Shown here: positions 1-64,000 of the stretch, piece by piece
How positions within the stretch are numbered: the stretch's first letter is position 1
How the letters are laid out: each line of letters starts with the position of its first letter
Assembly (NCBI RefSeq): GCF_023701485.1
Contig: NZ_JAMQBK010000024.1
Span: 62,001 to 126,000, forward strand
From: Aporhodopirellula aestuarii
GTDB taxonomy: Bacteria; Planctomycetota; Planctomycetia; Pirellulales; Pirellulaceae
DNA: 64,000 nt
Direction: 5' to 3'
Position numbers and translations under genes: made by a program
Notes under the pieces: model-generated
Databases searched by the model: none
The model's input: only the letters and a program-made list of their open reading frames with translations
What the model was told of the DNA's origin: nothing

Positions 1-530
1 GGTGCGCCATCGGGGAACTTTTTCTGGAACCTTCGAATGGCAGTGGTGACGAGTGACTTGGCGATGGTGCGGGTGAATCTTCCATGGGGTAGGCCTCGTG
101 CTTCGGCTTCTTCAAGTAACCAATCTGTGATCGTTTCGATGTTCTGCAAACAGCCTTCGACGCCCCAGTCGTTCATCGTGTCGGCGCGGGTGTCGCAGTT
201 GCAGGAGTCGGTCGGCCGAGCGAACCAAGCGAGCATCTTCTTGAGTTCGTTGCCGGGACCGGGGCGGTAGTCGGCGATCTTGAGTGTTGTCGGTTCGGGC
301 TCGCGATCGGGCAGATAACTGCGGAGCATCGCGTGCAGTTCCCGCGTGTCTTGCTTGCGGCGTTTCTTGTTGACCAGTGCCATCCCGATCGTGACGACGT
401 TGATCGCTCGCGGGTTGGATTCGTTCTGACACGCGTTGCACGCGGCGGGTGTGACTTTGGCTGGGCAGCCCGCCATGCCCGAGGCGACTTTGCAAACGTT
501 GTCGTTGGTCAGATGCGGACAGTGGATCAT
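1..530 (-). CDS. Partial phage tail-region protein, Cys-rich N-terminus
   Basis: An open frame on the minus strand starts at an ATG at 530-528 and runs off the window edge, giving about 176 residues. The start overlaps the stop of the upstream Ser-rich gene (ATGA-type overlap), as expected inside one late operon. The N-terminal 45 residues hold five cysteines, ending in a CNAC pair, and may bind a metal. The rest is a charged, mostly helical sequence with no domain I recognise. Its position after the tape measure and tail-tip genes suggests a tail or host-contact role; that is inference from context only. A competing ORF on the same strand (112-495) is a shadow with Arg-rich, low-complexity composition. 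Confidence 0.6.
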   Translation of the reverse strand, partial: MIHCPHLTNDNVCKVASGMAGCPAKVTPAACNACQNESNPRAINVVTIGMALVNKKRRKQDTRELHAMLRSYLPDREPEPTTLKIADYRPGPGNELKKMLAWFARPTDSCNCDTRADTMNDWGVEGCLQNIETITDWLLEEAEARGLPHGRFTRTIAKSLVTTAIRRFQKKFPDGA

Positions 531-2680
531 GCGGTCATCCCCGCGACTTCGCCGTCATAGGCTCCGCTGCTTGATGGCGGTTCGCCGGGATCTTCGCAAT
601 CGCTGTCGACTAGCTCCCAACCGCAAGACCAAACCCAAGTGCTGTTGCACGGCTCGCTCGATCCTTCGCTGCTGGTGTGTGACGGTTCGTCGGTTGAGTC
701 GACTTCGGATCGACTGTCGACGGATGGATCATCGACAGAGGGATCGTGGCTTTCATCGCGGCTGCCGCTTGGCTCGTTAGAATCGCTTTCGTCGCGGGAG
801 TCGCTGCTGGCGTCGAAGTCGAAGTCGGAGTCGTCGACCGATGGCGTGGCGCTGTCGTCGGATCGTGAATCGTGCGGCGGTCCGCTTTGACTATCGCTGG
901 GGGCGAAGGACGAACCGTCGAACGTGCTGGGCGGGTTGGCTGAATCGGAGGCGTCGGATTGCGATGTCTTGGAGTCGGAATCATCGGATGCCGATTCGGA
1001 ATTGTCGCTGGTTGATTCGGATTCGCTGGTGCTTGTGCTTTGGCTCGAGCTCGCACTTCCGCTGCCTGCGGACGACGCCGAGTGATCGCTGGCTGAGGTC
1101 GACCGGTGACGTGATCCGGAGTCGCTCTCGTCGGGTGGCGAACCGCTGTCATCGCTTTGGTCCGAGGCGGAGCCTTCGGAATCACTTTGCGACTCGCTCG
1201 AAATTGAATCCGAATCGGATTGCGAACTGTCGCTGGTTGATCGGCTGGAAGCCGAACCAGACAAGGATGACTCAGATGGTTTGGATTTGCTTTCCGAGAT
1301 CGAGTCGCTCGCTGAGCTGGCCGAATCGCTGCTACTGGCGTCCGCGCTAGAACTGTCTGATGACGTGCTGCTCGCAGTCGACGATGACTTACTGGAGAGT
1401 GATGAGTCGCTTGAGGTCGACGACAGACTCGATGAACTGGGGCTGCTGGATTTGCTTGATGCGGAGCTGGATGACGACGAAAGCGAACTGCTGGAATTCG
1501 ATGAGAGACTACTTGAGCTCGAACTGCTCAGCGAGCTGCTACTCGAGGATGAGCTGCTCGAGGGGCTGCTGGATGATGAAGACGATGAACTGGACGAAGA
1601 CGAATCGCTCGATGATGAGCTGTCCGATGATGATGAACTAGACGAGCTGCTGCCGTCACAGCATCGGCATCCGATCGTTACATAGTCGCCTGTATCTTCG
1701 TGGAAGTGACAAATGATCTGCTGCGACGCCAGCAACGCGTAGTCGCAGACGTTGTAAACCGATACTTTGACGCCGATCGGTCGCCACTGCGAACCATCAA
1801 ATCGAAGTTCGCGGGCGGTGCCCCAAGATTTCGCTTTGAGTCGCTTGGTCGGTTTGCATAAAAGCGTCTGCTTTGGCGGGTCGATGACCCAGGAGTGGCG
1901 ACCGTCGAACGTGACGACGAGGTATTGGTCTTCACCGGTGCCTTCGATTGGTCCACGGATGCGCTGTGATGAATGATTACGAGCCGTGATGCGGACGGTC
2001 GCGCCGGCGGGGTCGACGACCGGTGTGATTTCGCCTTCGGTGTTGAGTTCGAACAGGTCACAATCGGCCGCGCCGGTTTGCACTCCGCGGCGGGCTGTGA
2101 TGCCGCCGGTGGGAACCTTCACCATAAAGACCGGATCGGCGGGGCGGCCGACGCGGACCACCGCCCACTGCAGCCCCGTCGCGTTGAAGTCTTTCCGCCA
2201 GAGGATCTGGGCTGATCCGTCGGGCTTGGATTGCAACGTATCACCGCCCGATTCGGCTACGTCGGCAAAACGGTGCCAGGTTTGGCGGATGTCGACTTGG
2301 GCGGCGACGATGCCGTCGAAAACAACTCGGCCGACCTCGACTTCGCGGATCGGCTCGATGGCGACTCCAAAGCGGCCGGTGTGTTCGTTTTCGGTAGGTG
2401 GCGTTGTTTCAATCGTGGCGTCGCGGACGAAGCGTGCCAGTTCAACGGGGCCAGCTTCCGGATCGGTGATCGGTGATTCAAAACCGACGATGCCGCCGAT
2501 CGGAACGACCCCAGCGGACTTGTTGTGAACGCGGACGGTCGCCGCGTTCTGCATATGAGTCCGCGGTCCGCCGCCACCGGGCAGTCGATTCTTGTGCAGT
2601 GCATCGGCCGCCGCCAACAGCCGGTTGTACTCGGTGGCCGAGATGTTGAACTGATCGCCGGGGCGAACTCGTCGTGTCAT
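527..2680 (-). CDS. Phage structural protein with long Ser/Asp-rich region
   Basis: This 717-residue protein has two parts. Residues 1 to about 340 are an ordinary globular sequence beginning MTRRVRPGDQFNISATEYN and ending in a CRCCDG cysteine cluster. Residues 343 to about 675 are almost entirely serine with interspersed Asp, Glu, Thr and Gly, followed by a short Cys/Trp tail. Serine codons are mixed (TCG, AGC, AGT, TCA), so the tract is selected at protein level rather than produced by simple slippage. It sits in the tail operon, overlapping the start of the next gene by four bases. A tail fibre, spike or tail-tip protein with a flexible linker is the best guess. No family is recognised. 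Confidence 0.75.
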   Translation of the reverse strand: MTRRVRPGDQFNISATEYNRLLAAADALHKNRLPGGGGPRTHMQNAATVRVHNKSAGVVPIGGIVGFESPITDPEAGPVELARFVRDATIETTPPTENEHTGRFGVAIEPIREVEVGRVVFDGIVAAQVDIRQTWHRFADVAESGGDTLQSKPDGSAQILWRKDFNATGLQWAVVRVGRPADPVFMVKVPTGGITARRGVQTGAADCDLFELNTEGEITPVVDPAGATVRITARNHSSQRIRGPIEGTGEDQYLVVTFDGRHSWVIDPPKQTLLCKPTKRLKAKSWGTARELRFDGSQWRPIGVKVSVYNVCDYALLASQQIICHFHEDTGDYVTIGCRCCDGSSSSSSSSSDSSSSSDSSSSSSSSSSSSSPSSSSSSSSSSLSSSSSSSLSSNSSSSLSSSSSSASSKSSSPSSSSLSSTSSDSSLSSKSSSTASSTSSDSSSADASSSDSASSASDSISESKSKPSESSLSGSASSRSTSDSSQSDSDSISSESQSDSEGSASDQSDDSGSPPDESDSGSRHRSTSASDHSASSAGSGSASSSQSTSTSESESTSDNSESASDDSDSKTSQSDASDSANPPSTFDGSSFAPSDSQSGPPHDSRSDDSATPSVDDSDFDFDASSDSRDESDSNEPSGSRDESHDPSVDDPSVDSRSEVDSTDEPSHTSSEGSSEPCNSTWVWSCGWELVDSDCEDPGEPPSSSGAYDGEVAGMTA

Positions 2681-3471
2681 CAGTTGATGCCCAGCGCGTT
2701 AAAATTGCCCTCCGGATAGACTTGTTCAACGTAGGCTGCGGCCGGACGGCGGAGCACGCGATCGCCGACGACCTCTTCGTCGTGCCGGACCCAGAGGTAG
2801 TCCCAGCCCCGTTTGCTGATTCCTGAGATCGCACCGACGGACAACGCCGGTTGATTCGGGCGTGCGGCGAAGTGATAGGTAATGTCGACCCAGTTCTGAT
2901 CGTCTTCGCCGCCCTCACCGCCGAGAAACAAGGCTTCGCCGGGTGCGAAGATGGACCAGTCGGTTGAGTTCGTGCGGCCAGTCATCGCTACAATGGCCAG
3001 CAAATAGTCGGTCGAAACCCATTCAAACTTCTTCCGCACCGAGAACTCGAATGCCGGCACGGTCACGTCGACGCCTTCGACGCCGGAGTCACTGACCCCG
3101 ATGGCACCCTGGTAAATCGGAGCGATCTTGCCGGGCGCGGGATAGATGCCCCGAGTGCCGAGCGATTGATTGAGGTGTGTGGTTGCGCCGGTCGTGTTGA
3201 ACGAGACCGGATCGAGTTTGGTCTTATTAATCGTGACGCTGACCAACGCGTGTTTGGCGTTGATGAACTCTGCGTCGATCTGCAGGTGCGGAATCAGGTC
3301 CGGGAAGTTGGATTTGTAGTAGCCATGAGCTGCGTTGGCAGCGGCCGATGGATCGACTTCGCCGCCATCGGTCGCCACATAGGCGACGAAGTCCGAGTGC
3401 GATTTGCCACGCGATGCCTTTTCGGAAAGCGCCGCTATTTCGAAGTTGTATCCACCGGCTGAAAAGCTCAT
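2680..3471 (-). CDS. Phage tail-region protein, unknown
   Basis: A 263-residue protein starting MSFSAGGYNFEIAALSEKAS. It has no signal peptide or membrane segment and reads as a beta-rich structural protein. Its start touches the stop of the tape-measure gene and its stop touches the start of the Ser-rich protein, so it is translated in a tightly coupled tail operon. The position directly downstream of the tape measure is where siphophages carry distal tail or baseplate hub proteins, so that role is inferred. No motif supports a more exact name. Confidence 0.7.
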   Translation of the reverse strand: MSFSAGGYNFEIAALSEKASRGKSHSDFVAYVATDGGEVDPSAAANAAHGYYKSNFPDLIPHLQIDAEFINAKHALVSVTINKTKLDPVSFNTTGATTHLNQSLGTRGIYPAPGKIAPIYQGAIGVSDSGVEGVDVTVPAFEFSVRKKFEWVSTDYLLAIVAMTGRTNSTDWSIFAPGEALFLGGEGGEDDQNWVDITYHFAARPNQPALSVGAISGISKRGWDYLWVRHDEEVVGDRVLRRPAAAYVEQVYPEGNFNALGIN

Positions 3472-6400
3472 CAGCTAAACACCAACCCTCCGGACTTTGA
3501 TCGCTCGACCAACCGACGCGTATTCTCCGCAGTGGAGATGATCGCTCGTTTCATGTCCTCGGTGATGCCATCGCCTGAGGAAGCAGGAAGCTGCAAACGA
3601 GACGTTGCACCGCTGCGTGCTAGGTCGAATTCAGCCAACGACTGACGAACGGTGGCAAAAGCTTCGTTGATGGCTTCAACATCCAGGGTGTTTTCTTCAA
3701 TCTCCGGTTCGATATCAGCGATGCCATCATCGACTGGGTTTTCTTCCCTCGGAATGATTAGCTGAGGTGCCTCAATTACCTCCTTGTCCAGCGGTTCGAT
3801 TGGATTCAGTTTCAGAGGTTCCAATTTTCTCGCACTGCTGCCAAGGCCCAGGCCTCGCGAATCAAAGTTACCCGCTGATTCGACTTGGGTCGTGTTGTCG
3901 GGACCGGCCGCGAATCGATCCATTGATTTTTGGACGTCCGACTCGATTCCGAGCTTCAAGTCGTTCGGATTCGGCGGCTGCAGTTCGGGATCATCGATGC
4001 CAGGCAGATCCACCGGCGGGATGTCGACGTCACCGGGCTCCATCGGCTTTGGCAACGCGGGCGATTTCGGTGGTTCGGCGAGGCCGGCAGGGACGCCAAG
4101 TTCATCAGCGCGATCAGAGGGTGCGGTCGCGTTGTTCGCTCGCTCGACGGCTGCCTCGAACTCTGCGTGTGCAGCAGCAATCTTCTCCTCTTGCTCCCGC
4201 CCGCGATCACCGAGTTCGTTGGCTCTCGCTGCCTCACGTGCCGCCTTCGACTCGGCCCGCATCTGGTCCAGGGTGGCTTGGACGCCGGACGTGGTGTCGT
4301 CGATCATTTGCTGACGTCGGGACTGAGCGGAGTCGTTTTCCTTGAATTGCCGTTCTTTGGACTGGTTGACGACTGAGTTCTTGGCGTCGGTCTCCGCGTC
4401 GATGGCTCGCATCTCGGCGTCTAGATCACGGCCTTCACGAGCCTTGCGCCGTGCTTCCAGCTGTGACGCGATGCCTTTCTGCATCTCGATGCGGTTGGCT
4501 TCGATCTGCTGCTTGCGTTTCGACCGTCGTTGTTGCCGCTCGATAATCGCTTGATTGCGACGTTGTTGCTCAGCCGCTTCGGCCGCTCGAGTGTCTGCGT
4601 CGATCTTCGCCATCTCAACGTCGACATTGATATCGTCGTCGAACAGTGATTTGAGTTTGATCCAGGCCTTCTTGAGGAAGCCGACCGTTGAGTTCCACAT
4701 CGACTTCACTTGGCCTACAAACACGGTCCAGGTGTCGGCCAGGTAGTCAACGGTTTCGACCCATGCATTCTCAACTCCGGCCAATGCGTTGATGAGCACG
4801 CCACCAATTTGCACCGATACGTCGCCGGCGATGTCGACGAGTTCGTGAAGCTTGAGGAATCCTTTCTTCAGGAAGCCGATCGTATTGTTCCAGCCTTTTT
4901 GGACGGCGGAAGTCAGAATCGTCCACCCATCGGCCATGAATCCGAGCGTGTCATTCCACACACCGGCCAGGCCGGACAATGCACCGATCAGTACGTCACC
5001 AATGGAATAGGCCGAGTCCGCCCAGACATCCGCGATGTACTGAGTGAACTCGGCCCATTTGGTTTGTAGGAAGGTGGTGCCCTTGATCCACTGGAGTTTC
5101 AGATACGACCAGAGCACGTCGGTGGCCGCGGTGATGTCGCCAGCCGCCAACGCATTGGCGATTGCACCGAAGGCGGCCAACGTTTCCGCTTTGAGGACTT
5201 CAAAGACACTGCCCAGATACTCGATCGCCTTGCCAGCGATACCGGTCGAATACAAGAAATAGCCACCGAGAGCCGCGATCGCCGCAACGACCAGCCCCAG
5301 TGGCGTGAACAACATCCCGACGGCACTGACAATCACTCCGATGGAGGCACCGATGAAGCTGAAGATGCTGGCCAAGCCTCCGACCGCGAAGGATGCGGCA
5401 GCAGCAAACGAGCCAAGCGTAAACAACGCGGCGCCGATCCCGATGATGGCGACCGCACTTGCCGCCGCAATCTTGACAATCTTTTGATTCTTGTTGATCC
5501 ACTCGATCACTCCCGAGGCCGCGCGGCTAAAAGCATTGACCATGTTGGTGACGCTGCCTTCGAGCGATTCGCCGATTGCGATGGCGACTCCTTCGATCGA
5601 TGATTTGAGGATCCGGAACGCGCCGCCCAGACCGCCCTCCATTTCCTCGGACGTCTTCGCGGCGATTCCGCCGGCCTTTTGCAGTTCTTGGTAAAGCTCG
5701 CGAGTGTCGGCCACGGATTTACCGATGGAACTTGCGGCCGTAATGCCCAGCAAACCGAAGACTTCGTTGAGCTTTTCCGCTTTCTCGGCCGTCCCCATGT
5801 TCGCTGTGGCCGCCGCGACTTCACCCAAAATGTCGACCAGCGAGCGGGCGTTTCCCTTGGCATCCTTGGTTGCCACACCGAAAACGGCTTGAAACTTTTC
5901 GGACTCCGCCGCGCTGATTGTCAGAAGCCGACGCATCGCGTTACCGGCCGAGGAGCCCTGGATGCCCATGTTGCCGAGCGTGCCGAGGATTGCCAACGTC
6001 TCTTCGAAGCTCATGTTGGCATCGGCGGCAACGGGACCGGCGTATGCCAGGGCTTCACCAAGTGACTCCACGGTGTTGAACGATTTGTTCGCTGCGGCGG
6101 TCAGACCATCGGCAACCCGTGTTGCTTCGCCCGCTTCCATGCTGAACTGGCGGATCGTTGCCGCCATGATGCCGGAGGCTTGCGTGGCGTCGGTGCCGGT
6201 CGCTCGAGCCATGTTCATCACCGCGGAAGTCATTCGCTCGATTTGCTCCGGTTTGAAGCCGGCGCGGCCGAGTTCCGTCATCAGCGATGCGACTTCGTTT
6301 GCGGAATAGCTGGTCGTTGCCCCGAGCTTCTTGGCGGTATTGCGTAGCGACTCCAGCTGCGTTTCCGTCGCCTGCGTGATTGCGGCGACACCGCGCATGG

Positions 6401-6605
6401 CGTCGTCGAAGTTGGAGAAGATGGCAACGCTGCCGCCCAAAGGAGCTGCCGCAGCCGCGCCGAGCCCCATCAGTTTGGTGCCGAGCAACCGCGTCGATGC
6501 ACCGAATGATTCCAATCGCTTCTGAGCCGATCGCAGACCTTTCACGAATGCTGCATCCTTAGTCAGCAGTTCGACGTAGGCGGCTCCGGCTCGGACTTGG
6601 GACAT
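3471..6605 (-). CDS. Phage tail tape measure protein
   Basis: At 1044 residues this is the longest phage structural gene. Residues 1-370 carry the typical TP901-type N-terminal pattern, with repeated Ala-rich helices and the block MNMARATGTDATQASGIMA. Residues 375-460 form a long hydrophobic stretch of consecutive membrane-spanning-like helices. Residues 500-640 contain two repeat-like units around 'GWNNTIGFLKKGF' and 'MWNSTVGFLKKAW', then a charged coiled coil (about 650-790) and a Pro-rich tail. Tape measure proteins set tail length and line the tail lumen. The gene follows the tail tube and chaperone genes in the usual order, and its start overlaps the preceding ORF by 43 bases. Confidence 0.92.
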   Translation of the reverse strand: MSQVRAGAAYVELLTKDAAFVKGLRSAQKRLESFGASTRLLGTKLMGLGAAAAAPLGGSVAIFSNFDDAMRGVAAITQATETQLESLRNTAKKLGATTSYSANEVASLMTELGRAGFKPEQIERMTSAVMNMARATGTDATQASGIMAATIRQFSMEAGEATRVADGLTAAANKSFNTVESLGEALAYAGPVAADANMSFEETLAILGTLGNMGIQGSSAGNAMRRLLTISAAESEKFQAVFGVATKDAKGNARSLVDILGEVAAATANMGTAEKAEKLNEVFGLLGITAASSIGKSVADTRELYQELQKAGGIAAKTSEEMEGGLGGAFRILKSSIEGVAIAIGESLEGSVTNMVNAFSRAASGVIEWINKNQKIVKIAAASAVAIIGIGAALFTLGSFAAAASFAVGGLASIFSFIGASIGVIVSAVGMLFTPLGLVVAAIAALGGYFLYSTGIAGKAIEYLGSVFEVLKAETLAAFGAIANALAAGDITAATDVLWSYLKLQWIKGTTFLQTKWAEFTQYIADVWADSAYSIGDVLIGALSGLAGVWNDTLGFMADGWTILTSAVQKGWNNTIGFLKKGFLKLHELVDIAGDVSVQIGGVLINALAGVENAWVETVDYLADTWTVFVGQVKSMWNSTVGFLKKAWIKLKSLFDDDINVDVEMAKIDADTRAAEAAEQQRRNQAIIERQQRRSKRKQQIEANRIEMQKGIASQLEARRKAREGRDLDAEMRAIDAETDAKNSVVNQSKERQFKENDSAQSRRQQMIDDTTSGVQATLDQMRAESKAAREAARANELGDRGREQEEKIAAAHAEFEAAVERANNATAPSDRADELGVPAGLAEPPKSPALPKPMEPGDVDIPPVDLPGIDDPELQPPNPNDLKLGIESDVQKSMDRFAAGPDNTTQVESAGNFDSRGLGLGSSARKLEPLKLNPIEPLDKEVIEAPQLIIPREENPVDDGIADIEPEIEENTLDVEAINEAFATVRQSLAEFDLARSGATSRLQLPASSGDGITEDMKRAIISTAENTRRLVERSKSGGLVFS

Positions 6606-6847
6606 GGGGAGTGGCTAGTTGCTAGAAGCGAGTGGCTAGAAGGCGTGAACACCGCACCGAGAAGAGTGGCAAGCTGCTCGACGGTTGCGCGTGCAGGCAC
6701 GTATTTAGTTGCCGTGTAGGGGTTGAAATCATCGGGCTTGAATGGCTTGCGACGACGCCGACGATCGCGGTTGATTTCGGCGGTCAGTGCCATGACACTC
6801 GATGCGATGTTCCAATCGTGCCGTCGTCGAGCGTCGGCCATTTGCAT
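6563..6847 (-). CDS. Tail assembly chaperone, second frame (GT-like part)
   Basis: This frame lies between the chaperone ORF and the tape measure gene. From the ATG at 6847, which overlaps the preceding stop (TGATG), it encodes 94 residues starting MQMADARRRHDWNIASSVMA. The sensible protein sequence in this frame continues upstream of that ATG (VVELAGVVGVDPGPLTLRQL, ending just before it), where it overlaps the end of the preceding ORF. No ATG, GTG or TTG is available in that upstream part. The block 'LTLRQLMQMADARRR ... NRDRRRRRKPFKPDDFNPY' resembles the short proteins that precede tape measure genes in many siphophages. The gene is therefore probably expressed by a -1 frameshift from the upstream ORF as well as, or instead of, from the internal ATG. 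Confidence 0.65.
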   Translation of the reverse strand: MQMADARRRHDWNIASSVMALTAEINRDRRRRRKPFKPDDFNPYTATKYVPARATVEQLATLLGAVFTPSSHSLLATSHSPCPKSEPEPPTSNC

Positions 6848-7362
6848 CAGTTGGCGGAGGGTGAGTGGTCCGGGGTCGACTCCGACGACTCCCGCGAGTT
6901 CGACGACGATTCGCTCGACATCGGAACCCCGAGTTTCTGTTCGAGGTCGCTGAGAAGCGTGTCCAGCAACTTCGGGTCGTCCAACCTTCTCTCGATCGCT
7001 TCCAATCCCCGAGTCTCGATCATCCGCTGTTTGTCGGCCGCCTTCCGCAGGAGACGGCGACGCGACTCCGGGAAGTACGCCACCAACGCATCGACGACCG
7101 CTTTGCAAGCTTCATCGATTGCGTCGCCGGCCAGCCCTTCAGCAAATGCCTCGTCATCGACGTCTTGTTGATCGGCTTGCGGTTTGCAGATCGCGAACAG
7201 GACGTCGCCCAACAGTAGCGGGTCGCTGGACAACTGTGTGATCAGATCGCCATCGATGGCGTCTAACAAGCGAACGTCGGTGAGTGCTTTCACGCGGCGA
7301 AGCGTGGTGTTGTCGATATCGACGATCCACACCCGGCCGCGACGATCAATGAATTTCTGCAT
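6847..7362 (-). CDS. Phage tail assembly chaperone (G-like part)
   Basis: A 171-residue acidic, helical protein starting MQKFIDRRGRVWIVDIDNTTL. It lies between the tail tube gene and the tape measure gene, the conserved slot of the tail assembly chaperone that coats the tape measure before tube assembly. Its last 25 residues are a Ser-rich low-complexity run, and the same DNA in the -1 frame encodes better-looking protein. That is typical of chaperone genes in which a fraction of ribosomes shifts frame to make a longer product. No classic X-XXY-YYZ heptamer is obvious in the overlap; a G-run (GGGGTT, near 6924-6930) is the only mild candidate. Confidence 0.75.
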   Translation of the reverse strand: MQKFIDRRGRVWIVDIDNTTLRRVKALTDVRLLDAIDGDLITQLSSDPLLLGDVLFAICKPQADQQDVDDEAFAEGLAGDAIDEACKAVVDALVAYFPESRRRLLRKAADKQRMIETRGLEAIERRLDDPKLLDTLLSDLEQKLGVPMSSESSSNSRESSESTPDHSPSAN

Positions 7363-7415
7363 GGGAAACTACAAATAGTGAGCAGCGAGAAAGCGAGACG
7401 AACCAAGAACGGCGT

Positions 7416-7832
7416 TTAGGTTCCACTACCGACAGGGACGTTGATACCGTTACCGGTCGCGGATTGAGTGGGCTTGAGCGTCACGTCGGCCGAGACGACC
7501 TCTTCGAGGTTTTGATTGACGTTGAAGGTCATGACTTCGCAGGTCAGTGTGAGTGAACCGCCGACGTCACTGATGTCGATATCACAGGGCGTGCCACTGC
7601 TCCAGAGCGTCTGAAGCATCGAGAACGAGGTGTCGCCATTTTTATTGAGGACGGTGAACTCGATCGAGGCATCCTTGAGTGTGCCCACGGTGGCTCGCCA
7701 ACCGTTGTTGTCACGAGTGCTGGCATCCGCTTCGGCTTTTTCAAGATTGACCGTCAAGTCTTTGACGTTCTTGATTTCGGCACCATCGATGGTGAGGACG
7801 GCGTCGAGACCGAGGACTACTTCTGCTGACAT
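7416..7832 (-). CDS. Phage major tail tube protein
   Basis: A 138-residue protein starting MSAEVVLGLDAVLTIDGAEI. The pattern of short beta strands (IKNVKDLTVNLEKAEADAST, then a strand with DASIEFTVL) matches TP901-1/lambda-V type tail tube subunits, which stack as hexamers around the tape measure. Length and position, between the gp10-like protein and the chaperone, fit. It has no membrane segments. The start codon follows a purine-rich stretch (AAGAGAAGG on the minus strand). Confidence 0.85.
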   Translation of the reverse strand: MSAEVVLGLDAVLTIDGAEIKNVKDLTVNLEKAEADASTRDNNGWRATVGTLKDASIEFTVLNKNGDTSFSMLQTLWSSGTPCDIDISDVGGSLTLTCEVMTFNVNQNLEEVVSADVTLKPTQSATGNGINVPVGSGT

Positions 7833-7849
7833 ATCGACCTTCTCTTGAT

Positions 7850-8407
7850 TTACTTGACGGAATCACGCCAGAACTTGGGTAGACGTGATTGGTTGGATTG
7901 CAGGGCCGGTTTCATGAATGGACGTTTGGGATAACGTCGCGGCTTGTTCGCACCACGGCGTTCGTTTTCTTCTTCGACCAATCGTGTGGCACGATTGGCT
8001 TGAGCGGCGGTCTGCAAAAGCGTGCGAACAAATTTGCCCGGAGTTGTCTTGCGGATCGGACCGTGCTGGCCGACCCGGAAACGGTGACGCTTCAGTTGGC
8101 GTCGCTTTGTGACAACACCGCCGAACTCGTGTAGGTTCCACAGGCGACCAGCGATTTCGTTGACCGGTCCTATTACTGCCTCTTCGCGGTCCCGATTCAC
8201 CTCGTAGCGAATCACGCGGCGAAGCATTCCCGTCTGCGTGTGCGGTGGCGAACCGGGGCTCGACGGCTTCTTCCGTTTACGGATCGATCGCTTCGCGGTT
8301 ATCCGAATGGTTGCGGCGGCATGACCAAGCGAGCGGAAGTTGGCGGCTTGAACTTTCTTCTGGACTTTCGCTTGATCGAAACGAACACGCGTCCGAATCT
8401 GGATCAC
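7850..8407 (-). CDS. HK97 gp10-like / minor tail component
   Basis: A 185-residue very basic protein starting MIQIRTRVRFDQAKVQKKVQ. The early block 'AKRSIRKRKKPSSPGSPPHTQTGMLRR' is typical of HK97-gp10/lambda-Z-like proteins that act at the head-to-tail interface and complete the tail. It ends '...KPRRYPKRPFMKPAL', another hallmark of this family (the RPFM-PAL motif). Its start overlaps the upstream tail-terminator gene by four bases. Confidence 0.8.
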   Translation of the reverse strand: MIQIRTRVRFDQAKVQKKVQAANFRSLGHAAATIRITAKRSIRKRKKPSSPGSPPHTQTGMLRRVIRYEVNRDREEAVIGPVNEIAGRLWNLHEFGGVVTKRRQLKRHRFRVGQHGPIRKTTPGKFVRTLLQTAAQANRATRLVEEENERRGANKPRRYPKRPFMKPALQSNQSRLPKFWRDSVK

Positions 8408-8859
8408 TTGGCGAGCTCAAACGTCAACGTCAGTAAACTCGTAAACTGATTGAACTGCGTCCAGTGTTCGGTGGAGTACAGGACAGCGTTTTCGACCTTC
8501 ACACACCGTGCGGCGACAAAAGAATTGAGTCGTTTGAGTCGGAAGTAGTCGGCGATTTCCTCGACGAAGAACACCAGCGGGTCGATTTCTTTGGCATCGC
8601 CCTTGCTAAACTTCTTCTGAATTGCAACATCGATCGTCGCGTGAAACTTGTTGCTGACTCGATCGAGCGGCAAGTATTCGACCTCACGTGGCACCACGGT
8701 AACTCGCAGCTCCTTCATGTCTTCGAGATCGAAGTTGGGAACATACAATCGTTGTGCAGCGAGGTTTTTCTTTGAGAACTCGCCGGCATTGATTTCAGCG
8801 ACGACGCTGTCAGCAATTTGAATGACGGTGGCAGGTGTGGCAGTAGTGGTTGCAGTCAT
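8404..8859 (-). CDS. Putative phage tail terminator / neck protein
   Basis: A 151-residue protein starting MTATTTATPATVIQIADSVV. The central 'LRVTVVPREVEYLPLDR' and the C-terminal strand set resemble small tail-terminator-type (lambda U-like) proteins. It overlaps the next gene by four bases and is the first gene of the tail block, just after the DUF1569 interruption. Assignment rests on gene order and size more than on a clear motif. Confidence 0.6.
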   Translation of the reverse strand: MTATTTATPATVIQIADSVVAEINAGEFSKKNLAAQRLYVPNFDLEDMKELRVTVVPREVEYLPLDRVSNKFHATIDVAIQKKFSKGDAKEIDPLVFFVEEIADYFRLKRLNSFVAARCVKVENAVLYSTEHWTQFNQFTSLLTLTFELAK

Positions 8860-9196
8860 ATGTCGGTGTCGACCATTCTTGTTTGGACGCGGAGTTTAAC
8901 TCGCAGGGAGATGATCGGATTGCAGAGGATGCGACCGCTGGCTATCTCAGCTTCCTTACGGTCCTATTAGGGAGATCCAGTTCATTTTGTTTCGGGTTGC
9001 GTAGATTTGAAGATTCACATGTCCACTCGGGCCACCGATCCGTTTCCTTGACACTGAAGTCTGCCAATGAACATACTCTCGGGACTTAACAAGGTCGCCC
9101 TATCCGATCGGTATTGCGGATACTATCGTTGACGGCCAATCTGCCGCTTACATTCTGCATTGACCTGTTACCGGAAACATGGAAAGAGAACTCTGA
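8860..9196. other. Intergenic stretch upstream of two divergent genes
   Basis: About 340 bases lie between the minus-strand tail-terminator start and the plus-strand DUF1569 gene. Short ORFs here have no protein-like composition. It must hold a promoter for the plus-strand gene, and possibly one for the tail block, since late transcription from the head genes would otherwise have to cross the antisense gene. I see no clear -35/-10 pair, terminator or repeat. Confidence 0.4.
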
Positions 9197-9676
9197 ATGC
9201 CTCAAAGACGAATGGATCTGTGCTTCCCCAATTTGAACGCCGCTTGTGAGGACGTTCGTCACTTGCGTCAAGTTGGCAATGAGTTGAGCGGGCAATGGAG
9301 TCTTGCCCAGATTCTCGATCACCTGAATCTTTCGTTGCAGATGACGCTCACCGGTGCTGAGTTCACGTTCCCTGTTCTTTTGCGGCCACTGTTTCGAGTA
9401 ATGTTCAGCCGCACGTTGCGTGTTGGGAAGCCGTCGAAATTGCGTGGAAAGGCTCCAAAGGAGATTCAGCCCTCCGCAAATCTTGATGAAGATTCCTGTG
9501 CAAATCGCTTTTATGAACTTTGCGATACCCTAATGCAGCCCGACACCAAATTCGTTGAGACCTATCCGATGCTCGGGCGGTTAAACCGGGAGCAGTGGCT
9601 TCAATTGCAACAGTGGCATTGCGCTCATCATTTGAGTTTTGCGGTGCCCCACGTATCTCGTTCAAACATCGCCTAA
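9197..9676 (+). CDS. DUF1569 (DinB-like fold) protein
   Basis: A 159-residue protein on the strand opposite to the surrounding phage operon. The block QWSLAQILDHLNLSLQM near residues 34-50 and the C-terminal 'YPMLGRLNREQWLQLQQWHCAHHLSF' fit the DUF1569 family, DinB/YfiT-related helical proteins common in planctomycetes. Two histidines (DHL and the CAHHL pair) could bind a metal, as in DinB-like enzymes. Function is unknown. It converges on the connector gene with a four-base overlap of the stops. It is best read as cargo (a 'moron') inserted between head and tail genes. Confidence 0.8.
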   Translation: MPQRRMDLCFPNLNAACEDVRHLRQVGNELSGQWSLAQILDHLNLSLQMTLTGAEFTFPVLLRPLFRVMFSRTLRVGKPSKLRGKAPKEIQPSANLDEDSCANRFYELCDTLMQPDTKFVETYPMLGRLNREQWLQLQQWHCAHHLSFAVPHVSRSNIA

Positions 9677-10062
9677 TCACCATCAACAATCGTGTCGACC
9701 AGTTTGGTGTGAATGCGAAGTTTGACGCGGAAAGGGTCGCTGTATCGCCACGGTGGTTCATTGCCGATCGACATCAGTTCGTAAACGAACGTCGTGTCTC
9801 CGTCGGTTTCGAGGATGCGATCGCCGCGTCGTGGCCAGGTACCGATGAAGCTGCCAAGCAGGTCTTTGGAGTTGATCAGAAAGTCACGGACTTGGGCTCG
9901 CGTGATGATTCCCTCGCCATCGTCCTGTTCGTATTCCGACTTTCCGATCGTGGCTGGCAATTCGACGGATAACTCATCGCGTTGATAAGTCACTAATCGA
10001 GATGCGTGCTTGGTCAGCTTGTCAGACAGCCAGGCCTGACCGCGTTGCAGCAGGTCGCTCAC
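9673..10062 (-). CDS. Phage head-tail connector-like protein
   Basis: A 129-residue protein with a GTG start that overlaps the stop of the preceding gene (GTGA). It starts MSDLLQRGQAWLSDKLTKHA and has a mixed helix-strand pattern with 'GDRILETDGDTTFVYELMSI'. Small proteins between capsid and tail-terminator genes usually form the connector or head-completion ring. No specific family motif is visible, so the role comes from position. Confidence 0.6.
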   Translation of the reverse strand: MSDLLQRGQAWLSDKLTKHASRLVTYQRDELSVELPATIGKSEYEQDDGEGIITRAQVRDFLINSKDLLGSFIGTWPRRGDRILETDGDTTFVYELMSIGNEPPWRYSDPFRVKLRIHTKLVDTIVDGD

Positions 10063-10337
10063 GATTTGGCGGACCTTGATGTGGTTGCTGGCTTCGACTT
10101 AAGCAGTGTTGCTGCCTTTTCGCCCAGCTCTTCACGCCACGCCTCGTCGGCCCGACGTTGATATTCGTCGGCGATCGCCTCGGCCTCTTCGTTAAGCTGC
10201 TGCTGTCGGAAGCTGGTCGGCCGCACAAGCGGCTGGGTGAAGTTGAGGTTGCCGCCGTCTCGGTCGCGTTTCTTAGCAGGCAATAAGGCCACAGCAACGA
10301 GAACCAGGACGACAACGGTTGCAATTCCAAGAATCAT
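10059..10337 (-). CDS. Small single-span membrane protein
   Basis: I place the start at the ATG at 10337, giving 92 residues beginning MILGIATVVVLVLVAVALLP. That is one strong N-terminal membrane helix followed by a charged, Glu/Arg-rich cytoplasmic or periplasmic helix. A longer frame upstream (to 10433) is Arg/His-rich and overlaps the preceding gene, so it is unlikely. It lies among head genes with another membrane protein. A lysis role (holin or spanin-like) is possible but unproven. Confidence 0.6.
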   Translation of the reverse strand: MILGIATVVVLVLVAVALLPAKKRDRDGGNLNFTQPLVRPTSFRQQQLNEEAEAIADEYQRRADEAWREELGEKAATLLKSKPATTSRSAKS

Positions 10338-10342
10338 GAGCC

Positions 10343-11371
10343 TTACATGCCTCGCTTGATGAGAATGAATCCGAGTAGAATGATCGCAACGACAATCAAT
10401 GCGAGCGTCGCCAATTCGCCGGCGCCGGCCCAAATCAGTGCGTTGCGCCCGTCAGAATCGCGGTCGAAGAGTGGCTCGCGATCACGGTCCCGATCGAAGG
10501 GCCGCCACGTGGGCTCGGTCGGTTCGATCGGACAATAGCCGTCCGGACAGTCTTCAGGAGAGAGTTGAAGCGTTGGCGAGATCGCCGAATCCCAAGAATA
10601 GCCTCGCGATTTGAGAGCTCCAGTTTTCTGGGCTTGGCGAGTCTGCTGATAGAGTTCGTATCCGTGTCGCAAATCGTCGTACAGTTCCGCCGGAGTCGAT
10701 GGCAACATCGTGTAGCCGGCTGCATGAACGTGACCTCCGCTTGAATCCTGGAAAAGAACGACGGGGAACTGGCTTGCCGGCACGATGTCCGCAAAGCGAG
10801 TTTTGTAGAGGGCGTTGCTCTCGGTGTAGACCTGGAATTCACAGCTCTTTCGGAGTTTCGAGAGCTTTGCGTCCTTGTTAAACCATTCCAACAACTGTTG
10901 GCTCTTCGCGTCGTTGCCGATAAACAAGGCGATCTGGTATCGCTTCGGGGATGGCTGTGGGACCGCGTTGTCGTTGGCATTTGTCGGCGTGACAAAAATC
11001 GGCGCAGGAACGGTCGGTGCGGGCACGGTCGTTGGCGACGGAGTTGCGGGCTGGACGACCGGTCTGGCGGGAACGACGTGATAGGGCCGAATGGTGGGCC
11101 GCACAACGGGCGGACATGACGGCGGGCAATAGCCGGATTGCTGCTTGAGCTCGCCTTGTGCTTCCAGATTCACGTGGGCCGGTTCAGGCAGCTTCTCAAT
11201 TTGCCGCCCAACCTGCGGAGCGGGTCGCGCTGTCGGAAGCCGCCACTCGTCGCTCACTTGTGGCTTTGGCGTTCGATGCAGCGCGGTAAACACGGCTGCA
11301 AGCATAACCGCATGCAGCACCGCGACAACGATCAGACCGGCGCTCAGTCGGATCCGAATTTCATCCTTCAT
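10343..11371 (-). CDS. Membrane protein with thioredoxin-like middle domain
   Basis: A protein of 342 residues from the ATG at 11371, which overlaps the upstream stop. It has an N-terminal membrane helix (LSAGLIVVAVLHAVMLAAVF), a Pro-rich spacer (about 60-135), a folded middle domain (about 140-230, 'YQIALFIGNDAKSQQLLEWF') and a C-terminal membrane helix (LATLALIVVAIILLGFILI). The middle part has the strand-helix rhythm and cis-Pro-like 'QFPVVLFQD' of a thioredoxin fold but no CxxC, so it would be redox-inactive. It is encoded within the capsid operon between a lipoprotein and a small membrane protein. Function is unknown. Confidence 0.65.
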   Translation of the reverse strand: MKDEIRIRLSAGLIVVAVLHAVMLAAVFTALHRTPKPQVSDEWRLPTARPAPQVGRQIEKLPEPAHVNLEAQGELKQQSGYCPPSCPPVVRPTIRPYHVVPARPVVQPATPSPTTVPAPTVPAPIFVTPTNANDNAVPQPSPKRYQIALFIGNDAKSQQLLEWFNKDAKLSKLRKSCEFQVYTESNALYKTRFADIVPASQFPVVLFQDSSGGHVHAAGYTMLPSTPAELYDDLRHGYELYQQTRQAQKTGALKSRGYSWDSAISPTLQLSPEDCPDGYCPIEPTEPTWRPFDRDRDREPLFDRDSDGRNALIWAGAGELATLALIVVAIILLGFILIKRGM

Positions 11372-11972
11372 CAATGACCTCATAGCTTCGATAGGGCAGG
11401 GAACTGGCGGGGTCTTCCATAACGGTTAGGGCAAAGCCCCCGTAGCCCGCCCAGAGGCGTACGAATTGTTCACGTGGCGTGAGTTCAAACCGGCCCGGAT
11501 AGTTGTTGTCGAGAATCGCGGCGTATTGCTGGCCGTTGCGTTCAACCCAGCCAACGAAGGTGCAGCAGTGGGCGGGCTTCCACCACAGAATCGCGCCGCG
11601 ACGAGTGGCGTTGGCCCAGTCCAGAAATCGCGGATCGGCTTTAACGGTGTAGCTGTAGTCAATGTCCGCTGCATCGAGTCGGTTTCGCAGCCGCGTGTCC
11701 CACTCGCCATCGCTGTAGGTCGCCCGCCATCGCTCGCCGAGTTCGTACTCGTTGAGCCAACGCAGATGATTGACCAGTGAAGCGTGGACGCAGCTGCCTT
11801 GATTGAGCCTGCCAGTCCAGTTGCGTTGATGAAGCTGGGGCGGGAGATTGGCCACTGGTCGTTCTACTGGTGGTGCCGGAAGTGGACGCACTTGTTCCGA
11901 CTGTTCCGGCAAACACCCTGTCACCAGCAGGAGCAAGAATGCGGTAGCAATCGAACGTGGGAGCCCTTTCAC
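11361..11972 (-). CDS. Lipoprotein with papain-like (C39-type) peptidase fold
   Basis: A 203-residue protein. A signal peptide ends in a lipobox (LLLLVTGC, Cys20), so it should be a lipoprotein. The mature part has 'NQGSCVHASLVNHL' with Cys61, 'PAHCCTFVGW' with His135, and 'AAILDNNYPG' with Asp155/Asn156. This is the Cys-His-Asp/Asn arrangement of C39-like and papain-like peptidases. Its place inside the phage head operon is unusual. It could be a cell-wall or envelope-acting lysis enzyme, a superinfection factor, or a virion-associated peptidase. Catalysis is inferred from the triad only. Confidence 0.65.
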   Translation of the reverse strand: MKGLPRSIATAFLLLLVTGCLPEQSEQVRPLPAPPVERPVANLPPQLHQRNWTGRLNQGSCVHASLVNHLRWLNEYELGERWRATYSDGEWDTRLRNRLDAADIDYSYTVKADPRFLDWANATRRGAILWWKPAHCCTFVGWVERNGQQYAAILDNNYPGRFELTPREQFVRLWAGYGGFALTVMEDPASSLPYRSYEVIDEG

Positions 11973-12000
11973 TCGGATTTCCTCTTCAAGAGAATGGGAA

Positions 12001-12327
12001 CTACTGCGTCAGTAGGACGCGAACGTAGGAGGTGCCGGGAGAAGCCGGCAAAACTGACTTGCCAAGCAGCGGATGTCCGCTGGCCGTTTTGACCACATGC
12101 CAACTGACCGTGGACCAATAAAGTCGAGTGCCAACGTCGATGTTGGTCGACGGATCTTTCAGGACATCGAAGACGCCGCGAACCGCGATCCCGCCCGTGC
12201 GACCGGCGGCAACGAAGAATTTGCTGACTCCTACCAGGTCCCCCAGAACAATGATCGAACCGGCGGCCACGTCCGCAGCAGGAAGGAAATCTACGGTCGC
12301 TCCGTCGTGCAGGAAGACTGCGGACAT
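12001..12327 (-). CDS. DUF2190 capsid decoration protein (copy 2)
   Basis: A 108-residue protein starting MSAVFLHDGATVDFLPAADV. The pattern 'A-G-IVLGDLVGVSK ... GIAVRGVFDVLKD' is that of DUF2190 proteins, small beta-rich proteins that follow major capsid genes and decorate the capsid. It is clearly a paralogue of the next gene upstream (12348-12680), sharing the HDG, GDLVG and GVFDV blocks. Confidence 0.8.
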   Translation of the reverse strand: MSAVFLHDGATVDFLPAADVAAGSIIVLGDLVGVSKFFVAAGRTGGIAVRGVFDVLKDPSTNIDVGTRLYWSTVSWHVVKTASGHPLLGKSVLPASPGTSYVRVLLTQ

Positions 12328-12347
12328 CGCGAGTCAGTGCCCTTTTA

Positions 12348-12680
12348 CTATTGGCTCAGGCGGACACGCACGATTTCATCGTCGGTTGCTGCGGGCAGTA
12401 CCGCTTTTCCAAGCAGCTTGTTACCGGTCGCCGTCGTCTGCGGCTCGTTACTTCCGTCGACGTAAACTTTCTGGCCGACCGTGAAAGCAACCGCGCCGGC
12501 AGGATCTTTGGGCACGTCGAAAACGCCCTCAACGGCAATCGCTCCCAGCGTGTCGGCTTTGATCGCTCGCCTGGTAATACCGACAAGATCGCCTTGAACC
12601 ACGATCTCTCCAGATGCAAGATCGGCGACGGGTGTGTGATCGATGGCCGAACCATCGTGAACGAACTCTGCTGCAGACAT
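12348..12680 (-). CDS. DUF2190 capsid decoration protein (copy 1)
   Basis: A 110-residue protein from the ATG at 12680 (MSAAEFVHDGSAIDHTPVAD). A longer reading to 12731 adds a Ser/Pro-rich leader that does not match its paralogue. It has the DUF2190 blocks GEIVVQGDLVGITRRA and AVEGVFDVPKDPAGAV. It sits directly after the protease-capsid gene. The presence of two tandem copies suggests duplication, with the two perhaps occupying different capsid sites. Confidence 0.82.
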   Translation of the reverse strand: MSAAEFVHDGSAIDHTPVADLASGEIVVQGDLVGITRRAIKADTLGAIAVEGVFDVPKDPAGAVAFTVGQKVYVDGSNEPQTTATGNKLLGKAVLPAATDDEIVRVRLSQ

Positions 12681-12743
12681 AAAAACCTCAGGTGGACTCG
12701 AATGTGTTGGTTGCTGTGACGGGGAAGACACGGTTCCCAGGAT

Positions 12744-14762
12744 TTACGCTTCGCCCGTGACCTTCACGGCTGCGCGGTGGTCTTGAGAATTCACGCCAAA
12801 GTCGATGTACGATCGGAAACCCATACCCAGCGTGTTCGGCGGCATTTCGACTCGCTCGATGACCGGCGTGCGACGGCCATTGAGGAACACGATCTCAAAC
12901 GCCGGCAGCACATTGGGGTTGGCGAACAGATACCACGCCGTGCCGCTTGCGCCGGTGTAGTACGAATCCGACAAGTGAGGCGTACTGATGATCCGGTACT
13001 TATTGCGGTGCGGGTTATCGACTGGGATTTTGGTCGGTGAGCCTTGAGCATCGATCATCAACTGGGACGAGCCCATCAGCAATTCCGCCTCGGTTTCAAG
13101 CTCCACTGGAACCACCAAGTACTCGGGGCGAATATTGATCGGTTTCTGATCTTTGGGTTTGCCGCCTGGACCGGCTTTCTGTTTGCGGAAGGTGGTCTTG
13201 GCGACGGTCAACGCATCGGGACCGAACTTAGTGTCGGCACCGGAGAGCAGGTTCGCGTTACCTGAGGAGAAGAAGCCCGTGTTCTTCAGCAGCAGCGTGA
13301 AGAACAGATCGTCGATCGACTCGGCTCCGGAGCGTCCCATCTGGCGTGGGATATCCATGAACGCCGACAAGTCGTCGTTAATGATGTCATGTCGCGTCAG
13401 CGTCAGGATCTGGCCATACGTGTCGGCCTTGTTACTGAATTTTTGGTCCGATAACTTACCGTGCTTGAGTTCCCCATCAGGGGCGACTTGCTCAAAACCA
13501 CCGGTCCCGAGCAAACGATAACGGGCGACTTCCTTAAAGTCGGTGACCGTTCCCACGCTGCAAAGATCGAAGGCGGCGATCGGGGTGTTTTGATAGGCCG
13601 CCAGCAGCGTCTTGTTCATGACGTTTTCCATGATGCTGGGCAGACTCATGGAACTGAAACCCGCTCGAATGGTTGCCGTACCATCGCCAAAGACGCGAGG
13701 CACGTCGATGCCTTCCATGCGAGCGCACTCGGCGACGAGTTCACGCAAGCCGATGTGACGTAGCGGGTTGGCGGCGTTGAGCGTCTTTTCGCCATAGCTG
13801 GCTAGCAGCGTTTTTTCTTCGATGCCGACCGACAGGCAGGCAGCAGCTTCGAGGACCTCGCGACTGTATCGCGGTGAGTTTTGCGTCTGCTCGGGAGCCT
13901 TGGGGCGTTCGCTTCTCAGCACGGCGAGTTCCGTTTTGGTTGTGGACCAGCCTTGCTCAATCGCATCGGCTTCGATATCGGCATGATTGCCCGCACACAC
14001 CTTGCGAATGCCGGCGATGCGACGAGATTCCGCAGCGGCTTCGGCACGCATGTCGTTGACCGGTGAAGTGGTCGCTGTTTTGTTTTCGGTCTTTGGTTTG
14101 GTGCTCATGTTCAAACTTGCGTTGACGGGTTCGAGGTCGTCGGTTTCTTCATCCGTATCGCCGGGATCATCGCCCTCGGCGTAGTTGCCGGCAGCGACGC
14201 GAGCCTCGGTATCGTCGTCAGCACCCAAAGCGACGAACGAAACCTCGCCCAGCGTTGACTTGCGAGCGACATAGACTGGCCCCTTGAACTCGCGACCATT
14301 GGCGTTGGCCGTTTTGCCTTCAGGAATGAACACAACCTTGTCGGCACTCGCACCCAGCGAGGCTTGCCACGGGAAACCGTTTTCACTGGTCGCGATCACT
14401 TCCTGAGCCGTCGCACCAACTCCTGAGATCACGCCGGCGACTTCGAGCGATTTGTCGGTGATCGCGATGTCGTCTGTGTGCCCAACGATGCTGCCCCGAT
14501 CGTGGTCTTTCAAAATCGGACGAGACTTGCGGGTCACTCGCATGCCAGCTAAATCGACCACCACCGGATAAGGCCAACCGCCCAACCGCATCGCACCGCC
14601 GGTGTACGCGGTCATCGAGAACTTACGCAGTGACGGCTTGCCTTCTTCTGGCGTTTCGGCTGCGGCGAGCGTGATCGTCGCAGCGTCGTCACAAACGATT
14701 CGCAGCGAACTGGGAACGGATTCGGCGTCGGCTTCAAGCGGCGCGTGCTGTGTCTTCGGCAT
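12744..14762 (-). CDS. Prohead protease-major capsid protein fusion
   Basis: A 672-residue protein from the ATG at 14762 (MPKTQHAPLEADAES), overlapping the end of the portal gene. Residues 1 to about 220 look like a phage prohead protease, with RPILKDHDRGSIVGHT (His near 85) and 'PWQASLGASADKV' (Ser near 134). An Asp/Glu-rich linker and a helical scaffold-like part (about 250-330) follow. The C-terminal half is an HK97-fold capsid protein related to Mu-type heads ('RHDIINDDLSAF', 'PRQMGRSGAESIDDLFF', C-terminal 'RSYIDFGV'). One gene thus supplies protease, scaffold and shell, and self-cleavage would release the capsid subunit. Fusions of this type are known in some phages. Confidence 0.85.
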   Translation of the reverse strand: MPKTQHAPLEADAESVPSSLRIVCDDAATITLAAAETPEEGKPSLRKFSMTAYTGGAMRLGGWPYPVVVDLAGMRVTRKSRPILKDHDRGSIVGHTDDIAITDKSLEVAGVISGVGATAQEVIATSENGFPWQASLGASADKVVFIPEGKTANANGREFKGPVYVARKSTLGEVSFVALGADDDTEARVAAGNYAEGDDPGDTDEETDDLEPVNASLNMSTKPKTENKTATTSPVNDMRAEAAAESRRIAGIRKVCAGNHADIEADAIEQGWSTTKTELAVLRSERPKAPEQTQNSPRYSREVLEAAACLSVGIEEKTLLASYGEKTLNAANPLRHIGLRELVAECARMEGIDVPRVFGDGTATIRAGFSSMSLPSIMENVMNKTLLAAYQNTPIAAFDLCSVGTVTDFKEVARYRLLGTGGFEQVAPDGELKHGKLSDQKFSNKADTYGQILTLTRHDIINDDLSAFMDIPRQMGRSGAESIDDLFFTLLLKNTGFFSSGNANLLSGADTKFGPDALTVAKTTFRKQKAGPGGKPKDQKPINIRPEYLVVPVELETEAELLMGSSQLMIDAQGSPTKIPVDNPHRNKYRIISTPHLSDSYYTGASGTAWYLFANPNVLPAFEIVFLNGRRTPVIERVEMPPNTLGMGFRSYIDFGVNSQDHRAAVKVTGEA

Positions 14763-16227
14763 TGTCTTCCGTGACCTTGGTTGAGGGTTGGGTTTCAGTT
14801 TCATCGCTGGCCGACAGACCAAGCTCACGCATCAGCGACACTTCTTTGGCACGCTGTTTGAGTTCCGTCTCCCAATCACGCCCCTGCCGCGCAAATTCGA
14901 TGGCCAGAGTCGTCGTATGATTCGAGAGACGGATCTTTTGGGCATTGGCTTCTTTGGCGGGATCGACATGTTCGTGCCCGTCCCAGAACCATTGGTGCTC
15001 GAACGTGCTGTCGAGCGTGCGAAGCGAATTGGGCAGATAGCCCTCGATGAGAATGGCTTCGCGAAGCCAAGCAATCAAAACGCGATCCAGCACGACGCGA
15101 GCGAGTTGGGTTTGCTCAACACGGATCGACTTGAAGTAGGTTTGGTGATCGAGTCGCCCACTCGCGTAGTTGTAACCGCTAGAATTTCCAGCAGCGACAT
15201 TGAAAGGCATGTTCAAGCAGCGAGCGATCTCGTTGAGGATCTCTTTCTTGAATTCGGCATACGTGGTCGATGGTTGCTCCGACCTCATTTGAGCCATCTT
15301 CCAGCCGCCCGGCATCGTGAGCAGCATTCGCTTCTCAAGTTCGATCGGCTCGAATGGTTCCGCAGCGTCTGCCTCACCATTGGCCGGCGCGTCGGTGTAG
15401 AGGATGCCAGCAAAGTCAGCCGCGGTTTCGGCAGCCGCAAGTACGGCGAGTGTGAACCGACGAAGTTGTGCGAATAGAGGCAACGCCGGCGTGATGTCGG
15501 GAATGCCACGAATCTGACCCGGACGATCGCAGCGGAAGTAGTGCAGCACTGCGGCGGCCGGCACCGTGTCAAACTCCTCGTTAATCGCAAACGTCACATC
15601 GCCAGGATGTTCGCGAAGCACGTCGTAGCTGAGCGGGTTTCCGTCGGTATCAAACTGGATTCCGTCGATGTATCGTGTTCGGTCCGCAACCAACGTCGGC
15701 GAGGCCACTTGGTCGGCTTCGATCAATCGCAAGTCGAGCTTCACGGTCGAGTCAACTCGTTCGTTGCTGGTCAGCAAACCAAACGATTCACCGTCCGAAA
15801 CGCGGGCGAGTCGCATGGTTCGTAGCTTTTCCGCCAGACCTACCGCCTCGGCCCAAGCGGAGAACTCTTGTTCGACAAAACGATTCGCTTCAGCATCGGG
15901 CGTCAGCATTTGCAAACGTGGCCCAGTGCCCACGACATCATTCGCCAGCGTTAACGTGATCCCGCGAGCGTAGCTGTTGTTGGCGACCTCGTATCGCGAC
16001 CGATTGCGAAGTGTTCGCCTCACATCGGGACTATTCGCTGCAGCAGACGACAGACCATCGGCCCGCGACCAATGTTTCATGTTGTCGAGCGTCGTGTTCG
16101 CCGCGTCGTACTTCGCACGAAGCCGCGAGAAGAAGGGCTGCCGGGGCGAGCGTCCCGGCGTGGATGAAGAGCGGGAAGCTCCGCCACGCCATGCTTGCTC
16201 GATAATCCCTGACAAACGTTTCAACAT
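14734..16227 (-). CDS. Phage portal protein (lambda B family)
   Basis: I choose the ATG at 16227 (MLKRLSGIIEQAW), giving 497 residues; a further 18 codons upstream are open but less likely. Lambda-type portal features include an early 'LRNRSRYEVANNSYARGIT', 'RLARVSDGESFGLL', 'LRLIEADQV', 'RCDRPGQIRGIPDITPALP' and 'GNSSGYNYASGRLDHQTYF'. The portal forms the dodecameric DNA entry ring and binds the terminase. It is followed, with overlap, by the protease-capsid gene, as expected. The normal terminase neighbour is displaced by about 6 kb. Confidence 0.9.
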   Translation of the reverse strand: MLKRLSGIIEQAWRGGASRSSSTPGRSPRQPFFSRLRAKYDAANTTLDNMKHWSRADGLSSAAANSPDVRRTLRNRSRYEVANNSYARGITLTLANDVVGTGPRLQMLTPDAEANRFVEQEFSAWAEAVGLAEKLRTMRLARVSDGESFGLLTSNERVDSTVKLDLRLIEADQVASPTLVADRTRYIDGIQFDTDGNPLSYDVLREHPGDVTFAINEEFDTVPAAAVLHYFRCDRPGQIRGIPDITPALPLFAQLRRFTLAVLAAAETAADFAGILYTDAPANGEADAAEPFEPIELEKRMLLTMPGGWKMAQMRSEQPSTTYAEFKKEILNEIARCLNMPFNVAAGNSSGYNYASGRLDHQTYFKSIRVEQTQLARVVLDRVLIAWLREAILIEGYLPNSLRTLDSTFEHQWFWDGHEHVDPAKEANAQKIRLSNHTTTLAIEFARQGRDWETELKQRAKEVSLMRELGLSASDETETQPSTKVTEDNAEDTARAA

Positions 16228-16290
16228 CCGTGATGTAATCCTATTGCCGTCCCCGGCAGCCCTGTGCTCATCGCAAAGCAAAAAGAATGA

Positions 16291-16488
16291 TCAGCCAGCC
16301 GACGGCGGCACGATCTTGTTAAATCGCAAGCCGCGATTCGGCTTCCGAACCGCGTCCTTGCCAGCGAGATGCTTGTCCGCAGCGATCTGCTCCGTCAGCT
16401 TGTGCTGCTCAACCGAACCCGCATCACCCGAAGCCTTCGCAGGCCCCGCAGCGTTCTCACGAATTTCATCATTGAGATCATCAGCCAT
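16291..16488 (-). CDS. Small protein between terminase and portal
   Basis: A 65-residue protein from the ATG at 16488 (MADDLNDEIRENAAGPAKAS). It has a helical N-terminus, the central 'EQHKLTEQIAADKHLAGKDA' and a basic end 'RGLRFNKIVPPSAG'. Short proteins of this type occupy the gpW slot between large terminase and portal in many prophages of proteobacteria and planctomycetes. A head-completion role is likely by position. A GTG three codons upstream is an alternative start. Repeated motif A lies about 30 bases upstream. Confidence 0.7.
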   Translation of the reverse strand: MADDLNDEIRENAAGPAKASGDAGSVEQHKLTEQIAADKHLAGKDAVRKPNRGLRFNKIVPPSAG

Positions 16489-16517
16489 CGCCGGCACTCA
16501 CTTGCTCGAAAACAAAC

Positions 16518-16568
16518 GTCCCTCTCAGGGTTACTTAGGCGAAGTGAGCCGTGGGTAAACCAGAAAAT
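16518..16568 (-). promoter_or_regulatory. Repeated upstream motif, copy A
   Basis: Read on the minus strand this stretch has ATTTTCTGGTTTACCC, a spacer, then CCTAAGTAACCCTGAGAGGG, and it ends about 30 bases before the gpW-slot gene. Related stretches lie at 39344-39394 (B), 46364-46410 (C) and, shorter, 43442-43478 (D), each just upstream of the first gene of a minus-strand unit. The conserved spacing points to a promoter, operator or 5'-leader element rather than coding sequence. Confidence 0.5.
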
Positions 16569-16677
16569 TGGCCGCGAAACGCAAATCGTCCTCTGGTATC
16601 TCTCGTGAGGATCCAGAATTGTGTTCCCCGATGCGTCGGTTGATGAAACGAACAGGCCAAGAGTAGAGATAAGGCTC

Positions 16678-16717
16678 CGGTGTCGGCCACCGGAGCACCG
16701 AAAAGAATCGGCAGAAA
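16678..16717. repeat. Inverted repeat, left copy, flanking sensor cassette
   Basis: These 40 bases match the reverse complement of 22386-22425 at 38 positions. The core contains its own small hairpin (CCGGTG-TCGGC-CACCGG). The pair brackets the MerR-like/hybrid-kinase cassette that splits terminase from portal. The remaining 300 bases between the portal block and the kinase stop hold no gene I can support. Confidence 0.75.
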
Positions 16718-16810
16718 AACACGAAGAAGTCTGGCAGGGTGATTTGTCGAAGGTGAATCACCAATTTGCTAGCAGCGAATAGCTGTATGCCCACAAATCT
16801 GCCAGCTTAC

Positions 16811-19800
16811 TCAGTTGAAATCAGAACTGTTCGAGCCTTCGCGTACCAGCCGGTCGATCATGCCGATCATCACTTTGCTGTCGACCGGTTTGGTGGTGTA
16901 GTCAGTGCAACCGGCAGCAAGACACTCGTCTCGGTCTTCTTTCATCGCGTTGGCGGTCAAGGCAATGATGGGAAGCTTGCAACCAAACTGCCGTAGTTCA
17001 GCGACTGCCTCGTAGCCGTCCATCACTGGCATCTGCATGTCCATTACGATGATGTCTACTTCCGGTGCATCCTCGGCGGTAACGAAGTCGACCGCTTCTC
17101 GCCCATTGGTTGCCGTGTGTACGGTTCCGCCAGCTTTTTCAACGAAGTGTTGAGCGAGATAGCGAATGTCACGTCGGTCATCGACGATGAGCACGCTGCA
17201 GGAAATTTGCGGATCGTCGCTCGCCGCGTCCAACGGCGTTTCGCGGTTCAGATTGGGTTCAATGAGTTGCGTTTCGTTTTGCACGTTCAGCACTAAACTG
17301 AAACGGCTGCCCTCACCGGGTTGGCTGTCGGCTGTAATTTCGCCGCCAAGCGAGTAAGCGAGACGACGACAGATGGTCAAGCCAAGACCTGTCCCGCCAG
17401 CGGAGCGGGTTGTGGTGGCATCGGCCTGCGTGAACGGTTCAAACAGCGAATCCAGCTTATCCTCGGCAATGCCCAGCCCCGTGTCGATCACATCAAAGTG
17501 CATCGTTTGGTCGGACTGGTCGTAGCGAATCACAAATCGAACTTCACCGTCATCGGTGAACTTAATTGCATTGCCAACCAAGTTTAAAAGCACCTGCCTC
17601 AGTCGGACCGGATCGGTGTCGATCATCTCGGGAACAGGTCCGTCAAATTCGATCTTCAACGGCAATCGTTTTTCGGCCGCTCGCACGTCCATCAATGATC
17701 GAACTTCACCCACGATCGCATCGGGCCGCACCGGTCGCGATGCGACTTCCATCTTGCCGGCGTCAATCTTCGACAAGTCCAAAATGTCATTGATGATATA
17801 CAACAAGTGCCGACCGTTACGGCGGATCGTATCGACGACCGACAAGTTGTCAGGATCTTTCAGGTGATCGTTGAGGATATCAGCGTGACCCAAGATGGCC
17901 GCCATGGGCGTTCGGATTTCGTGCGACATGTTGGCCAGAAATTCACCACGTGATCGGTTCGCGGCTTCGGCCTCGTCGCGTGCTTGAGCGAGTCGTTCGC
18001 GCTGTTTGTGCTGATCGGTGAAATCAAGTACGGCCACGACCGTGTTGCGAGCGACTTGCTTCCCTTTCACAGTTCTGTAGTAGACGCGTTTGGAGGCGCG
18101 GACCCAGCGGACTTCGCCATCGGGGAGTAGCACTCGATGCTCAAATGAACTGACGCGTTCATCGGGATCTTGGATAAAACGGTCAATTTCTGCGACCAGT
18201 CCCTCACGCTCTTCCGGGTGAAACCGATCGTGAATCTCGTTGCGTGATACCGCTTCACCGGACGGCAGACCAAACGTTTTGGCCGCGATGTCATCGAGGA
18301 CCGCTTGGTTGGTTTTGTAGTCGACTTCGATAACCCCAATCTTTGCCAAGTTAATGGCCAGTCTCGCGCGACCTTCGCTAATCTCCAACCGCTGAAACGC
18401 AGTCGTCGTGTCAGTGATATCACGGGCAACCCCGGCCACACGATTGATTGATCCGTCGGACTCGCGGATTGCGTTGGCTTTGTCGGCAATCCAGCGGGTT
18501 TCGCCTTCGCGAACGATGCGATACTCAACTTCAAAAGGTCCTACGTCGGGCTCGCTAATGAATCGTTCGAACGCCCTGCTAACCCGCTCCCGGTCGTCGA
18601 CGTGAATCGCTTCGGACCAATGCCGGGCGTCTTCCAATAGATCTTTGGCTTTGCGTCCCCACAACTTCTCGTACGCGGGACTGACGTAAAGCACACGCTC
18701 GGGATCAATCTGCGTGATCCAGAACACGTAGTCCGATACCTCCGCAATCTGCCGCAAACGTTCCTCGCTGGTCGACAACTCCAACTGCATCCGTCGCAGA
18801 TCCGTCACGTCTTCGACGACCGAGTTGACACCGATCACTTCAGCATCGTCGGCATGTTTGTCGAACACCGGATGGTAGCTGACGCGATATTTGTGCAGTT
18901 TTTCATCAGCATGGGTCTGTCCGATGACCTCCAAATCGTCGATCGGCTTGCCCGTTGCAAAGACCTGCTCGTAGCACTGCTCAACTCCCTCCACCAATGG
19001 CTCGGGTAAAACATCCCGCAGCGTTTTACCGATCGTGTCTTCGACCGACACGCCGTTCACCTCCGCCAGCCGACGATTGATGCTCCGGTAGGTGCGATCC
19101 TTGGCGATGAAGGACAAACCGATTGGCGTGGCTTCGTAGATGGTTTCCAGTTCGGCCAAACGAGTTTGTGCGATCTGTTTGCTACGCTTGAGATCGGTGA
19201 CGTCGGAGAACGTCATCACGACCCCGCGAATATGATTGTCTTCGGTGCGATAGGGCTGCAGCCGGCCGAGAAAACTCTTTGCATCGGTCGTTGCAACGTC
19301 ACACTGACGCGGCTGGAGTGATTCGAGAACCTCACGAGCCAACTGGAACAATTCATCGGTGTTGAAGTCGGCACGAACGTCCAGCAGAGGACGCCCGTTG
19401 TCCGATGGAATCAAGTGGAACAGATCGGTCGCTGATGGAGTGAAGCGGCGGATGCGGAAATGGGTGTCGATGAACACCGTCGGCAAATGCGTACTCAGCA
19501 GCAAGTTGTTGAGGTCATCGGTAGTGTCCTGCAACTGATGCAGCTTGATTTCCAACTGGTTGTTCAGCGTGACCAATTCTTCGTTGAGTGATTGCAGTTC
19601 TTCTTTTGACGTTTCTAGCTCTTCGTTGCCGGCCTGCAGTTCCTCGTTGACCGCCATGGACTCTTCGTTAGCCGCCTGCAACTCCTCGTTGGCCGTTTCG
19701 AGATCTTCGATCGTCGTGGATAACTGTTGGCGAGTTGTATCGAGCTCGTGAGACAGCTCGCTGTTTTCGAATCTCAAGGACTCAATCAAAGCGTCCTTGT

Positions 19801-21769
19801 CGTCTGCTTCGACATCAAACTTGGCCGCTAGCTGCGCGGAATTTGGTTTGGATTGGGGTGGCGCGGGAACATCGGTTGGTGTTGAGCTGCCTGAGATATC
19901 CGCTGGCATGAACGAGAGCAACACCGCACCGTCTTGTCCTCGCAGCGGTCGCGCCACCAACCGGACGGGATAGTATTTTCCGTCTCGGCGTACGCGTCCA
20001 TCGACGGTGTGCGTATCAAACGAATCGCGAACCCTGCGTAGCAGCGGCCGAACTTTGCTCCGCAGACCTTCGCGGACCATGTCCAGAATGAGCGGTGGTG
20101 GACCACCAAGTTCACCAACTCCGGTTTGCAAGTACTGGTCGATCTGTCCTTGCAGGTACGTCGCCCGGTCGTCGACGTTGACCACGGCGACGCCCATCTT
20201 CGCTTCACGAATCATCTGCCGCTGGACAAGCGTCGCCAGATTGCCACGTCGCTGATCCGTCTCCCTCCTTGTCGGCCGGGTCTCGGTCATCGAAGGCGGC
20301 GGATCGTTGTCCCGCTCGATCGGCGGCATCGCCGCCGTTGCGGTCCGTTTGAATAATCGCCATCGTTTGTCAATCGCCGTGAAGTGACGCGATGCATCAC
20401 CCGTCGATTCGCTGCTGCCCAAGAAGAGTCCGCCGCCTTCTTTGAGTGCAAACTGAAAAACATCGAGCACACGCCGCTGGGCCGGCCGGTCGAGGTAGAT
20501 AAGCAGGTTTCGGCAGACGATCAGATCAAGCTGCGAGAATGGCGGATGTGACAGCACGTTCTGCTCAGCGAAAACGATGGTTTCCCGCAGTCGTCGTGAG
20601 ACTTGGTAGTGATTGCCTTCTTTGTGAAAGAAGTGCTGCAGTCGCGTCGAGGTCAAATCGGCCACGACCGATTCGGGATACAGTCCTTCGCGGGCCGTCG
20701 AAAGTGCCTCGGTCGAGATGTCGGTCGCAAAGATTTGAAACGAGGGTCGTTTTGGCGCGGTGTCCGCATTTTCATGACACAACATTGCCAGCGAATAAAC
20801 CTCTTCGCCGCTCGCGCACCCGGCACACCAAATCCGAATCGGCCGCGAATCCTCACTGGCCTTGATCATCGGTCCCAGTAGAGTTTTTTGCAGCGAATCC
20901 CATGCATCCGGGTTACGAAAGAATTTTGTCACGCCGATCAGCAGATCCGACTTCAGGCTGGCGGCTTCTTTCTTGTCGTCCTTCAGCAGATGCAGGTAAT
21001 CCTCCATCGATGTGAGCTGCTTTAGCCCCATGCGACGCCGAACACGGCGGGTCATCGTGTTGCGGCGATAGCGGCGAAAGTCGGTGCCGGAATTTTCCTT
21101 CAGGTGTGTGATAATCGCTTCGAGTTGATCACGGTGTTGAATGGATTCTTGCGCCGACAGCAAACTGTGCTCGCGAGCATGCTGGACGTAACTCACCAAT
21201 CGATGACCGATCTGTTCCGCCGTCAGCGTGAAGTCGACCTGCAAGGCGTTGATCGCGCTTTGCGGCATACCGATGTGTTCGGCGTCGTGCGGATCTTGGG
21301 CGACGGTCAAACCGCCACACATTTTGATCTCTTTCAAACCTGCGGTGCCGTCGGTACCCGTGCCTGAAAGCACGACGCCGACAGCGTATTCGCATAGATC
21401 TTCGGCCAACGACCGAAAGAAGTAGTCAATCGACATTCGTGCCCCGCGTTCTTCCGTCGGCTGCGTCAGCTTTAGAACGCATTTGTCGATCAACAGATAC
21501 TTGCCAGGCGGAATGACGTAGACGTACCCGTCTTCGATCTCGGTATCCTCAGTGACTTCCTGAACATGCAAGGAAGTCTTCCGCTGCAGAATCTCCGTCA
21601 GTGCACTGTCATGCGTTGGATCCAGGTGTTGAATGATCACAAACGCCATCGGAGGATCGTTCGGCAGACTGGACAACATCCGCATCAACGCATCAAGACC
21701 TCCGGCGGAGGCGCCCACACCAACAACCACCGGGCGTTCGTGGGAAGATTCGTCTTGTTTGTCGTTCAC
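16811..21769 (-). CDS. CheB-CheR-PAS hybrid histidine kinase with receiver
   Basis: A 1652-residue multidomain signalling protein, GTG start overlapping the upstream HTH gene. The order is CheB methylesterase (about 5-190; GVGASAGGLDAL with the active Ser, QHLDPTHDSAL with the His, SGTGTDGTAGLKEI with the Asp), CheR methyltransferase (about 215-490; GCASGEEVYSLAM SAM loop near 320), PAS-like segment, long coiled coil (about 660-755), four further PAS/PAC units (about 765-1265), HisKA (NMSHEIRTPM, His near 1283), HATPase (NLVGNAIKF, DTGLGI) and a C-terminal receiver (IIVMDMQMPVMDG, phospho-Asp near 1575). All catalytic residues look intact. There is no membrane segment, so it is a cytosolic sensor. 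Such proteins are frequent in planctomycete chromosomes; its place inside a prophage packaging module is odd. Confidence 0.95.
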   Translation of the reverse strand: MNDKQDESSHERPVVVGVGASAGGLDALMRMLSSLPNDPPMAFVIIQHLDPTHDSALTEILQRKTSLHVQEVTEDTEIEDGYVYVIPPGKYLLIDKCVLKLTQPTEERGARMSIDYFFRSLAEDLCEYAVGVVLSGTGTDGTAGLKEIKMCGGLTVAQDPHDAEHIGMPQSAINALQVDFTLTAEQIGHRLVSYVQHAREHSLLSAQESIQHRDQLEAIITHLKENSGTDFRRYRRNTMTRRVRRRMGLKQLTSMEDYLHLLKDDKKEAASLKSDLLIGVTKFFRNPDAWDSLQKTLLGPMIKASEDSRPIRIWCAGCASGEEVYSLAMLCHENADTAPKRPSFQIFATDISTEALSTAREGLYPESVVADLTSTRLQHFFHKEGNHYQVSRRLRETIVFAEQNVLSHPPFSQLDLIVCRNLLIYLDRPAQRRVLDVFQFALKEGGGLFLGSSESTGDASRHFTAIDKRWRLFKRTATAAMPPIERDNDPPPSMTETRPTRRETDQRRGNLATLVQRQMIREAKMGVAVVNVDDRATYLQGQIDQYLQTGVGELGGPPPLILDMVREGLRSKVRPLLRRVRDSFDTHTVDGRVRRDGKYYPVRLVARPLRGQDGAVLLSFMPADISGSSTPTDVPAPPQSKPNSAQLAAKFDVEADDKDALIESLRFENSELSHELDTTRQQLSTTIEDLETANEELQAANEESMAVNEELQAGNEELETSKEELQSLNEELVTLNNQLEIKLHQLQDTTDDLNNLLLSTHLPTVFIDTHFRIRRFTPSATDLFHLIPSDNGRPLLDVRADFNTDELFQLAREVLESLQPRQCDVATTDAKSFLGRLQPYRTEDNHIRGVVMTFSDVTDLKRSKQIAQTRLAELETIYEATPIGLSFIAKDRTYRSINRRLAEVNGVSVEDTIGKTLRDVLPEPLVEGVEQCYEQVFATGKPIDDLEVIGQTHADEKLHKYRVSYHPVFDKHADDAEVIGVNSVVEDVTDLRRMQLELSTSEERLRQIAEVSDYVFWITQIDPERVLYVSPAYEKLWGRKAKDLLEDARHWSEAIHVDDRERVSRAFERFISEPDVGPFEVEYRIVREGETRWIADKANAIRESDGSINRVAGVARDITDTTTAFQRLEISEGRARLAINLAKIGVIEVDYKTNQAVLDDIAAKTFGLPSGEAVSRNEIHDRFHPEEREGLVAEIDRFIQDPDERVSSFEHRVLLPDGEVRWVRASKRVYYRTVKGKQVARNTVVAVLDFTDQHKQRERLAQARDEAEAANRSRGEFLANMSHEIRTPMAAILGHADILNDHLKDPDNLSVVDTIRRNGRHLLYIINDILDLSKIDAGKMEVASRPVRPDAIVGEVRSLMDVRAAEKRLPLKIEFDGPVPEMIDTDPVRLRQVLLNLVGNAIKFTDDGEVRFVIRYDQSDQTMHFDVIDTGLGIAEDKLDSLFEPFTQADATTTRSAGGTGLGLTICRRLAYSLGGEITADSQPGEGSRFSLVLNVQNETQLIEPNLNRETPLDAASDDPQISCSVLIVDDRRDIRYLAQHFVEKAGGTVHTATNGREAVDFVTAEDAPEVDIIVMDMQMPVMDGYEAVAELRQFGCKLPIIALTANAMKEDRDECLAAGCTDYTTKPVDSKVMIGMIDRLVREGSNSSDFN

Positions 21770-21999
21770 GAATTTTCCTCGCGTTCTTTGAGACGCCGCT
21801 TGATGAATGCTTCAATGTCTTTGGAGCGGTAGTAGCGGTAGCCAGTTAGCGGATGCCGCTGAGCAACCAAGGTGCCCGATCGATCCCAATTGCGCAGCGT
21901 CTCGGTCGTCACGCCACACATTGTTGCCGCTTCGGCGATCTTCAGCAGACCCTTCAGTTGCTCTACTCTTTCCTGCACGTTCGTTGACACGGCCAACAC
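21766..21999 (-). CDS. MerR-type/excisionase-like HTH protein
   Basis: A 77-residue protein. The sequence 'LLKIAEAATMCGVTTETLRNWDRSGTLVAQRHPLTGYRYYRSKDIEAFI' is a MerR-superfamily winged helix (the 'TLRNWDRSG', 'RYY' and 'DIEAFI' pattern) with no effector domain. Similar short proteins serve as DNA-binding regulators or recombination directionality factors. It overlaps the hybrid kinase start (GTGA), so the two are co-translated. It may regulate the cassette promoter or be linked to its mobility. Confidence 0.85.
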   Translation of the reverse strand: MLAVSTNVQERVEQLKGLLKIAEAATMCGVTTETLRNWDRSGTLVAQRHPLTGYRYYRSKDIEAFIKRRLKEREENS

Positions 22000-22470
22000 T
22001 CCAAAACCTTACAAAAACCAAATTGCAAACAAAGGATAATCGATTTGGCGAAGGGCTAACAGACGTTTTGGGCTGCGTCGGCACTCCGATTCTCTTTTGA
22101 AACGCTAATCCGGCCATTCAACGAGGACTACAAACTTACTTTTTGAACACTCGCGATCGCTAACAAGTGCGCGTCGGACCTAGACGAAAAAAGCCAGCAT
22201 TGAGCTGAATCGGGTGGATCTTTGTCGTTGAGATGGACCAGGAAAAAAATGAGGCCGCGGCATGTTGGAAAAGCACACGTATCGCTAGCAATGACGTCAG
22301 CTCGCTACCCGGGGGTTCAATTACCGGGCATTTCGAAGTCGAAGGAGTCTTATCGTGTCAGACCTAACCACTCCGTTGCAGCGGGTTTCTGCCGATTCTC
22401 TTCGGTGCCCCGGTGGCCGACACCGGGCGCTCCGGTTTTCTTGACTGCAGCGCTCTACCGAACGGTGGAG
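22000..22470. other. Non-coding stretch upstream of the sensor cassette
   Basis: These 470 bases separate the terminase stop from the HTH start. They hold the right inverted repeat (22386-22425) and must contain a promoter if the cassette has one of its own. ORFs here have no protein-like pattern. The base composition is visibly more AT-rich near 22010-22160 than in the phage genes, consistent with a regulatory region. Confidence 0.5.
22386..22425. repeat. Inverted repeat, right copy, flanking sensor cassette
   Basis: Reverse complement of 16678-16717 with two mismatches in 40. It lies 46 bases after the terminase stop codon. The two copies are 5.7 kb apart and in opposite orientation, so they could be terminal repeats of a non-autonomous element, recombination sites, or two copies of a dispersed intergenic repeat. 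Confidence 0.75.
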
Positions 22471-24729
22471 CTAGCTTCGTTTTCTGCGTTGAAGCTCTTT
22501 GAAACTAACCCGTCCTCTTTTTGGTGCGAATGGTCGATCGGTTCCAAATAACAACGCTCCCTGCATCGACGCGGCGACAGCGGTTCCGACTAGGCAGTCG
22601 AGCCAGTGGTTGTCGGGTTGCTCGGGGCGGGCTTTCCATTCGTCGACGGTTCGGCCGCGGCCTTCGGTTTTGATGAAGTACTCGGCGGTGATTTGCTCGG
22701 CGAACATGCGGTGTTGCTCGGCGCGGTCGCCGAAGACGGAGAGGCAGCCTCGGTCGCCCATGGCGACGGCGAGTCGGGCGTGGGTGAAGGACTTCCACCA
22801 GTTTGTGTCGTAGATGACGTGCCGGATGGCTCGTTTGCCGTGGACCGAGGGGACTCGCCAGTTGAGGCCGACGCGATCACCGGGCCGGCGTTTGTATTCG
22901 CTAAAGGGGCTGGACGATGCTCCAACGAAGCGTCCGTGGGAGGGAAGCAGGATCGAGGCGTGAGGGCTTTGTCGGCAGAATTGGTAGACGACGTTGGTGG
23001 AGTGGCCCCAGTTGGCGTCGATGAGGCAACGTTCGATTTTCATTGCCGCGCCGTCGTCGCGTTGCCATTCTCGGCCAAGTAAGTCGGTGGTCAGCTTTTC
23101 CATGCCGGCGTAGAGCGAGCCTTCGAGCCCGGTGCCTTCGGTGGCGAGCGTGTACCTCGCGTCGCGGAGTGTGAAGTAGGAACGTTTCTGGTCGGGGAAG
23201 GATCCATAGTCGACGACGTAGCCGGTGAAATCGTCTTCCCAGGCGGCGACGACGTAGAAGAGCAGTTTGCCTTGGACGTCGATGAACGCGGTGAGGTGGT
23301 TGGCGGCGATGGGAATGCAGCACCGGTTCATTCCGTTGAACTTTTGCGCGACTTGCTCGGCGGTGAGTTGGTCGGCATCGACGGTTTCGGCCGGCAACGG
23401 TTCGTTTTGATATTCGGCGAAGAACGCGGCTTCGTCTTGAAGCTTCAAGTTCATCGCGTGCTGGATCGCGGACAACTCGTCGTGGTTGAAACGCTCTTTC
23501 CATGCGACGTCGGCACCTTCGTCCATCGCAGCCTTGTTCTTGCGATAGAACTCGGTGCCGGCCGCTCCGCCATCGCCGGCTCGCAAACCTTCGCTGCGGA
23601 TCTCGGCGTAGCGTTCCCACAGGGTTTCGTTGGTTGGGAACGAGTTGACCATTCGCGTTCGCGAGCCGTTCCACTCGGGATGCTTGTCGCGGTCGAGGAT
23701 GTTGTCGGCCATGTCGCCGGGGCGAATGACCGTGCACGGCATGATGCCGGAGATCTTTTTGCCAGGGCCAGCGAGCCCGAGCACCGCGCCGGCGAGTATC
23801 GCTTCGCGGTTGGCACATTGCGATAGCGAACGAGCAGACTCGTCGGTTTGCGGATCGTCGAGGACGACCAACGATGGCCGGACCGTTTTGCCGTCGGGCC
23901 GTTTGAACTTCATCCCGCGGATTCGGCCGGTGAGGCCAGCGACTTTGATGATTGCACCGCTCGCTTTGCTGCCTTCGATGCTGGGGAGGACGACTTCTTT
24001 CGCGGTCCAGCCGATTTGCGTGCGTTTTCCTTGGTGGAGTTGTCCGTTGGCTCGGTTGGCTATGCCGTCGAGTGCTTGAATCGGAAAGCAAACCTCGGGG
24101 TAGTCGGCCAGTAGTAGGTCGTTGCCGTCTAGTTCGGTCTTGATGGATTCGAGCATGTCGCAGGCGTGGCCTTCGTCGCTGCCGATCAAGCAAACGAAAT
24201 CGCGATAGCCGTTAAGCACCGCCCAGATACAGGCGACTTCGGCGAGCGAACTCTTGCCGCTACCGCGAGCCATCGCCAGCGAAAACAAACCGCCTCGAAC
24301 GACGGCTTCTTCGATTTTGTTGATGACGGCGATGTGGTCCGGCGACCAGGAGAGATGAAACGTCAGCGAAAAGTAGGCTTCGCAAAAGTATCGGAAACTG
24401 TCGGCGGCTTTTGATTTACGTTCACCGTCGGCGACCGGTGGCAGTTCTCCGATGTCCCGGCCGGCCAGTGACTTCGCTGCGTTTCGTTCCCGCGAGTAGT
24501 CCTTGTGCTTTTCGTAGGCATCGGTGTCGTCAGCTTTGGGTCGGTGTCGGTCTTCGATTAGCAGGCCGGCGAACTTCAGCAAGTGAACGCTCTTGCCGTC
24601 ACCGATGCGAAGACCTGCTCGCGTTCGATAACGGTGGAGTTGTCGTTCGTTGATGACTTCGCCGAGCGACGTGCTGTTGAGTAGCCGGCAACACTCGCTC
24701 GGTCGAAGTTTCGCTGGGTCAAGTTGCAC
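22471..24729 (-). CDS. Phage large terminase subunit
   Basis: A 752-residue protein from the GTG at 24729, which is preceded by AGGAG and overlaps the end of the upstream small gene. A longer reading (to 24810) lies wholly in that gene. The ATPase has Walker A ARGSGKSS (near residue 155) and Walker B LVVLDDPQTDE (near 290). The C-terminal half carries the nuclease fold with acidic residues ('TAFIDVQGK', 'CLIDANWG', 'NHWLDCLVG'). It cuts and packages DNA into the prohead through the portal. An N-terminal extension of about 120 residues before the ATPase may replace a separate small subunit in DNA recognition. Confidence 0.93.
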   Translation of the reverse strand: MQLDPAKLRPSECCRLLNSTSLGEVINERQLHRYRTRAGLRIGDGKSVHLLKFAGLLIEDRHRPKADDTDAYEKHKDYSRERNAAKSLAGRDIGELPPVADGERKSKAADSFRYFCEAYFSLTFHLSWSPDHIAVINKIEEAVVRGGLFSLAMARGSGKSSLAEVACIWAVLNGYRDFVCLIGSDEGHACDMLESIKTELDGNDLLLADYPEVCFPIQALDGIANRANGQLHQGKRTQIGWTAKEVVLPSIEGSKASGAIIKVAGLTGRIRGMKFKRPDGKTVRPSLVVLDDPQTDESARSLSQCANREAILAGAVLGLAGPGKKISGIMPCTVIRPGDMADNILDRDKHPEWNGSRTRMVNSFPTNETLWERYAEIRSEGLRAGDGGAAGTEFYRKNKAAMDEGADVAWKERFNHDELSAIQHAMNLKLQDEAAFFAEYQNEPLPAETVDADQLTAEQVAQKFNGMNRCCIPIAANHLTAFIDVQGKLLFYVVAAWEDDFTGYVVDYGSFPDQKRSYFTLRDARYTLATEGTGLEGSLYAGMEKLTTDLLGREWQRDDGAAMKIERCLIDANWGHSTNVVYQFCRQSPHASILLPSHGRFVGASSSPFSEYKRRPGDRVGLNWRVPSVHGKRAIRHVIYDTNWWKSFTHARLAVAMGDRGCLSVFGDRAEQHRMFAEQITAEYFIKTEGRGRTVDEWKARPEQPDNHWLDCLVGTAVAASMQGALLFGTDRPFAPKRGRVSFKELQRRKRS

Positions 24730-24925
24730 GTCGTGTCTCCTGGAGTAGCCACGCGACGTAGGCGACCACGTTGAGCGTTCCGTCAGAGTTGGTTGGTGCG
24801 CCGGCGGCAACGTCGGCCTCGATTTGCTCCGGCGTGAATCGCGTTTGGCAGGCGTTACTGATCGCGGTCGCGGCGTCTTTGATCGGCAGCGAGTTAATCG
24901 TCACTGCTTTGCGTTTGTCTTCCAT
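24719..24925 (-). CDS. Small phage protein upstream of terminase
   Basis: A 68-residue protein starting MEDKRKAVTINSLPIKDAAT. A helix-turn-helix-like segment 'RFTPEQIEADVAAGAPTN' and a C-terminal 'NVVAYVAWLLQET' are visible. Its stop lies inside the terminase start region, so the two are coupled. It might be a small-terminase-like DNA-recognition protein, but it is short for that and the match is weak. Confidence 0.6.
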   Translation of the reverse strand: MEDKRKAVTINSLPIKDAATAISNACQTRFTPEQIEADVAAGAPTNSDGTLNVVAYVAWLLQETRRAT

Positions 24926-25008
24926 GACTGCTCTTGATTGGAGGGCTTCGCGACACGCCGCACACGTCGACGACTGTCGCGAATGTTTGCATGTTTGGCG
25001 TGGTTAGC

Positions 25009-25073
25009 CGCATGTTTTTGGACGCCACGTTGGGCCAAAACTGGCGGCGTGTTGGCGTCCAAAAAAACATGCG
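25009..25073. repeat. Long imperfect hairpin in the divergent early/late region
   Basis: Arms at 25009-25027 (CGCATGTTTTTGGACGCCA) and 25053-25073 pair almost fully, differing only in the length of the T/A run. The loop is 25 bases. It sits between the divergent late (minus) and early (plus) units, just upstream of the first copy of the four-copy element. It could be an operator, a bidirectional terminator-like structure or a replication element. Confidence 0.6.
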
Positions 25074-25098
25074 AAATCATTCAAAACGTTAGGCAGAC

Positions 25099-25135
25099 TT
25101 CGCTTGATGTGTTCCGAAACCCATGGCTCATGTGT
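25099..25135 (+). promoter_or_regulatory. Four-copy 37 bp element, copy 1
   Basis: The copy has TTCGCTTGATGTGTT, a short variable part, then CATGGCTCATGTGT, ending 64 bases before the amidoligase-like gene. The other copies are at 26299-26333, 27008-27044 and 28390-28426. TTGATG and the later TCATGT lie 18 bases apart, a plausible -35/-10 pair. Confidence 0.65.
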
Positions 25136-25199
25136 CACACGCGGCCGGCAAAACGCCACGCGAAACCCAACCACCTAGCCACCTTTCGGAGACACAACC

Positions 25200-26057
25200 A
25201 TGCACGCCAACGACATCGCCTTCGGTATCGAAATCGAAACTCACCTGCCCGGAAACGACACCACGCCGATCGGTGGATACCACAACGGCTTGCCGGTCGC
25301 TTGGCTGCCCGAAGGCTGGAAAGCAGAACGCGATAGCAGCATCCGCACGCCGGTCGGACGCAAGAACGCCGAGTTCGTATCGCCTATCCTTCGCGGGTAC
25401 GAAGGACTTCAAAACGTAGAACGAGCGGTCGACGCGATCAAAGCACGCGGGGCTCGGGTCAACGAAAGCTGCGGCCTTCACATCACCATCACCTGGAACG
25501 GTGACGCGGCCGCCTTGGCTCGGCTGATAAGCCTGATCGGAAACCACGAACGAGCCATCTACGCTTCGACGGGAACCAAACGACGCGAGCGAAATACCTG
25601 GGCGAAGCAGATCAAGAGCTACGGCAACAAGGACGCAGCAAAACGAAACTGCGAAGCAGACCGCTACCACCTTTTGAACTTGACGCACCTCGCTCGCGGC
25701 CGAAACCGAATCGAGATTCGAGCCTTCGCCGGCACGCTCAACAAAACCAAACTGCTTGGCTACATCCAAATGGTATTGGGCTTGGCCGAACTGGCTTTGA
25801 CCACGCGACGCTGCAGCGGATGGGACTACACCAAGCGACCTGGCACCAAGAGCTGCTGGGACCGCAACGGCGCGGGCGAAGGCGAAACGGAACTGAACCG
25901 CTTGTACTACCGCCTTGGCTGGACCATCGGCTGGCGTAAAGGAGCTCTTCGCACGAAACGATACGGCGAGCTTTCGGCCGGCGAACAAACCTGCGACTGG
26001 AAACCGGTCAAGAAGAAGCTTTTGCAAATGGCTCGCAAGTACGACCAAGCGGTCTAA
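25200..26057 (+). CDS. Amidoligase-like (COOH-NH2 ligase) protein
   Basis: A 285-residue protein. The N-terminal 'DIAFGIEIETHLPG' is the signature of the amidoligase family (Amidoligase_2), ATP-dependent enzymes related to gamma-glutamyl-cysteine and glutamine synthetases. Later blocks 'VNESCGLHITITWNG' and 'ADRYHLLNLTHLARGRNRIEIRAFAGTL' also fit, with the His and Glu/Arg residues expected at the active site. Members are predicted to make amide bonds on peptides or proteins and are common in phages and toxin or peptide-tag clusters. The start follows CGGAGACACAACC. A strong terminator follows the gene, so it is a single-gene unit behind repeat copy 1. Confidence 0.82.
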   Translation: MHANDIAFGIEIETHLPGNDTTPIGGYHNGLPVAWLPEGWKAERDSSIRTPVGRKNAEFVSPILRGYEGLQNVERAVDAIKARGARVNESCGLHITITWNGDAAALARLISLIGNHERAIYASTGTKRRERNTWAKQIKSYGNKDAAKRNCEADRYHLLNLTHLARGRNRIEIRAFAGTLNKTKLLGYIQMVLGLAELALTTRRCSGWDYTKRPGTKSCWDRNGAGEGETELNRLYYRLGWTIGWRKGALRTKRYGELSAGEQTCDWKPVKKKLLQMARKYDQAV

Positions 26058-26084
26058 ACGGCCGGCCAACTTCTTTCCTTCAAC

Positions 26085-26113
26085 GCCGCGGCCTTCACCG
26101 CGGCTTTTCTTTT
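26085..26113 (+). terminator. Rho-independent terminator after amidoligase gene
   Basis: A 7 bp GC stem GCCGCGG/CCGCGGC with a six-base loop is followed by TTTTCTTTT. It begins 27 bases after the amidoligase stop. Confidence 0.85.
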
Positions 26114-26298
26114 GCGCGTTGGTTTCCTTCCGAACCGTTTCCTTCCAAACGTTGGCGTTTTCTGGCGCACGTGTCGCGTCGTTCGCATAAGTAACCCTAA
26201 GGGGCCGAGTGTTTCGAGGACGCCGACACGCGGCCTTTGCGGGGCACGTCGGCGAGATCGAGAAACATGCAAAAAGACTGCAAATTGCAGTGCGAATG

Positions 26299-26333
26299 CG
26301 CTTGCTGTGTCTCAAAAACCATGGCTCATGTGT
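26299..26333 (+). promoter_or_regulatory. Four-copy element, copy 2
   Basis: The most divergent copy (CGCTTGCTGTGTCTC in place of CGCTTGATGTGTT), with the 3' half CATGGCTCATGTGT unchanged. It ends 45 bases before the next gene start. The 240 bases between the preceding terminator and this copy hold no gene. They include a fragment at 26181-26204 (TTCGCATAAGTAACCCTAAG) that resembles the core of the A-D motif. Confidence 0.6.
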
Positions 26334-26378
26334 GTCATCGCAAAACGAATTTTCCTTCCTACCTACGGAGACCAAACG

Positions 26379-26654
26379 ATGACGATTGACGCCCTGATCG
26401 AACTGCTGAGCGAGTACCGCGAACAACACGGGCCGGACGCTGAAGTGCGTTTGATGACGCAAGAGAACTGGCCCTTTGAAAACCGAATCGCCGGCGTCAC
26501 CAGCGGCTCGGAGATGAACGAGGCCAGCGAGGAAGACCCCAGCGAATACTTCGACGACCAAGACGTAGCGGAAGACGCGATCGTCTACATCGTCGAAGGC
26601 GGGCAGATCTGCTACGGCAGCAAGCGAGCCTGGGAAACCTGCCGCGACTGCTAG
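26379..26654 (+). CDS. Small acidic phage protein, unknown
   Basis: A 91-residue protein from ATG 26379 with TACGGAG upstream (MTIDALIELLSEYREQHGPD). The upstream extension of this frame is Arg/Cys-rich and runs through the promoter-like repeat, so it is excluded. It has the pattern of small phage early proteins: an N-terminal helix, a strand 'AEVRLMTQENWPFENRIAGV' and a C-terminal 'VYIVEGGQICYGSKRAW'. It is strongly acidic. A terminator follows directly. Confidence 0.75.
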   Translation: MTIDALIELLSEYREQHGPDAEVRLMTQENWPFENRIAGVTSGSEMNEASEEDPSEYFDDQDVAEDAIVYIVEGGQICYGSKRAWETCRDC

Positions 26655-26671
26655 CCGCCGTCGTTTCCAAC

Positions 26672-26708
26672 GCGGGCTTCGCTCGAAGCCCGCTTTCTTT
26701 CCTTTTTC
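26672..26708 (+). terminator. Rho-independent terminator
   Basis: A perfect 10 bp stem (GCGGGCTTCG/CGAAGCCCGC) with a two-base loop is followed by TTTCTTTCCTTTTT. It ends about 19 bases before the next start codon, which has no copy of the repeated element in front, so that gene may depend on read-through. Confidence 0.85.
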
Positions 26709-26726
26709 AAACCGAGAGATACAACC

Positions 26727-26936
26727 ATGGCCAACGCCAAACTCGAACACGCCTACACCGCCGCACACATTCAAGCCCTCACGTTGCTGGAAGACCTGCA
26801 CGAATCCGTCGAAGACTTGCCGGCACCAGGTAGCGAAGCCGCGCCGCTGAATTGGGAGCACGTCGGTTCCTTGCAGCATCTTTGCGAACAGCTCCGCGAA
26901 TTGAAGGAACATTTCGGGAAAAACTTTCGAGCCTGA
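26727..26936 (+). CDS. Small helical phage protein, unknown
   Basis: A 69-residue protein (MANAKLEHAYTAAHIQALTL) predicted to be two long helices with 'LNWEHVGSLQHLCEQLRELK'. A related layout is seen in the 28467-28700 protein (HIELQLDR ... RWTHVRALNLVNAQLSEV), so the two are probably paralogues. RBS AGAGATACAACC. Function is unknown. Confidence 0.65.
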   Translation: MANAKLEHAYTAAHIQALTLLEDLHESVEDLPAPGSEAAPLNWEHVGSLQHLCEQLRELKEHFGKNFRA

Positions 26937-26960
26937 ATTCGCCACACGTTCGGGAGTTAT

Positions 26961-27002
26961 GCGAGTTCTGGAAAAACGATTGAAAACATTTCTAGAACTC
27001 GC
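26961..27002. repeat. Inverted repeat upstream of copy 3
   Basis: Arms GCGAGTTCTG (26961-26970) and AGAACTCGC (26994-27002) pair across 23 bases and lie just in front of the third promoter-like element. This fits an operator for a dimeric repressor better than a terminator, as no T-run follows. Confidence 0.45.
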
Positions 27003-27007
27003 CGAGA

Positions 27008-27044
27008 TTCGCTTGATGTGTTTTGAAAACCATGGCTCATGTGT
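27008..27044 (+). promoter_or_regulatory. Four-copy element, copy 3
   Basis: TTCGCTTGATGTGTTTTG then AAAACCATGGCTCATGTGT. It ends 51 bases before the gene at 27096. Confidence 0.65.
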
Positions 27045-27095
27045 CTTAACGCCCGACGGCAAAACGTAACCAACCTTTCCACCGGAGAACAAACC

Positions 27096-27350
27096 ATGCC
27101 CATGAACGAAACCCAAAAGGCCCGCGCCGAAGCCCTTGCCCCGCTCTTCCGAAACATGGACGCGCACACGGCCCAAGAGATTCGCGAAAGCTATTACCGC
27201 ATCGCCGAAAACCTTCGGCCCTTGGTAAACGCCCTTGAAATTGCCGACCTCGACCACGGCGGACCGGCCGGCCCGCTCCTCGAAGAGCACTACATCTTTT
27301 GCGAGCTGCTTGAAAAGCTCGACGAGAGCGTTTTGGGGGCGGTCTTGTAA
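27096..27350 (+). CDS. Small phage protein, unknown
   Basis: An 84-residue protein from ATG 27096 with GGAGAAC upstream (MPMNETQKARAEALAPLFRN). It is helical and acidic with no recognised motif. Its start is chosen over an upstream one because that leader would run through the repeated element. It is the first gene after repeat copy 3 and is probably co-transcribed with the HARE-HTH gene. Confidence 0.7.
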   Translation: MPMNETQKARAEALAPLFRNMDAHTAQEIRESYYRIAENLRPLVNALEIADLDHGGPAGPLLEEHYIFCELLEKLDESVLGAVL

Positions 27351-27455
27351 ACCAAAGCCGAAACGCCAGCACGGAGGCTTGGCGTAGCGGCGGGTGGCAC
27401 CCGTCGCCTGACGATGGCAGCCAACCACGAACCTTTCCCTTTCGGAGAACGAACG

Positions 27456-27962
27456 ATGAAGAAGGCAGACGTAAAAGTAGGCGGCGAGTACTATGCCAAC
27501 GTGACCAATAAGAAGGTCGTCGTACGAATCGACTCGACGAATTCGGCCGGCGGCTGGGACGCCACGAACCTTACGACCAACAAGAAGGTGCGGATCAAAA
27601 CCGCCCAGCGGTTGCAAGGAAAAGCACGAGCGACGACGTCGGCCAGTTCGGCCGGCGAAACGCGAGCCCGCAAACGAGTCGCGAAGCAGACGAACGGCGG
27701 CGACGCGGCGAGTGTGGCGGCGACGGCCGGCGACAAGAAGCTCTCGTGTATCGAGGCGGCTTTGAAAGTCTTGGGCGAGACCGAGGAAACGATGAACGCT
27801 CAGGAAATGATCGCCGCGATGACGGACGCCGGATATTGGACGAGCCCCGGAGGAAAGACGCCACACGCGACTTTGTACTCGGCGATCCTTCGTGAGCTTG
27901 CCAAGGGCGACGATAGCCGTTTCATCAAAGTTGAACGCGGTCGCTTCACCGCGCGAGCGTAG
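27456..27962 (+). CDS. HARE-HTH winged-helix protein
   Basis: A 168-residue protein from ATG 27456 (MKKADVKVGGEYYANVTNKK). Residues 1-60 look like a small beta-barrel or SH3-like unit ('KVGGEYYANVTNKKVVVRID'). A basic Ala/Arg linker follows, then residues 95-168 form a HARE-HTH domain ('LSCIEAALKVLGETEETMNAQEMI', 'PHATLYSAILREL', 'RFIKVERGRF'). This winged helix occurs in HB1/ASXL proteins, restriction enzymes and RNA polymerase delta. It probably binds DNA, perhaps modified DNA, as a regulator of the phage early region. Confidence 0.82.
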   Translation: MKKADVKVGGEYYANVTNKKVVVRIDSTNSAGGWDATNLTTNKKVRIKTAQRLQGKARATTSASSAGETRARKRVAKQTNGGDAASVAATAGDKKLSCIEAALKVLGETEETMNAQEMIAAMTDAGYWTSPGGKTPHATLYSAILRELAKGDDSRFIKVERGRFTARA

Positions 27963-27974
27963 GGGGATTGAACC

Positions 27975-28208
27975 ATGAAGCATTTCTACGACCTGCGGAC
28001 CGTCGAGGACTTGGAAGACGGTGAAACCGCGACGCCGGAAGCTGGCGTGAGATACGAACTGCGGTCGATCCGCAACGAGATGATTGACGCCGGGCCGGTG
28101 CGAGACGTCATATGACGCGGTGACGCCTTGTACGCCAGAACCGACGCCGGCGAATCGTTCCCAGTGACGGGTCCCAATTCGCACGTTCTTGTACCGATCG
28201 GCTGGTAG
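27975..28208 (+). pseudogene. Small gene interrupted by an in-frame TGA
   Basis: From ATG 27975 a frame of 46 codons (MKHFYDLRTVEDLEDGETAT) ends at TGA 28113-28115. The same frame continues with clean protein-like sequence (RGDALYARTDAGESFPVTG ... VLVPIGW) to a TAG at 28206. The codon before the interruption fits the phase of both halves, so a single CGA-to-TGA change would explain it. Either the gene is recently broken, or the two halves are now separate, or the stop is read through. Confidence 0.65.
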
Positions 28209-28389
28209 CCGGCCGGATGATCCCGCTTGGCGAGGCTTCGCCGACAACGCCCGACGTCTGCAACGTGCGGGCGTTTCGTCGTGACGGGAAACACAACGCC
28301 GACCTTCTAAACGACGCGACACGAGGCCACGTCGCGGCTCGTTGGGCGTCGGGGAAAAGAATGCGAATTCTGAGGCGTGTTTCGCAGAC

Positions 28390-28426
28390 TTCGCTTGATG
28401 TGTTCGGAAAGTCATGGCTCATGTGT
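28390..28426 (+). promoter_or_regulatory. Four-copy element, copy 4
   Basis: TTCGCTTGATGTGTTCGG then AAAGTCATGGCTCATGTGT. It ends 40 bases before the gene at 28467. The 180 bases upstream, after the interrupted gene, hold no gene. Confidence 0.65.
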
Positions 28427-28466
28427 GGTTGTACGAACGGTTTTCAAACACGAACGGAAGAACGAA

Positions 28467-28700
28467 ATGGCAAAGATTGAAACGCTCGCCGCGCGGCCGG
28501 TCGAACCGGCAGCGGCTTACGACAACGCTCACCAAATTTCACGCGACCTGCTGCAACATATTGAGTTGCAACTCGACCGAATGATTCGGCCCGATAACAA
28601 GGCATTGCGATGGACGCACGTGCGAGCGTTGAACTTGGTCAACGCTCAACTTTCGGAAGTCGCCGCGCTGGTCGACGAAACCAACAACGCTCGCAACTAG
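28467..28700 (+). CDS. Small helical phage protein, unknown
   Basis: A 77-residue protein from ATG 28467 (MAKIETLAARPVEPAAAYDN), all-helical by pattern, with 'RWTHVRALNLVNAQLSEVAALV' resembling the end of the 26727-26936 protein. It is first in a three-gene run after repeat copy 4. Confidence 0.65.
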   Translation: MAKIETLAARPVEPAAAYDNAHQISRDLLQHIELQLDRMIRPDNKALRWTHVRALNLVNAQLSEVAALVDETNNARN

Positions 28701-28711
28701 GAAACAAAACG

Positions 28712-28927
28712 ATGAAAACGAACCTCAAGGCGGGCGATCGCGTGCGGCTGCTTTCGATGACCGACGACCCCGATCCGATTCCTGCTGGCACCACCGGAAC
28801 GGTGGCCGGCGTCTATCCGCTAAGCGGTTGGACGCAAGTCGATGTCGACTGGGACAACGGTCGGTCGCTGATGCTTTCCATTCCACCGGACGTCGTCGAG
28901 CGACTGCCGGCCGACACCACGAACTAA
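28712..28927 (+). CDS. DUF4314 protein
   Basis: A 71-residue protein from ATG 28712. 'GDRVRLLSMTDDPDPIPAGTTGTVAGV' and 'QVDVDWDNGRSLMLSIPPD' are the hallmark blocks of DUF4314, a small SH3-like beta-barrel common in phages and mobile elements, often beside DNA-metabolism genes. The biochemical role is unknown. It lies 11 bases after the preceding stop. Confidence 0.88.
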   Translation: MKTNLKAGDRVRLLSMTDDPDPIPAGTTGTVAGVYPLSGWTQVDVDWDNGRSLMLSIPPDVVERLPADTTN

Positions 28928-28939
28928 GGAGCAACCACC

Positions 28940-29260
28940 ATGTCCACACGAGCGACGATCGCCGTCCGCCGCGCCGACCGAACTTATGCAGCGGTCTACC
29001 TTCACTACGATGGCTACCCCGAACACACCGGAGCACATTTGATGGCCAACTACCAAACGACCAAAGAAGCGGAAACCTTGATCGACGGCGGTGATATCCG
29101 CTGCTTGGACGCCGAGATGGGCGAGGCCGAGCGTTTTGCCGACGGTGACCCGCCAGCGATTCTGCCAACGCACGATTCGCTGCTGGACTTCGCAAGGAAC
29201 TGCGGTGCTCGGTTCGTCTATGTCTTTGACGACGGAGCTTGGTCCTACAAGGAACTCTAG
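28940..29260 (+). CDS. Small conserved phage protein, unknown
   Basis: A 106-residue protein with AAGGAGCAACC in front (MSTRATIAVRRADRTYAAVY). The sequence 'VYLHYDGYPEHTGAHLMANY' has the look of a widely spread phage and plasmid small-protein family, and 'FVYVFDDGAWSYKEL' closes the fold. The role is unknown. It is last in the plus-strand array and ends four bases from the convergent methyltransferase stop, so there is no room for a terminator. Confidence 0.75.
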   Translation: MSTRATIAVRRADRTYAAVYLHYDGYPEHTGAHLMANYQTTKEAETLIDGGDIRCLDAEMGEAERFADGDPPAILPTHDSLLDFARNCGARFVYVFDDGAWSYKEL

Positions 29261-29263
29261 CCA

Positions 29264-30574
29264 TTACCGCATCTTCTCCTCTCGCGGTTTCATCGCGATC
29301 GGTGATTCGCCGGTTCGTTCCAACACTGCTGGCTTCCCGGTGAAGCGTTGGTAGCGGTCGACGATCACGTCGCAGTACGGCGGATCGAGTTCCATCAAGA
29401 ACGCCTTGCGTCCGGTCTGCTCCGCCGCGATCAAGGTCGAACCACTGCCGCCGAACAAGTCCAGCACGTTTTCGCCTTTGCGGCTTGAGTACTGCATCGC
29501 CGTCACCGCAAGTTCCGCCGGCTTGCCGGTGAGGTGTTCCAACTGCTGCGGCGGAATCTTCTTGACGTGCCAAAGGTCGGTAGCGTTGTTCGGCCCAAAG
29601 AACTTGTGGCCGGCTCCCTCACGCCAACCGTAGAACGCCCATTCGTGGCCGGACATGAAATCTTTTCGATTGATGACCGGGTGCATCTTGTCCCAAATGA
29701 TGGTCTGCGAAAGATACAGCCCGCTGGCGGCCAGTGCCGGCGGATAGCAGCCGATGTTGGAGAACCCGCCCCAGATGTAAAAGCAGCGACCCGGTTGCAA
29801 TACGCGACCGATGTTCCCGAACCAAGCGGCAAGTAGTGACGCGAACTCATCGTCGCTGACTTTATCGTTCGCAAGCACGCGATCCTTGGCCCGCATCTTC
29901 TTCTCACCGGCTTTCGTTTTGCCTTCGCCAGCCGGGAACGAACTATTACCGGCAGCGATCGCGTTCTTGCTTCGCGGTTCCACATTGACGTTGTACGGCG
30001 GGTCGGTATTCACCATTTGAATCTTCGCGCCGGCGAGCAGCCGATCGACGTCTTCGGCTTTCGACGAATCACCGCACATCAATCGGTGGTCGCCGAGAAT
30101 CCAAACGTCGCCGGGCTGAGTCACCGCTTCGTCCGGCGGCTCCGGTACTTCCTCGGGATCGGTCAGACCTTGTGTGACGCCGGGATCAAGCAGCTTGGCG
30201 AGTTCGTCGTCGTTGAACCCGAGCAGCTCGCAATCGAAACCCGAGTTCTGCAGATCGCCGATTTCGATGGGCAGCAAGTCCCAATCCCACTCGGAGTTTT
30301 CGCCCGTTCGATTGTCGGCGATCCGATACGCCTTCACGGCTTCGGGCTCAAGGTCTGTTGCGACGTGCACGGGTACTTCGGTCAGCCCGAGCTTCGTCGC
30401 GGCCTTGAATCGAGTGTGTCCAACGATGATGACACCGTCGGTGTCGACGACGATCGGCTGGCGAAATCCGAACTCGTTGATCGAGAGGATGACGGCATCA
30501 ACGGCGTCGTCATTGATGCGGGGGTTGTTTTCGTAAGGCTTGATCCGATCAAGCGACCACATTTCGACCTGCAT
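29264..30574 (-). CDS. ParB-like domain fused to DNA methyltransferase
   Basis: A 436-residue protein from ATG 30574 (MQVEMWSLDRIKPYENNPRI). Residues 1-110 are a ParB/Srx-type domain ('PIVVDTDGVIIVGHTRFKAA', 'KAYRIADNRTGE'). Residues 165-420 are a beta-class amino-methyltransferase, with catalytic TDPPYNV (near 190) before the SAM-binding FGGSGSTLIAAEQTGR, so it would methylate adenine N6 or cytosine N4. Such ParB-Mtase proteins are typical phage orphan methyltransferases that protect DNA or mark it for packaging. No cognate endonuclease is nearby. The 35-codon upstream extension is Ser/Asn-rich and rejected. Confidence 0.93.
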   Translation of the reverse strand: MQVEMWSLDRIKPYENNPRINDDAVDAVILSINEFGFRQPIVVDTDGVIIVGHTRFKAATKLGLTEVPVHVATDLEPEAVKAYRIADNRTGENSEWDWDLLPIEIGDLQNSGFDCELLGFNDDELAKLLDPGVTQGLTDPEEVPEPPDEAVTQPGDVWILGDHRLMCGDSSKAEDVDRLLAGAKIQMVNTDPPYNVNVEPRSKNAIAAGNSSFPAGEGKTKAGEKKMRAKDRVLANDKVSDDEFASLLAAWFGNIGRVLQPGRCFYIWGGFSNIGCYPPALAASGLYLSQTIIWDKMHPVINRKDFMSGHEWAFYGWREGAGHKFFGPNNATDLWHVKKIPPQQLEHLTGKPAELAVTAMQYSSRKGENVLDLFGGSGSTLIAAEQTGRKAFLMELDPPYCDVIVDRYQRFTGKPAVLERTGESPIAMKPREEKMR

Positions 30575-30742
30575 GGCAGCGTCCTTTCCAAGGAAGTGAG
30601 AAATGGAAAGGGGTCGGTCGTTGGATGGTTGGTTAGCTGTTTGGTTGGTTGGGTGGCTGCAATGAATCCGATTCATCAACCGTTCGTTAGAATGTTGGCC
30701 GTACTTAAACGCTTCTCCATTGATTGAGACTGGACTTGGACG

Positions 30743-31570
30743 ATGCTCGACGACCGAACTGACCTTGATGGATTACGAAGCGGCATTGAAAAGATCACCG
30801 AACAATGGTTTGGGCATCGTGGTCCATGGATGGGCATCTCTGCTGAAAAATTGTCCGGAACGAGGATGCCAGATCCGCTGAAGTGGATCTACCATTTCGC
30901 CGGAGAGTGGCCGAGTAGCAGTTGGTGGGAGTCTGTTTTTGCTTACCAAGACAGGCTTCTTCCATTCGAGTCCCTTGAAGTGTGTGAGGGCAAGTTGGTT
31001 TTTGTCATTGAGAACCAGGGCTGTTGGATGATCGGCACGCTAACGGAGGGCAGCGATCCACCGGTTTGGGTTCGCGAGAATGAAGACGGTGCACCCTGGA
31101 GAAAGCTCGGTGATTCGCTTACCGAATTCTTGGTCACATTCTGTTTGCATGAAATCGTGTTTGGTGCTCGCTACCGAACCCATGTCGACAACATCCTCGA
31201 TCGGTTTCGCGAGTTGGGGTGCCACGTAAGTCCGCTGTGGATAAACTCACCTTATGTGTACCTGTTCGATGATCAAGCTACTCGACCGATATCGTTTCAC
31301 ATGGTCGACGGAAAGTTTCTTGTGATGGATGATGGTTGGTGCGGCACCTCGGTCGAAACGCCCTGGGAGCGATTCCCTGATCTCTTCCAGAAACCAGACG
31401 AGTCGCCTCGCCGAATTCAAGGACACGAACCGTTTCCGGACGATATGGACATTCCAGATTTTGTCCGCAAGTCGCACATCGAAACGCTAATTCGCCGACA
31501 CCAGATGCAGGCGGATTATCATCAAGATATGATTTTGAAATACAGTTTGATGATCGAGCAGTTGAGATGA
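30743..31570 (+). CDS. Unknown protein, possibly SUKH/SMI1-like
   Basis: A 275-residue protein starting MLDDRTDLDGLRSGIEKITE, on the strand opposite to its neighbours. 'LVFVIENQGCWMIGTLTEGSDPPVWVREN' followed by 'SLTEFLVTFCLHEIVFGA' recalls the SMI1/KNR4 (SUKH) fold used by many toxin-immunity proteins, but the match is partial and made by eye. It has no signal peptide. It stands alone between the methyltransferase and the kinase/NADAR pair. It may be a cargo gene that protects against a contact-dependent or polymorphic toxin; this is inference. Confidence 0.55.
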   Translation: MLDDRTDLDGLRSGIEKITEQWFGHRGPWMGISAEKLSGTRMPDPLKWIYHFAGEWPSSSWWESVFAYQDRLLPFESLEVCEGKLVFVIENQGCWMIGTLTEGSDPPVWVRENEDGAPWRKLGDSLTEFLVTFCLHEIVFGARYRTHVDNILDRFRELGCHVSPLWINSPYVYLFDDQATRPISFHMVDGKFLVMDDGWCGTSVETPWERFPDLFQKPDESPRRIQGHEPFPDDMDIPDFVRKSHIETLIRRHQMQADYHQDMILKYSLMIEQLR

Positions 31571-31622
31571 AGAATGCTCGCTCGCGTCTTTGGGGACCGT
31601 CGCCGCTTTATTGAATCTAAAT

Positions 31623-32414
31623 TCAATCCATCCAGTCGTCGCCGACGTGGTCGGGAATGCGTCGCTCCGTGATGGAATTGATCCGAACGGTCTCTCCATC
31701 ACCCCAAACAAGAATCGGCGTTGGCACGCGGACGGCCGAGGCGACGATGGTTTGGGTGGTTTCACTTGCGGCTGATTCAAGTCGATCGAAAAACGAGGTT
31801 GGTTCGGTTGAAGTCGCTGGCGGTTTGTCTAGCAGGTTCGGCGTTCGTGTTTGGATTGCCTTGATGGCGTTATTGTCGAACGAGACTGTTTGGTTGTTTT
31901 CGTGCAAGACGACGGGGCTGGGTGGATACCAAGTACCATTGAGGATTGCCCAGCGATTGGCGACGGGGGCGTAGTGCTTTGCGAAGTTTGAAATCCCCTG
32001 GTCGAACCGCCGGCGGATGACTGGTTCGGGGATGTTGTGCCCTCCTTGGCGAACGCGGTTGGCGACGCGGTCGACGGCGAAGTCAGCAGTCGGTAGCCAC
32101 ACGAATATGAGTTCGATTTGAAAGCCGCACTCGCTTTTGAGCCGCGCCAACCGTTGGGCATGGCCACGACCGGCGAGCGTCGTTTCAATGGCGAAGGTTG
32201 CGCGTTGGCGATTGAGTTCCTCGATTCGCCCGAGCATCAAACGACCGGCGGGGATCGCTTGTGAGTCTGGATTGAACGGCGACAGGCCGGCGGCAATCAA
32301 GTCTGCGTTGAGGAATTCACGGCAACCGGCGAACGCATTCAGGTAGCTCATCGCAAAGGTTGTCTTGCCGGCACCGTTTGGGCCGGCGATCACGTGGACG
32401 GTGGGCTTCGTCAT
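31623..32414 (-). CDS. P-loop kinase, zeta-toxin-like
   Basis: A 263-residue protein. Walker A GPNGAGKTT lies at residues 11-19, followed by 'FLNADLIAAGLSPFNPD' and 'TFAIETTLAGRGH'. This is the layout of zeta-toxin-like kinases, whose classic members phosphorylate UDP-N-acetylglucosamine; others act on different sugars or nucleotides. The C-terminal 80 residues are poorly conserved. Its start overlaps the stop of the NADAR gene (ATGA), so the pair is translationally coupled. No epsilon-like antitoxin is seen, so classical zeta toxicity is not assumed. Confidence 0.82.
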   Translation of the reverse strand: MTKPTVHVIAGPNGAGKTTFAMSYLNAFAGCREFLNADLIAAGLSPFNPDSQAIPAGRLMLGRIEELNRQRATFAIETTLAGRGHAQRLARLKSECGFQIELIFVWLPTADFAVDRVANRVRQGGHNIPEPVIRRRFDQGISNFAKHYAPVANRWAILNGTWYPPSPVVLHENNQTVSFDNNAIKAIQTRTPNLLDKPPATSTEPTSFFDRLESAASETTQTIVASAVRVPTPILVWGDGETVRINSITERRIPDHVGDDWMD

Positions 32415-32890
32415 TGAGATTCGTCTCGATCGAATGTCGGCGTATCACACTCCTCTCGCAAACGATCGCGGAGTTCAACCAGCAACCGACCGAGCATGTT
32501 CTTGCCGCGACCGTCACCCCCGTCACCCCAATAGTCGTCATTAGTGGTGTGCTCGATGATCTTGGCGTCGCCGGTTCCGAGCAGCAGTTTCCGGAGATCT
32601 TCATGTTGAGTGAACTTGGCGGTCAATGCTTCCCGCATCACATTGACCTTTGCCGATTCCCAATCTTTTCGGAGCGTTCGTTTTCGGTCGCGTCCCATTT
32701 TTGCCGCGAGCATAGGTGAGTTGGCTTTGCGGATTTCGTCCTGGTCAGCTTTTGACTTGAACTTCATCGCCTGAAAGTAATGTTCGGTGGTTGGCCAAGT
32801 CGCCTTGCCAATGCGAATTGGGTAGCCCGCGAAATTCGAAAACTCGCCGTATTCGTCGCCGGTGCTGTAGAACTTGATTGGGTCTGACAT
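32411..32890 (-). CDS. NADAR-family protein (YbiA-like)
   Basis: A 159-residue protein. 'GEFSNFAGYPIRIGKATWPT', 'TEHYFQAMKF' and the C-terminal 'WGDGGDGRGKNMLGRLLVELR' are the defining blocks of NADAR (DUF1768) domains. Members are N-glycosidases on ADP-ribose-linked or riboflavin-pathway substrates, and some remove ADP-ribose from DNA as antitoxins of DarT1. The conserved Glu of TEHYFQ and the final N-x-LG-x-x-L motif are present, so it should be active. It is coupled to the zeta-like kinase downstream. Confidence 0.9.
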   Translation of the reverse strand: MSDPIKFYSTGDEYGEFSNFAGYPIRIGKATWPTTEHYFQAMKFKSKADQDEIRKANSPMLAAKMGRDRKRTLRKDWESAKVNVMREALTAKFTQHEDLRKLLLGTGDAKIIEHTTNDDYWGDGGDGRGKNMLGRLLVELRDRLREECDTPTFDRDESQ

Positions 32891-33061
32891 TTATTCTGCT
32901 CTGATGAAGATTTGTGCCTCGCCGAAAGACACTGGCCGATGGTAACAGGTTCGCCCGCTCGTTCGGACAAGCGAAACAAACTGTGCCTAATACCGCCGCT
33001 GTTCCCGTGGCCCTGACCAGAGATACGATCCGCCGGGAGTACCTAATCGTTTTGCGGTCGG

Positions 33062-33310
33062 TCCGTTGGGGCAATCCTTCCCTCGAATCCTTCCCCAGCC
33101 CCGTGCGAGGGCTGGCGGTCTGAGTTTTGGTCATCGCGGGCATGAGCGGGGGAACAGGGGAAGTATTCACAGAAAGAGAGAGATTGTTCCTATATTTGTG
33201 AGTCAAAAGTCCTTGGGAATCCTTCTCGAATCCTTCCCCGACACAGGGGAAGGTTTGGGAACGATTCGTTGCTATTAAGTCGAATCCTTCACTTACTGGG
33301 GAAGGATTGG
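33062..33310. repeat. Iterated GAAGGATT hairpins downstream of primase gene
   Basis: The 430-base gap between the NADAR start and the primase stop is non-coding. It contains at least three related palindromic units on the minus strand: AATCCTTCCCC ... GAAGGATTCG around 33283-33308, CCTTCCCC-N6-GGGGAAGG at 33232-33253, and a longer one at 33092-33170. The tag GAAGGATTCGAGNGAAGGATT recurs. A small ORF through this region has Pro/Thr/Ser bias and is rejected. Iterated palindromes beside a primase-helicase gene suggest a replication origin, though a terminator cluster is also possible. Confidence 0.55.
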
Positions 33311-33328
33311 GAAGCGTTCGCGAAGGTT

Positions 33329-35506
33329 TCATTCGGCAGCGACTCGCTGGAAGCCGCTCGCAGTTTTGGTTGCGGTCGGCATCGTGACCGGCACGATCTC
33401 GCCTTGTTGAACGAGCGTGAGAATGATCTGGTCAAGGTCGGCGGCTTTGCACTTCATATATTTGAGGATGTGCTGTCGTTGCATTCGCTGTTCGGGTTGC
33501 TCGCCGATTCGTTTGAGCAGCTTCAAGCACTCGGCATGAAACGGGTTCTCCGCGACGTGGACGGACGCGAGATACAGTTGCCGACGCGTTTGATGCATCG
33601 CGAACTCGGTGGCCCACTCAACAGCCGGCACTCCGATGAGCGGTTCGATGTGGTTTTCGCTACACGCATAGATTAACGCCAGCTTCTTGGCGTGTTCACA
33701 CGTTCGACTCCACGCAGTACGAGCGACCTCATCAACAGCCTCTTCGGCAGCGTCGTATTCGCGTTCGGTCATCAATCGAACGTGGTCGATCGCTTCGGCG
33801 GCATCCGGTGTGGTTTCCACCACGAGCGGCTTGGGGTGAAAGTTCAGGAAGTTGCCAGAGCCAGGCTCGAAGTCCGCCCACCACTTCGCGGTTTCCAGAA
33901 TGTCCTCGGGCAGGTCACGGGCCGAGCCTGGTGTTTGCCCAGTGCCTCGTTTGCCGACGTCGATGATGTTGAGGCGTGCAAAGAATCCGTTGGTCAACAT
34001 TCGCTTGGACAACGATTCGTAGAAGTACTGCGGTGTCGCAGTGCCGAATAGCGTCAAATGCGGTTGGTCGATATGGATGGCGTCTTTCTGGTTCGCCTTC
34101 ACGCGGATGGGATAGACGTCGCCGGCAGAGGTGTAGAGCGTCAGCAGAATGTTCGGAATCGACTCGCGGCTGTTTTCGCGGTCGAGGTTGATCTGACGCA
34201 GCACTCCGTCCATCTCGTCATTTTGAAAAAGCATGCGGCCGGTTCGCACCAATGCGTCCTGAATTCCTTCACCCGAGGCGAATTTGTCGCCGAGCGATCC
34301 GGACATGCCTATTTGAAACAGAATCTGCGAGTTGACTTTGCGTGGAAACTCCTTGCCGGTCCCGCTGCTAGCGAGCGCGAGCAAATACAGATTTGTGCGC
34401 AAGTCACCCGACGTGCAGACTTTTCGGCCGGCAAGAAACGATTGCAGCGCCATCGCACCGCAAAACGCGAGTCCGATATTCGGGTATGGAGCATTCGCGA
34501 GCGTGAAATCCATGACACGACGAACGAAACCCGGCACGTCAAATAGTCGCTCGGGTAGTTGCCCTGGATCGGGCGTCGATTCGGGTGGCGGAGGTTGGGC
34601 TGCAATCGCAGGCTGCGAACTGCCGATCATGAACTTGCTCAAGTCCACATCGTTGTCGATCGTTTCGATTGGCCCACCATCACGGAGCCAGCTGTATGGG
34701 CGATCGTGCGGTTTCGTTGCCGCTTGGTTGACTTTGTGTTGCAATTCCTTTTCGGACCAGGGTGGATTGCAACGCGGGTTGTAGTGGTGGGTCAGAATCG
34801 ACAGCGACTCTGCCGGATCGAGGCCGAACCCGTGAACGAGCGCGGTCGCAGCGGAATAAGTTTGCGAGTGACCGCCACTGCCGGCGATCGCGGGCGGCAT
34901 CGCGTTCAAGTAGGCGATTGCACGCGATTCCACGTCGTTGCTCACACGCGGCGACTGTGGCGGCAATGTGGCGATTTGTTGTGGTCTCTTGGCGGCTCCA
35001 CGCCGATGGTTGACAGCCTCGGCAAGTGCTTTGACACACGCGGACAACATAGGCGAGTGAACAGGGGCTGGCTCGCCATTGAGTGTTTCGTAGGTTTCGC
35101 CGTCGGGATGCACGCTCGGCCCGACGACGGTTTGCGTTCCGGTTGAACGCAATTCGACGATCATCGAACCGTCATTCGGATCGGTGTGCTTTTCAGTCTT
35201 AGCGCCAACCGCGATGTACCAACGATGGGATCGCGGGGCAGACGGCCGGCCCGTGATCGCTGGTGTTGGGGGCAGGTATTGATCGGCCAGCTCAATCGCT
35301 TCGTCGCAATCGAGGTCAATATCGACGAGCCATCCCGAAGGCTCGCCAAGGATGATTCCGATATTGCCTTGATCGGGAAAAACCTCCGGGTTCAATCTCA
35401 GATTGGTCCAGTCACGTCGTGCCGGCGACTTCGATCGCGGGCGCAGCGGCACGCAGTACCAGCCACGCTGGCGATAGTTTGTGACTTGCTCCCGCACATC
35501 GGCCAT
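33329..35506 (-). CDS. Primase-polymerase/helicase (Prim-Pol + DUF3987)
   Basis: A 725-residue protein from ATG 35506, which overlaps the helicase stop (TGATG). The N-terminus (1-180) is an archaeo-eukaryotic-type prim-pol domain, with the acidic pair in SGWLVDIDLDCDEAIEL (Asp62-66 region) and SHRWYI downstream. A linker with 'WSEKELQHKVNQA' follows. The C-terminal part (about 330-720) is a DUF3987-like P-loop ATPase with ASSGTGKE as Walker A and 'FGTATPQYFYESLS'. Such proteins prime and unwind DNA at phage and plasmid origins. It is the last gene of the helicase-RusA operon. Confidence 0.85.
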   Translation of the reverse strand: MADVREQVTNYRQRGWYCVPLRPRSKSPARRDWTNLRLNPEVFPDQGNIGIILGEPSGWLVDIDLDCDEAIELADQYLPPTPAITGRPSAPRSHRWYIAVGAKTEKHTDPNDGSMIVELRSTGTQTVVGPSVHPDGETYETLNGEPAPVHSPMLSACVKALAEAVNHRRGAAKRPQQIATLPPQSPRVSNDVESRAIAYLNAMPPAIAGSGGHSQTYSAATALVHGFGLDPAESLSILTHHYNPRCNPPWSEKELQHKVNQAATKPHDRPYSWLRDGGPIETIDNDVDLSKFMIGSSQPAIAAQPPPPESTPDPGQLPERLFDVPGFVRRVMDFTLANAPYPNIGLAFCGAMALQSFLAGRKVCTSGDLRTNLYLLALASSGTGKEFPRKVNSQILFQIGMSGSLGDKFASGEGIQDALVRTGRMLFQNDEMDGVLRQINLDRENSRESIPNILLTLYTSAGDVYPIRVKANQKDAIHIDQPHLTLFGTATPQYFYESLSKRMLTNGFFARLNIIDVGKRGTGQTPGSARDLPEDILETAKWWADFEPGSGNFLNFHPKPLVVETTPDAAEAIDHVRLMTEREYDAAEEAVDEVARTAWSRTCEHAKKLALIYACSENHIEPLIGVPAVEWATEFAMHQTRRQLYLASVHVAENPFHAECLKLLKRIGEQPEQRMQRQHILKYMKCKAADLDQIILTLVQQGEIVPVTMPTATKTASGFQRVAAE

Positions 35507-37167
35507 CAAAAGGGTGCCTCTTCCAATGCTGCGTTTGGAATCTCGCCGATCGACTGTTTGATGATGCGATCGTATTTCTGGCCTGCGATCGAGCGAACCG
35601 TTAGCGTTTCGGCTGCGGCGAGAAGACCCGAGTCGGCTATGTCAATCGCCTCTTCCGCGTTCGTTGGACAAGGATCGAGGCAACGATCACGCCACCACGC
35701 TTCCGCTTTGCGACGTGCGTATCCAGAGTGTTCGATACAGATGAATTCGCTCTGCCAACGTTCGAGGCCGATCATGTAGTCGACGCGCAGGCATCGTGGT
35801 GCGTCTTCGTCGGCGTCGCGCTTACGATGCACGCGATAGATGATGTCTTGAACGTCGTACTCGGTGTCGGTGACCTCGCCAGACAATACTCCGGCCTCGC
35901 TTGCCTCGGCATCATGAGCTTCTCGCTCGGGTGGCTGGAACGGATGACCGCACTCGGGACAGTTGGCATAGCCACATGCAACGAGGGCGTGACACTTTTC
36001 ACACTCTTTCGCCGGTGGACCTTGGTCCGGACGTTTGGCTTTGTCCTTCGGCTTGATCTGGTCGATCGGTCCATGGCGTTCGATGTTGCCACCAAAGTCG
36101 AGGACGAGGCAATTCTGTTTGTCGGGGTGTAAGCGAAAACCGCGGCCGACGCATTGGTAGAGCAGTCCGGGTGACATCGTTGGACGCAACATCACGACAC
36201 AATCGACACGGGGTGCATCGAACCCGGTGGTGAGCACGTTCACATTGCAGAGAAAGCGTAGCGGTTCGCTTTCGATTAACGATGTCGGAGCATCGCCACG
36301 CAAGCGGGCCAACAATTCGTCTCGTTCGCCCGCCGGTGTTTCGCCGGTTACGAAACCACACTCGATACCGTGGTTTTCGTACAGCACTTCGACCACACGC
36401 CGCCCGTGTGCGACGGACGACGCGAAGATTAGTACTGCTTGGCGGTCGGCCGTGAGTTCCACGATTTCGGCACACGCGGCCGACACGAGGGCGTCGTCGT
36501 TGACCAGCGATTCGACCTCTTCGCTGACGAACTCGCCGGCGCGGATATGCAGACCGCCGAAATCGGCTCGATGCACGCCGGCTTTGGAAATGAGCGGACT
36601 CAAGTATCCGTCACGGATTAGTTCCTTGATTCCGATTTCGTAGCAGACTTCATTCAGAAAGTGGTCCGCCGAGCAGATCATGCCGGAGTCGAGGCGGAAC
36701 GGAGTGGCTGTCAATCCGATCACGCGAACGTGCGGATTGATAACCTTGCAGTCAGCCAGGAACTGCCGATACATGCCGTCGCCCTTCTTTGAAATCAGAT
36801 GGGCTTCGTCCACGACGATCAGGTCAAACGGATCGAGGTCACACGCTCGCTTGTAGATGCTTTGAATGCCAGCGACCAGAACTGGCGTGTTAGTGTCTCG
36901 CTTCTTGAGGCCGGCCGAATACAGACCGACCTTGATTTCGGGACACAGACGGCGAACTTTGTCAGCATTCTGTTCGAGAAGCTCTTTGACGTGAGCCAAG
37001 ATCAGAACACGACCGTTCCACTGCGTCACAGCATCGGACGCGATCTTCGCGAGGACGAGACTTTTGCCGGCACCTGTTGGCAAGACCACAACGGGATTGT
37101 CGTCGCGGTTTCGCAGGTGATCGTAGACCGCATCAACGGCGGCTTGCTGGTAGGAACGCAACTTCAT
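35506..37167 (-). CDS. Phage superfamily 2 DEAD/DEAH helicase
   Basis: A 553-residue protein. Motif I PTGAGKS lies at residues 30-36, motif II VDEAH near 118, motif III 'GLTATPFRLD', motif V 'LTTGFDAPRVD', motif VI 'QCVGRGFRL'. A C-terminal zinc ribbon 'CEKCHALVACGYANCPECGHPF' lies near 395-415. It belongs to the SSL2/XPB-like phage helicases, probably acting in replication or recombination. Its start overlaps the RusA gene stop by four bases and its stop overlaps the primase start, so the three genes are coupled. Confidence 0.92.
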   Translation of the reverse strand: MKLRSYQQAAVDAVYDHLRNRDDNPVVVLPTGAGKSLVLAKIASDAVTQWNGRVLILAHVKELLEQNADKVRRLCPEIKVGLYSAGLKKRDTNTPVLVAGIQSIYKRACDLDPFDLIVVDEAHLISKKGDGMYRQFLADCKVINPHVRVIGLTATPFRLDSGMICSADHFLNEVCYEIGIKELIRDGYLSPLISKAGVHRADFGGLHIRAGEFVSEEVESLVNDDALVSAACAEIVELTADRQAVLIFASSVAHGRRVVEVLYENHGIECGFVTGETPAGERDELLARLRGDAPTSLIESEPLRFLCNVNVLTTGFDAPRVDCVVMLRPTMSPGLLYQCVGRGFRLHPDKQNCLVLDFGGNIERHGPIDQIKPKDKAKRPDQGPPAKECEKCHALVACGYANCPECGHPFQPPEREAHDAEASEAGVLSGEVTDTEYDVQDIIYRVHRKRDADEDAPRCLRVDYMIGLERWQSEFICIEHSGYARRKAEAWWRDRCLDPCPTNAEEAIDIADSGLLAAAETLTVRSIAGQKYDRIIKQSIGEIPNAALEEAPF

Positions 37168-37685
37168 GCGATTCGTGCTCCGTTGCGATATTTGCGACCG
37201 CGTGCGATCGGAACGAAACCGGTGAGGCGGCTACGCCAACGCGTGCATTCCTCGCAAAGTCGATTCCCTGGGCCGAGCGAATAGAATTCGTCATCGCATC
37301 GAAGGCAGAATCGGTATCCAGGCTCGCCCAGTTTTGCTGGCACGCGACGAACGGTGACCTCCGTTCGCGGGCAGTCAGCTTCCGGCTCGAACTTTTCGAC
37401 CGTTAAACGAACGATCTGGCTGTCGTCGTCATACGCTCCGCCAGCTTGCATAGCATCGAGCAACGCCTTGAGCGAGTTGTCCACGTCACGGCGGCGGCGA
37501 TCCACAGGTATCAAGCGAATGTCAACGATCAGGTCGCCATCGTGCTTCTTCACCTTTTGAAGCTTCATCAGACCGCGAACCGTCTTTCGGTACTCGCGAC
37601 CTTCTTTACTGACGAGCACACGGGTGCCAACATGTCGCCAGTAGCGATTGACTGAGGGAGGAAATGGAAGTTGCAGTCGCAGCAT
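37164..37685 (-). CDS. RusA-type Holliday junction resolvase
   Basis: A 173-residue protein. RusA signatures are 'LPFPPSVNRYWR' at the start, 'RRRRDVDNSLKALLDAMQ' and 'YDDDSQIVRL'. The Asp residues in DVDN and DDDSQ are the metal-binding catalytic set, and all are present. A C-terminal zinc ribbon of about 50 residues (CLRCDDEF ... CEECTRW) is added to the usual length of about 120. It would cut branched intermediates from replication or recombination before packaging. First gene of the coupled RusA-helicase-primase unit. Confidence 0.92.
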   Translation of the reverse strand: MLRLQLPFPPSVNRYWRHVGTRVLVSKEGREYRKTVRGLMKLQKVKKHDGDLIVDIRLIPVDRRRRDVDNSLKALLDAMQAGGAYDDDSQIVRLTVEKFEPEADCPRTEVTVRRVPAKLGEPGYRFCLRCDDEFYSLGPGNRLCEECTRWRSRLTGFVPIARGRKYRNGARIA

Positions 37686-37715
37686 GATGTATCACTTGAA
37701 TCGGTGTCGGCAGAC

Positions 37716-37754
37716 AAAAAAACAGCCGACCGGAATTAGAAGGCCGGCCGGCTG
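37716..37754 (-). terminator. Rho-independent terminator after DUF669 gene
   Basis: On the minus strand an 11 bp stem (CAGCCGGCCGG with CCGGTCGGCTG, one G-T pair) is followed by TTTTTTT. It separates the Sak4/DUF669 unit from the RusA-helicase-primase unit. Confidence 0.88.
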
Positions 37755-37779
37755 TCGGGCTTGGAAACGGTGACCGAGA

Positions 37780-38238
37780 TCAACGTTTCCAAGGGGCGTC
37801 CGTGCCGCTGACTTGAGACGCGGCGATCGGCTGAGCGACGGCGTCCTTCTTCGAGTAGCCCTTCACTTCGTTTTGCAACTCGCCGGTGTCGTTGCGACGT
37901 TTGACTCGCACGTGAATCACGCAAGGCAAGTTGTGTAAGTCCGCCGAGTCGGTTGGCACCAAGACGCCAACCGACCGGCAGATCGCAGACAACTCCCGCC
38001 GGGCAATTTCCACCGCGGTCGCGTTGGGGTTGTCGAGGTTGAGACGCACCCAGAGAAGACGGTTTGCGTACTCGCCCTCCACGATCTGAAACGTCAACTG
38101 CAGGTAGTTGCCCGTGCCAGACTTCGTGGGTTTCATTTCGCTGTCAGTGATGACGGCGACGTACTTGCCTGATGGGATCGGTTCGAGGTCGTCGGCTGGT
38201 TCGACAGTGTTGGCATCAAAGCCGTTGAGGTTGGCCAT
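37780..38238 (-). CDS. DUF669 phage protein (ssDNA-annealing partner)
   Basis: A 152-residue protein starting MANLNGFDANTVEPADDLEP. 'IPSGKYVAVITDSEMKPTKS' and 'GTGNYLQLTFQIVEGEYANR' are diagnostic of DUF669. These proteins usually accompany a Sak4/RecA-like ATPase and may serve as a single-strand-binding partner in phage recombination. That pairing is seen here, with only two bases between the two genes. Confidence 0.9.
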   Translation of the reverse strand: MANLNGFDANTVEPADDLEPIPSGKYVAVITDSEMKPTKSGTGNYLQLTFQIVEGEYANRLLWVRLNLDNPNATAVEIARRELSAICRSVGVLVPTDSADLHNLPCVIHVRVKRRNDTGELQNEVKGYSKKDAVAQPIAASQVSGTDAPWKR

Positions 38239-38240
38239 GG

Positions 38241-39026
38241 TTAGTTACCTTGGGTTTGAGGAGTGGGTGAGTTGTTGGTCAGTGCATTCACGAACGCCGA
38301 CCACGAGAGCGGCAATTCTTCAGCGATGCCGTAGCGATTCTTGGCAACGCAACTGGGCGACCCGTAAGCACGCACGACGCGTTCACCGCCGTCTTTGCCG
38401 ATCGCATGAGCGATGGTGCGTTTGCGATTGAACCCGCCGTCTTCACTTTGCGTTCGCATCTTGCGAGTGGCGAACAAAACGGCGTCGCACCATTCCTTCA
38501 CGAGGGCTGCAGCATGCTTGTGCAATCGCGGCGAATAGCGGTCGTAGGGTGAGGACTCGGGATCCTCGAACCGTTCGACCTTGGAATGCGCGATCAAGAC
38601 CGTCACCATGCCGCGCGAACGCAGCACATTGAGCAGGTCGAGTACTTCACGCCACAGAGAGAGGGCGTGCATGTAACCGCGGGCATACCCGCCGTCGACC
38701 TTCTCGATCGACTCGACGGCGTACTGCTGACAGAGCTTGTCCCAGACAAGACGCTCTAGCCAATCGAGCGAGTCGATCACGACGGATTCGTAATCGTGCT
38801 TCTCATTGACGAGCGTTTTCAGGGCTGCAATGACGTCATCGAATTTGGTCGCCAGTGGGAAGCGATCGCATTCGATTTCGTCGAGACCGTCTTCGGTTTG
38901 AATGAAGATCGGCTTGGGTGCTTCGCTGCCGAAGGTTGACTTGCCGATGCCTTCGACACCGTAGAGCAAGACGCGAGGCGGTTTCGATTGCCGGCCGGAT
39001 TGGATGGTTTCGAGTAGGTTGGTCAC
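38241..39026 (-). CDS. Sak4-like phage ATPase (AAA_24)
   Basis: A 261-residue RecA-fold ATPase with Walker A GVEGIGKST (residues 23-31), 'ESVVIDSLDWLERLVWDKL' as Walker B (near 83-88) and 'VTVLIAHSKVERF'. It belongs to the single-domain phage nucleotide-binding family that includes Sak4 single-strand annealing recombinases. With DUF669 and RusA it forms a recombination set. First large gene of its unit, downstream of a 77-residue protein and motif B. Confidence 0.88.
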   Translation of the reverse strand: MTNLLETIQSGRQSKPPRVLLYGVEGIGKSTFGSEAPKPIFIQTEDGLDEIECDRFPLATKFDDVIAALKTLVNEKHDYESVVIDSLDWLERLVWDKLCQQYAVESIEKVDGGYARGYMHALSLWREVLDLLNVLRSRGMVTVLIAHSKVERFEDPESSPYDRYSPRLHKHAAALVKEWCDAVLFATRKMRTQSEDGGFNRKRTIAHAIGKDGGERVVRAYGSPSCVAKNRYGIAEELPLSWSAFVNALTNNSPTPQTQGN

Positions 39027-39068
39027 TGGATTGGTAACTCCTTGATGGATGGGTGAAACGGTTGGTTG

Positions 39069-39302
39069 TTAAAGACTCTGGAGTTGCTCGACATCGAAGT
39101 TTCCGTGGCGATCGCTGGTCACCAGGAAGTGCTTGAAGTCGCTTTGCACGACGAATCGCTGTTCGGTGCCGAGTTGATTGCGGAGCGATTTGCAGGCTCC
39201 GGTGAATTCCCGCGAGGCTTCGTTGAAGCGTTCGGCGGATCGCAAGTAACGACCGACGGCGAGCGAGAGTGCGACGCGGCGTTCGATATCGAGTTGTTTC
39301 AT
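39069..39302 (-). CDS. Small phage early protein, unknown
   Basis: A 77-residue helical protein starting MKQLDIERRVALSLAVGRYL. Its start codon overlaps the stop of a 14-codon leader ORF (ATGA), which suggests translational coupling. No family is recognised. It is first in the recombination unit that continues into the Sak4-like gene. Confidence 0.65.
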   Translation of the reverse strand: MKQLDIERRVALSLAVGRYLRSAERFNEASREFTGACKSLRNQLGTEQRFVVQSDFKHFLVTSDRHGNFDVEQLQSL

Positions 39303-39343
39303 GAGTTCTCGTTTGGTGGTGTAGATTGGTGATCGAAAGACAT
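39299..39343 (-). CDS. 14-residue leader ORF with strong ribosome site
   Basis: ATG at 39343 is preceded by AGGAGGGG, the strongest Shine-Dalgarno sequence seen in the window. It encodes MSFDHQSTPPNENS and then stops in an ATGA overlap with the 77-residue gene. The peptide itself looks unremarkable; it probably couples or regulates translation of the operon. The motif-B DNA runs directly into it. Confidence 0.6.
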   Translation of the reverse strand: MSFDHQSTPPNENS

Positions 39344-39394
39344 GTCCCCTCCTGGGTTACTTAGGCGAACGAGGCGGGGGTATGACCAGAAAAT
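39344..39394 (-). promoter_or_regulatory. Repeated upstream motif, copy B
   Basis: On the minus strand: CATTTTCTGGTCATACCC, spacer, then CGCCTAAGTAACCCAGGAGG leading straight into the leader ORF. The match to copy A extends over about 50 bases with a few mismatches. See copy A. Confidence 0.55.
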
Positions 39395-39417
39395 GCAGAG
39401 CGACTCTCAGAACGACG

Positions 39418-40035
39418 CTATTTCCATCGTTTGTCGCGAGGCGGTGTGATTCCGGCGTCGATGAACCGCTGCTGGATGTCCTGCAACATCGAGTGGAAGG
39501 CGCGACGCGTCATTCCGGACTGCTTCTGCGTCGCAATGCGTCCGTGTTCCATGACTTGCTTGCAGAGTTCTTGCTGATGTTCGGGCAACTCAGCGAAGAC
39601 GACGCGGAACGCTTCGACTTCCTCGAATACCGCTTCTTCGCTGCGAGTCTCTCTGCCGATGGCACGGTCGCGATCTTCGAGCGAAAGTTCCGATGCCAAT
39701 TCCATCGGAGGACCACCATCGGGATCGTCGACCATCGTTGTGAGTGAAACGACAGGGCCGCCGGGCGGAGTGCGAAACGCGGTATTGCGAGAATCAAGGA
39801 TCCTGGCCAGTGCCCGCGAGACGATCATGTCGATGTACGTTTTGAACGTCGCACGCTCGGGTGTAAAATCTTCGAGATACCGCTCGACCATCGTCCACAA
39901 CGATTGTTCGATGTCGCGGAGTTCTTGCCGGGCGTAGGCACCAGCCTTGTAGCCACGCCACGCTTGACAGCGGATATTGGCCTGGATGTACTTCCAGTCG
40001 ATGTCGCTGACTTTTGAGACTTCCTGAGTTTTCAA
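39418..40035 (-). CDS. Sigma-70-like (ECF-type) factor
   Basis: I choose the TTG at 40035 because GGAGG lies at the right distance, giving 205 residues (LKTQEVSKVSDIDWKYIQAN); an open extension to 40122 is Ser/Arg-rich. Residues 45-95 resemble sigma region 2 ('RDIEQSLWTMVERYLEDFTP', 'TFKTYIDMIVSRALARIL'). Residues 150-205 resemble region 4, with a C-terminal HTH ('LPEHQQELCKQVMEHG', 'QSGMTRRAFHSMLQDIQQRF'). A phage-encoded sigma factor could direct RNA polymerase to the repeated promoter-like elements at 25-28 kb. The family match is by pattern and the promoter link is inference. Confidence 0.7.
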   Translation of the reverse strand: MKTQEVSKVSDIDWKYIQANIRCQAWRGYKAGAYARQELRDIEQSLWTMVERYLEDFTPERATFKTYIDMIVSRALARILDSRNTAFRTPPGGPVVSLTTMVDDPDGGPPMELASELSLEDRDRAIGRETRSEEAVFEEVEAFRVVFAELPEHQQELCKQVMEHGRIATQKQSGMTRRAFHSMLQDIQQRFIDAGITPPRDKRWK

Positions 40036-40171
40036 ACGAATATCCTCCGGCTGGAGGTTCGTTCGAGGACTCCGGCCGGCGAAAACCGTGCTGCGAACGG
40101 ACGATCGTTCACAGAGAAACACGGACCAGCGGGATCAGCACGAATGCGAATCTCTCAGCTGGAGTCACGGC

Positions 40172-40212
40172 GACTCATGGCGTGAGTCTTTGACACATCA
40201 CGTGAGTCGTTC
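40172..40212. promoter_or_regulatory. TGAGTC direct and inverted repeats between divergent genes
   Basis: The stretch has a palindrome GACTCATGGCGTGAGTC (40172-40188) and a further CGTGAGTCGTTCG at 40201-40213, so CGTGAGTC occurs twice 20 bases apart. It lies between the divergent sigma-like gene and membrane-protein gene and looks like an operator for one or both. Confidence 0.45.
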
Positions 40213-40273
40213 GTAATTTTGCTGTTTTTTGAAACGGCGCAGTGGGCGAGTCAGAACGGGCTCTCGAAGAAGT

Positions 40274-40993
40274 ATGGAAGTTTCCAAACTGGCATCACGA
40301 GTTCCGATCTTCCCGCTGTTCATAGCGGTGAGCTTGCTCGTTGGCTGGTTTATCCCTGGGTTTTACGCATGGACCGACTCCGATCAGAGCCGTCCATCGC
40401 CGCTGCTGTGGAAGGTGCCGCTGTGGTCGGCGATTGCTTCCGCCGCGTTCTGTTTCGCTCTGCCGTGGTTGCCCATCGGGACGAAACCGCCAAGCGACGC
40501 ACCACGCAAGCCGATGCGATTCTCGGTTCGCACATTGCTAATGATCACTGCTGGCGTAGCAGTGACGATTCCGCTGTTTGCCAAGGTGCCACTTGTGTTG
40601 AGTGGGATCGCTTGCGTTGGCTCGTATGCATTCCTAATTTGGTTCTGCGTAAGAAACCCACAGCACCGCATGGCCGCATCGGCACTGATGGCGTGTTTGA
40701 TCCTGCCGTACGCCTGGGTCGTCGGATACGACGAACTCGACCGGATACTGCCAACGTTGGCCGTTATGATTGCCGGAATGCCAGCCTTTCTTCCGGCGGC
40801 ATTCCTAAGTCAAATGTTCGGACAACATTTCCAAGAATCACAATGGTTGACGTTCTTGCTGACCGCAGTCGAGCTTTTGCTTGGCATTTGGATGATTCGC
40901 CTTGGTCCGAAACGAACGATCGCCTACTTACTGCTTGTCATGCTCATTTCGGGAGTGGGCTCGCTTGGCTTTTACATGATGTGTATCGCATAA
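40274..40993 (+). CDS. Integral membrane protein, planctomycete type
   Basis: A 239-residue protein from ATG 40274 (MEVSKLASRVPIFPLFIAVS). About seven membrane helices are visible, with the block 'MRFSVRTLLMITAGVAVTI', which recurs in many planctomycete membrane proteins. No transport or enzymatic motif is seen. The isolated plus-strand location next to the sigma-like gene suggests host or cargo DNA. The start was chosen because the first 15 codons upstream are Arg-rich and atypical. Confidence 0.65.
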   Translation: MEVSKLASRVPIFPLFIAVSLLVGWFIPGFYAWTDSDQSRPSPLLWKVPLWSAIASAAFCFALPWLPIGTKPPSDAPRKPMRFSVRTLLMITAGVAVTIPLFAKVPLVLSGIACVGSYAFLIWFCVRNPQHRMAASALMACLILPYAWVVGYDELDRILPTLAVMIAGMPAFLPAAFLSQMFGQHFQESQWLTFLLTAVELLLGIWMIRLGPKRTIAYLLLVMLISGVGSLGFYMMCIA

Positions 40994-41003
40994 TGCCGCA
41001 CCA

Positions 41004-42191
41004 TCAGAACGCCCATGCCGGATCGTCACTGGGGCTGTAACACATCGCGTTACCTTTGAATGCGAGCTTTAAGTGCTCAGCGAGCTCCGCATGATGCTCG
41101 GCGATGCGTTTGATGTCACGGTTGATGGCTTGCCGCACATTCTTGCGTGACTTGGATTCGTCAGTGAGGACGCGGGCTTTGCCGCTCCTACCGGTGTCCT
41201 TTTGAAGTTGCGAGAGAATCTCGTATTGCTCGGCTTGCAGCGTTTCGAGCGTACCTGCATCGTTGTTGCGTTCTGCTTCCGCGATGCGGGCACTGATGTC
41301 GGCCAAGGTCCGCTTGTACTCACGGCGAGCGTCTTCGTCGAAAGCCTCGCCCGTGCCGCTGGTGGAAGACCGGGCCGCGATCCCAGTGCGAGCGTTTTCG
41401 AGTTCGACGGGATTCAGTGTTCTGCCAGGACGTGACAAGAGCTCTGCGAGATACCACATGCCAATCGCGTCGGCGAGTACGAACCGATTCTTCTCGAAGC
41501 AAATCTCCCAATGGTCGCCGGTCATGCGGAAAGAGTTTGGTGGAGAATCTTCGCCCAGCCCGAGTCGGTAGCGAAGCTCGTCCAACGCCGCGGTGCTCAC
41601 TACGACCGAGCCGTCTTTGCTGAAGAATACTTCATCGGCAGCGACGATCGTGATCTCGAATGTTCGCTCGATCGAGCCAAGGTCGGTGCGAGTCCCAGCG
41701 AGTGACGGGACCAAGAGCACAGTCTTTGCACCGACACTCATTGCCGTTTCGATAAGCGACGTCTGATCTGTACGAGCGCAGAAGTGAACCATCGTTGATG
41801 CAAAGCGAGGTGGTAGCCGACCAAGTTTCTGGACCGAACCATTCGGAACAGCGGGCAGACTCTCGGCACGCCCACCAAGCAACGACATCAACGTTTTGGC
41901 AAGTTTTGCAACGCTGAACGTACAAATCGACAACTCATTTCGTTCGACATCGAACACTTCGCCTTGCAGACGATTGATGCCGACGAATGTTCCGTCATCG
42001 TGCTCGACGACGTCACACGCGGTAACACCGTCGCTGGCCAGCGTCCATGCAGCCAGGTCTGGCGTCGCGGAAAGGAACTGGTGGCACAGTTCCCAATGTT
42101 CACCCAGCTCGACCTGCCACGCTCGCCGTGGTGCTCGCAGGCTTGGGATCCGAGAGAGCGTTCGCCAAAGTCGTAGGTGTCGCAGGGTCAC
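41004..42191 (-). CDS. Unknown protein with C-terminal regulator-like module
   Basis: A 395-residue protein. Residues 1-220 are not recognised. From residue 225 on, 'HWEICFEKNRFVLADAIGMWYLAELLSRPGRTLNPVEL' followed by 'DARREYKRTLADISARIAEAERNNDAGTLETLQAE' and the final 'NVRQAINRDIKRIAEHHAELAEHLK' match a winged-helix-plus-coiled-coil module found at the C-terminus of some large bacterial regulators and ATPases. Here it stands without the usual ATPase. Its first 30 codons overlap the end of the upstream 413-residue gene by 92 bases, so a later start is possible. The two clearly form an operon. Confidence 0.65.
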   Translation of the reverse strand: MTLRHLRLWRTLSRIPSLRAPRRAWQVELGEHWELCHQFLSATPDLAAWTLASDGVTACDVVEHDDGTFVGINRLQGEVFDVERNELSICTFSVAKLAKTLMSLLGGRAESLPAVPNGSVQKLGRLPPRFASTMVHFCARTDQTSLIETAMSVGAKTVLLVPSLAGTRTDLGSIERTFEITIVAADEVFFSKDGSVVVSTAALDELRYRLGLGEDSPPNSFRMTGDHWEICFEKNRFVLADAIGMWYLAELLSRPGRTLNPVELENARTGIAARSSTSGTGEAFDEDARREYKRTLADISARIAEAERNNDAGTLETLQAEQYEILSQLQKDTGRSGKARVLTDESKSRKNVRQAINRDIKRIAEHHAELAEHLKLAFKGNAMCYSPSDDPAWAF

Positions 42192-43338
42192 GAGGCACTC
42201 CGGTGGTCTTGATTCCGTGGTGAGTCATCCAGGCTTCGATCAGTTCGACGCCAACTTGTCGCGAATACGAGATGATGTTGCCCGAGTGAATCGTCGCCGT
42301 GACCTCGGGGTAGTCTCGTAACGTGAATCGAAATTTTGCTTTCGTGATGCGGGTACCGAGAGTGAGTTGCTGCTGGTGTTCACGCAGCTGGACGAAGATG
42401 CGTCGCCCACGGAATGTCTTCGTCAGGTTCTGACTCCCCATGAACATCTCGGTGACTTCATCGAGCTGAACGGATTCGATTCCATCAATGAAAGCGGGCG
42501 ATTCAATGTCTTCACCGAGTTCATGAATCGGAGACAGGTCAAATAACTCCGATGTCGGAAAGAAGTCCTCGTCACCGAAAAGGTACTCTCCGATCAAACG
42601 GCAATACTCACGGTGCTCGCTGATCAACGAAGCGTGAACGTGCAACTCGCCAAGCTGCTTCTGAACGAGGATGGTGTCGTAGCCGGCCGGTCGTTGGACT
42701 TGATAGCGACTCTTCTCGCCTTCGATGAATTCGCCGCGTTTCAGGTTTTCGCCACGGCGGACAACGAATGCCAGAACGTCGCCTACGTCGTGCATCCACA
42801 ACGCTGTCCCACCACCACGGTGCCGATCGCGGTTAAATGTCGACAAGCGTTTCTCCATCGCATTGATAACGACCGTGGTCGGCAACTGAAACGGCATCGG
42901 TTTCTCGTGCCGATTCATGTAGTGGCGAAACGAACGCTGGCTGGTCGCGATACGCTGGTAGTTCGATCGTCGCAGCAATTCGGGATGACTCATCCACGTT
43001 CGCATCGCCAGGTCCGCCGGCGTTAATTCGTCGTCGGTTGGCAGCGGAATACCGGCTTTGGAATAGGCAAGGATCAAGGACTCCATTCCTCGATCATTGG
43101 CGACTTCGTCGATATGAAATTGAGCTTCGATTAGTTCGCTGGGAGCGGACCTCGTCGGCGTCCTCAGCAAACGTGCGAGTTTTTTGAATTGGTCTTCATC
43201 GAAACTGATGTCGGCCGAGATCGTGAATTTCCGCGCGGCGAAGTAGTCGGAGAACGGCAGCAGAAAGTCGCGAAGTAGATCGAGGTCGACAGATCCGAAG
43301 TCATTGTTGAGGAAACTCGGTGATCGGAAAGCAGGCAT
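42100..43338 (-). CDS. Unknown protein paired with regulator-like gene
   Basis: A 412-residue protein from ATG 43338 (MPAFRSPSFLNNDFGSVDLD); an in-frame extension to 43413 is possible. It is soluble and acidic, with blocks such as 'HEKPMPFQLPTTVVINAMEK', 'TALWMHDVGDVLAFVVRRGE' and 'LFDLSPIHELGEDIESPAFI'. I recognise no domain. It precedes and overlaps the 395-residue gene and follows motif D, so the pair is one transcription unit beside the recombinase operon. It may be an accessory two-gene system carried by the mobile element. Confidence 0.65.
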   Translation of the reverse strand: MPAFRSPSFLNNDFGSVDLDLLRDFLLPFSDYFAARKFTISADISFDEDQFKKLARLLRTPTRSAPSELIEAQFHIDEVANDRGMESLILAYSKAGIPLPTDDELTPADLAMRTWMSHPELLRRSNYQRIATSQRSFRHYMNRHEKPMPFQLPTTVVINAMEKRLSTFNRDRHRGGGTALWMHDVGDVLAFVVRRGENLKRGEFIEGEKSRYQVQRPAGYDTILVQKQLGELHVHASLISEHREYCRLIGEYLFGDEDFFPTSELFDLSPIHELGEDIESPAFIDGIESVQLDEVTEMFMGSQNLTKTFRGRRIFVQLREHQQQLTLGTRITKAKFRFTLRDYPEVTATIHSGNIISYSRQVGVELIEAWMTHHGIKTTGVPRDPATPTTLANALSDPKPASTTASVAGRAG

Positions 43339-43441
43339 TTGGGACTCATGAAAAATCAGCTTTGGCGATGAACATCCTTGGGGAATGGCGAGGCGGCTAG
43401 CGTTTGCTAGCAAACTCCGTGCTCCTGTTTATCAGACACAT

Positions 43442-43478
43442 GTCCCGTGACACGTTTGGTCCATCGTCACCAGAAAAT
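43442..43478 (-). promoter_or_regulatory. Repeated upstream motif, copy D (short)
   Basis: On the minus strand: AATTTTCTGGTGACGATGG, then GTGTCACGGGACATGTGTC just downstream. It shares the ATTTTCTGGT start and the GGGACATGT end of copy B but lacks the middle block. It lies in the 150-base gap between the HTH gene stop and the 412-residue gene start. Confidence 0.4.
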
Positions 43479-43490
43479 TCTTCGCAGCCC

Positions 43491-43892
43491 TTACGACCGG
43501 TCCTGTTTTGACCGTGGGCCAGACCGCAATTCAGCCCACAAGACACGTTGCTTTTCCCAGTCCATTTCCATCGTCAGCGGGCGCAGAAGTTTTTCCGAGA
43601 TTTGCGGCTTGCCCTTTTTCATCCGAGGCAGGAATAGCAGCTCTTCCTGAATATCGGGAGCCAGCAACGTCAGACTGAGGATCTGCGAAACGCGAGGCTG
43701 CGACACATGCCCGATCTCCGCAATGTGCTGCAGTCCCGTCGCCCGCCCGGACCGGAGTAGCTCATCAAACCGAATCGCCAATGCCATCAGCCGCGTGATT
43801 CGCGGCAGCGTGCCCGGAACGACTTCTTTCTCGTCGACTACTTTGTGGCGGCGCGATGTCGTCACCGCGATCGTCTTGCGAACCGTGATCAT
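43491..43892 (-). CDS. HTH accessory protein of recombinase operon 1
   Basis: A 133-residue protein from ATG 43892, overlapping the recombinase stop (ATGA). It starts MITVRKTIAVTTSRRHKVVD. The middle carries a KorB/ParB-like helix-turn-helix 'LQHIAEIGHVSQPRVSQILSLTLLAPDIQEELLFLP'. It is closely related to the 53304-53720 protein. It probably binds DNA at the recombination site or regulates the operon. The C-terminus is conserved between the two copies ('LRPLTMEMDWEKQRVLW'). Confidence 0.85.
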   Translation of the reverse strand: MITVRKTIAVTTSRRHKVVDEKEVVPGTLPRITRLMALAIRFDELLRSGRATGLQHIAEIGHVSQPRVSQILSLTLLAPDIQEELLFLPRMKKGKPQISEKLLRPLTMEMDWEKQRVLWAELRSGPRSKQDRS

Positions 43893-45454
43893 GCGACCGA
43901 CTCCTCGCACTCTTCGACGAGCGCGGTGATCGCCGTCGGGTGGTACGAGATCGCCATTGAACCGGCGTCAGGTTCGTAGACAACTCTCGCGACGAGCAGC
44001 TCGACAAGGTGAACCCGTTCTTTCGCCGTCAGCGACGCCCAAACCACTTTGAAATCCGACATCGCAATGTCGATGTCGAGCCGAGAGAGTTGGCGGGCGG
44101 CGACTTCCTTCAATTTGTCCGTCGCGACAACGACGTCGGCTTCCGCCTTGGTGATCCGGGCTTTCAGGTCTTCGACTCGGATATCGTTGAGGTTCTCGAA
44201 CACCTCGTGCTTCAAAATTCGTTGAACCTCCTCTGTGTCTCGGTTGATTTGAGCTTTCAACTGAGCCAAGAGCGTTTCAACTTCGGCTTGCTCTTTATCA
44301 AGCAATACCTTTGACCCTTGGTACACGGCGTCACGCAGGCCTTGGTCATCAATAACCACTCGGAGTTCATCGACGACCGCGGCCTCGATCATCGCCGCTG
44401 ACACCGAACCCATCTCGCAAGCATCGGCTCCACTCTTTACCGTCGTTTGGCAAGCGTAATACCGATACACGCTCGACTTTTTCTTGGTCGTTCGGTGAAC
44501 CATTCGGCTTTCGCAGTATGGACAAACAAGGATGCCCTTCAACAGTGCCGAGTACTTGTTGACCAGCCGCTGTGCCCTCCCTTTCTGGTGGGCTTTCAGC
44601 ATCTTGCCAACCGCGTCGAACGTTTCTTGGTCGATGATTGCGTCGTGCTCACCCTCGTAGATATGTTCCTTGTAGGCGATCTTGCCCACATAGAGCGGAC
44701 TGGTGAGCAGTGAGTGAACCGCGGGCTTGTCGAACACTCTGCCGCCGCGCGTCCGCCCGGTACGAGTACGCCAGATCTTGTTCGGCCAGCCGAATTCTTG
44801 GAGGCGTTTCACCACCGGCAATAGCGAACGATACTCCAAGTACATCTCGAAGATCTTGCGAACCTGTTTCGCTTCGGTTGCATTCACGACCAGCTTCGGG
44901 CTCGTCCCACTGCGGTCAACATCGAATCCGAGCACCGGCATACCGCCCGACCATTTGCCCTTGGCTCGCATCGCGGCGATCTTGTCGCGAATCCGCTCGC
45001 CAATGATTTCACGCTCGAACTGAGCGAACGACAGCAGAATATTCAGTGTCAGCCGCCCCATCGAATGCGTAGTATTGAACTGCTGAGTCACCGAAACAAA
45101 TGAGACGCCGAATTTATCGAACGTCTCCATCACTCGGGAAAAGTCCATCAGCGACCGACTCAGCCGGTCAACCTTGTAAACCACGACACAGTCGACTTTG
45201 CCGGCTTCGATGTCCTCCATCAGCCGCTTCATCGCCGGCCGCTCAAGGTTGCCGCCGGAAAATCCTCCGTCGTCATACATCTCCGGCAAGCAACGCCAGC
45301 CCTCAGCTTTCTGACTAGCGATGAACGCTTCGGCGGCTTCCCGCTGAGCGTCGAGCGAATTGAACTCTTGCTGCAAACCCTCTTCAGTCGACTTGCGAGT
45401 GTAAATCGCACATCGGATCGTTTTCACTTGCTGCGTTTCTTGTTTCTTGCTCAT
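43889..45454 (-). CDS. Large serine recombinase, operon 1
   Basis: A 521-residue large serine recombinase. The N-terminal resolvase domain has nucleophile Ser22 in IRCAIYTRKSTEEG, and 'VVYKVDRLSRSLMDF' and 'GRLTLNILLSFAQFERE'. A recombinase domain follows, with 'MPVLGFDVDRSG' and a zinc ribbon (CPYCESRMVH ... YYACQT), then a coiled coil. It should catalyse site-specific integration or excision. DUF2924 lies upstream with a four-base overlap, and the HTH accessory gene lies downstream with another. Confidence 0.95.
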   Translation of the reverse strand: MSKKQETQQVKTIRCAIYTRKSTEEGLQQEFNSLDAQREAAEAFIASQKAEGWRCLPEMYDDGGFSGGNLERPAMKRLMEDIEAGKVDCVVVYKVDRLSRSLMDFSRVMETFDKFGVSFVSVTQQFNTTHSMGRLTLNILLSFAQFEREIIGERIRDKIAAMRAKGKWSGGMPVLGFDVDRSGTSPKLVVNATEAKQVRKIFEMYLEYRSLLPVVKRLQEFGWPNKIWRTRTGRTRGGRVFDKPAVHSLLTSPLYVGKIAYKEHIYEGEHDAIIDQETFDAVGKMLKAHQKGRAQRLVNKYSALLKGILVCPYCESRMVHRTTKKKSSVYRYYACQTTVKSGADACEMGSVSAAMIEAAVVDELRVVIDDQGLRDAVYQGSKVLLDKEQAEVETLLAQLKAQINRDTEEVQRILKHEVFENLNDIRVEDLKARITKAEADVVVATDKLKEVAARQLSRLDIDIAMSDFKVVWASLTAKERVHLVELLVARVVYEPDAGSMAISYHPTAITALVEECEESVA

Positions 45455-45945
45455 GCGTGTTCTCCCAACTTGAAAAATCGGAAGCCGCTCAAGTGGTTTC
45501 CTGTGATTGATTTGGCGACCGCCGACAAAGAGTCGAAACGCTCGTCCTCGTATTCAAAGCCGTCGGTCAGAATCAGCACACGCCGAATCTTGCCCTTGTA
45601 TCGCCGCTCGACAAAACTGCCTGGCGGCGGAATCCGAGGATCCCAGTTCGGCGGCATCTTGGTTCGTACCACGTCGCCACCAACTTTTGGTTTCGGAGGA
45701 GTCACTCGGATCACCGATTCGTCGGCGATCGGTCCGGCTCGAAGCAATGCTCGTTCGCTCAGCCCGCCTTCTTCGTTCGCTTGAATCCGCCAAGCGATGC
45801 GGCGGACGATGAAGTTGCGATTGCGGGAGCGACACTTCTCTTGATGAACGACCTCGAACTTCGCCACCAGTTGGTCAATCGTCAGGTCGGCCAACTCGGC
45901 GATTTCAAATGCTGCACTGTTTTTACTTTTAGGATTGGGACTCAT
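45451..45945 (-). CDS. DUF2924 protein, recombinase operon 1
   Basis: A 164-residue protein starting MSPNPKSKNSAAFEIAELAD. 'LVAKFEVVHQEKCRSRNRNFIVRRIAWRIQ' and 'WDPRIPPPGSFVERRYKGKI', then 'FEYEDERFDSLSAVAKSITG', define DUF2924, a family almost always next to serine recombinases in phages and islands. The function is unknown; a DNA-binding helper is likely. It starts at the stop of the preceding frame (TGATG) and is preceded by GGAGGTAGCTG. Confidence 0.92.
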   Translation of the reverse strand: MSPNPKSKNSAAFEIAELADLTIDQLVAKFEVVHQEKCRSRNRNFIVRRIAWRIQANEEGGLSERALLRAGPIADESVIRVTPPKPKVGGDVVRTKMPPNWDPRIPPPGSFVERRYKGKIRRVLILTDGFEYEDERFDSLSAVAKSITGNHLSGFRFFKLGEHA

Positions 45946-46102
45946 CAGCTACCTCCGGTTGGCTCGGACGTTGAGATGTGTCTTGCGTGCCTTTTGCTGC
46001 CGCCTTGTCCAGGGTTCGTCGAATCGCCCGCGCCAAAATGGTCGCGATCTCTTCGCGTTGCTGTTCGCTCAATTGGATCACCATTACTGTTTGAGAGTTC
46101 AT
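45929..46102 (-). CDS. Small first-gene protein, recombinase operon 1 (conserved frame)
   Basis: A 57-residue frame from ATG 46102 (MNSQTVMVIQLSEQQREEIA). Its core 'QQREEIATILARAIRRTL' matches the cores of the two small proteins in recombinase operon 2 ('DERRRAVAELLGRGVGRWK' and 'ARRSNIAAILSRALTRC'), so this frame is probably real. It lies wholly inside the 3' half of the 121-codon frame 45945-46310, in another phase, and its stop overlaps the DUF2924 start. Confidence 0.55.
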   Translation of the reverse strand: MNSQTVMVIQLSEQQREEIATILARAIRRTLDKAAAKGTQDTSQRPSQPEVADESQS

Positions 46103-46310
46103 CGCGGACCGTCTTGCCCGTTGCAAAACAGTCACCGCGAGACACAGTGATCACTGACGGCGGAGAGATCTCAAGTCCCGTTTCTTCAATCTCGCGAGAA
46201 CTTTCCAAAGTCTCTGGAATCTCGCCACGTTTGACCCGAATCGTCACCAACTCAAGCAATTTCGCAACTTTCCGCACCTGCACCACAGGCTGGATATAGT
46301 CCAACGCCAT
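45945..46310 (-). CDS. Overlapping ORF opening recombinase operon 1
   Basis: A 121-residue frame starting MALDYIQPVVQVRKVAKLLE, with a very strong ribosome site (TTAGGAGGAAGGGTTAT) in front. Residues 1-70 look like a folded small protein. The rest is Arg/Ser/Gly-rich and lies over the conserved 57-codon frame, so it may be non-functional sequence after a frame disruption, or a true overlapping gene. It ends in a TGATG overlap with the DUF2924 start. Confidence 0.5.
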   Translation of the reverse strand: MALDYIQPVVQVRKVAKLLELVTIRVKRGEIPETLESSREIEETGLEISPPSVITVSRGDCFATGKTVRDELSNSNGDPIERTATRRDRDHFGAGDSTNPGQGGSKRHARHISTSEPTGGS

Positions 46311-46363
46311 ATAACCCTTCCTCCTAAAACCAATCCCTAGCGAACCGAACGAAACGGCGATCG

Positions 46364-46410
46364 CCCTCAGGGTTATGTAGGAGAGAACTCGGTAGGGTTA
46401 ACCAGATTTG
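46364..46410 (-). promoter_or_regulatory. Repeated upstream motif, copy C
   Basis: On the minus strand: AAATCTGGTTAACCCTACC, spacer, then CTACATAACCCTGAGGGC, ending 54 bases before the start of recombinase operon 1. It is the most diverged of the three full-length copies. Confidence 0.45.
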
Positions 46411-46634
46411 TGTCGACAGCAATCCGTTCGCATCAATGGAATCAAGTATGAATTGCGAGATAAAACGGTCCGCAGAGGTTTCGGCAAATGAAACATTCAC
46501 GAGATGCCCCACGTCTGGCTGGAGCATGTGGTAATTCGTAATACCGTGTCACCAAAGGAACCAGCCAACGACACCCAACAACCAGCTTGAACGCCTGCGT
46601 CGCCTTGGATTCACTAGATTGTTGACCACCCTGG

Positions 46635-46660
46635 CCTGCGATTTGCTGGAGGATCGCAGG
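46635..46660. repeat. Hairpin upstream of antiporter gene
   Basis: A perfect 8 bp stem, CCTGCGAT/ATCGCAGG with a 10-base loop, lies 57 bases before the antiporter start. No T-run follows, so a regulatory leader or operator is more likely than a terminator. The rest of the 400-base gap back to recombinase operon 1 holds motif C and no gene. Confidence 0.45.
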
Positions 46661-46716
46661 GTACGAAAGAAAATGTCGGATGGTGCAAGTGTTGTCCCAC
46701 CATCCATCGCAATGGA

Positions 46717-48078
46717 TTGGCGGGAGTCGCGTTTTTGTTCACCCTAACAGACACCCTCACCTTTTTGGAAGCTTACGATCTATCCCTCGTGGTCGTGGGC
46801 TTGGGGGTGCTTGGCCTGGCGACACTATTGCACCGGTTTCAAGGTTATCCGTTTTCGTTTCCAATTCTCGCACTTTCAGCAGGCTACGCCGCCTTCGCTT
46901 TGCCACTGGGCCTCCCTTCGCTCGATCCCAGGGAACACGGCGCGATTGCCTTGCATCTGACCGAACTTGGCGTGATTGTCTCGTTGATGGGCGTGGGGCT
47001 GAAAATTGATCGGCTCCCGCAGTGGCGCACTTGGAGTGCGACGTGGCGACTGCTAGGCGTCTGCATGCCTCTGACGATCGCCGGGGTCGCGACTCTTGCC
47101 TGGTACTTGATCGGCCTAGAAGCGTCGGCTGCGGTGTTACTGGGGGCCGCACTGGCTCCCACCGATCCAGTCCTGGCGTCGGACGTGCAGGTTGGGAAGC
47201 CGGACGAGGAGATTCCCGAGGGCAGCAAACAGGCCGAGAGCGAGGAGGCCTCCAACGAGACGGATCCCACCGAGAAAGAGGACGAGCTGCGGTTCACACT
47301 CACGGCCGAAGCTGGACTCAACGACTCGTTGGCCTTTCCCTTCACGTACCTTGCGATTCTGATGCTCAACGAGGGCCTGTCGTTAACGAACTGGATTGGC
47401 CAGTGGGTACTTATCGATCTCGCCTATCGGCTTGGCGTGGCACTCATTGTCGGTACAGCGATCGGCTGGGGGGTGCCTCGCTTACTATTGCGGCTGCCGG
47501 CGGAATCCGAACAGGAGAGAATGAGGGCCGGAGTCGGCTCACTGGCGGCGACACTGCTGTTGTACGGATCGACGGAGATCTTGGGGGGATATGGATTCCT
47601 GGCCGTGTTCATCGGGGGACTCACGATTCGACACAGTGAACAAGCGATGCAATCGCATCGATCGATGCATGCGTTTGCCGAACAAACGGAGCAGCTTTTT
47701 ATGACAGTCACCCTACTCGCCCTCGGCGGTGCGATTGCTGGTGGTTTGCTGGCTCCGCTAACCTGGTCAGGGGCCGCGTTAGGGTTACTATTGGTGTTCG
47801 TTCTACGCCCAGCTGCCGGAATGATTAGCCTGCTGGGAGAACAGCGGCTTTCCCTCCTGGACCGCGGCATCGTCAGTTTCTTTGGAGTGCGAGGCATCGG
47901 TTGCCTGTTTTATCTTGCCTATGGAGCGGAAACGGAGAGTTTTTCCAATGAAGACACGTTATGGGCCGTTTGTTCCTTTGCCGTCGTGTTGTCCGTGATT
48001 GTACATGGCATCGCAGCAGCACCCGTGATGCGATTACGCGACCAACGTCTGCGCCGTAACAAGCAACAAGATGGTTAA
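46717..48078 (+). CDS. Cation:proton antiporter (CPA1/NhaP-type)
   Basis: A 453-residue membrane protein with about 12 helices. 'LGAALAPTDPVLASDVQVG' and 'RFTLTAEAGLNDSLAFPFTY' are the two core ion-binding stretches of CPA1 Na+/H+ antiporters (the TDP and the E-x-x-x-ND motif). A long acidic loop of about 40 residues (Glu/Ser-rich, near 165-200) separates them, an insertion not usual in the family. The start is a TTG; the exact start is uncertain. It imports protons in exchange for Na+ or K+. It is cargo between the two recombinase operons. Confidence 0.88.
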   Translation: MAGVAFLFTLTDTLTFLEAYDLSLVVVGLGVLGLATLLHRFQGYPFSFPILALSAGYAAFALPLGLPSLDPREHGAIALHLTELGVIVSLMGVGLKIDRLPQWRTWSATWRLLGVCMPLTIAGVATLAWYLIGLEASAAVLLGAALAPTDPVLASDVQVGKPDEEIPEGSKQAESEEASNETDPTEKEDELRFTLTAEAGLNDSLAFPFTYLAILMLNEGLSLTNWIGQWVLIDLAYRLGVALIVGTAIGWGVPRLLLRLPAESEQERMRAGVGSLAATLLLYGSTEILGGYGFLAVFIGGLTIRHSEQAMQSHRSMHAFAEQTEQLFMTVTLLALGGAIAGGLLAPLTWSGAALGLLLVFVLRPAAGMISLLGEQRLSLLDRGIVSFFGVRGIGCLFYLAYGAETESFSNEDTLWAVCSFAVVLSVIVHGIAAAPVMRLRDQRLRRNKQQDG

Positions 48079-48263
48079 CGTGTACGAGCCTGAAAGCGAA
48101 CCCAAGAATTACCAATCGACCTTTTGCTACTGCGCCACCACATGCTGGTGCCTGTCACGTGAATGATGCCTTTGAACGGCAGCGTGACGGTCGCGCCGCT
48201 TGATCGCTCCCGAAATCCCATGCGGGAGCTCAGTCCCCATGTGATGATATCCCGGTTCTAAGG

Positions 48264-48310
<47 letters not shown>

Positions 48311-48369
48311 GAGGAACGGGCGGCAGACCGCGATTGACCCCGCCTCTGACGCCTCTGGTACATTGACGG

Positions 48370-49668
48370 TCAGTCCTGGGGACGTCTCAGAGGGGATAGC
48401 GATTCGGAAGATTTGACGGTTCCAATGCGGATTTCCTTTCGCTCGTTTGCTGAAACTTCGACACTCTTGTTAACGCCAAGTCGCGAGACATCCCACGACT
48501 GTCCCGAAAGGCGGACTAACCATTGCGTCGATACGCTTGATGTAACGCCATGAAGCCAAATCTGGCCATTGTGATTGTCCATTTGTTTATCAATGGCTTG
48601 CAACACGTCATCGGTTGGATCGCCATAAATGGTCTCGATCGACAACTTAATCTGCCCTGCTGGAACTGCAATGGCAGCTTGGTCTTGATACTCAGTACCT
48701 AGTTCCAAGAGGTGATAACCGAGCCGTTCGCGACGGGTTGAACGCTCGTACTCAGCTTCGTCAGTTTCGCGATCGGGTGCCAGGTTTTGGAATCTCTCCG
48801 ACTCTGGGCTGATTTGCGTGCTTCGCTCCGTTACCTTCAAAAGCGGGCGAATGATTCCATTGGACTGAACCAGCCATTTCACGTGGGGTTCTCCACTGCC
48901 ACTTGAGGTTCCCCGCCAGCTCCATGTGACGGGACGGTTATTGGGTTGATCGATTCCTCGTTTGATCTCAAATTCCACAACGACTGCAACGGCTTCGATA
49001 CCGTCGGACACCGTGGGAAACGTTTTCCAATCATTCGAGCTTTCTTGAACTTCTTCAGGTTCCGGTACAATCCTGGTGCCCCAGCCGCCGTTTTGTCCTT
49101 TGACCTCCCATTCACCAAACGGCAGACCGGTCACCTTGTCGGGTGCAACCAAGGCTTGCAGAACCAACTCGCCGACCTGATCGGCCGCAGGTGCAACGAC
49201 GGTTAGATCCATCGCCTTTCCGACTTCCAAGGTCATCATAGAACGAGAGTGCCAGCCGTTCCCACTCAAGGTCATCCAGTAGCGTCCGTAGGGTAACGCT
49301 CGGGAAAGACCAATCCCGTCATCGCTACTGATCCCCGTGGCTTCAGCAGCCTGTACATCACCGATTGAGGACAACTGCACTTCGAAACCGTTCAGTGGTT
49401 CTCCAAGTTCATCAACGATCCGCACTTTGATAGGAGTAAACTCGGATGGTTGCTCAAGAAGCCTATCAATCTTTGTTTCCAAGCGGGCGATCGAGCGTTT
49501 GAGCTCAACCAATTCAGGCGAAACGGGTGCTTCAGATTCACCATCGTTGTTTCGGCCTGATGGATCACCACTTGAACGACCGGCGGGTTCTTGTGCGTTG
49601 ATGGCGGGTAACATGGTTAACGCACAAACACCACTAAAAAGAACTGAACACACAAATTTGCGTAGCAT
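48370..49668 (-). CDS. Secreted protein, unknown
   Basis: A 432-residue protein from ATG 49668 (MLRKFVCSVLFSGVCALTML). A Sec signal peptide ends near AINAQ. A short coiled coil follows (ELKRSIARLETKIDRLLEQP), then a beta-sandwich-like part ('FTPIKVRIVDELGEPLNGFEVQLSSIGD', carboxypeptidase-regulatory-like) and a globular C-terminus without known motif. It probably acts in the periplasm or at the cell surface. It has no obvious partner. Confidence 0.75.
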   Translation of the reverse strand: MLRKFVCSVLFSGVCALTMLPAINAQEPAGRSSGDPSGRNNDGESEAPVSPELVELKRSIARLETKIDRLLEQPSEFTPIKVRIVDELGEPLNGFEVQLSSIGDVQAAEATGISSDDGIGLSRALPYGRYWMTLSGNGWHSRSMMTLEVGKAMDLTVVAPAADQVGELVLQALVAPDKVTGLPFGEWEVKGQNGGWGTRIVPEPEEVQESSNDWKTFPTVSDGIEAVAVVVEFEIKRGIDQPNNRPVTWSWRGTSSGSGEPHVKWLVQSNGIIRPLLKVTERSTQISPESERFQNLAPDRETDEAEYERSTRRERLGYHLLELGTEYQDQAAIAVPAGQIKLSIETIYGDPTDDVLQAIDKQMDNHNGQIWLHGVTSSVSTQWLVRLSGQSWDVSRLGVNKSVEVSANERKEIRIGTVKSSESLSPLRRPQD

Positions 49669-49824
49669 AGCCCTATCCAATCAATCGCGTTGACACCGAG
49701 TTTGCCACCAATAGTGAGCAACCCACATGCCGGATAGACCGTAAGGACTTCAAACGCTCGCGTGCGGCCCGTTGAGGAATCCTGTTCCGATAGTTCAGCA
49801 AAACAACAAACTTGCAGGCTAGTT

Positions 49825-50226
49825 ATGAGCGATGACGCTCAAACCGATAACGCACCAAATCGTGAGCCCACTATCCTTCACCGTTCCGATTGGGCGTCGC
49901 ACGATGAACTGTGGATGGGCGCTGTCCAGGGCAAGGATCTTGGGAACGGGAGTGACGGTGCTGTTCTATTGCTCCGACGAAGTCGGAGTAGGCCCACTGT
50001 GGCACGTACATTCGGACGACGAAGTTTTCATCGTTCGTCGCGGTCAGCTTTTCACGATTGGCGACAAGAAGATTGAGGCCAAAGCTAGCGACATTCTGCC
50101 GGCCCTGCAAATGTCCCCCACAAATACCACAACCTCGGCCCCGGCTCGCGAGAGACAACGGACATTCACCTCTCCGACCACTGGGTTCAAACGGATCTCG
50201 ACGATCCGGAACTTTCAGGCGAATGA
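49825..50226 (+). pseudogene. Cupin-domain protein, broken by two frameshifts
   Basis: Three consecutive frames together make one intact-looking cupin. The first is MSDDAQTDNAPNREPTILHR to 'GNGSDGAVLL'. The second holds the metal-binding motif 'WHVHSDDEVFIVRRGQLFTIGD' to 'KASDILP'. The third is 'ANVPHKYHNLGPGSRETTDI ... DLDDPELSGE' ending at TGA 50224-50226. Breaks lie near 49965-49975 and near 50105. No single frame can make the protein, so it is a pseudogene. Confidence 0.8.
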
Positions 50227-50445
50227 CACCTCGAAAACGTTGACCACTTTTTTCCGATAGCACTCTGAGACTTCATAACCTTGAGGTCAAATAGTACAGA
50301 GACAAGAGAGACCTTTGGCCGAGATCGGCCCAGAGACCGTTTCGCCGGCGGCCGGATAGTACTTTTCCAGAGACACTCTGAGAGATCTCTGCCGTTCGAC
50401 TGTTGACGTAAGTCCTTGCCAGGACTGCGGTAAAACACGAAAAAA

Positions 50446-50476
50446 GCCGGCGTCGGTCCATGGGACCAACGTCGGC
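50446..50476. terminator. Hairpin with A/T-runs, possible bidirectional terminator
   Basis: Arms GCCGGCGTCGGTCC (50446-50459) and GGACCAACGTCGGC (50463-50476) pair with two G-T mismatches. On the minus strand it is followed by TTTTTT, while on the plus strand only TTGTT follows. The 550-base gap between the cupin remnant and recombinase operon 2 has no other clear feature; ORFs there are shadows. Confidence 0.6.
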
Positions 50477-50782
50477 TTGTTCGATAACCCGACGGTCGGA
50501 GTAAACCGAAGGGTCCAATTGAAGTTGTGGGCGACCAGCGGTTTTCAAACTCTTGCGGGATTCTAACCGTTGGTCAGAACACTTGGCAGATTATGTGGTG
50601 ATTTTCTTTTAGGAATTGCCCGATCACGGAGATCGGTTTGTACGTTGCCGTTCCTTGGTGGGGTGAATGTTTTTTGATTGGCTTGAATTCTACTTTGGCG
50701 CGCAGGTGAGCGGAAGGACGGCATAGGTAACCGGGGAGGGAGCGTTTGGTTGCTCCCGGTTGCTTGTTGTTCTTTCAAAGGG

Positions 50783-51043
50783 ATGCGTGTGGGTAAGTCG
50801 GATTTGGGTGAGTTGTTGCCAGATGAGCGACGACGGGCGGTGGCTGAGTTGCTCGGTCGCGGCGTGGGACGGTGGAAACGGTTTTGTTTGGAAACTGTTT
50901 CGGGAACTCTTGAAGACTCTTTGGGAAAGCCGCTTGAGCCGGGTCGGTTTCCAGGGCTCTCTGTGACGGACGCGGTTTCTGAGCGGCAGATGACCGCGGC
51001 CGAATCCATTCCTTCTTTCACAGAGGTACCCATTCATGAGTGA
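50783..51043 (+). CDS. Small first-gene protein, recombinase operon 2
   Basis: An 86-residue protein from ATG 50783 (MRVGKSDLGELLPDERRRAV). The core 'LPDERRRAVAELLGRGVGRWK' is shared with small proteins that open recombinase/DUF2924 operons. Its stop overlaps the next start by eight bases. The C-terminal half (EPGRFPGLSVTDAVSE) is not conserved with the others. The role is unknown, perhaps DNA binding or operon control. Confidence 0.6.
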   Translation: MRVGKSDLGELLPDERRRAVAELLGRGVGRWKRFCLETVSGTLEDSLGKPLEPGRFPGLSVTDAVSERQMTAAESIPSFTEVPIHE

Positions 51044-51248
51044 TGCAAGACGCAGCAATATCGCTGCCATTCTTTCGCGTGCATTGACTCGATGCCGGAC
51101 CAAGGCAGAACAGTCTGCGACGCAATGTGCGATCTACACTCGCCAGTCGAATGAAGTCAATGTCGAACAAGATTCCGAATCGCTCGACATCAACGAATTG
51201 TCGATCGTCTCCGAATCGGAGCAAGCTAACACTGAGGTGAGCCGATGA
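51036..51248 (+). CDS. Small protein with recombinase N-terminus-like tail
   Basis: A 70-residue protein (MSDARRSNIAAILSRALTRC). The first 25 residues repeat the helix of the preceding protein. Residues 30-57 ('ATQCAIYTRQSNEVNVEQDS ... SLDINE') closely follow the N-terminus of the serine recombinase two genes downstream ('IRCAIYTRKSTEEGLDQEFN ... SLDAQRE'), including the Tyr-Thr-Arg-x-Ser nucleophile motif. It is either a decayed duplicate start of a recombinase or a small protein mimicking its first strand. Confidence 0.65.
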   Translation: MSDARRSNIAAILSRALTRCRTKAEQSATQCAIYTRQSNEVNVEQDSESLDINELSIVSESEQANTEVSR

Positions 51249-51736
51249 AGGATGAAACTCGATTGGCGGTTGCTGCGCTGGAGGACAAGACAGTCAATGA
51301 ACTGCGATCGCTCTACGAAGAAGTGTTTGATGAAGTTTGTCGCAGTCGTCACAAGAAGTATTTGGTGCGACGAATCGCTTGGCGGTTGCAAGCGTTGGAC
51401 GAAGGCGGGCTGAGCAACGAAGCGAAACAGAAGGCTCGAGAGTTGGCGGCGACTTCGGATCTTCGCATGACTGCTCCACGCGAAGAGGTTTTGGATAACG
51501 TTCGCCGGGTCACGCCTGAAGAGGACGGGTATGTCGACTGGGATCCTCGCTTGCCACCGCCGGGCAGCTTTCTGGAGCGGCGATACAAGGGCCAGATGGT
51601 TCGGGTGCTCGTATTGACGGACGGATTTGAGTACGAGGGCAAACGGTTTCGTTCGTTGTCGAAAGTCGCTGGCGAGATCACCGGGGTCAGCTACAACGGA
51701 TTCCTCTTCTTTCGGCTCGGAAGGAGACAGAAATGA
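51245..51736 (+). CDS. DUF2924 protein, recombinase operon 2
   Basis: A 163-residue DUF2924 protein starting MKDETRLAVAALEDKTVNEL. It has 'CRSRHKKYLVRRIAWRLQAL', 'WDPRLPPPGSFLERRYKGQM' and 'FEYEGKRFRSLSKVAGEITG', all parallel to the operon 1 copy. Its start overlaps the preceding stop and its stop overlaps the recombinase start by four bases each. Confidence 0.92.
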   Translation: MKDETRLAVAALEDKTVNELRSLYEEVFDEVCRSRHKKYLVRRIAWRLQALDEGGLSNEAKQKARELAATSDLRMTAPREEVLDNVRRVTPEEDGYVDWDPRLPPPGSFLERRYKGQMVRVLVLTDGFEYEGKRFRSLSKVAGEITGVSYNGFLFFRLGRRQK

Positions 51737-53307
51737 AAAAGCAAACGGAATCTGAACGGCGGATTATTCGGTGCGCGATTTACACTCGTAAGTCGACTGA
51801 GGAAGGTCTCGATCAAGAATTCAATTCGTTGGACGCCCAGCGTGAAGCCGGCGAGAACTTCATCGCCAGTCAATCGCAAGAGGGCTGGAAGGTCATTTCG
51901 ACGAGGTACGACGATGGCGGCTACTCGGGCGGCAACGTTGACCGGCCCGCGATGAAACGATTGTTGGAAGATATCGCGGCGGGAAAGATTGATTGCGTGG
52001 TCGTGTATAAGGTCGACCGATTGAGTCGTAGCTTGCTGGACTTCTCGAAGATCATGGAAACGTTCGACAACCATGGCGTGTCGTTCGTGTCGGTGACGCA
52101 GCAGTTCAACACGACGCACTCGATGGGTCGGTTGACGTTGAATATTCTGCTTTCATTCGCACAATTCGAGCGAGAGATCATTGGAGAGCGGATTCGCGAC
52201 AAGATTGCGGCTCAACGACGGCGTGGGAAATGGGCGGGCGGTATCCCGGTGCTGGGCTACGACGTTGACCGGTCCGGGCCAAGCCCGAAGTTGGTGGTCA
52301 ACGCGGACGAGGCGGCGAAGGTGCGGCGTATCTTTGGGTTGTATCTCGAAATGGAGTCGATGACGCCGGTGGTCGAAGAACTTGACCGCCGCGGCTGGCG
52401 TTTGAAATCCTGGAAGACGAAATCGGGAAAGACGAGAGGCGGAAAGCCGTTTGATAAGTCGTCGCTGCATACGATGCTGACCAACCAAACCTACATTGGT
52501 CGGATCAAGCATAAGACGCAGACGTTCAAGGGTGAGCACACGCCGATCATTGACCAGAAGTTGTTCGACGATGTCGCGGCGATGATGCGTAGTCACGCTC
52601 GCGGCGGGGGCAACCATTTGGTCAACAAGTATCAGGCGTTGTTGAAAGGTTTGATCTATTGCCCGGCGTGCAACTACTCGATGGTCCACAACGTAGCTCG
52701 CCGCCGGTCGAAGGTGTACCGCTACTACACGTGTGTGACGGCGATCAAACGCGGGCGGAAGTATTGTCCGTCACCCTCGCTGCCAGCGGCGGATATTGAG
52801 GCGGCCGTGGTCGACCAGATTCGCTGCATCGCAGATGATCCTGGCTTGCGTCGCGATGTGTTGGAGCAGTCGAGCAAACGTTGTGAAGCGGAGTTGGCGG
52901 AGTTGAATACTCAAAGAACGCAGCTCACCCAACGGTTGAATCACCAGCACGAGCAGATGAAACATGTGAGCAATTCGACGGATGCCGGGTCTGGCGATTC
53001 AGAGCGATTGGCCGCGTTGCACCAAGAGGTCGCCAGCATTATCGAGTCGCTTGAAATCGTAGACGGCGAGATCAAACGCTTGACTGCGGAACAGATCGAC
53101 GAGCGTGATGTGAACGCCGCCTTTGCAGATTTTGGCAACGTCTGGAATGAGCTGAACACTCGCGAGAAGTCGGCGGTGCTGACGTTGCTGATCAGTCGGA
53201 TTGAATTCGACGCAGACGAAAGCTCGCTTTCGATTTCGATGCACCCGGCGGGCATCAAAACCTTTTCCGCCGAAGCGACCGAACAACAACAGGAGACGAA
53301 TTCATGA
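51733..53307 (+). CDS. Large serine recombinase, operon 2
   Basis: A 524-residue large serine recombinase with nucleophile Ser21 in IIRCAIYTRKSTEEGLDQEF, 'VVYKVDRLSRSLLDF' and 'GRLTLNILLSFAQFERE', recombinase domain 'IPVLGYDVDRSG', zinc ribbon (CPACNYSMVH ... YYTCVT) and coiled coil. It is a clear paralogue of the 43889-45454 enzyme, with strong conservation in the catalytic half and divergence in the coiled-coil half. This suggests different target sites. Confidence 0.95.
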   Translation: MKKQTESERRIIRCAIYTRKSTEEGLDQEFNSLDAQREAGENFIASQSQEGWKVISTRYDDGGYSGGNVDRPAMKRLLEDIAAGKIDCVVVYKVDRLSRSLLDFSKIMETFDNHGVSFVSVTQQFNTTHSMGRLTLNILLSFAQFEREIIGERIRDKIAAQRRRGKWAGGIPVLGYDVDRSGPSPKLVVNADEAAKVRRIFGLYLEMESMTPVVEELDRRGWRLKSWKTKSGKTRGGKPFDKSSLHTMLTNQTYIGRIKHKTQTFKGEHTPIIDQKLFDDVAAMMRSHARGGGNHLVNKYQALLKGLIYCPACNYSMVHNVARRRSKVYRYYTCVTAIKRGRKYCPSPSLPAADIEAAVVDQIRCIADDPGLRRDVLEQSSKRCEAELAELNTQRTQLTQRLNHQHEQMKHVSNSTDAGSGDSERLAALHQEVASIIESLEIVDGEIKRLTAEQIDERDVNAAFADFGNVWNELNTREKSAVLTLLISRIEFDADESSLSISMHPAGIKTFSAEATEQQQETNS

Positions 53308-53720
53308 TTACGGTCAAATGTAAGGTCAACGTGAATCTGAAGAAACCCGCCAAGAAGAAGGCGGAATCGGCCGACGAACCGCCGGTGAAAAGGCGCGGAA
53401 AGGTTCCCAGGATTTCTCGCTTGATGGCGCTCGCGATTCGTATGGACGAGATGCTGCGGCGTGGCGAGGCACAGGACACGATCGAACTTGCCGAGTTGGG
53501 CAAAGTCTCGCAGCCCCGTCTCACTCAAATCCTGAGCCTATCGCTGCTCGCACCCGAGATTCAAGAAGCGTTGCTCTACCTGCCCCGCGAAATGACGGGG
53601 CGTTCCAAAATTCACGAAAGGAACTTGCGTCCGATCACGAAGCAACTGTGTTGGGTCAAGCAGCGTGAAATGTGGAGCGATCTGATTCGCTCAGTCGGTC
53701 CGGCGGCGAAAGATGTTTGA
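53304..53720 (+). CDS. HTH accessory protein of recombinase operon 2
   Basis: A 138-residue protein overlapping the recombinase stop. The basic N-terminus (KKPAKKKAESADEPPVKRRG) is followed by 'IRMDEMLRRGEAQDTIELAE' and the HTH 'LGKVSQPRLTQILSLSLLAP', paralogous to 43491-43892. It ends eight bases from the convergent periplasmic metal-binding gene. Confidence 0.85.
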   Translation: MITVKCKVNVNLKKPAKKKAESADEPPVKRRGKVPRISRLMALAIRMDEMLRRGEAQDTIELAELGKVSQPRLTQILSLSLLAPEIQEALLYLPREMTGRSKIHERNLRPITKQLCWVKQREMWSDLIRSVGPAAKDV

Positions 53721-53728
53721 CGCCATAT

Positions 53729-54637
53729 TTAGAACGCTGGTGGAGTGATTCCCTTGGCTTTGAGGGCCGCGAGGTACTTGTCTGGTTCAGCGACTAGCTT
53801 TTTGGCACAGCCGGGGCAGCAGATGTAGACGGCTTTTCCGTTGACGTTGACCTTGCCTGGGACGCCCATGCCGCCCAGCGGTTCGTCCATGACGGGACAG
53901 GTTTTCTGTGCGGCGATGGCGGCAGCATCGGCAAGCGTGGATTTGAAGACGCCCTCGCGCACTTGTTCGCCTTTGGCGGTGTAGTACTTGGTGAGGTACT
54001 GGTCGGGTGAGGCTTCGACTTTCTTCGTGCAGCCGGCACAGCAGACGAAGAGTGACTTGTCACCGATCGTGATCTTGGGCGGCTTGCCCATCGAGCCGAG
54101 CGGTTGACCGCTGACGGGACAGGTGGCTTGCAGACTGATAAGTAGTTCGTCAGAGAGCTTACCGCTGGCGAGTTTGCCCATCGCGTGGAATACCAGTGGC
54201 TGGCTTCCGATGTTGGTGATCTCGACGTTCATGTGCAACGGTTGGTCGACGACTTTGGAAAGGTCGACGCCGACTCCAATCGCGAGATTCTTGAGCGTTT
54301 TGAGTTGGTAGGTGTATTCCTTCTCGCTGTCGCCGACTCGAAGTTTCAGTGTACCGGTCGCCTCGGGCGGGGCGATGGGTTGATCGTTCTCGCCAAGAAT
54401 CATGAACATGATGCCTTTGTCGGCGATCACGGTTTCGACTCGGCGGTCGCCAACGGTTTGCACAGTGCCACCGTGAGGGCCAGTTGCCTTAGTGGTGTGG
54501 CTGTGGCCAGCGTGGTCGTGTGCCGCGTGGTCGTGTGCCGCGTGGTCGTGTGGTGCGGCGGCGTCTTGGGCGGTTGCGAAAGACGAAGTCGCCAGTAGCG
54601 TGGCGACTGCTATCGCGGCAGTAAATAGATGTCTCAT
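53729..54637 (-). CDS. Periplasmic His-rich protein with two CCxGC metal domains
   Basis: A 302-residue protein. A Sec signal peptide (LFTAAIAVATLLATSSFATA) is followed by a His/Asp/Ala repeat (HDHAAHDHAAHDHAGHSH). A middle beta domain of about 110 residues comes next, then two CCxGC metal-binding units (TCPVSGQPLG ... FVCCAGCTKK and TCPVMDEPLGGMG ... YICCPGCAKK), of the TRASH/YHS-like type. It most likely binds copper or silver in the periplasm. It lies convergent to recombinase operon 2 and near the CusBA operon. Confidence 0.85.
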   Translation of the reverse strand: MRHLFTAAIAVATLLATSSFATAQDAAAPHDHAAHDHAAHDHAGHSHTTKATGPHGGTVQTVGDRRVETVIADKGIMFMILGENDQPIAPPEATGTLKLRVGDSEKEYTYQLKTLKNLAIGVGVDLSKVVDQPLHMNVEITNIGSQPLVFHAMGKLASGKLSDELLISLQATCPVSGQPLGSMGKPPKITIGDKSLFVCCAGCTKKVEASPDQYLTKYYTAKGEQVREGVFKSTLADAAAIAAQKTCPVMDEPLGGMGVPGKVNVNGKAVYICCPGCAKKLVAEPDKYLAALKAKGITPPAF

Positions 54638-54656
54638 GGGGATGCTCCGTTAGAAA

Positions 54657-55334
54657 TTAGCTGAGGTGGTGATAGACGTGGAAGATGGCTGATCCGTATT
54701 CGTAAACAAGCGATTGCTTTAAGAGTTCGTCGTCCTCCAGCAACTCGGGGAATCGAAACTCGTCGATGATCAGCCATAAATCCCGTGGATGATCGTTGAT
54801 TGACTGCCGGATCATTTCCAGAAAAGTCTTGGTGACCGGTTGGTCGAAAGGCGAATACAAAAAGAAGACGGTTTCGCTGCCGTCCATCTGATAGTCGAGG
54901 ATGTTGGTGCAGACGACTTCGATCGAGCTTGCGGTGGGCGTGTTTTCTCGGAAGCTCGCGACGTTACGCTCGGCGATCTCGCACAATGAGGGCGAGATTT
55001 CCAAGCCGACGACTTGGTCGAAGCCGTGTTCAGCGGCGAGAAGTAAAATCCGACCCTTGCCGCAGCCGACGTCGACAAAGACGCCTTCGCGAGGCAGATC
55101 GAGCTTGGCCATGATCTTGCGAAAGTATCGAGCACGCGTCGGCTTGTACTTGTCGGCGTGCTGTTTATCTTCGTCGCTGATGTCTAAGTCGTTGATCGCG
55201 ACTTCGGATCGTGTGTCGAGTTGGTGTCGACGATCGAAAACGTAGTCGTCGACCACGCTCAAGACACTTTGCAGCGAATTAGATGGGCCTTTAGTGAAGG
55301 CACGTTTCACAAACTCAGTTGCCGCCATCAACAT
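54657..55334 (-). CDS. Class I SAM-dependent methyltransferase
   Basis: A 225-residue protein from ATG 55334; a second ATG two codons later (MAATEF) is equally possible. The SAM-binding motif I 'GVFVDVGCGKGRILLLAAEH' and the acidic 'VVGLEISPSLCEIAERNV' define a Rossmann methyltransferase. Similar proteins are annotated as lysine- or small-molecule methyltransferases, but the substrate cannot be read from the sequence. It lies between two metal-binding proteins on the same strand, three bases after the stop of the upstream lipoprotein. Confidence 0.85.
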   Translation of the reverse strand: MLMAATEFVKRAFTKGPSNSLQSVLSVVDDYVFDRRHQLDTRSEVAINDLDISDEDKQHADKYKPTRARYFRKIMAKLDLPREGVFVDVGCGKGRILLLAAEHGFDQVVGLEISPSLCEIAERNVASFRENTPTASSIEVVCTNILDYQMDGSETVFFLYSPFDQPVTKTFLEMIRQSINDHPRDLWLIIDEFRFPELLEDDELLKQSLVYEYGSAIFHVYHHLS

Positions 55335-55336
55335 GC

Positions 55337-55732
55337 TCACTTCAACTTGGCGAGGTACTTCTCGGGATCGGCGAGCAGTTTGTCTTTGCAGCCGTCGCAG
55401 CAAATCCACACTGACTTGCCGTTCACATCGACCTTTTCAGGGGCTCCCATCGTTCCAAGCATCTCGCCGCTGACGGGGCACATGTGCTGAGCCATGGCGG
55501 ACTTGTGATCTTCCGGCGATAGCTCTTTTAGGCCCGCCATCATCTTGGCCATTGGCGAATCGGAATCGGCGGTGGCGTGGTCGCCGTGATCGTGATCGGC
55601 GTGGTCCTCGGCCGTGTCGCTGGCGGGAGTCGCGGGTGGCGTCACGGGATCGGATTCGGGCGAGCTGCAGCCGTAAATGCCGAGAATGAGCAGCCCGCCG
55701 AGTAGAAACGGGATGAATTTCGTGAGTCGCAT
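55337..55732 (-). CDS. Lipoprotein with one CCxGC metal-binding domain
   Basis: A 131-residue protein. The N-terminus (FLLGGLLILGIYGCSS) is a lipoprotein signal with Cys22. A His/Asp run (DHADHDHGDHATADSD) follows, then one metal-binding unit 'MCPVSGEMLGTMGAPEKVDV ... WICCDGCKDKL', the same type as in the 53729-54637 protein. Probably an envelope-anchored copper/silver chaperone. It is first in the minus-strand unit with the methyltransferase and is divergent from the anti-sigma gene. Confidence 0.85.
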   Translation of the reverse strand: MRLTKFIPFLLGGLLILGIYGCSSPESDPVTPPATPASDTAEDHADHDHGDHATADSDSPMAKMMAGLKELSPEDHKSAMAQHMCPVSGEMLGTMGAPEKVDVNGKSVWICCDGCKDKLLADPEKYLAKLK

Positions 55733-55918
55733 GGGGTCTTGCCTTCGCGGATGAGGAGGGCGAATTTTTCGATTGACGTGAATTTGGATACTTGGGCGGT
55801 CGCTTTCTTCACGCGATGCGGAAAGAATTCTGCAAATTCACTGAAATGCGTGAATAAACACTTACTTCGGGCATCAAAAACACATCAGCAGAAGCGTCTC
55901 CCAGAGAATGAGTGGGTT
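55733..55918. promoter_or_regulatory. Divergent intergenic region of metal island
   Basis: These 186 bases separate the lipoprotein (minus) and the anti-sigma-like gene (plus) and must hold both promoters. A frame open through here into the plus gene has no protein-like composition. No metal-regulator palindrome is obvious by eye. Confidence 0.5.
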
Positions 55919-56821
55919 ATGTCAACCAACGATTGCAAAACGGTGCAGCCATATCTGTCGGCTTATCACGACGGCGAGCTTGCGGCTGGACAAGCGGCAA
56001 CTGTCGCGAAGCACGTTGAGTCATGCGAAGCGTGTGCGGCCGAGTTAAGTGCATTCGAGTCACTTGGGTCGGCTTTCGCTCAGGCTCCTATCCCTGCGAA
56101 AGCGTCTGATCTTTGGCAGCGGATTGAGCGTGAACTTCCGGCGGCGGCTGAACCAGTGACTCTGTCGCGACGGTTCAGCGTTTGGATTCGCGAGTCGCCG
56201 TATGGAGTCGGTGTTGTGTCGATGGCAGCTTCGATCTTGTTGTTGCTTGGCGTTGGGCTTTGGTACGGCGGAGGTCAGGATGGCATGAAAAATACTGCCG
56301 GCGGAATGGCGATGCATTCACACGAAGGCGAAGAAGGCATGTCAGCTGACCACATGGCCGAATTCGCTGGCGTGATGGACGACTATTTGCAGAAACTGCC
56401 CAGCGATCCAGACGGAGCGGAACAGATGCTGCTTACCAAGTACGACGGTGAGAAGGTCGACGCGGAGGGAGCCGTGAGGTTGGTCGGCTATCGCCCGATC
56501 GTTTCGAGTGGATTGCCCGACGGCTATTCGTTGGCATCGACCAGCGTGTTGAAGATGCCTTGCTGCACCTGCGTCAAAGCGGTGTGCAAGCGATCCGATG
56601 GTTCGACGTTGGTTCTGTTTGAACACGACGACGAAGAAGCTGCTTGGTTTGGCGATCGCCGCCAGAGCATGGCAACGTGCGGCGACAAAGATTGCTGTCT
56701 CGTCGATCTCGATTCCAGCATCGCGGCAACTTGGAAGCAAGGCACTCGAAGCGTCACCGCCGTCGGCGTTCGCGACCAAGAGGAAGTGGCGAAGCTGGTG
56801 ACGTGGTTAGACAAATCCTAA
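55919..56821 (+). CDS. Zinc-finger anti-sigma-like membrane protein, orphan
   Basis: A 300-residue protein from ATG 55919 (MSTNDCKTVQPYLSAYHDGE). Residues 1-50 are a zf-HC2/anti-sigma zinc finger (LSAYHDGELAAG ... HVESCEACAAEL). One membrane helix near 100-120 (VVSMAASILLLLGVGLWYGG) follows, then a His/Met-rich segment (GGMAMHSHEGEEGMSADHMA), and a C-terminal domain with several Cys pairs (MPCCTCVKAVC, CGDKDCC) suited to binding metal outside. It reads as a metal-sensing anti-sigma factor, but no ECF sigma gene lies upstream. The CusB gene starts nine bases after it. Confidence 0.82.
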   Translation: MSTNDCKTVQPYLSAYHDGELAAGQAATVAKHVESCEACAAELSAFESLGSAFAQAPIPAKASDLWQRIERELPAAAEPVTLSRRFSVWIRESPYGVGVVSMAASILLLLGVGLWYGGGQDGMKNTAGGMAMHSHEGEEGMSADHMAEFAGVMDDYLQKLPSDPDGAEQMLLTKYDGEKVDAEGAVRLVGYRPIVSSGLPDGYSLASTSVLKMPCCTCVKAVCKRSDGSTLVLFEHDDEEAAWFGDRRQSMATCGDKDCCLVDLDSSIAATWKQGTRSVTAVGVRDQEEVAKLVTWLDKS

Positions 56822-56830
56822 AGCGAACTC

Positions 56831-59158
56831 ATGAACGAATTCTTCAAACAACACCGCGGAAAACTCTGGATTGCACAAGCGGTGGCGTTTGTGCTGCTCG
56901 GTGTCTTCGTCGCTTCATGGTTTGGCGGCGGCTCGGATGAGCCGAAAGTGTCCTCGAGTTCCGGTACGTCGAATTCGGAGGCAATGCAAAGTAAACCGTC
57001 GATTTGGACTTGTTCGATGCATCCGCAAATCCGTCGCGATGGTCCGGGCAGTTGTCCGATCTGCGGGATGGACTTAGTTCCGGTGAGAGAATCGGCCGAC
57101 GGTGTTCGCACCGTTTCGATCAGCTCTGAGATCAAGAGCCTAATGAACGTTCAGGTCAGCCCCGTCCGTCGGCAATACGTGACGGCCGATGTTCGGATGG
57201 TGGGCAAGATCGAGTACGACGAAACACGACTTGCCCACATCACGGCTTGGGTTCCCGGCAGGCTCGAACGCATGTTCGTTGACTATACGGGCGTCGAAGT
57301 CAACAAGGGCGACCACATGGTGCAAATTTACAGCGAAGCACTCTACACCGCACAGGAAGAGTTGCTTGCCGCCACTCGGCGGGACCGGCCACAAAGCTCA
57401 TCGCGTTTCATCGAACCACTCGATCTTGCCGAATCCGCTCGCGAGAAGTTGCGGTTGCTGGGACTGACGCCAGAACAAATTCAAACGATCGAGCAACGTG
57501 GTAAGTCATCCGAAACCGTAACGATCTATTCGCCGGTTGGCGGCGCGGTCGTCGGCAAGTTGAAACAAGAAGGTGATCGCGTACAGACCGGCGACCGCAT
57601 CTACACCGTCGCCGACTTGAACCACTTGTGGGTTCAGATGGATGCTTACGAATCGGACCTAGCTTGGTTGCGGTACGGGCAAGACGTCGAGTTCACGACG
57701 GAAGCTTATCCGGGCGAGGTTTTTCACGGTCGCATCGCGTTCATTGACCCGGTGTTGAACGAAGCTACGCGAACGGTGAAGGTTCGCGTGAACGTCAGCA
57801 ACGATGACGGCCGACTGAAGCCGGAGATGTTCGTACGGGCGATCGTGAAGAGCAACGTCGCGGCGGGCGGCCGAGTGCTTGATGCGTCGTTGGCCGGAAA
57901 GTGGATCAGCCCGATGCATCCGGAGATCGTGAAAGATCAACCGGGCGACTGCGACATTTGCGGGATGCCATTGGTGCGGGCCGAATCACTGGGCTATGTC
58001 ACCGCAGAACCGACCGATGCTGCGAAGCCGTTGATCGTACCGACGTCAGCCGTGTTGCTAACCGGTACACGAGCGATCGTCTACGTTCAGATTCCCGACG
58101 CAGACAAGCCGACTTATGAAGGTCGCGAGATTGTTATCGGTCCGCGAGCAGGTGAATTCTATCTGGTGAAGTCCGGTCTCAACGAAGGCGACCTCGTTGT
58201 GACCAACGGAAACTTCAAGCTCGACAGTGCGCTGCAGATTTCGGCGAAGCCCTCGATGATGACACCTCAAGGTGGTGGCGGCGGTGGACACAACCACGGC
58301 GGCATGGAAATGCCAAAGGCGGACGAAGGTGTCACGATGAACGCAAGTCCGATGGAGTTGGTGCCAGCGGTACGTGATGCGATGCAAGGCATTGTTGAGC
58401 AATACAAAACGATTCAAGAAAAGGTCGAAGCAGCGAACCTCGCAGAGATTCGTGCCGGCTACGACGAACTGGGTAACGCGGTCGAGGCGGTGCCAGCAGA
58501 CTTGATCGGCCCCGACATGCGACCGCAATGGTTCGAGATTGCGATGTTATTGCGGAACGACGTCACCGAAGGCCGTGAGACCAATTCCATGCGTGAAGCC
58601 GATCGGGTGTTCGCGTTGACTCGCCAGCGCGTCGAGCAAATGAAGACGCAATTCCCTTTGCCGATGTCTCACGACGAGATGCAGATGCCAGCCATGACAA
58701 ACATGGACGCTTCGCCAGAAGTGATCCAGCAATTGAACGGCTTTGTCGGTCCCTATTTGGGACTTGGTAAGGCGCTCGCGGCCGACGATCTGGAGGGTGC
58801 GAAGCAAGCCGTCGAGCCGTTGCATCAGCAATTGGCTTCATTGCTGCCGATTGCCTCTGAGTCCAAAGCGGGCGAAATGTGGAACAAAGAGAAACGCGAC
58901 TTGTCCGAGATCGTCGCAAGATTGCAGAAAGCAAACGACCTCGCCGCCTTGCGGAGCGGATTCGCGTTGCTGTCTGAGCAGATGCTGAGCCTCGAGCGGA
59001 TGTTCGGTCTTCCCACCGACGCGGCTCTTTACGAACTGCATTGCCCGATGGCGTTTGAGGGACGTGGTGCATCGTGGATTCAGTCCGACGATGCAGTTCG
59101 CAATCCGTACTACGGCCCGTCGATGCTGAAGTGTGCCGACAAAGTCGAAAAGTTGTAG
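56831..59158 (+). CDS. cusB: CusB-like RND periplasmic adaptor
   Basis: A 775-residue protein. A membrane anchor (LWIAQAVAFVLLGVFVASWF) is followed by a heavy-metal-binding unit 'WTCSMHPQIRRDGPGSCPICGMDLVP'. The adaptor core comes next, with lipoyl/barrel motifs ('GRLERMFVDYTGVEVNKGDHM', 'TIYSPVGGAVVGKLKQEGDR'). A second metal unit (WISPMHPEIVKDQPGDCDIC) lies near residue 357. The C-terminal 270 residues are Met/His-rich helical repeats ending 'ALYELHCPMAFEGRGASWIQ', a DUF3347-like copper-binding end. It links the CusA pump to the outer membrane channel and gathers Cu/Ag. At 775 residues it is about twice E. coli CusB. Confidence 0.93.
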   Translation: MNEFFKQHRGKLWIAQAVAFVLLGVFVASWFGGGSDEPKVSSSSGTSNSEAMQSKPSIWTCSMHPQIRRDGPGSCPICGMDLVPVRESADGVRTVSISSEIKSLMNVQVSPVRRQYVTADVRMVGKIEYDETRLAHITAWVPGRLERMFVDYTGVEVNKGDHMVQIYSEALYTAQEELLAATRRDRPQSSSRFIEPLDLAESAREKLRLLGLTPEQIQTIEQRGKSSETVTIYSPVGGAVVGKLKQEGDRVQTGDRIYTVADLNHLWVQMDAYESDLAWLRYGQDVEFTTEAYPGEVFHGRIAFIDPVLNEATRTVKVRVNVSNDDGRLKPEMFVRAIVKSNVAAGGRVLDASLAGKWISPMHPEIVKDQPGDCDICGMPLVRAESLGYVTAEPTDAAKPLIVPTSAVLLTGTRAIVYVQIPDADKPTYEGREIVIGPRAGEFYLVKSGLNEGDLVVTNGNFKLDSALQISAKPSMMTPQGGGGGGHNHGGMEMPKADEGVTMNASPMELVPAVRDAMQGIVEQYKTIQEKVEAANLAEIRAGYDELGNAVEAVPADLIGPDMRPQWFEIAMLLRNDVTEGRETNSMREADRVFALTRQRVEQMKTQFPLPMSHDEMQMPAMTNMDASPEVIQQLNGFVGPYLGLGKALAADDLEGAKQAVEPLHQQLASLLPIASESKAGEMWNKEKRDLSEIVARLQKANDLAALRSGFALLSEQMLSLERMFGLPTDAALYELHCPMAFEGRGASWIQSDDAVRNPYYGPSMLKCADKVEKL

Positions 59159-59173
59159 GCCAAGTAATTCAAC

Positions 59174-62100
59174 ATGACTGACAACGATGAAACCATTGAA
59201 TACGCAAAACGCTCGATCCTCGGCCGGCTGATCTGGTTCTGCTTGACCAACAAGCTCGTTGTCCTGTTGCTGGTCATTGCCACGCTAGGCTGGGGCGTCA
59301 TGGTCGCGCCGTTTGACTGGGACACCGGCGTGTTGCCTCGCGATCCCGTGCCGGTCGACGCGATTCCCGACATTGGCGAGAACCAACAAATTGTGTTCAC
59401 GCAGTGGATGGGTCGCAGCCCACAGGACGTCGAGGACCAGATCGGTTATCCGTTGACGGTTGCGCTGTTGGGCATTCCCGAAGTCAAGACGATCCGCAGC
59501 TATTCGATGTTCGGCTTCTCGTCGATTTACATCATCTTCGGCGAAGACGCAGACTTCTATTGGTCGCGAACGCGAGTGCTGGAAAAGCTGAACAGCTTGC
59601 CCGCCGGTACCTTGCCCGATGGCGTGCAACCGACTCTCGGACCCGACGCAACAGCATTGGGGCAAATTTATCTTTACACACTCGAAGGCCGTGATCCTGA
59701 TGGCAAGCCGACGGGTGGTTGGGACTTGCGAGAGCTGCGAACGATTCAGGACTACTACGTTCGCTACTCTTTGACTTCAGCGGAAGGGATCAGTGAAGTC
59801 GCGTCGATCGGCGGATTCGTTCAGGAATACCAAATCGACGTTGATCCCGATGCGATGCGGGCCGCTGGAGTGACGCTTGCGATGGTGTTCGAGTCGATCC
59901 GCATGACGAACGTTGATGTCGGTGCTCGGACGATCGAACTGAACAAGGCGGAATACGTCATCCGCGGTCTCGGCTTCATCGAGGATATCGAAGACATCGA
60001 GAAGACGGTCGTAAAAGTGACGGACAACGTGCCGATCACGGTGGCCGACGTAGCCAACGTTTCGCTTGGACCGGCATTACGGCGTGGTGCGCTCGACAAG
60101 GCCGGTGCGGAAGCCGTCGGCGGAGTCGCGGTGGTACGCTACGGATACAACCCGCTGGCAGCGATCAAGAACATCAAACAGCGTATCAAGGAAGTTTCGC
60201 CGGGTCTGCCGACGAAGGTGCTTGTCGATTACACAAAGACGTCGGCCGATGAAGTTGATCTCTACGCCGACCGGCATGACCTGGAACCGATCACGGGAGC
60301 GACGGCCAGTAGTGATGCTTGGGTGAAGCATCTTCGTGGCATGCCTCAAGAACAGTGGCCGACGTGGATCACGACCAGTCAAGTCGCGGTCGTGCCATTC
60401 TACGATCGCACGGGCTTGATTTATGAGACGCTGGGCACGTTGAACACCGCGCTGTTTGAAGAAATCCTCGTGACGATCATCGTGATCTTGGTGATGGTCA
60501 TCCACCTACGCAGTTCGTTCCTGATCAGCGCTTTATTGCCGCTGGCGGTGTTGATGTGCTTCATCGCCATGAAGACGTTTGGCGTGGACGCAAACATCGT
60601 GGCGTTGTCCGGCATCGCGATTGCGATCGGGACGATGGTCGATATGGGGATTATTCTCACCGAGAACATTCTCAAATACCTGGATGAAGCTGCGCCCGAA
60701 GACGACAAAATGACGGTGATCTTCAAGGCGGCTCACGAAGTCGCCGGTGCGGTGCTGACCGCCGTGACAACGACCGTGGTCAGTTTTCTGCCAGTATTCA
60801 CGATGATCGGTGCGGAAGGAAAGCTGTTTCGTCCGCTCGCATTCACCAAGACGTTTGCACTCGCGGCATCCGTCATTGTGGCGCTGACAATCATTCCGCC
60901 AGCCGCCCACGTGTTGATGGGCGGGCGCATTGAGTCAAAGAGTTTGCGTCGCGGGGCTTGGTTCGTGTTACTGATTCTCGGTATTGCGGCGTCGATGATG
61001 TTGACGTGGTGGGTCGGTGCAATCTTGATCGTGCTGTCCGCATACAAACTGTACGAAGAACGGATTCCTGAGCGTTACCACCGTTTCGGACCGTACGCGG
61101 CCAGTGCTGTCGCCGCTCTTGTCGTCGGCGTGTTACTGACGCAGGAGTGGTTGCCGCTGGGACCGCAGAAAGGTTTGCTGCTGAATCTCCTGTTCGTTGG
61201 CGGATTGATTGGTGGCATCCTCGGATTCTTTACCGTCTTTCAACGATTCCTGTACGAACCGATCCTGCGTTGGTGCCTGAATCACAAGCTCGCGTTTCTC
61301 TGCTTGCCAACTGCGATTCTGTTGTTCGGTGGATCGGCTTGGTTGGGTTTCGACAAGGTCTTCGGTTTCGTCCCCAAGACGCTCACGATGGTTGGCGTTT
61401 CTGATTCGACCGTTCGGGAGTCCGGTCCTTGGAGAACAGCAACCAACGTGCTACCGGGACTCGGCAAAGAATTCATGCCGCCGCTCGACGAAGGCTCGTT
61501 CCTCTACATGCCCACCACGATGCCGCACGCTTCGATCGGTGAAGCGATGGACGTGTTGCAGTTGCAGAACCAATTGCTCGTGTCGATCCCCGAAGTCGAA
61601 TCGGTCGTCGGCAAGATTGGTCGCGCCGACACTCCGCTTGATCCGGCACCCGTGTCGATGATCGAAACCTACATCACCTACAAGTCGGAATACAAAACCG
61701 ACGAAGACGGTCACCGGCTGAACTTCCGCTATGACACGGAAGCAAACGAGTATGTCCGCGACGACGACGGTGAGCTGATCCTTGATCCCACCGGTCGTCC
61801 GTTCCGGCAATGGCGAGACGAAATACGCACGCCTGACGACATTTGGCAAGCCATCACGACGGCGGCCCAGATTCCAGGCACGACGTCCGCTCCTAAGTTG
61901 CAACCGATCGCGGCTCGGATCGTGATGCTGCAGAGCGGCATGCGTGCTCCGATGGGAATGAAGGTCAAAGGCCCAGACCTGGAGACGATCGAGCGGGTTG
62001 CCTTGGAATTGGAATCGCTACTGAAGCAAATTCCAACGGTCCAATCTTCAGCCGTCATCGCTGATCGCATCGTCGGCAAGCCGTACTTGGAGATCGACAT

Positions 62101-63151
62101 CGACCGCGATGCGATCAAACGATACGGACTGCACATTCGCAGCGTGCAGGACGTGATCGAAGTCGCGATTGGCGGCCGGCAGATCACAACGACGGTTGAA
62201 GGTCGTGAGCGCTTCCCAGTGCGAGTTCGTTACGCCCGCGAACTGCGGGACGATCTCGAATCGCTCGAACGGATTCTAGTCCCAACGCCAACCGGGTCGC
62301 AAATCCCGCTCGGACAACTCGCCGACATTCGCTACACCCGAGGTCCGCAGGTCATCAAGAGCGAAGACACGTTCTTGCTGGGTTACGTGCTGTTCGACAA
62401 GAAGGCCGGCGAAGCGGAAGTCGACGTCGTCGAAGAGGCTCAGGCATTTTTGCAATCGAAAATCGACTCGGGCGAGTTCACGTTACCGGCCGGAGTGACG
62501 TACACGTTCGCGGGCAACTATGAGAATCAAATCCGATCGCAAAAAACGCTGGCAATCGTGTTGCCACTCGCACTCGGGATCATCTTCTTGATTCTGTACC
62601 TGCAATTCCAATCAGCCATCACAACATCGCTAGTCTTCAGTGGCATCCTGATCGCGTGGGCGGGCGGTTTCATCATGCTGTGGTTGTACGGGACCGAATG
62701 GTTCCTCGATTTCAGCTTACTCGGCACCAACATGCGTGAGCTGTTCCAAGTCAAAACGATCAACCTCAGTGTCGCCGTCTGGGTCGGCTTCTTGGCCCTG
62801 TTCGGCATCGCCAGCGACGATGGCGTCGTGATCGCGTCGTACCTTGACGAAAGCTTCCGCAAGGATCGCATCGAGAACGCCCAGCACGCTCGCGAAGCCA
62901 CCGTGACCGCCGGCATGAGACGCGTTCGCCCGTGCTTGATGACCACGGCGACGACAATCCTGGCATTGATTCCAATCCTGACATCGACCGGCCGTGGCAG
63001 CGACATCATGGTGCCGATGGCGATCCCCAGCTTCGGAGGCATGGTCATCGCAATCATCACGATGTTCATCGTGCCGGTTTTGTATTGCAGTGCGATGGAG
63101 TGGAAGTTGCGGCTGGGTATCCGAGACGAACGCTTTGCGAAGGACGCTTGA
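59174..63151 (+). CDS. cusA: CusA/CzcA heavy-metal efflux RND pump
   Basis: A 1325-residue inner-membrane RND pump of the heavy-metal (HME) class. RND landmarks include the N-terminal helix and 'DAIPDIGENQQIVFTQWMGR', the proton-relay TM4 'GIAIAIGTMVDMGIILTENI', and 'DEGSFLYMPTTMP'. A Met-rich segment 'MLQSGMRAPMGMKVKGPDLE' resembles the CusA Cu(I)/Ag(I) site region. An inserted block of about 140 residues with two or more extra membrane helices (about 600-700) and an insertion near 375-410 make it longer than the usual 1040-1050 residues. It follows cusB by 15 bases. Confidence 0.95.
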   Translation: MTDNDETIEYAKRSILGRLIWFCLTNKLVVLLLVIATLGWGVMVAPFDWDTGVLPRDPVPVDAIPDIGENQQIVFTQWMGRSPQDVEDQIGYPLTVALLGIPEVKTIRSYSMFGFSSIYIIFGEDADFYWSRTRVLEKLNSLPAGTLPDGVQPTLGPDATALGQIYLYTLEGRDPDGKPTGGWDLRELRTIQDYYVRYSLTSAEGISEVASIGGFVQEYQIDVDPDAMRAAGVTLAMVFESIRMTNVDVGARTIELNKAEYVIRGLGFIEDIEDIEKTVVKVTDNVPITVADVANVSLGPALRRGALDKAGAEAVGGVAVVRYGYNPLAAIKNIKQRIKEVSPGLPTKVLVDYTKTSADEVDLYADRHDLEPITGATASSDAWVKHLRGMPQEQWPTWITTSQVAVVPFYDRTGLIYETLGTLNTALFEEILVTIIVILVMVIHLRSSFLISALLPLAVLMCFIAMKTFGVDANIVALSGIAIAIGTMVDMGIILTENILKYLDEAAPEDDKMTVIFKAAHEVAGAVLTAVTTTVVSFLPVFTMIGAEGKLFRPLAFTKTFALAASVIVALTIIPPAAHVLMGGRIESKSLRRGAWFVLLILGIAASMMLTWWVGAILIVLSAYKLYEERIPERYHRFGPYAASAVAALVVGVLLTQEWLPLGPQKGLLLNLLFVGGLIGGILGFFTVFQRFLYEPILRWCLNHKLAFLCLPTAILLFGGSAWLGFDKVFGFVPKTLTMVGVSDSTVRESGPWRTATNVLPGLGKEFMPPLDEGSFLYMPTTMPHASIGEAMDVLQLQNQLLVSIPEVESVVGKIGRADTPLDPAPVSMIETYITYKSEYKTDEDGHRLNFRYDTEANEYVRDDDGELILDPTGRPFRQWRDEIRTPDDIWQAITTAAQIPGTTSAPKLQPIAARIVMLQSGMRAPMGMKVKGPDLETIERVALELESLLKQIPTVQSSAVIADRIVGKPYLEIDIDRDAIKRYGLHIRSVQDVIEVAIGGRQITTTVEGRERFPVRVRYARELRDDLESLERILVPTPTGSQIPLGQLADIRYTRGPQVIKSEDTFLLGYVLFDKKAGEAEVDVVEEAQAFLQSKIDSGEFTLPAGVTYTFAGNYENQIRSQKTLAIVLPLALGIIFLILYLQFQSAITTSLVFSGILIAWAGGFIMLWLYGTEWFLDFSLLGTNMRELFQVKTINLSVAVWVGFLALFGIASDDGVVIASYLDESFRKDRIENAQHAREATVTAGMRRVRPCLMTTATTILALIPILTSTGRGSDIMVPMAIPSFGGMVIAIITMFIVPVLYCSAMEWKLRLGIRDERFAKDA

Positions 63152-63352
63152 GGGAAGATGGGGAGTGAAGCTGGGTTAATCAGACTCCCAAGTGGGCGTG
63201 TTGGTATGCTAATCGCCTGTTTTGCGGCTGGCTATGCGAGAATGACAGGACAAAGCGGGCAGCATTTGCCGATAAACTGGACTGGACGCAAGCCTAGCTT
63301 TGGCCTACAATTTGGCTAATTAACTCTAAATTAAGAAACACCAACTGACACG

Positions 63353-63751
63353 ATGTTTCGGCTGCTTTTCCTATCGTTTATCGCACTGCGAGTTGTCGCG
63401 TGCCCGGTCTGTTGCCAGGGTGCGTTTGACAATCGTTTTGTAAGCGATGTGGCAGTTGTGCATCATTCTTGCGGTTGTTCTGGTGAACAGAACGCGACTT
63501 GCGATGACGATGGCGTTCCACCAGCGAAATCACCCTGTCCTTGCGAGACGGGATGCGACTGTCAAGTCACGCCTGAGCTGAGCCATCGGACGATTGTCGA
63601 ATTTCAGCTCGCCGTGGATCTCGCTCCGCTGAGTTTGGAGACGCTTGATCTCTCCGAGGTCTTGGTTTCTCGATTCGAGCATCAACCTCGTCCATTGGAT
63701 CTTTTGACGGGTCGCTCGGTGCGCGTTGCGCACTCTTCTTGGCTGCTCTAA
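63353..63751 (+). CDS. Cys-rich exported small protein
   Basis: A 132-residue protein starting MFRLLFLSFIALRVVACPVC. The hydrophobic N-terminus is a signal peptide. It has 13 cysteines in the first 70 residues (CPVCCQGA, CGCSG, CPCETGCDC), typical of metal binding, and a hydrophobic, poorly conserved end. It is the first gene after CusA, across a 200-base gap (63152-63352) holding no other gene. Probably an envelope metal-binding accessory of the efflux operon or of the gene that follows. Confidence 0.65.
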   Translation: MFRLLFLSFIALRVVACPVCCQGAFDNRFVSDVAVVHHSCGCSGEQNATCDDDGVPPAKSPCPCETGCDCQVTPELSHRTIVEFQLAVDLAPLSLETLDLSEVLVSRFEHQPRPLDLLTGRSVRVAHSSWLL

Positions 63752-63921
63752 GCCGCGAGTAGGTCTCTTCGTCTGCTGACCGGCGAACTCGGTTTGTAAT
63801 TCCGGCTACGGATTTGCTTGCTCGGATTCTAGCTTTTGGTTGGCGGCGATTCTGGTCGTTGTATGCGCTCGCGGTTGTTGCGTGCGCTGTTTAAACCGTC
63901 TTTAGCCAGCAAGGTTTTCCA

Positions 63922-64000
63922 ATGAGTCATCCGCTTGCCGATGCGCCGAGAAAAAGTCCTCTGCAAGAACCCGTGGAGCCGTCCGTCAATGGACACAAGG
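63922..64000 (+). CDS. Start of a gene, cut by the window edge
   Basis: ATG 63922 opens 26 codons (MSHPLADAPRKSPLQEPVEP) to the edge. The Pro-rich cytosolic start resembles planctomycete efflux adaptor or TolC-like proteins, but too little is visible to name it. The 170 bases upstream are non-coding. Confidence 0.45.
   Translation, partial: MSHPLADAPRKSPLQEPVEPSVNGHK

What the first reader, a model, noticed from the sequence alone, without database searches (positions are those of the whole stretch)
16678..22425. Two-gene signalling cassette inserted between terminase and portal, bracketed by inverted repeats
Terminase, gpW-slot protein and portal are normally adjacent. Here 5.7 kb intervenes, holding exactly one operon (MerR-like protein plus a 1652-residue CheB-CheR-PAS-kinase) and bounded by 40 bp inverted repeats with 38 matches. 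The layout looks like a non-autonomous mobile cassette or a large 'moron'. A complete chemosensory-type kinase carried by a phage head module is very unusual.
Basis: partly seen in the sequence, partly recalled or inferred. Interest (0 to 1): 0.75.

Follow-up and report, generated by a model that had tools for sequence, protein, structure and literature searches.

The report
Swappable gene cassette inside planctomycete prophage
A two-gene signalling block sits in a spot of a planctomycete's dormant virus where relatives carry nothing or other genes, and the small DNA hairpins at its ends also frame interchangeable, often defence-related, gene blocks elsewhere in the same bacterial genus.

Summary
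The window is a Rhodopirellula prophage. Its terminase and portal are separated by a 5,750-bp block with a MerR-like gene and a CheB-CheR-PAS-histidine kinase-receiver gene, bracketed by 41-bp inverted repeats (39 of 41 matching). A sister prophage in the same genome joins both flanks with 89 bp between. Of 66 terminase-portal pairs in the family, 34 are short and 32 hold different cargo; none of the 31 other occupied sites has the kinase. So this is a phage cargo hotspot. The repeat core, a palindrome CCGGYGTCGGCCRCCGG with an asymmetric loop, recurs across the genus as inverted pairs (25 of 35 close neighbours; 0 of 100,000 shuffles) around one to several genes, often anti-phage systems (CBASS, Avs2/4-like, IetAS, AbiU, type IIG). 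At two orthologous chromosomal sites the flanks match up to the hairpin and the contents differ, so hairpins mark exchange boundaries there. The enzyme is unknown, no target duplication was found, most other occupied phage sites lack the pair, and an outward terminator role is not excluded. The kinase is of host type: its closest relatives found are chromosomal.

The parts
16677..16717 (+). left arm of the inverted repeat; hairpin GCTCCGGTG-TCGGC-CACCGGAGC plus inner AGCACCGAAAAGAATCGGCAGAAA
   Evidence: exact 17-mer core found 4 times in the genome, as two inverted pairs
22386..22426 (-). right arm of the inverted repeat, 39 of 41 matching the left arm
16811..21769 (-). cassette gene 2: 1652-aa CheB-CheR-PAS-HisKA-HATPase-receiver hybrid kinase
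   Evidence: Pfam; closest relative found is chromosomal, 78% in genome G165
21766..21999 (-). cassette gene 1: 77-aa MerR-type DNA-binding protein, 4-bp overlap with the kinase
   Evidence: PF00376, E 6.7e-12; overlap; a MerR homologue (53%) also precedes the 66% kinase homologue in G123
22471..24810 (-). terminase large subunit, upstream border of the hotspot
   Evidence: PF20454
16498..16676 (-). 179-bp spacer and leader between left arm and gpW-slot gene; homologous to the flank of another cassette in the same genome (contig C99)
   Evidence: 408 bp at 92% identity ending at the hairpin; length
16291..16497 (-). 68-aa protein in the gpW slot, conserved in the relatives
   Evidence: 28 sequences; low-confidence model helix-strand-strand-helix, pLDDT 60.6
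14734..16281 (-). lambda-type portal, downstream border of the hotspot
   Evidence: PF05136

Best explanation
The block is an exchangeable gene cassette framed by two inversely oriented copies of a short palindrome with an asymmetric loop (about 20 bp, CCGGYGTCGGCCRCCGGWGC, reading inward). It sits in a cargo hotspot between the terminase gene and the gpW-slot and portal genes of a family of planctomycete prophages. Shown: the site is empty or differently filled in relatives; similarly framed gene blocks occur at chromosomal sites across Rhodopirellula; at two orthologous chromosomal sites the DNA is homologous up to the hairpin and largely unrelated inside it. Inferred: the palindrome is recognised by a recombining enzyme acting in trans, which inserts or swaps whole cassettes. 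The prophage would benefit as from a moron, here carrying a host-type sensor kinase and its small MerR-like regulator, which would change host signalling in the lysogen; in many chromosomal cassettes the cargo is anti-phage defence. The hairpins may also stop transcription leaving the cassette.
For: Sister prophage with a joined site. 34 short versus 32 occupied of 66. No insert over 700 bp at gpW-portal (0 of 48), portal-capsid (0 of 46) or capsid-next (0 of 40) junctions. Inverted pairs: 25 of 35 neighbours within 10 kb are (+,-), 0 of 100,000 strand shuffles reach this, and 1.3 neighbours are expected by uniform placement. Orthologous sites with homology ending within 0-5 bp of the hairpin core: site A in G006, G007, G012; site B in G003, G006. 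The same holds in this genome for the window's left flank against C99. Inner bases outside the search pattern are conserved: position 19 is G in 98% and 20 is C in 85% of 62 arms, the outer side less so. A loop-blind scan of loci not chosen by the hairpin gave loop TCGGC in 14 of 18 stems, some of them the same prophage held twice. Defence cargo: PADLOC hits in 15 of 18 cassettes scanned, against 1 of 10 flanking genes.
Against: No recombinase or transposase is consistently present: one weak tyrosine-recombinase match in one cassette and fragments in two. No target duplication. No cargo was seen in two places among the cassettes compared, so movement of a given cassette is not shown. Most occupied phage sites lack the hairpin pair: pairs in 4 of 31 other occupied loci (one of these inside the cargo, not at its edges), single copies in 3, none in 24. 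For window versus L183 the homology stops 14 bp short of the hairpin on one side and about 62-64 bp short on the other. The one near-empty chromosomal site (G004) lacks some flank as well. The loop is part of the search pattern, so its conservation in the 62 arms (59) is partly built in.
Confidence: 0.68

Rival explanations
1. The hairpins are outward-facing intrinsic terminators that insulate an acquired operon (a classical moron). Exchange happens by other means and terminators simply survive at the edges.
For: Reading outward, the 10 nt after the stem are T-rich (33.7% against 24.7% in control positions) and 13 of 62 arms show a terminator-like T run, against 0 of 62 inward and 4 of 62 controls. 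The scan lists the left arm of the window, read out of the kinase gene, as terminator-like.
Against: 49 of 62 arms lack a T run. The loop (14 of 18 in a loop-blind scan) and the inner GC are conserved, which a terminator does not need. Flank homology ends at the hairpin on both sides of two orthologous sites.
Confidence: 0.25
2. The palindromes are dispersed REP-like repeats lying between genes; cargo is exchanged by ordinary homologous recombination in the conserved flanks.
For: The core also occurs unpaired: of 108 hits in 13 genomes, 27 neighbouring pairs within 16 kb are (+,-), which leaves about half of the hits outside such pairs. A second palindromic word, GCTCCGGTTTCATCGACCGG, is also seen near many arms. 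Terminase 3' fragments after cargo point to homologous exchange in some phages.
Against: Homologous exchange would not be expected to place both breakpoints at the hairpin in separate comparisons, nor to give a strong (+,-) orientation.
Confidence: 0.2
3. A non-autonomous DNA transposon with terminal inverted repeats, moved by a transposase encoded elsewhere.
For: Terminal inverted repeats with a sharp outer edge and mainly inward-extending conservation.
Against: No direct duplication at the edges in 28 pairs examined (longest shared words 4-6 nt, scattered, in part of the pairs). Repeated use of the same sites with different contents in several species is unlike random transposition.
Confidence: 0.12
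4. The kinase operon is an old resident of this phage family that the relatives lost.
For: None found.
Against: None of the 31 other occupied loci carries it and the short sites have no room for it; its closest relatives found are chromosomal.
Confidence: 0.01

Closest known systems
[quoted passage not shown] 2022, PMC9122126; passages read)
   Same: A small, high-turnover locus between two conserved phage genes; cargo includes defence systems; in P2 it lies beside the portal gene.
   Different: Different phage family and phylum; here between terminase and the gpW-slot and portal genes; a cos site was not located; some cargo is framed by a dedicated inverted hairpin that also frames chromosomal cassettes.
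dif (pdif) modules of Acinetobacter plasmids (PMC13141974; passages read)
   Same: Gene modules bracketed by two inversely oriented short sites with half-sites and a central spacer; contents shuffled; modules can stand side by side.
   Different: Site sequence unlike the pdif sites quoted there; located on chromosomes and prophages; close pairs nearly all share one configuration instead of C and D modules; enzyme unknown.
Integron gene cassettes (recalled; only search listings seen)
   Same: Stock of exchangeable small cassettes, with hairpin-forming sites and defence cargo.
   Different: Two inverse sites per cassette instead of one attC; mostly single cassettes at many sites instead of one array beside an integrase.
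Morons of temperate phages (recalled; only search listings seen)
   Same: Extra gene(s) between two genes that are adjacent in relatives.
   Different: The flanking repeat is shared with chromosomal cassettes; in the hotspot at large, cargo reaches about 17 kb and lies on either strand.

Membership tests
Prophage accessory-gene hotspot | high-turnover locus between two conserved phage genes | tested here: met
   34 short, 32 occupied of 66 pairs, cargo differing
Prophage accessory-gene hotspot | cargo includes anti-phage systems | tested here: met
   6 of 9 hotspot cargo proteins, chosen by me from other occupied loci, hit PADLOC models (QatA, GajB, NsnA, HEC-04, LeoA; one weak), 3 of 9 did not; the window kinase itself has only weak hits
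Prophage accessory-gene hotspot | adjacent to cos (as in P2/P4) | not testable with these tools
   no virion DNA ends known
dif (pdif) module | bracketed by two inversely oriented recombination sites | tested here: inconclusive
   two inverse sites present; that they recombine is not shown
dif (pdif) module | XerC and XerD binding sites with 6-bp spacer | tested here: not met
   core CCGGYGTCGGCCRCCGG is unlike the pdif sites quoted (compared by eye)
dif (pdif) module | C and D configurations | tested here: not met
   close pairs are mostly (+,-); adjacent cassettes in G007 and G011 keep separate sites
Integron cassette | one attC per cassette, same orientation, beside intI | tested here: not met
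   two inverse sites per cassette; intI itself was not searched
Transposon with terminal inverted repeats | terminal inverted repeats | tested here: met
Transposon with terminal inverted repeats | target-site duplication | tested here: not met
   28 pairs
Transposon with terminal inverted repeats | transposase, or an autonomous relative with the same ends | tested here: inconclusive
   none in the window cassette; other cassettes were read by eye and only partly scanned; a DDE transposase is in one hotspot cargo without a hairpin pair (L175)
Moron | inserted between genes adjacent in relatives | tested here: met
Moron | own promoter and terminator | tested here: inconclusive
   promoter scan at chance level (3 found, 2.8 expected); terminator-like hairpin at one edge

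The most novel reading that the evidence does not exclude
The palindrome is the recognition site of an undescribed recombination system that swaps whole cassettes of one to several genes, often anti-phage defence, among fixed chromosomal sites and prophage hotspots of Rhodopirellula and its relatives: a functional counterpart of integrons and dif modules in Planctomycetota, with a phage head module as one of its docking sites.
Probability: 0.35. Interest if true: 0.88.

Novelty: new variant of a known kind. Interest (0 to 1): 0.74.

Why it matters
If right, Planctomycetota have a cassette-exchange system that shuffles immune and signalling genes between chromosome and prophages. The hairpin pair would be a search key for new defence systems, since some framed genes matched no Pfam or PADLOC model (L191, L205a). 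It also gives a testable route by which a host sensor kinase became phage cargo.

Tried and rejected
Ancestral presence of the kinase in the phage family: rejected. Chance repeat: rejected. Target-site duplication: looked for in 28 pairs, none. '3 TGA inside' some relatives' terminases: checked in one (L065); there the stops fall in the first 20 aligned residues, so a later start is the simple reading. Hairpin core in IMG/VR: 107 stretches found, mostly with a single hit and not followed up; one contig with an inverted pair proved to be this phage family. Structure of the gpW-slot protein: low confidence (pLDDT 60.6), not searched further. Promoter scan: at chance level. The first Pfam scan used wrong coordinates for the MerR gene; repeated correctly. 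Not in print, as far as searched: the listings showed no title that describes this hairpin or hotspot; titles and abstract starts only; most subscription papers and preprints are not in that library.

Rows dropped and limits: 75 of the 106 portal rows were typed in (31 dropped as distant, under about 57% identity, or as fragments), and 81 terminase rows; 9 of the 75 portals found no terminase partner. Some dropped distant pairs also look widely spaced. One of the 34 short pairs (G169) has only a terminase 3' fragment beside the portal, with a full terminase about 7 kb upstream, so it is arguably occupied. In the defence scan, 18 of 28 cassettes (20 proteins, chosen by me as large or unknown) were given; metal-efflux, metabolic and several small cassettes were not, so 15 of 18 is not an unbiased rate. 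A generic protein-kinase hit (L197b) and five weaker hits are counted in the 15; nine are strong and specific (L123, L192, L195, L197a, L198, L199, L202, L206, L209). The kinase relatives come from a search that scored two candidates per genome, so closer ones may be missed.

Full report
Observation. The inverted repeats are real: 16677-16717 and 22386-22426, 41 nt, 39 matching, with E 2.3e-11 and 5.8e-11 in the whole genome. Each arm folds into a hairpin. Between the arms are a MerR-type gene and, overlapping it by four bases, a 1652-residue CheB-CheR-PAS-HisKA-HATPase-receiver protein. Around them lies a complete-looking prophage: tape measure, tail and connector proteins, capsid, portal, terminase, DNA methylase, primase, helicase, Sak4-like protein and an integrase of the invertase (serine) type. 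The host belongs to the genus of Rhodopirellula rubra: two contigs of same-genus genome G009 have the lengths of R. rubra CECT 8075 contigs found by name.

Empty sites. A second prophage in the same genome aligns with the window at 12349-16491 and at 22472-26653, and there the two stretches are 89 bp apart instead of 5,980. In 241 genomes of the family I paired portals with the nearest terminase 3' end on the same strand: of 66 pairs, 34 are 228-634 bp apart and 32 are 1,266-17,904 bp apart, the gpW-slot gene included. Five of the 66 have only a terminase 3' fragment, one of them among the 34. Among 80 of 431 IMG/VR relatives, 59 are empty, 14 occupied and 7 undetermined; some are the same prophages as in the genome set. 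The junctions gpW-portal, portal-capsid and capsid-next show no insert over 700 bp (0 of 48, 0 of 46, 0 of 40), nor do the next four (0 of 12, 12, 11, 11). Some later connector and tail junctions do vary, mainly in distant relatives: 2 of 33, 8 of 30, 1 of 30 and 8 of 27.

Cargo of the hotspot. None of the 31 other occupied loci holds the kinase or the MerR gene at tblastn E 1e-3. Proteins scanned from some of them include a TacA-like antitoxin with a GNAT protein, a GmrSD/AAA pair, UvrD- and KAP-type proteins, a dynamin-like protein and a DDE transposase; by inspection of translations FKBP-like, thiamine-binding-like and transport genes also occur (labels by eye). Cargo lies on either strand, which suggests that terminase and gpW/portal are separate transcription units (inference). 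In several loci a fragment of the terminase 3' end stands after the cargo (L164, L180, L188, L189; L255 by reading), a mark of past recombination in the terminase gene.

The hairpin family. The exact 17-mer core occurs four times in this genome, as two inverted pairs: the window, and contig C99, where a protein kinase and a second gene (DUF2971-like by eye) are framed. C99 shares 408 bp at 92% identity with the window's left flank, ending at the hairpin, followed by different cargo. Its other flank matches 56 bp found shortly after the terminase of a third prophage. In 13 genomes of the genus the degenerate core gives 108 hits against 11 for the reversed control. Of 35 neighbours within 10 kb, 25 are (+,-), 4 (-,+), 4 (+,+) and 2 (-,-). 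No strand shuffle of 100,000 reached 25, and uniform placement predicts 1.3 neighbours. Two contigs carry cassettes side by side, with 47 and 714 bp between core starts. The aligned arms give CCGGYGTCGGCCRCCGGWGC, with conservation reaching further on the inner than on the outer side. The loop was part of the search pattern, so its 59 of 62 is partly circular; a loop-blind scan of stems CCGGYG-N5-CRCCGG in loci not chosen by the hairpin gave TCGGC in 14 of 18, some of them the same prophage held twice.

Exchange at the boundary. At site A, three genomes (G006, G007, G012) share both flanks, at 84-93% identity, up to 0-5 bp from the hairpin core, with largely unrelated contents of 4.5, 8.0 and 3.7 kb; three more genomes (G001, G002, G009) share the right flank and differ at or near the same base, where only degenerate halves of the hairpin remain. 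The exception inside is about 400 bp shared by L196 and L207 at a tyrosine-recombinase-like gene or its remnant. At site B, G003 (6.4 kb, with CBASS cyclase and effector genes) and G006 (0.96 kb) share both flanks to the hairpin (cargo). In G004 the two outer flanks are nearly joined, though some flank is missing too. In the phage hotspot the pair frames cargo in the window, L183 (an R. rubra prophage; a phosphorylase-AAA/STAND-like protein), L178 (the same as L251), L188 and the metagenomic contig L255; L186 has a pair inside its cargo; L174, L176 and L185 have one copy; 24 of the 31 have none.

Cargo of the cassettes. Of 28 pairs I scanned 18 (20 proteins). PADLOC models hit 15, among them CBASS cyclase and effector, Avs4, Avs2, IetS with an AAA partner, AbiU, a type IIG enzyme, PDC-S06, PDC-S60 and PDC-S31. 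Of ten genes just outside cassettes one hit, strongly (LmuB-like). Not all cassettes are defence: metal efflux and ordinary metabolic genes also occur (read from translations). The window kinase has only weak hits. Its closest relatives found are chromosomal: 78% identity in G165, and 66% in G123, where a MerR homologue (53%) again stands in front. No good hairpin match (two mismatches or fewer) lies in the roughly 20 kb around those, so the operon is of host type and was taken into a cassette from a source not seen (inference).

Mechanism. Shown: a hotspot; framed cassettes; breakpoints at the hairpin at two chromosomal sites and on one side in the window. Inferred: a site-specific enzyme acting in trans. 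Two inverse asymmetric sites around a gene block recall dif modules. A high-turnover locus beside the portal recalls the P2 hotspot, whose authors suggest that cohesive ends could be a substrate for recombination. Against a transposon: no target duplication. For a terminator role: outward T-richness. These roles can coexist. A tyrosine-recombinase-like gene lies in one cassette (weak match, below the curated cut-off), fragments of it in two others, and another tyrosine recombinase beside a fourth; these are candidates only.

Verdict. The finding is sound and under-described. The kinase cassette is one member of a cassette family of which I saw no description in the paper listings searched. What would raise it to a new kind of system is the enzyme and a demonstration of movement, and neither is shown here.

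Noticed in passing
window:51245-53307 and 43889-45945: Two copies of a DUF2924 gene next to a serine-type recombinase, in opposite orientation, one at the end of this prophage and one a few kb beyond; they may belong to two neighbouring elements.
   Followed up: no
window:56831-63151: CusB/HlyD-type and AcrB-type efflux genes with heavy-metal-binding domains just outside the prophage.
   Followed up: no
window:8860-9672: Most relatives compared lack several hundred bases present in the window between two genes of the connector region, so a second, smaller insertion may lie here.
   Followed up: no
L164, L180, L188, L189, L255: Fragments of the terminase 3' end stand between cargo and gpW in several prophages, as if cargo arrived together with a new terminase end.
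   Followed up: partly
L120 6302-12149 (contig C105): A third hairpin pair in this genome frames a kinase-like, a sulfotransferase-like and a P450-like gene (labels by eye), with a terminase fragment next to it reading away from the cassette.
   Followed up: partly
L017, L120, L201-L204 and others: A second dispersed palindromic word, GCTCCGGTTTCATCGACCGG, lies near many hairpin arms.
   Followed up: no
L193 3158-3205: A 48-bp element present many times in some genomes of the genus (G006 lists 27 matches to the query that holds it; counts are lower bounds).
   Followed up: no
G000 contig C16 9481-10864: A cluster of eleven variants of the core (GGCGTCAGCCACCGG and TGTGTCGGCC.CCGG) within 1.4 kb.
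   Followed up: no
L163, L167, L171, L173, L176, L182: The same small genes (thiamine-binding-like, FKBP-like and a protein beginning near DDEEIKEDDREPGPEVTPKLFRKWQK; labels by eye) recur as hotspot cargo in several genomes.
   Followed up: no
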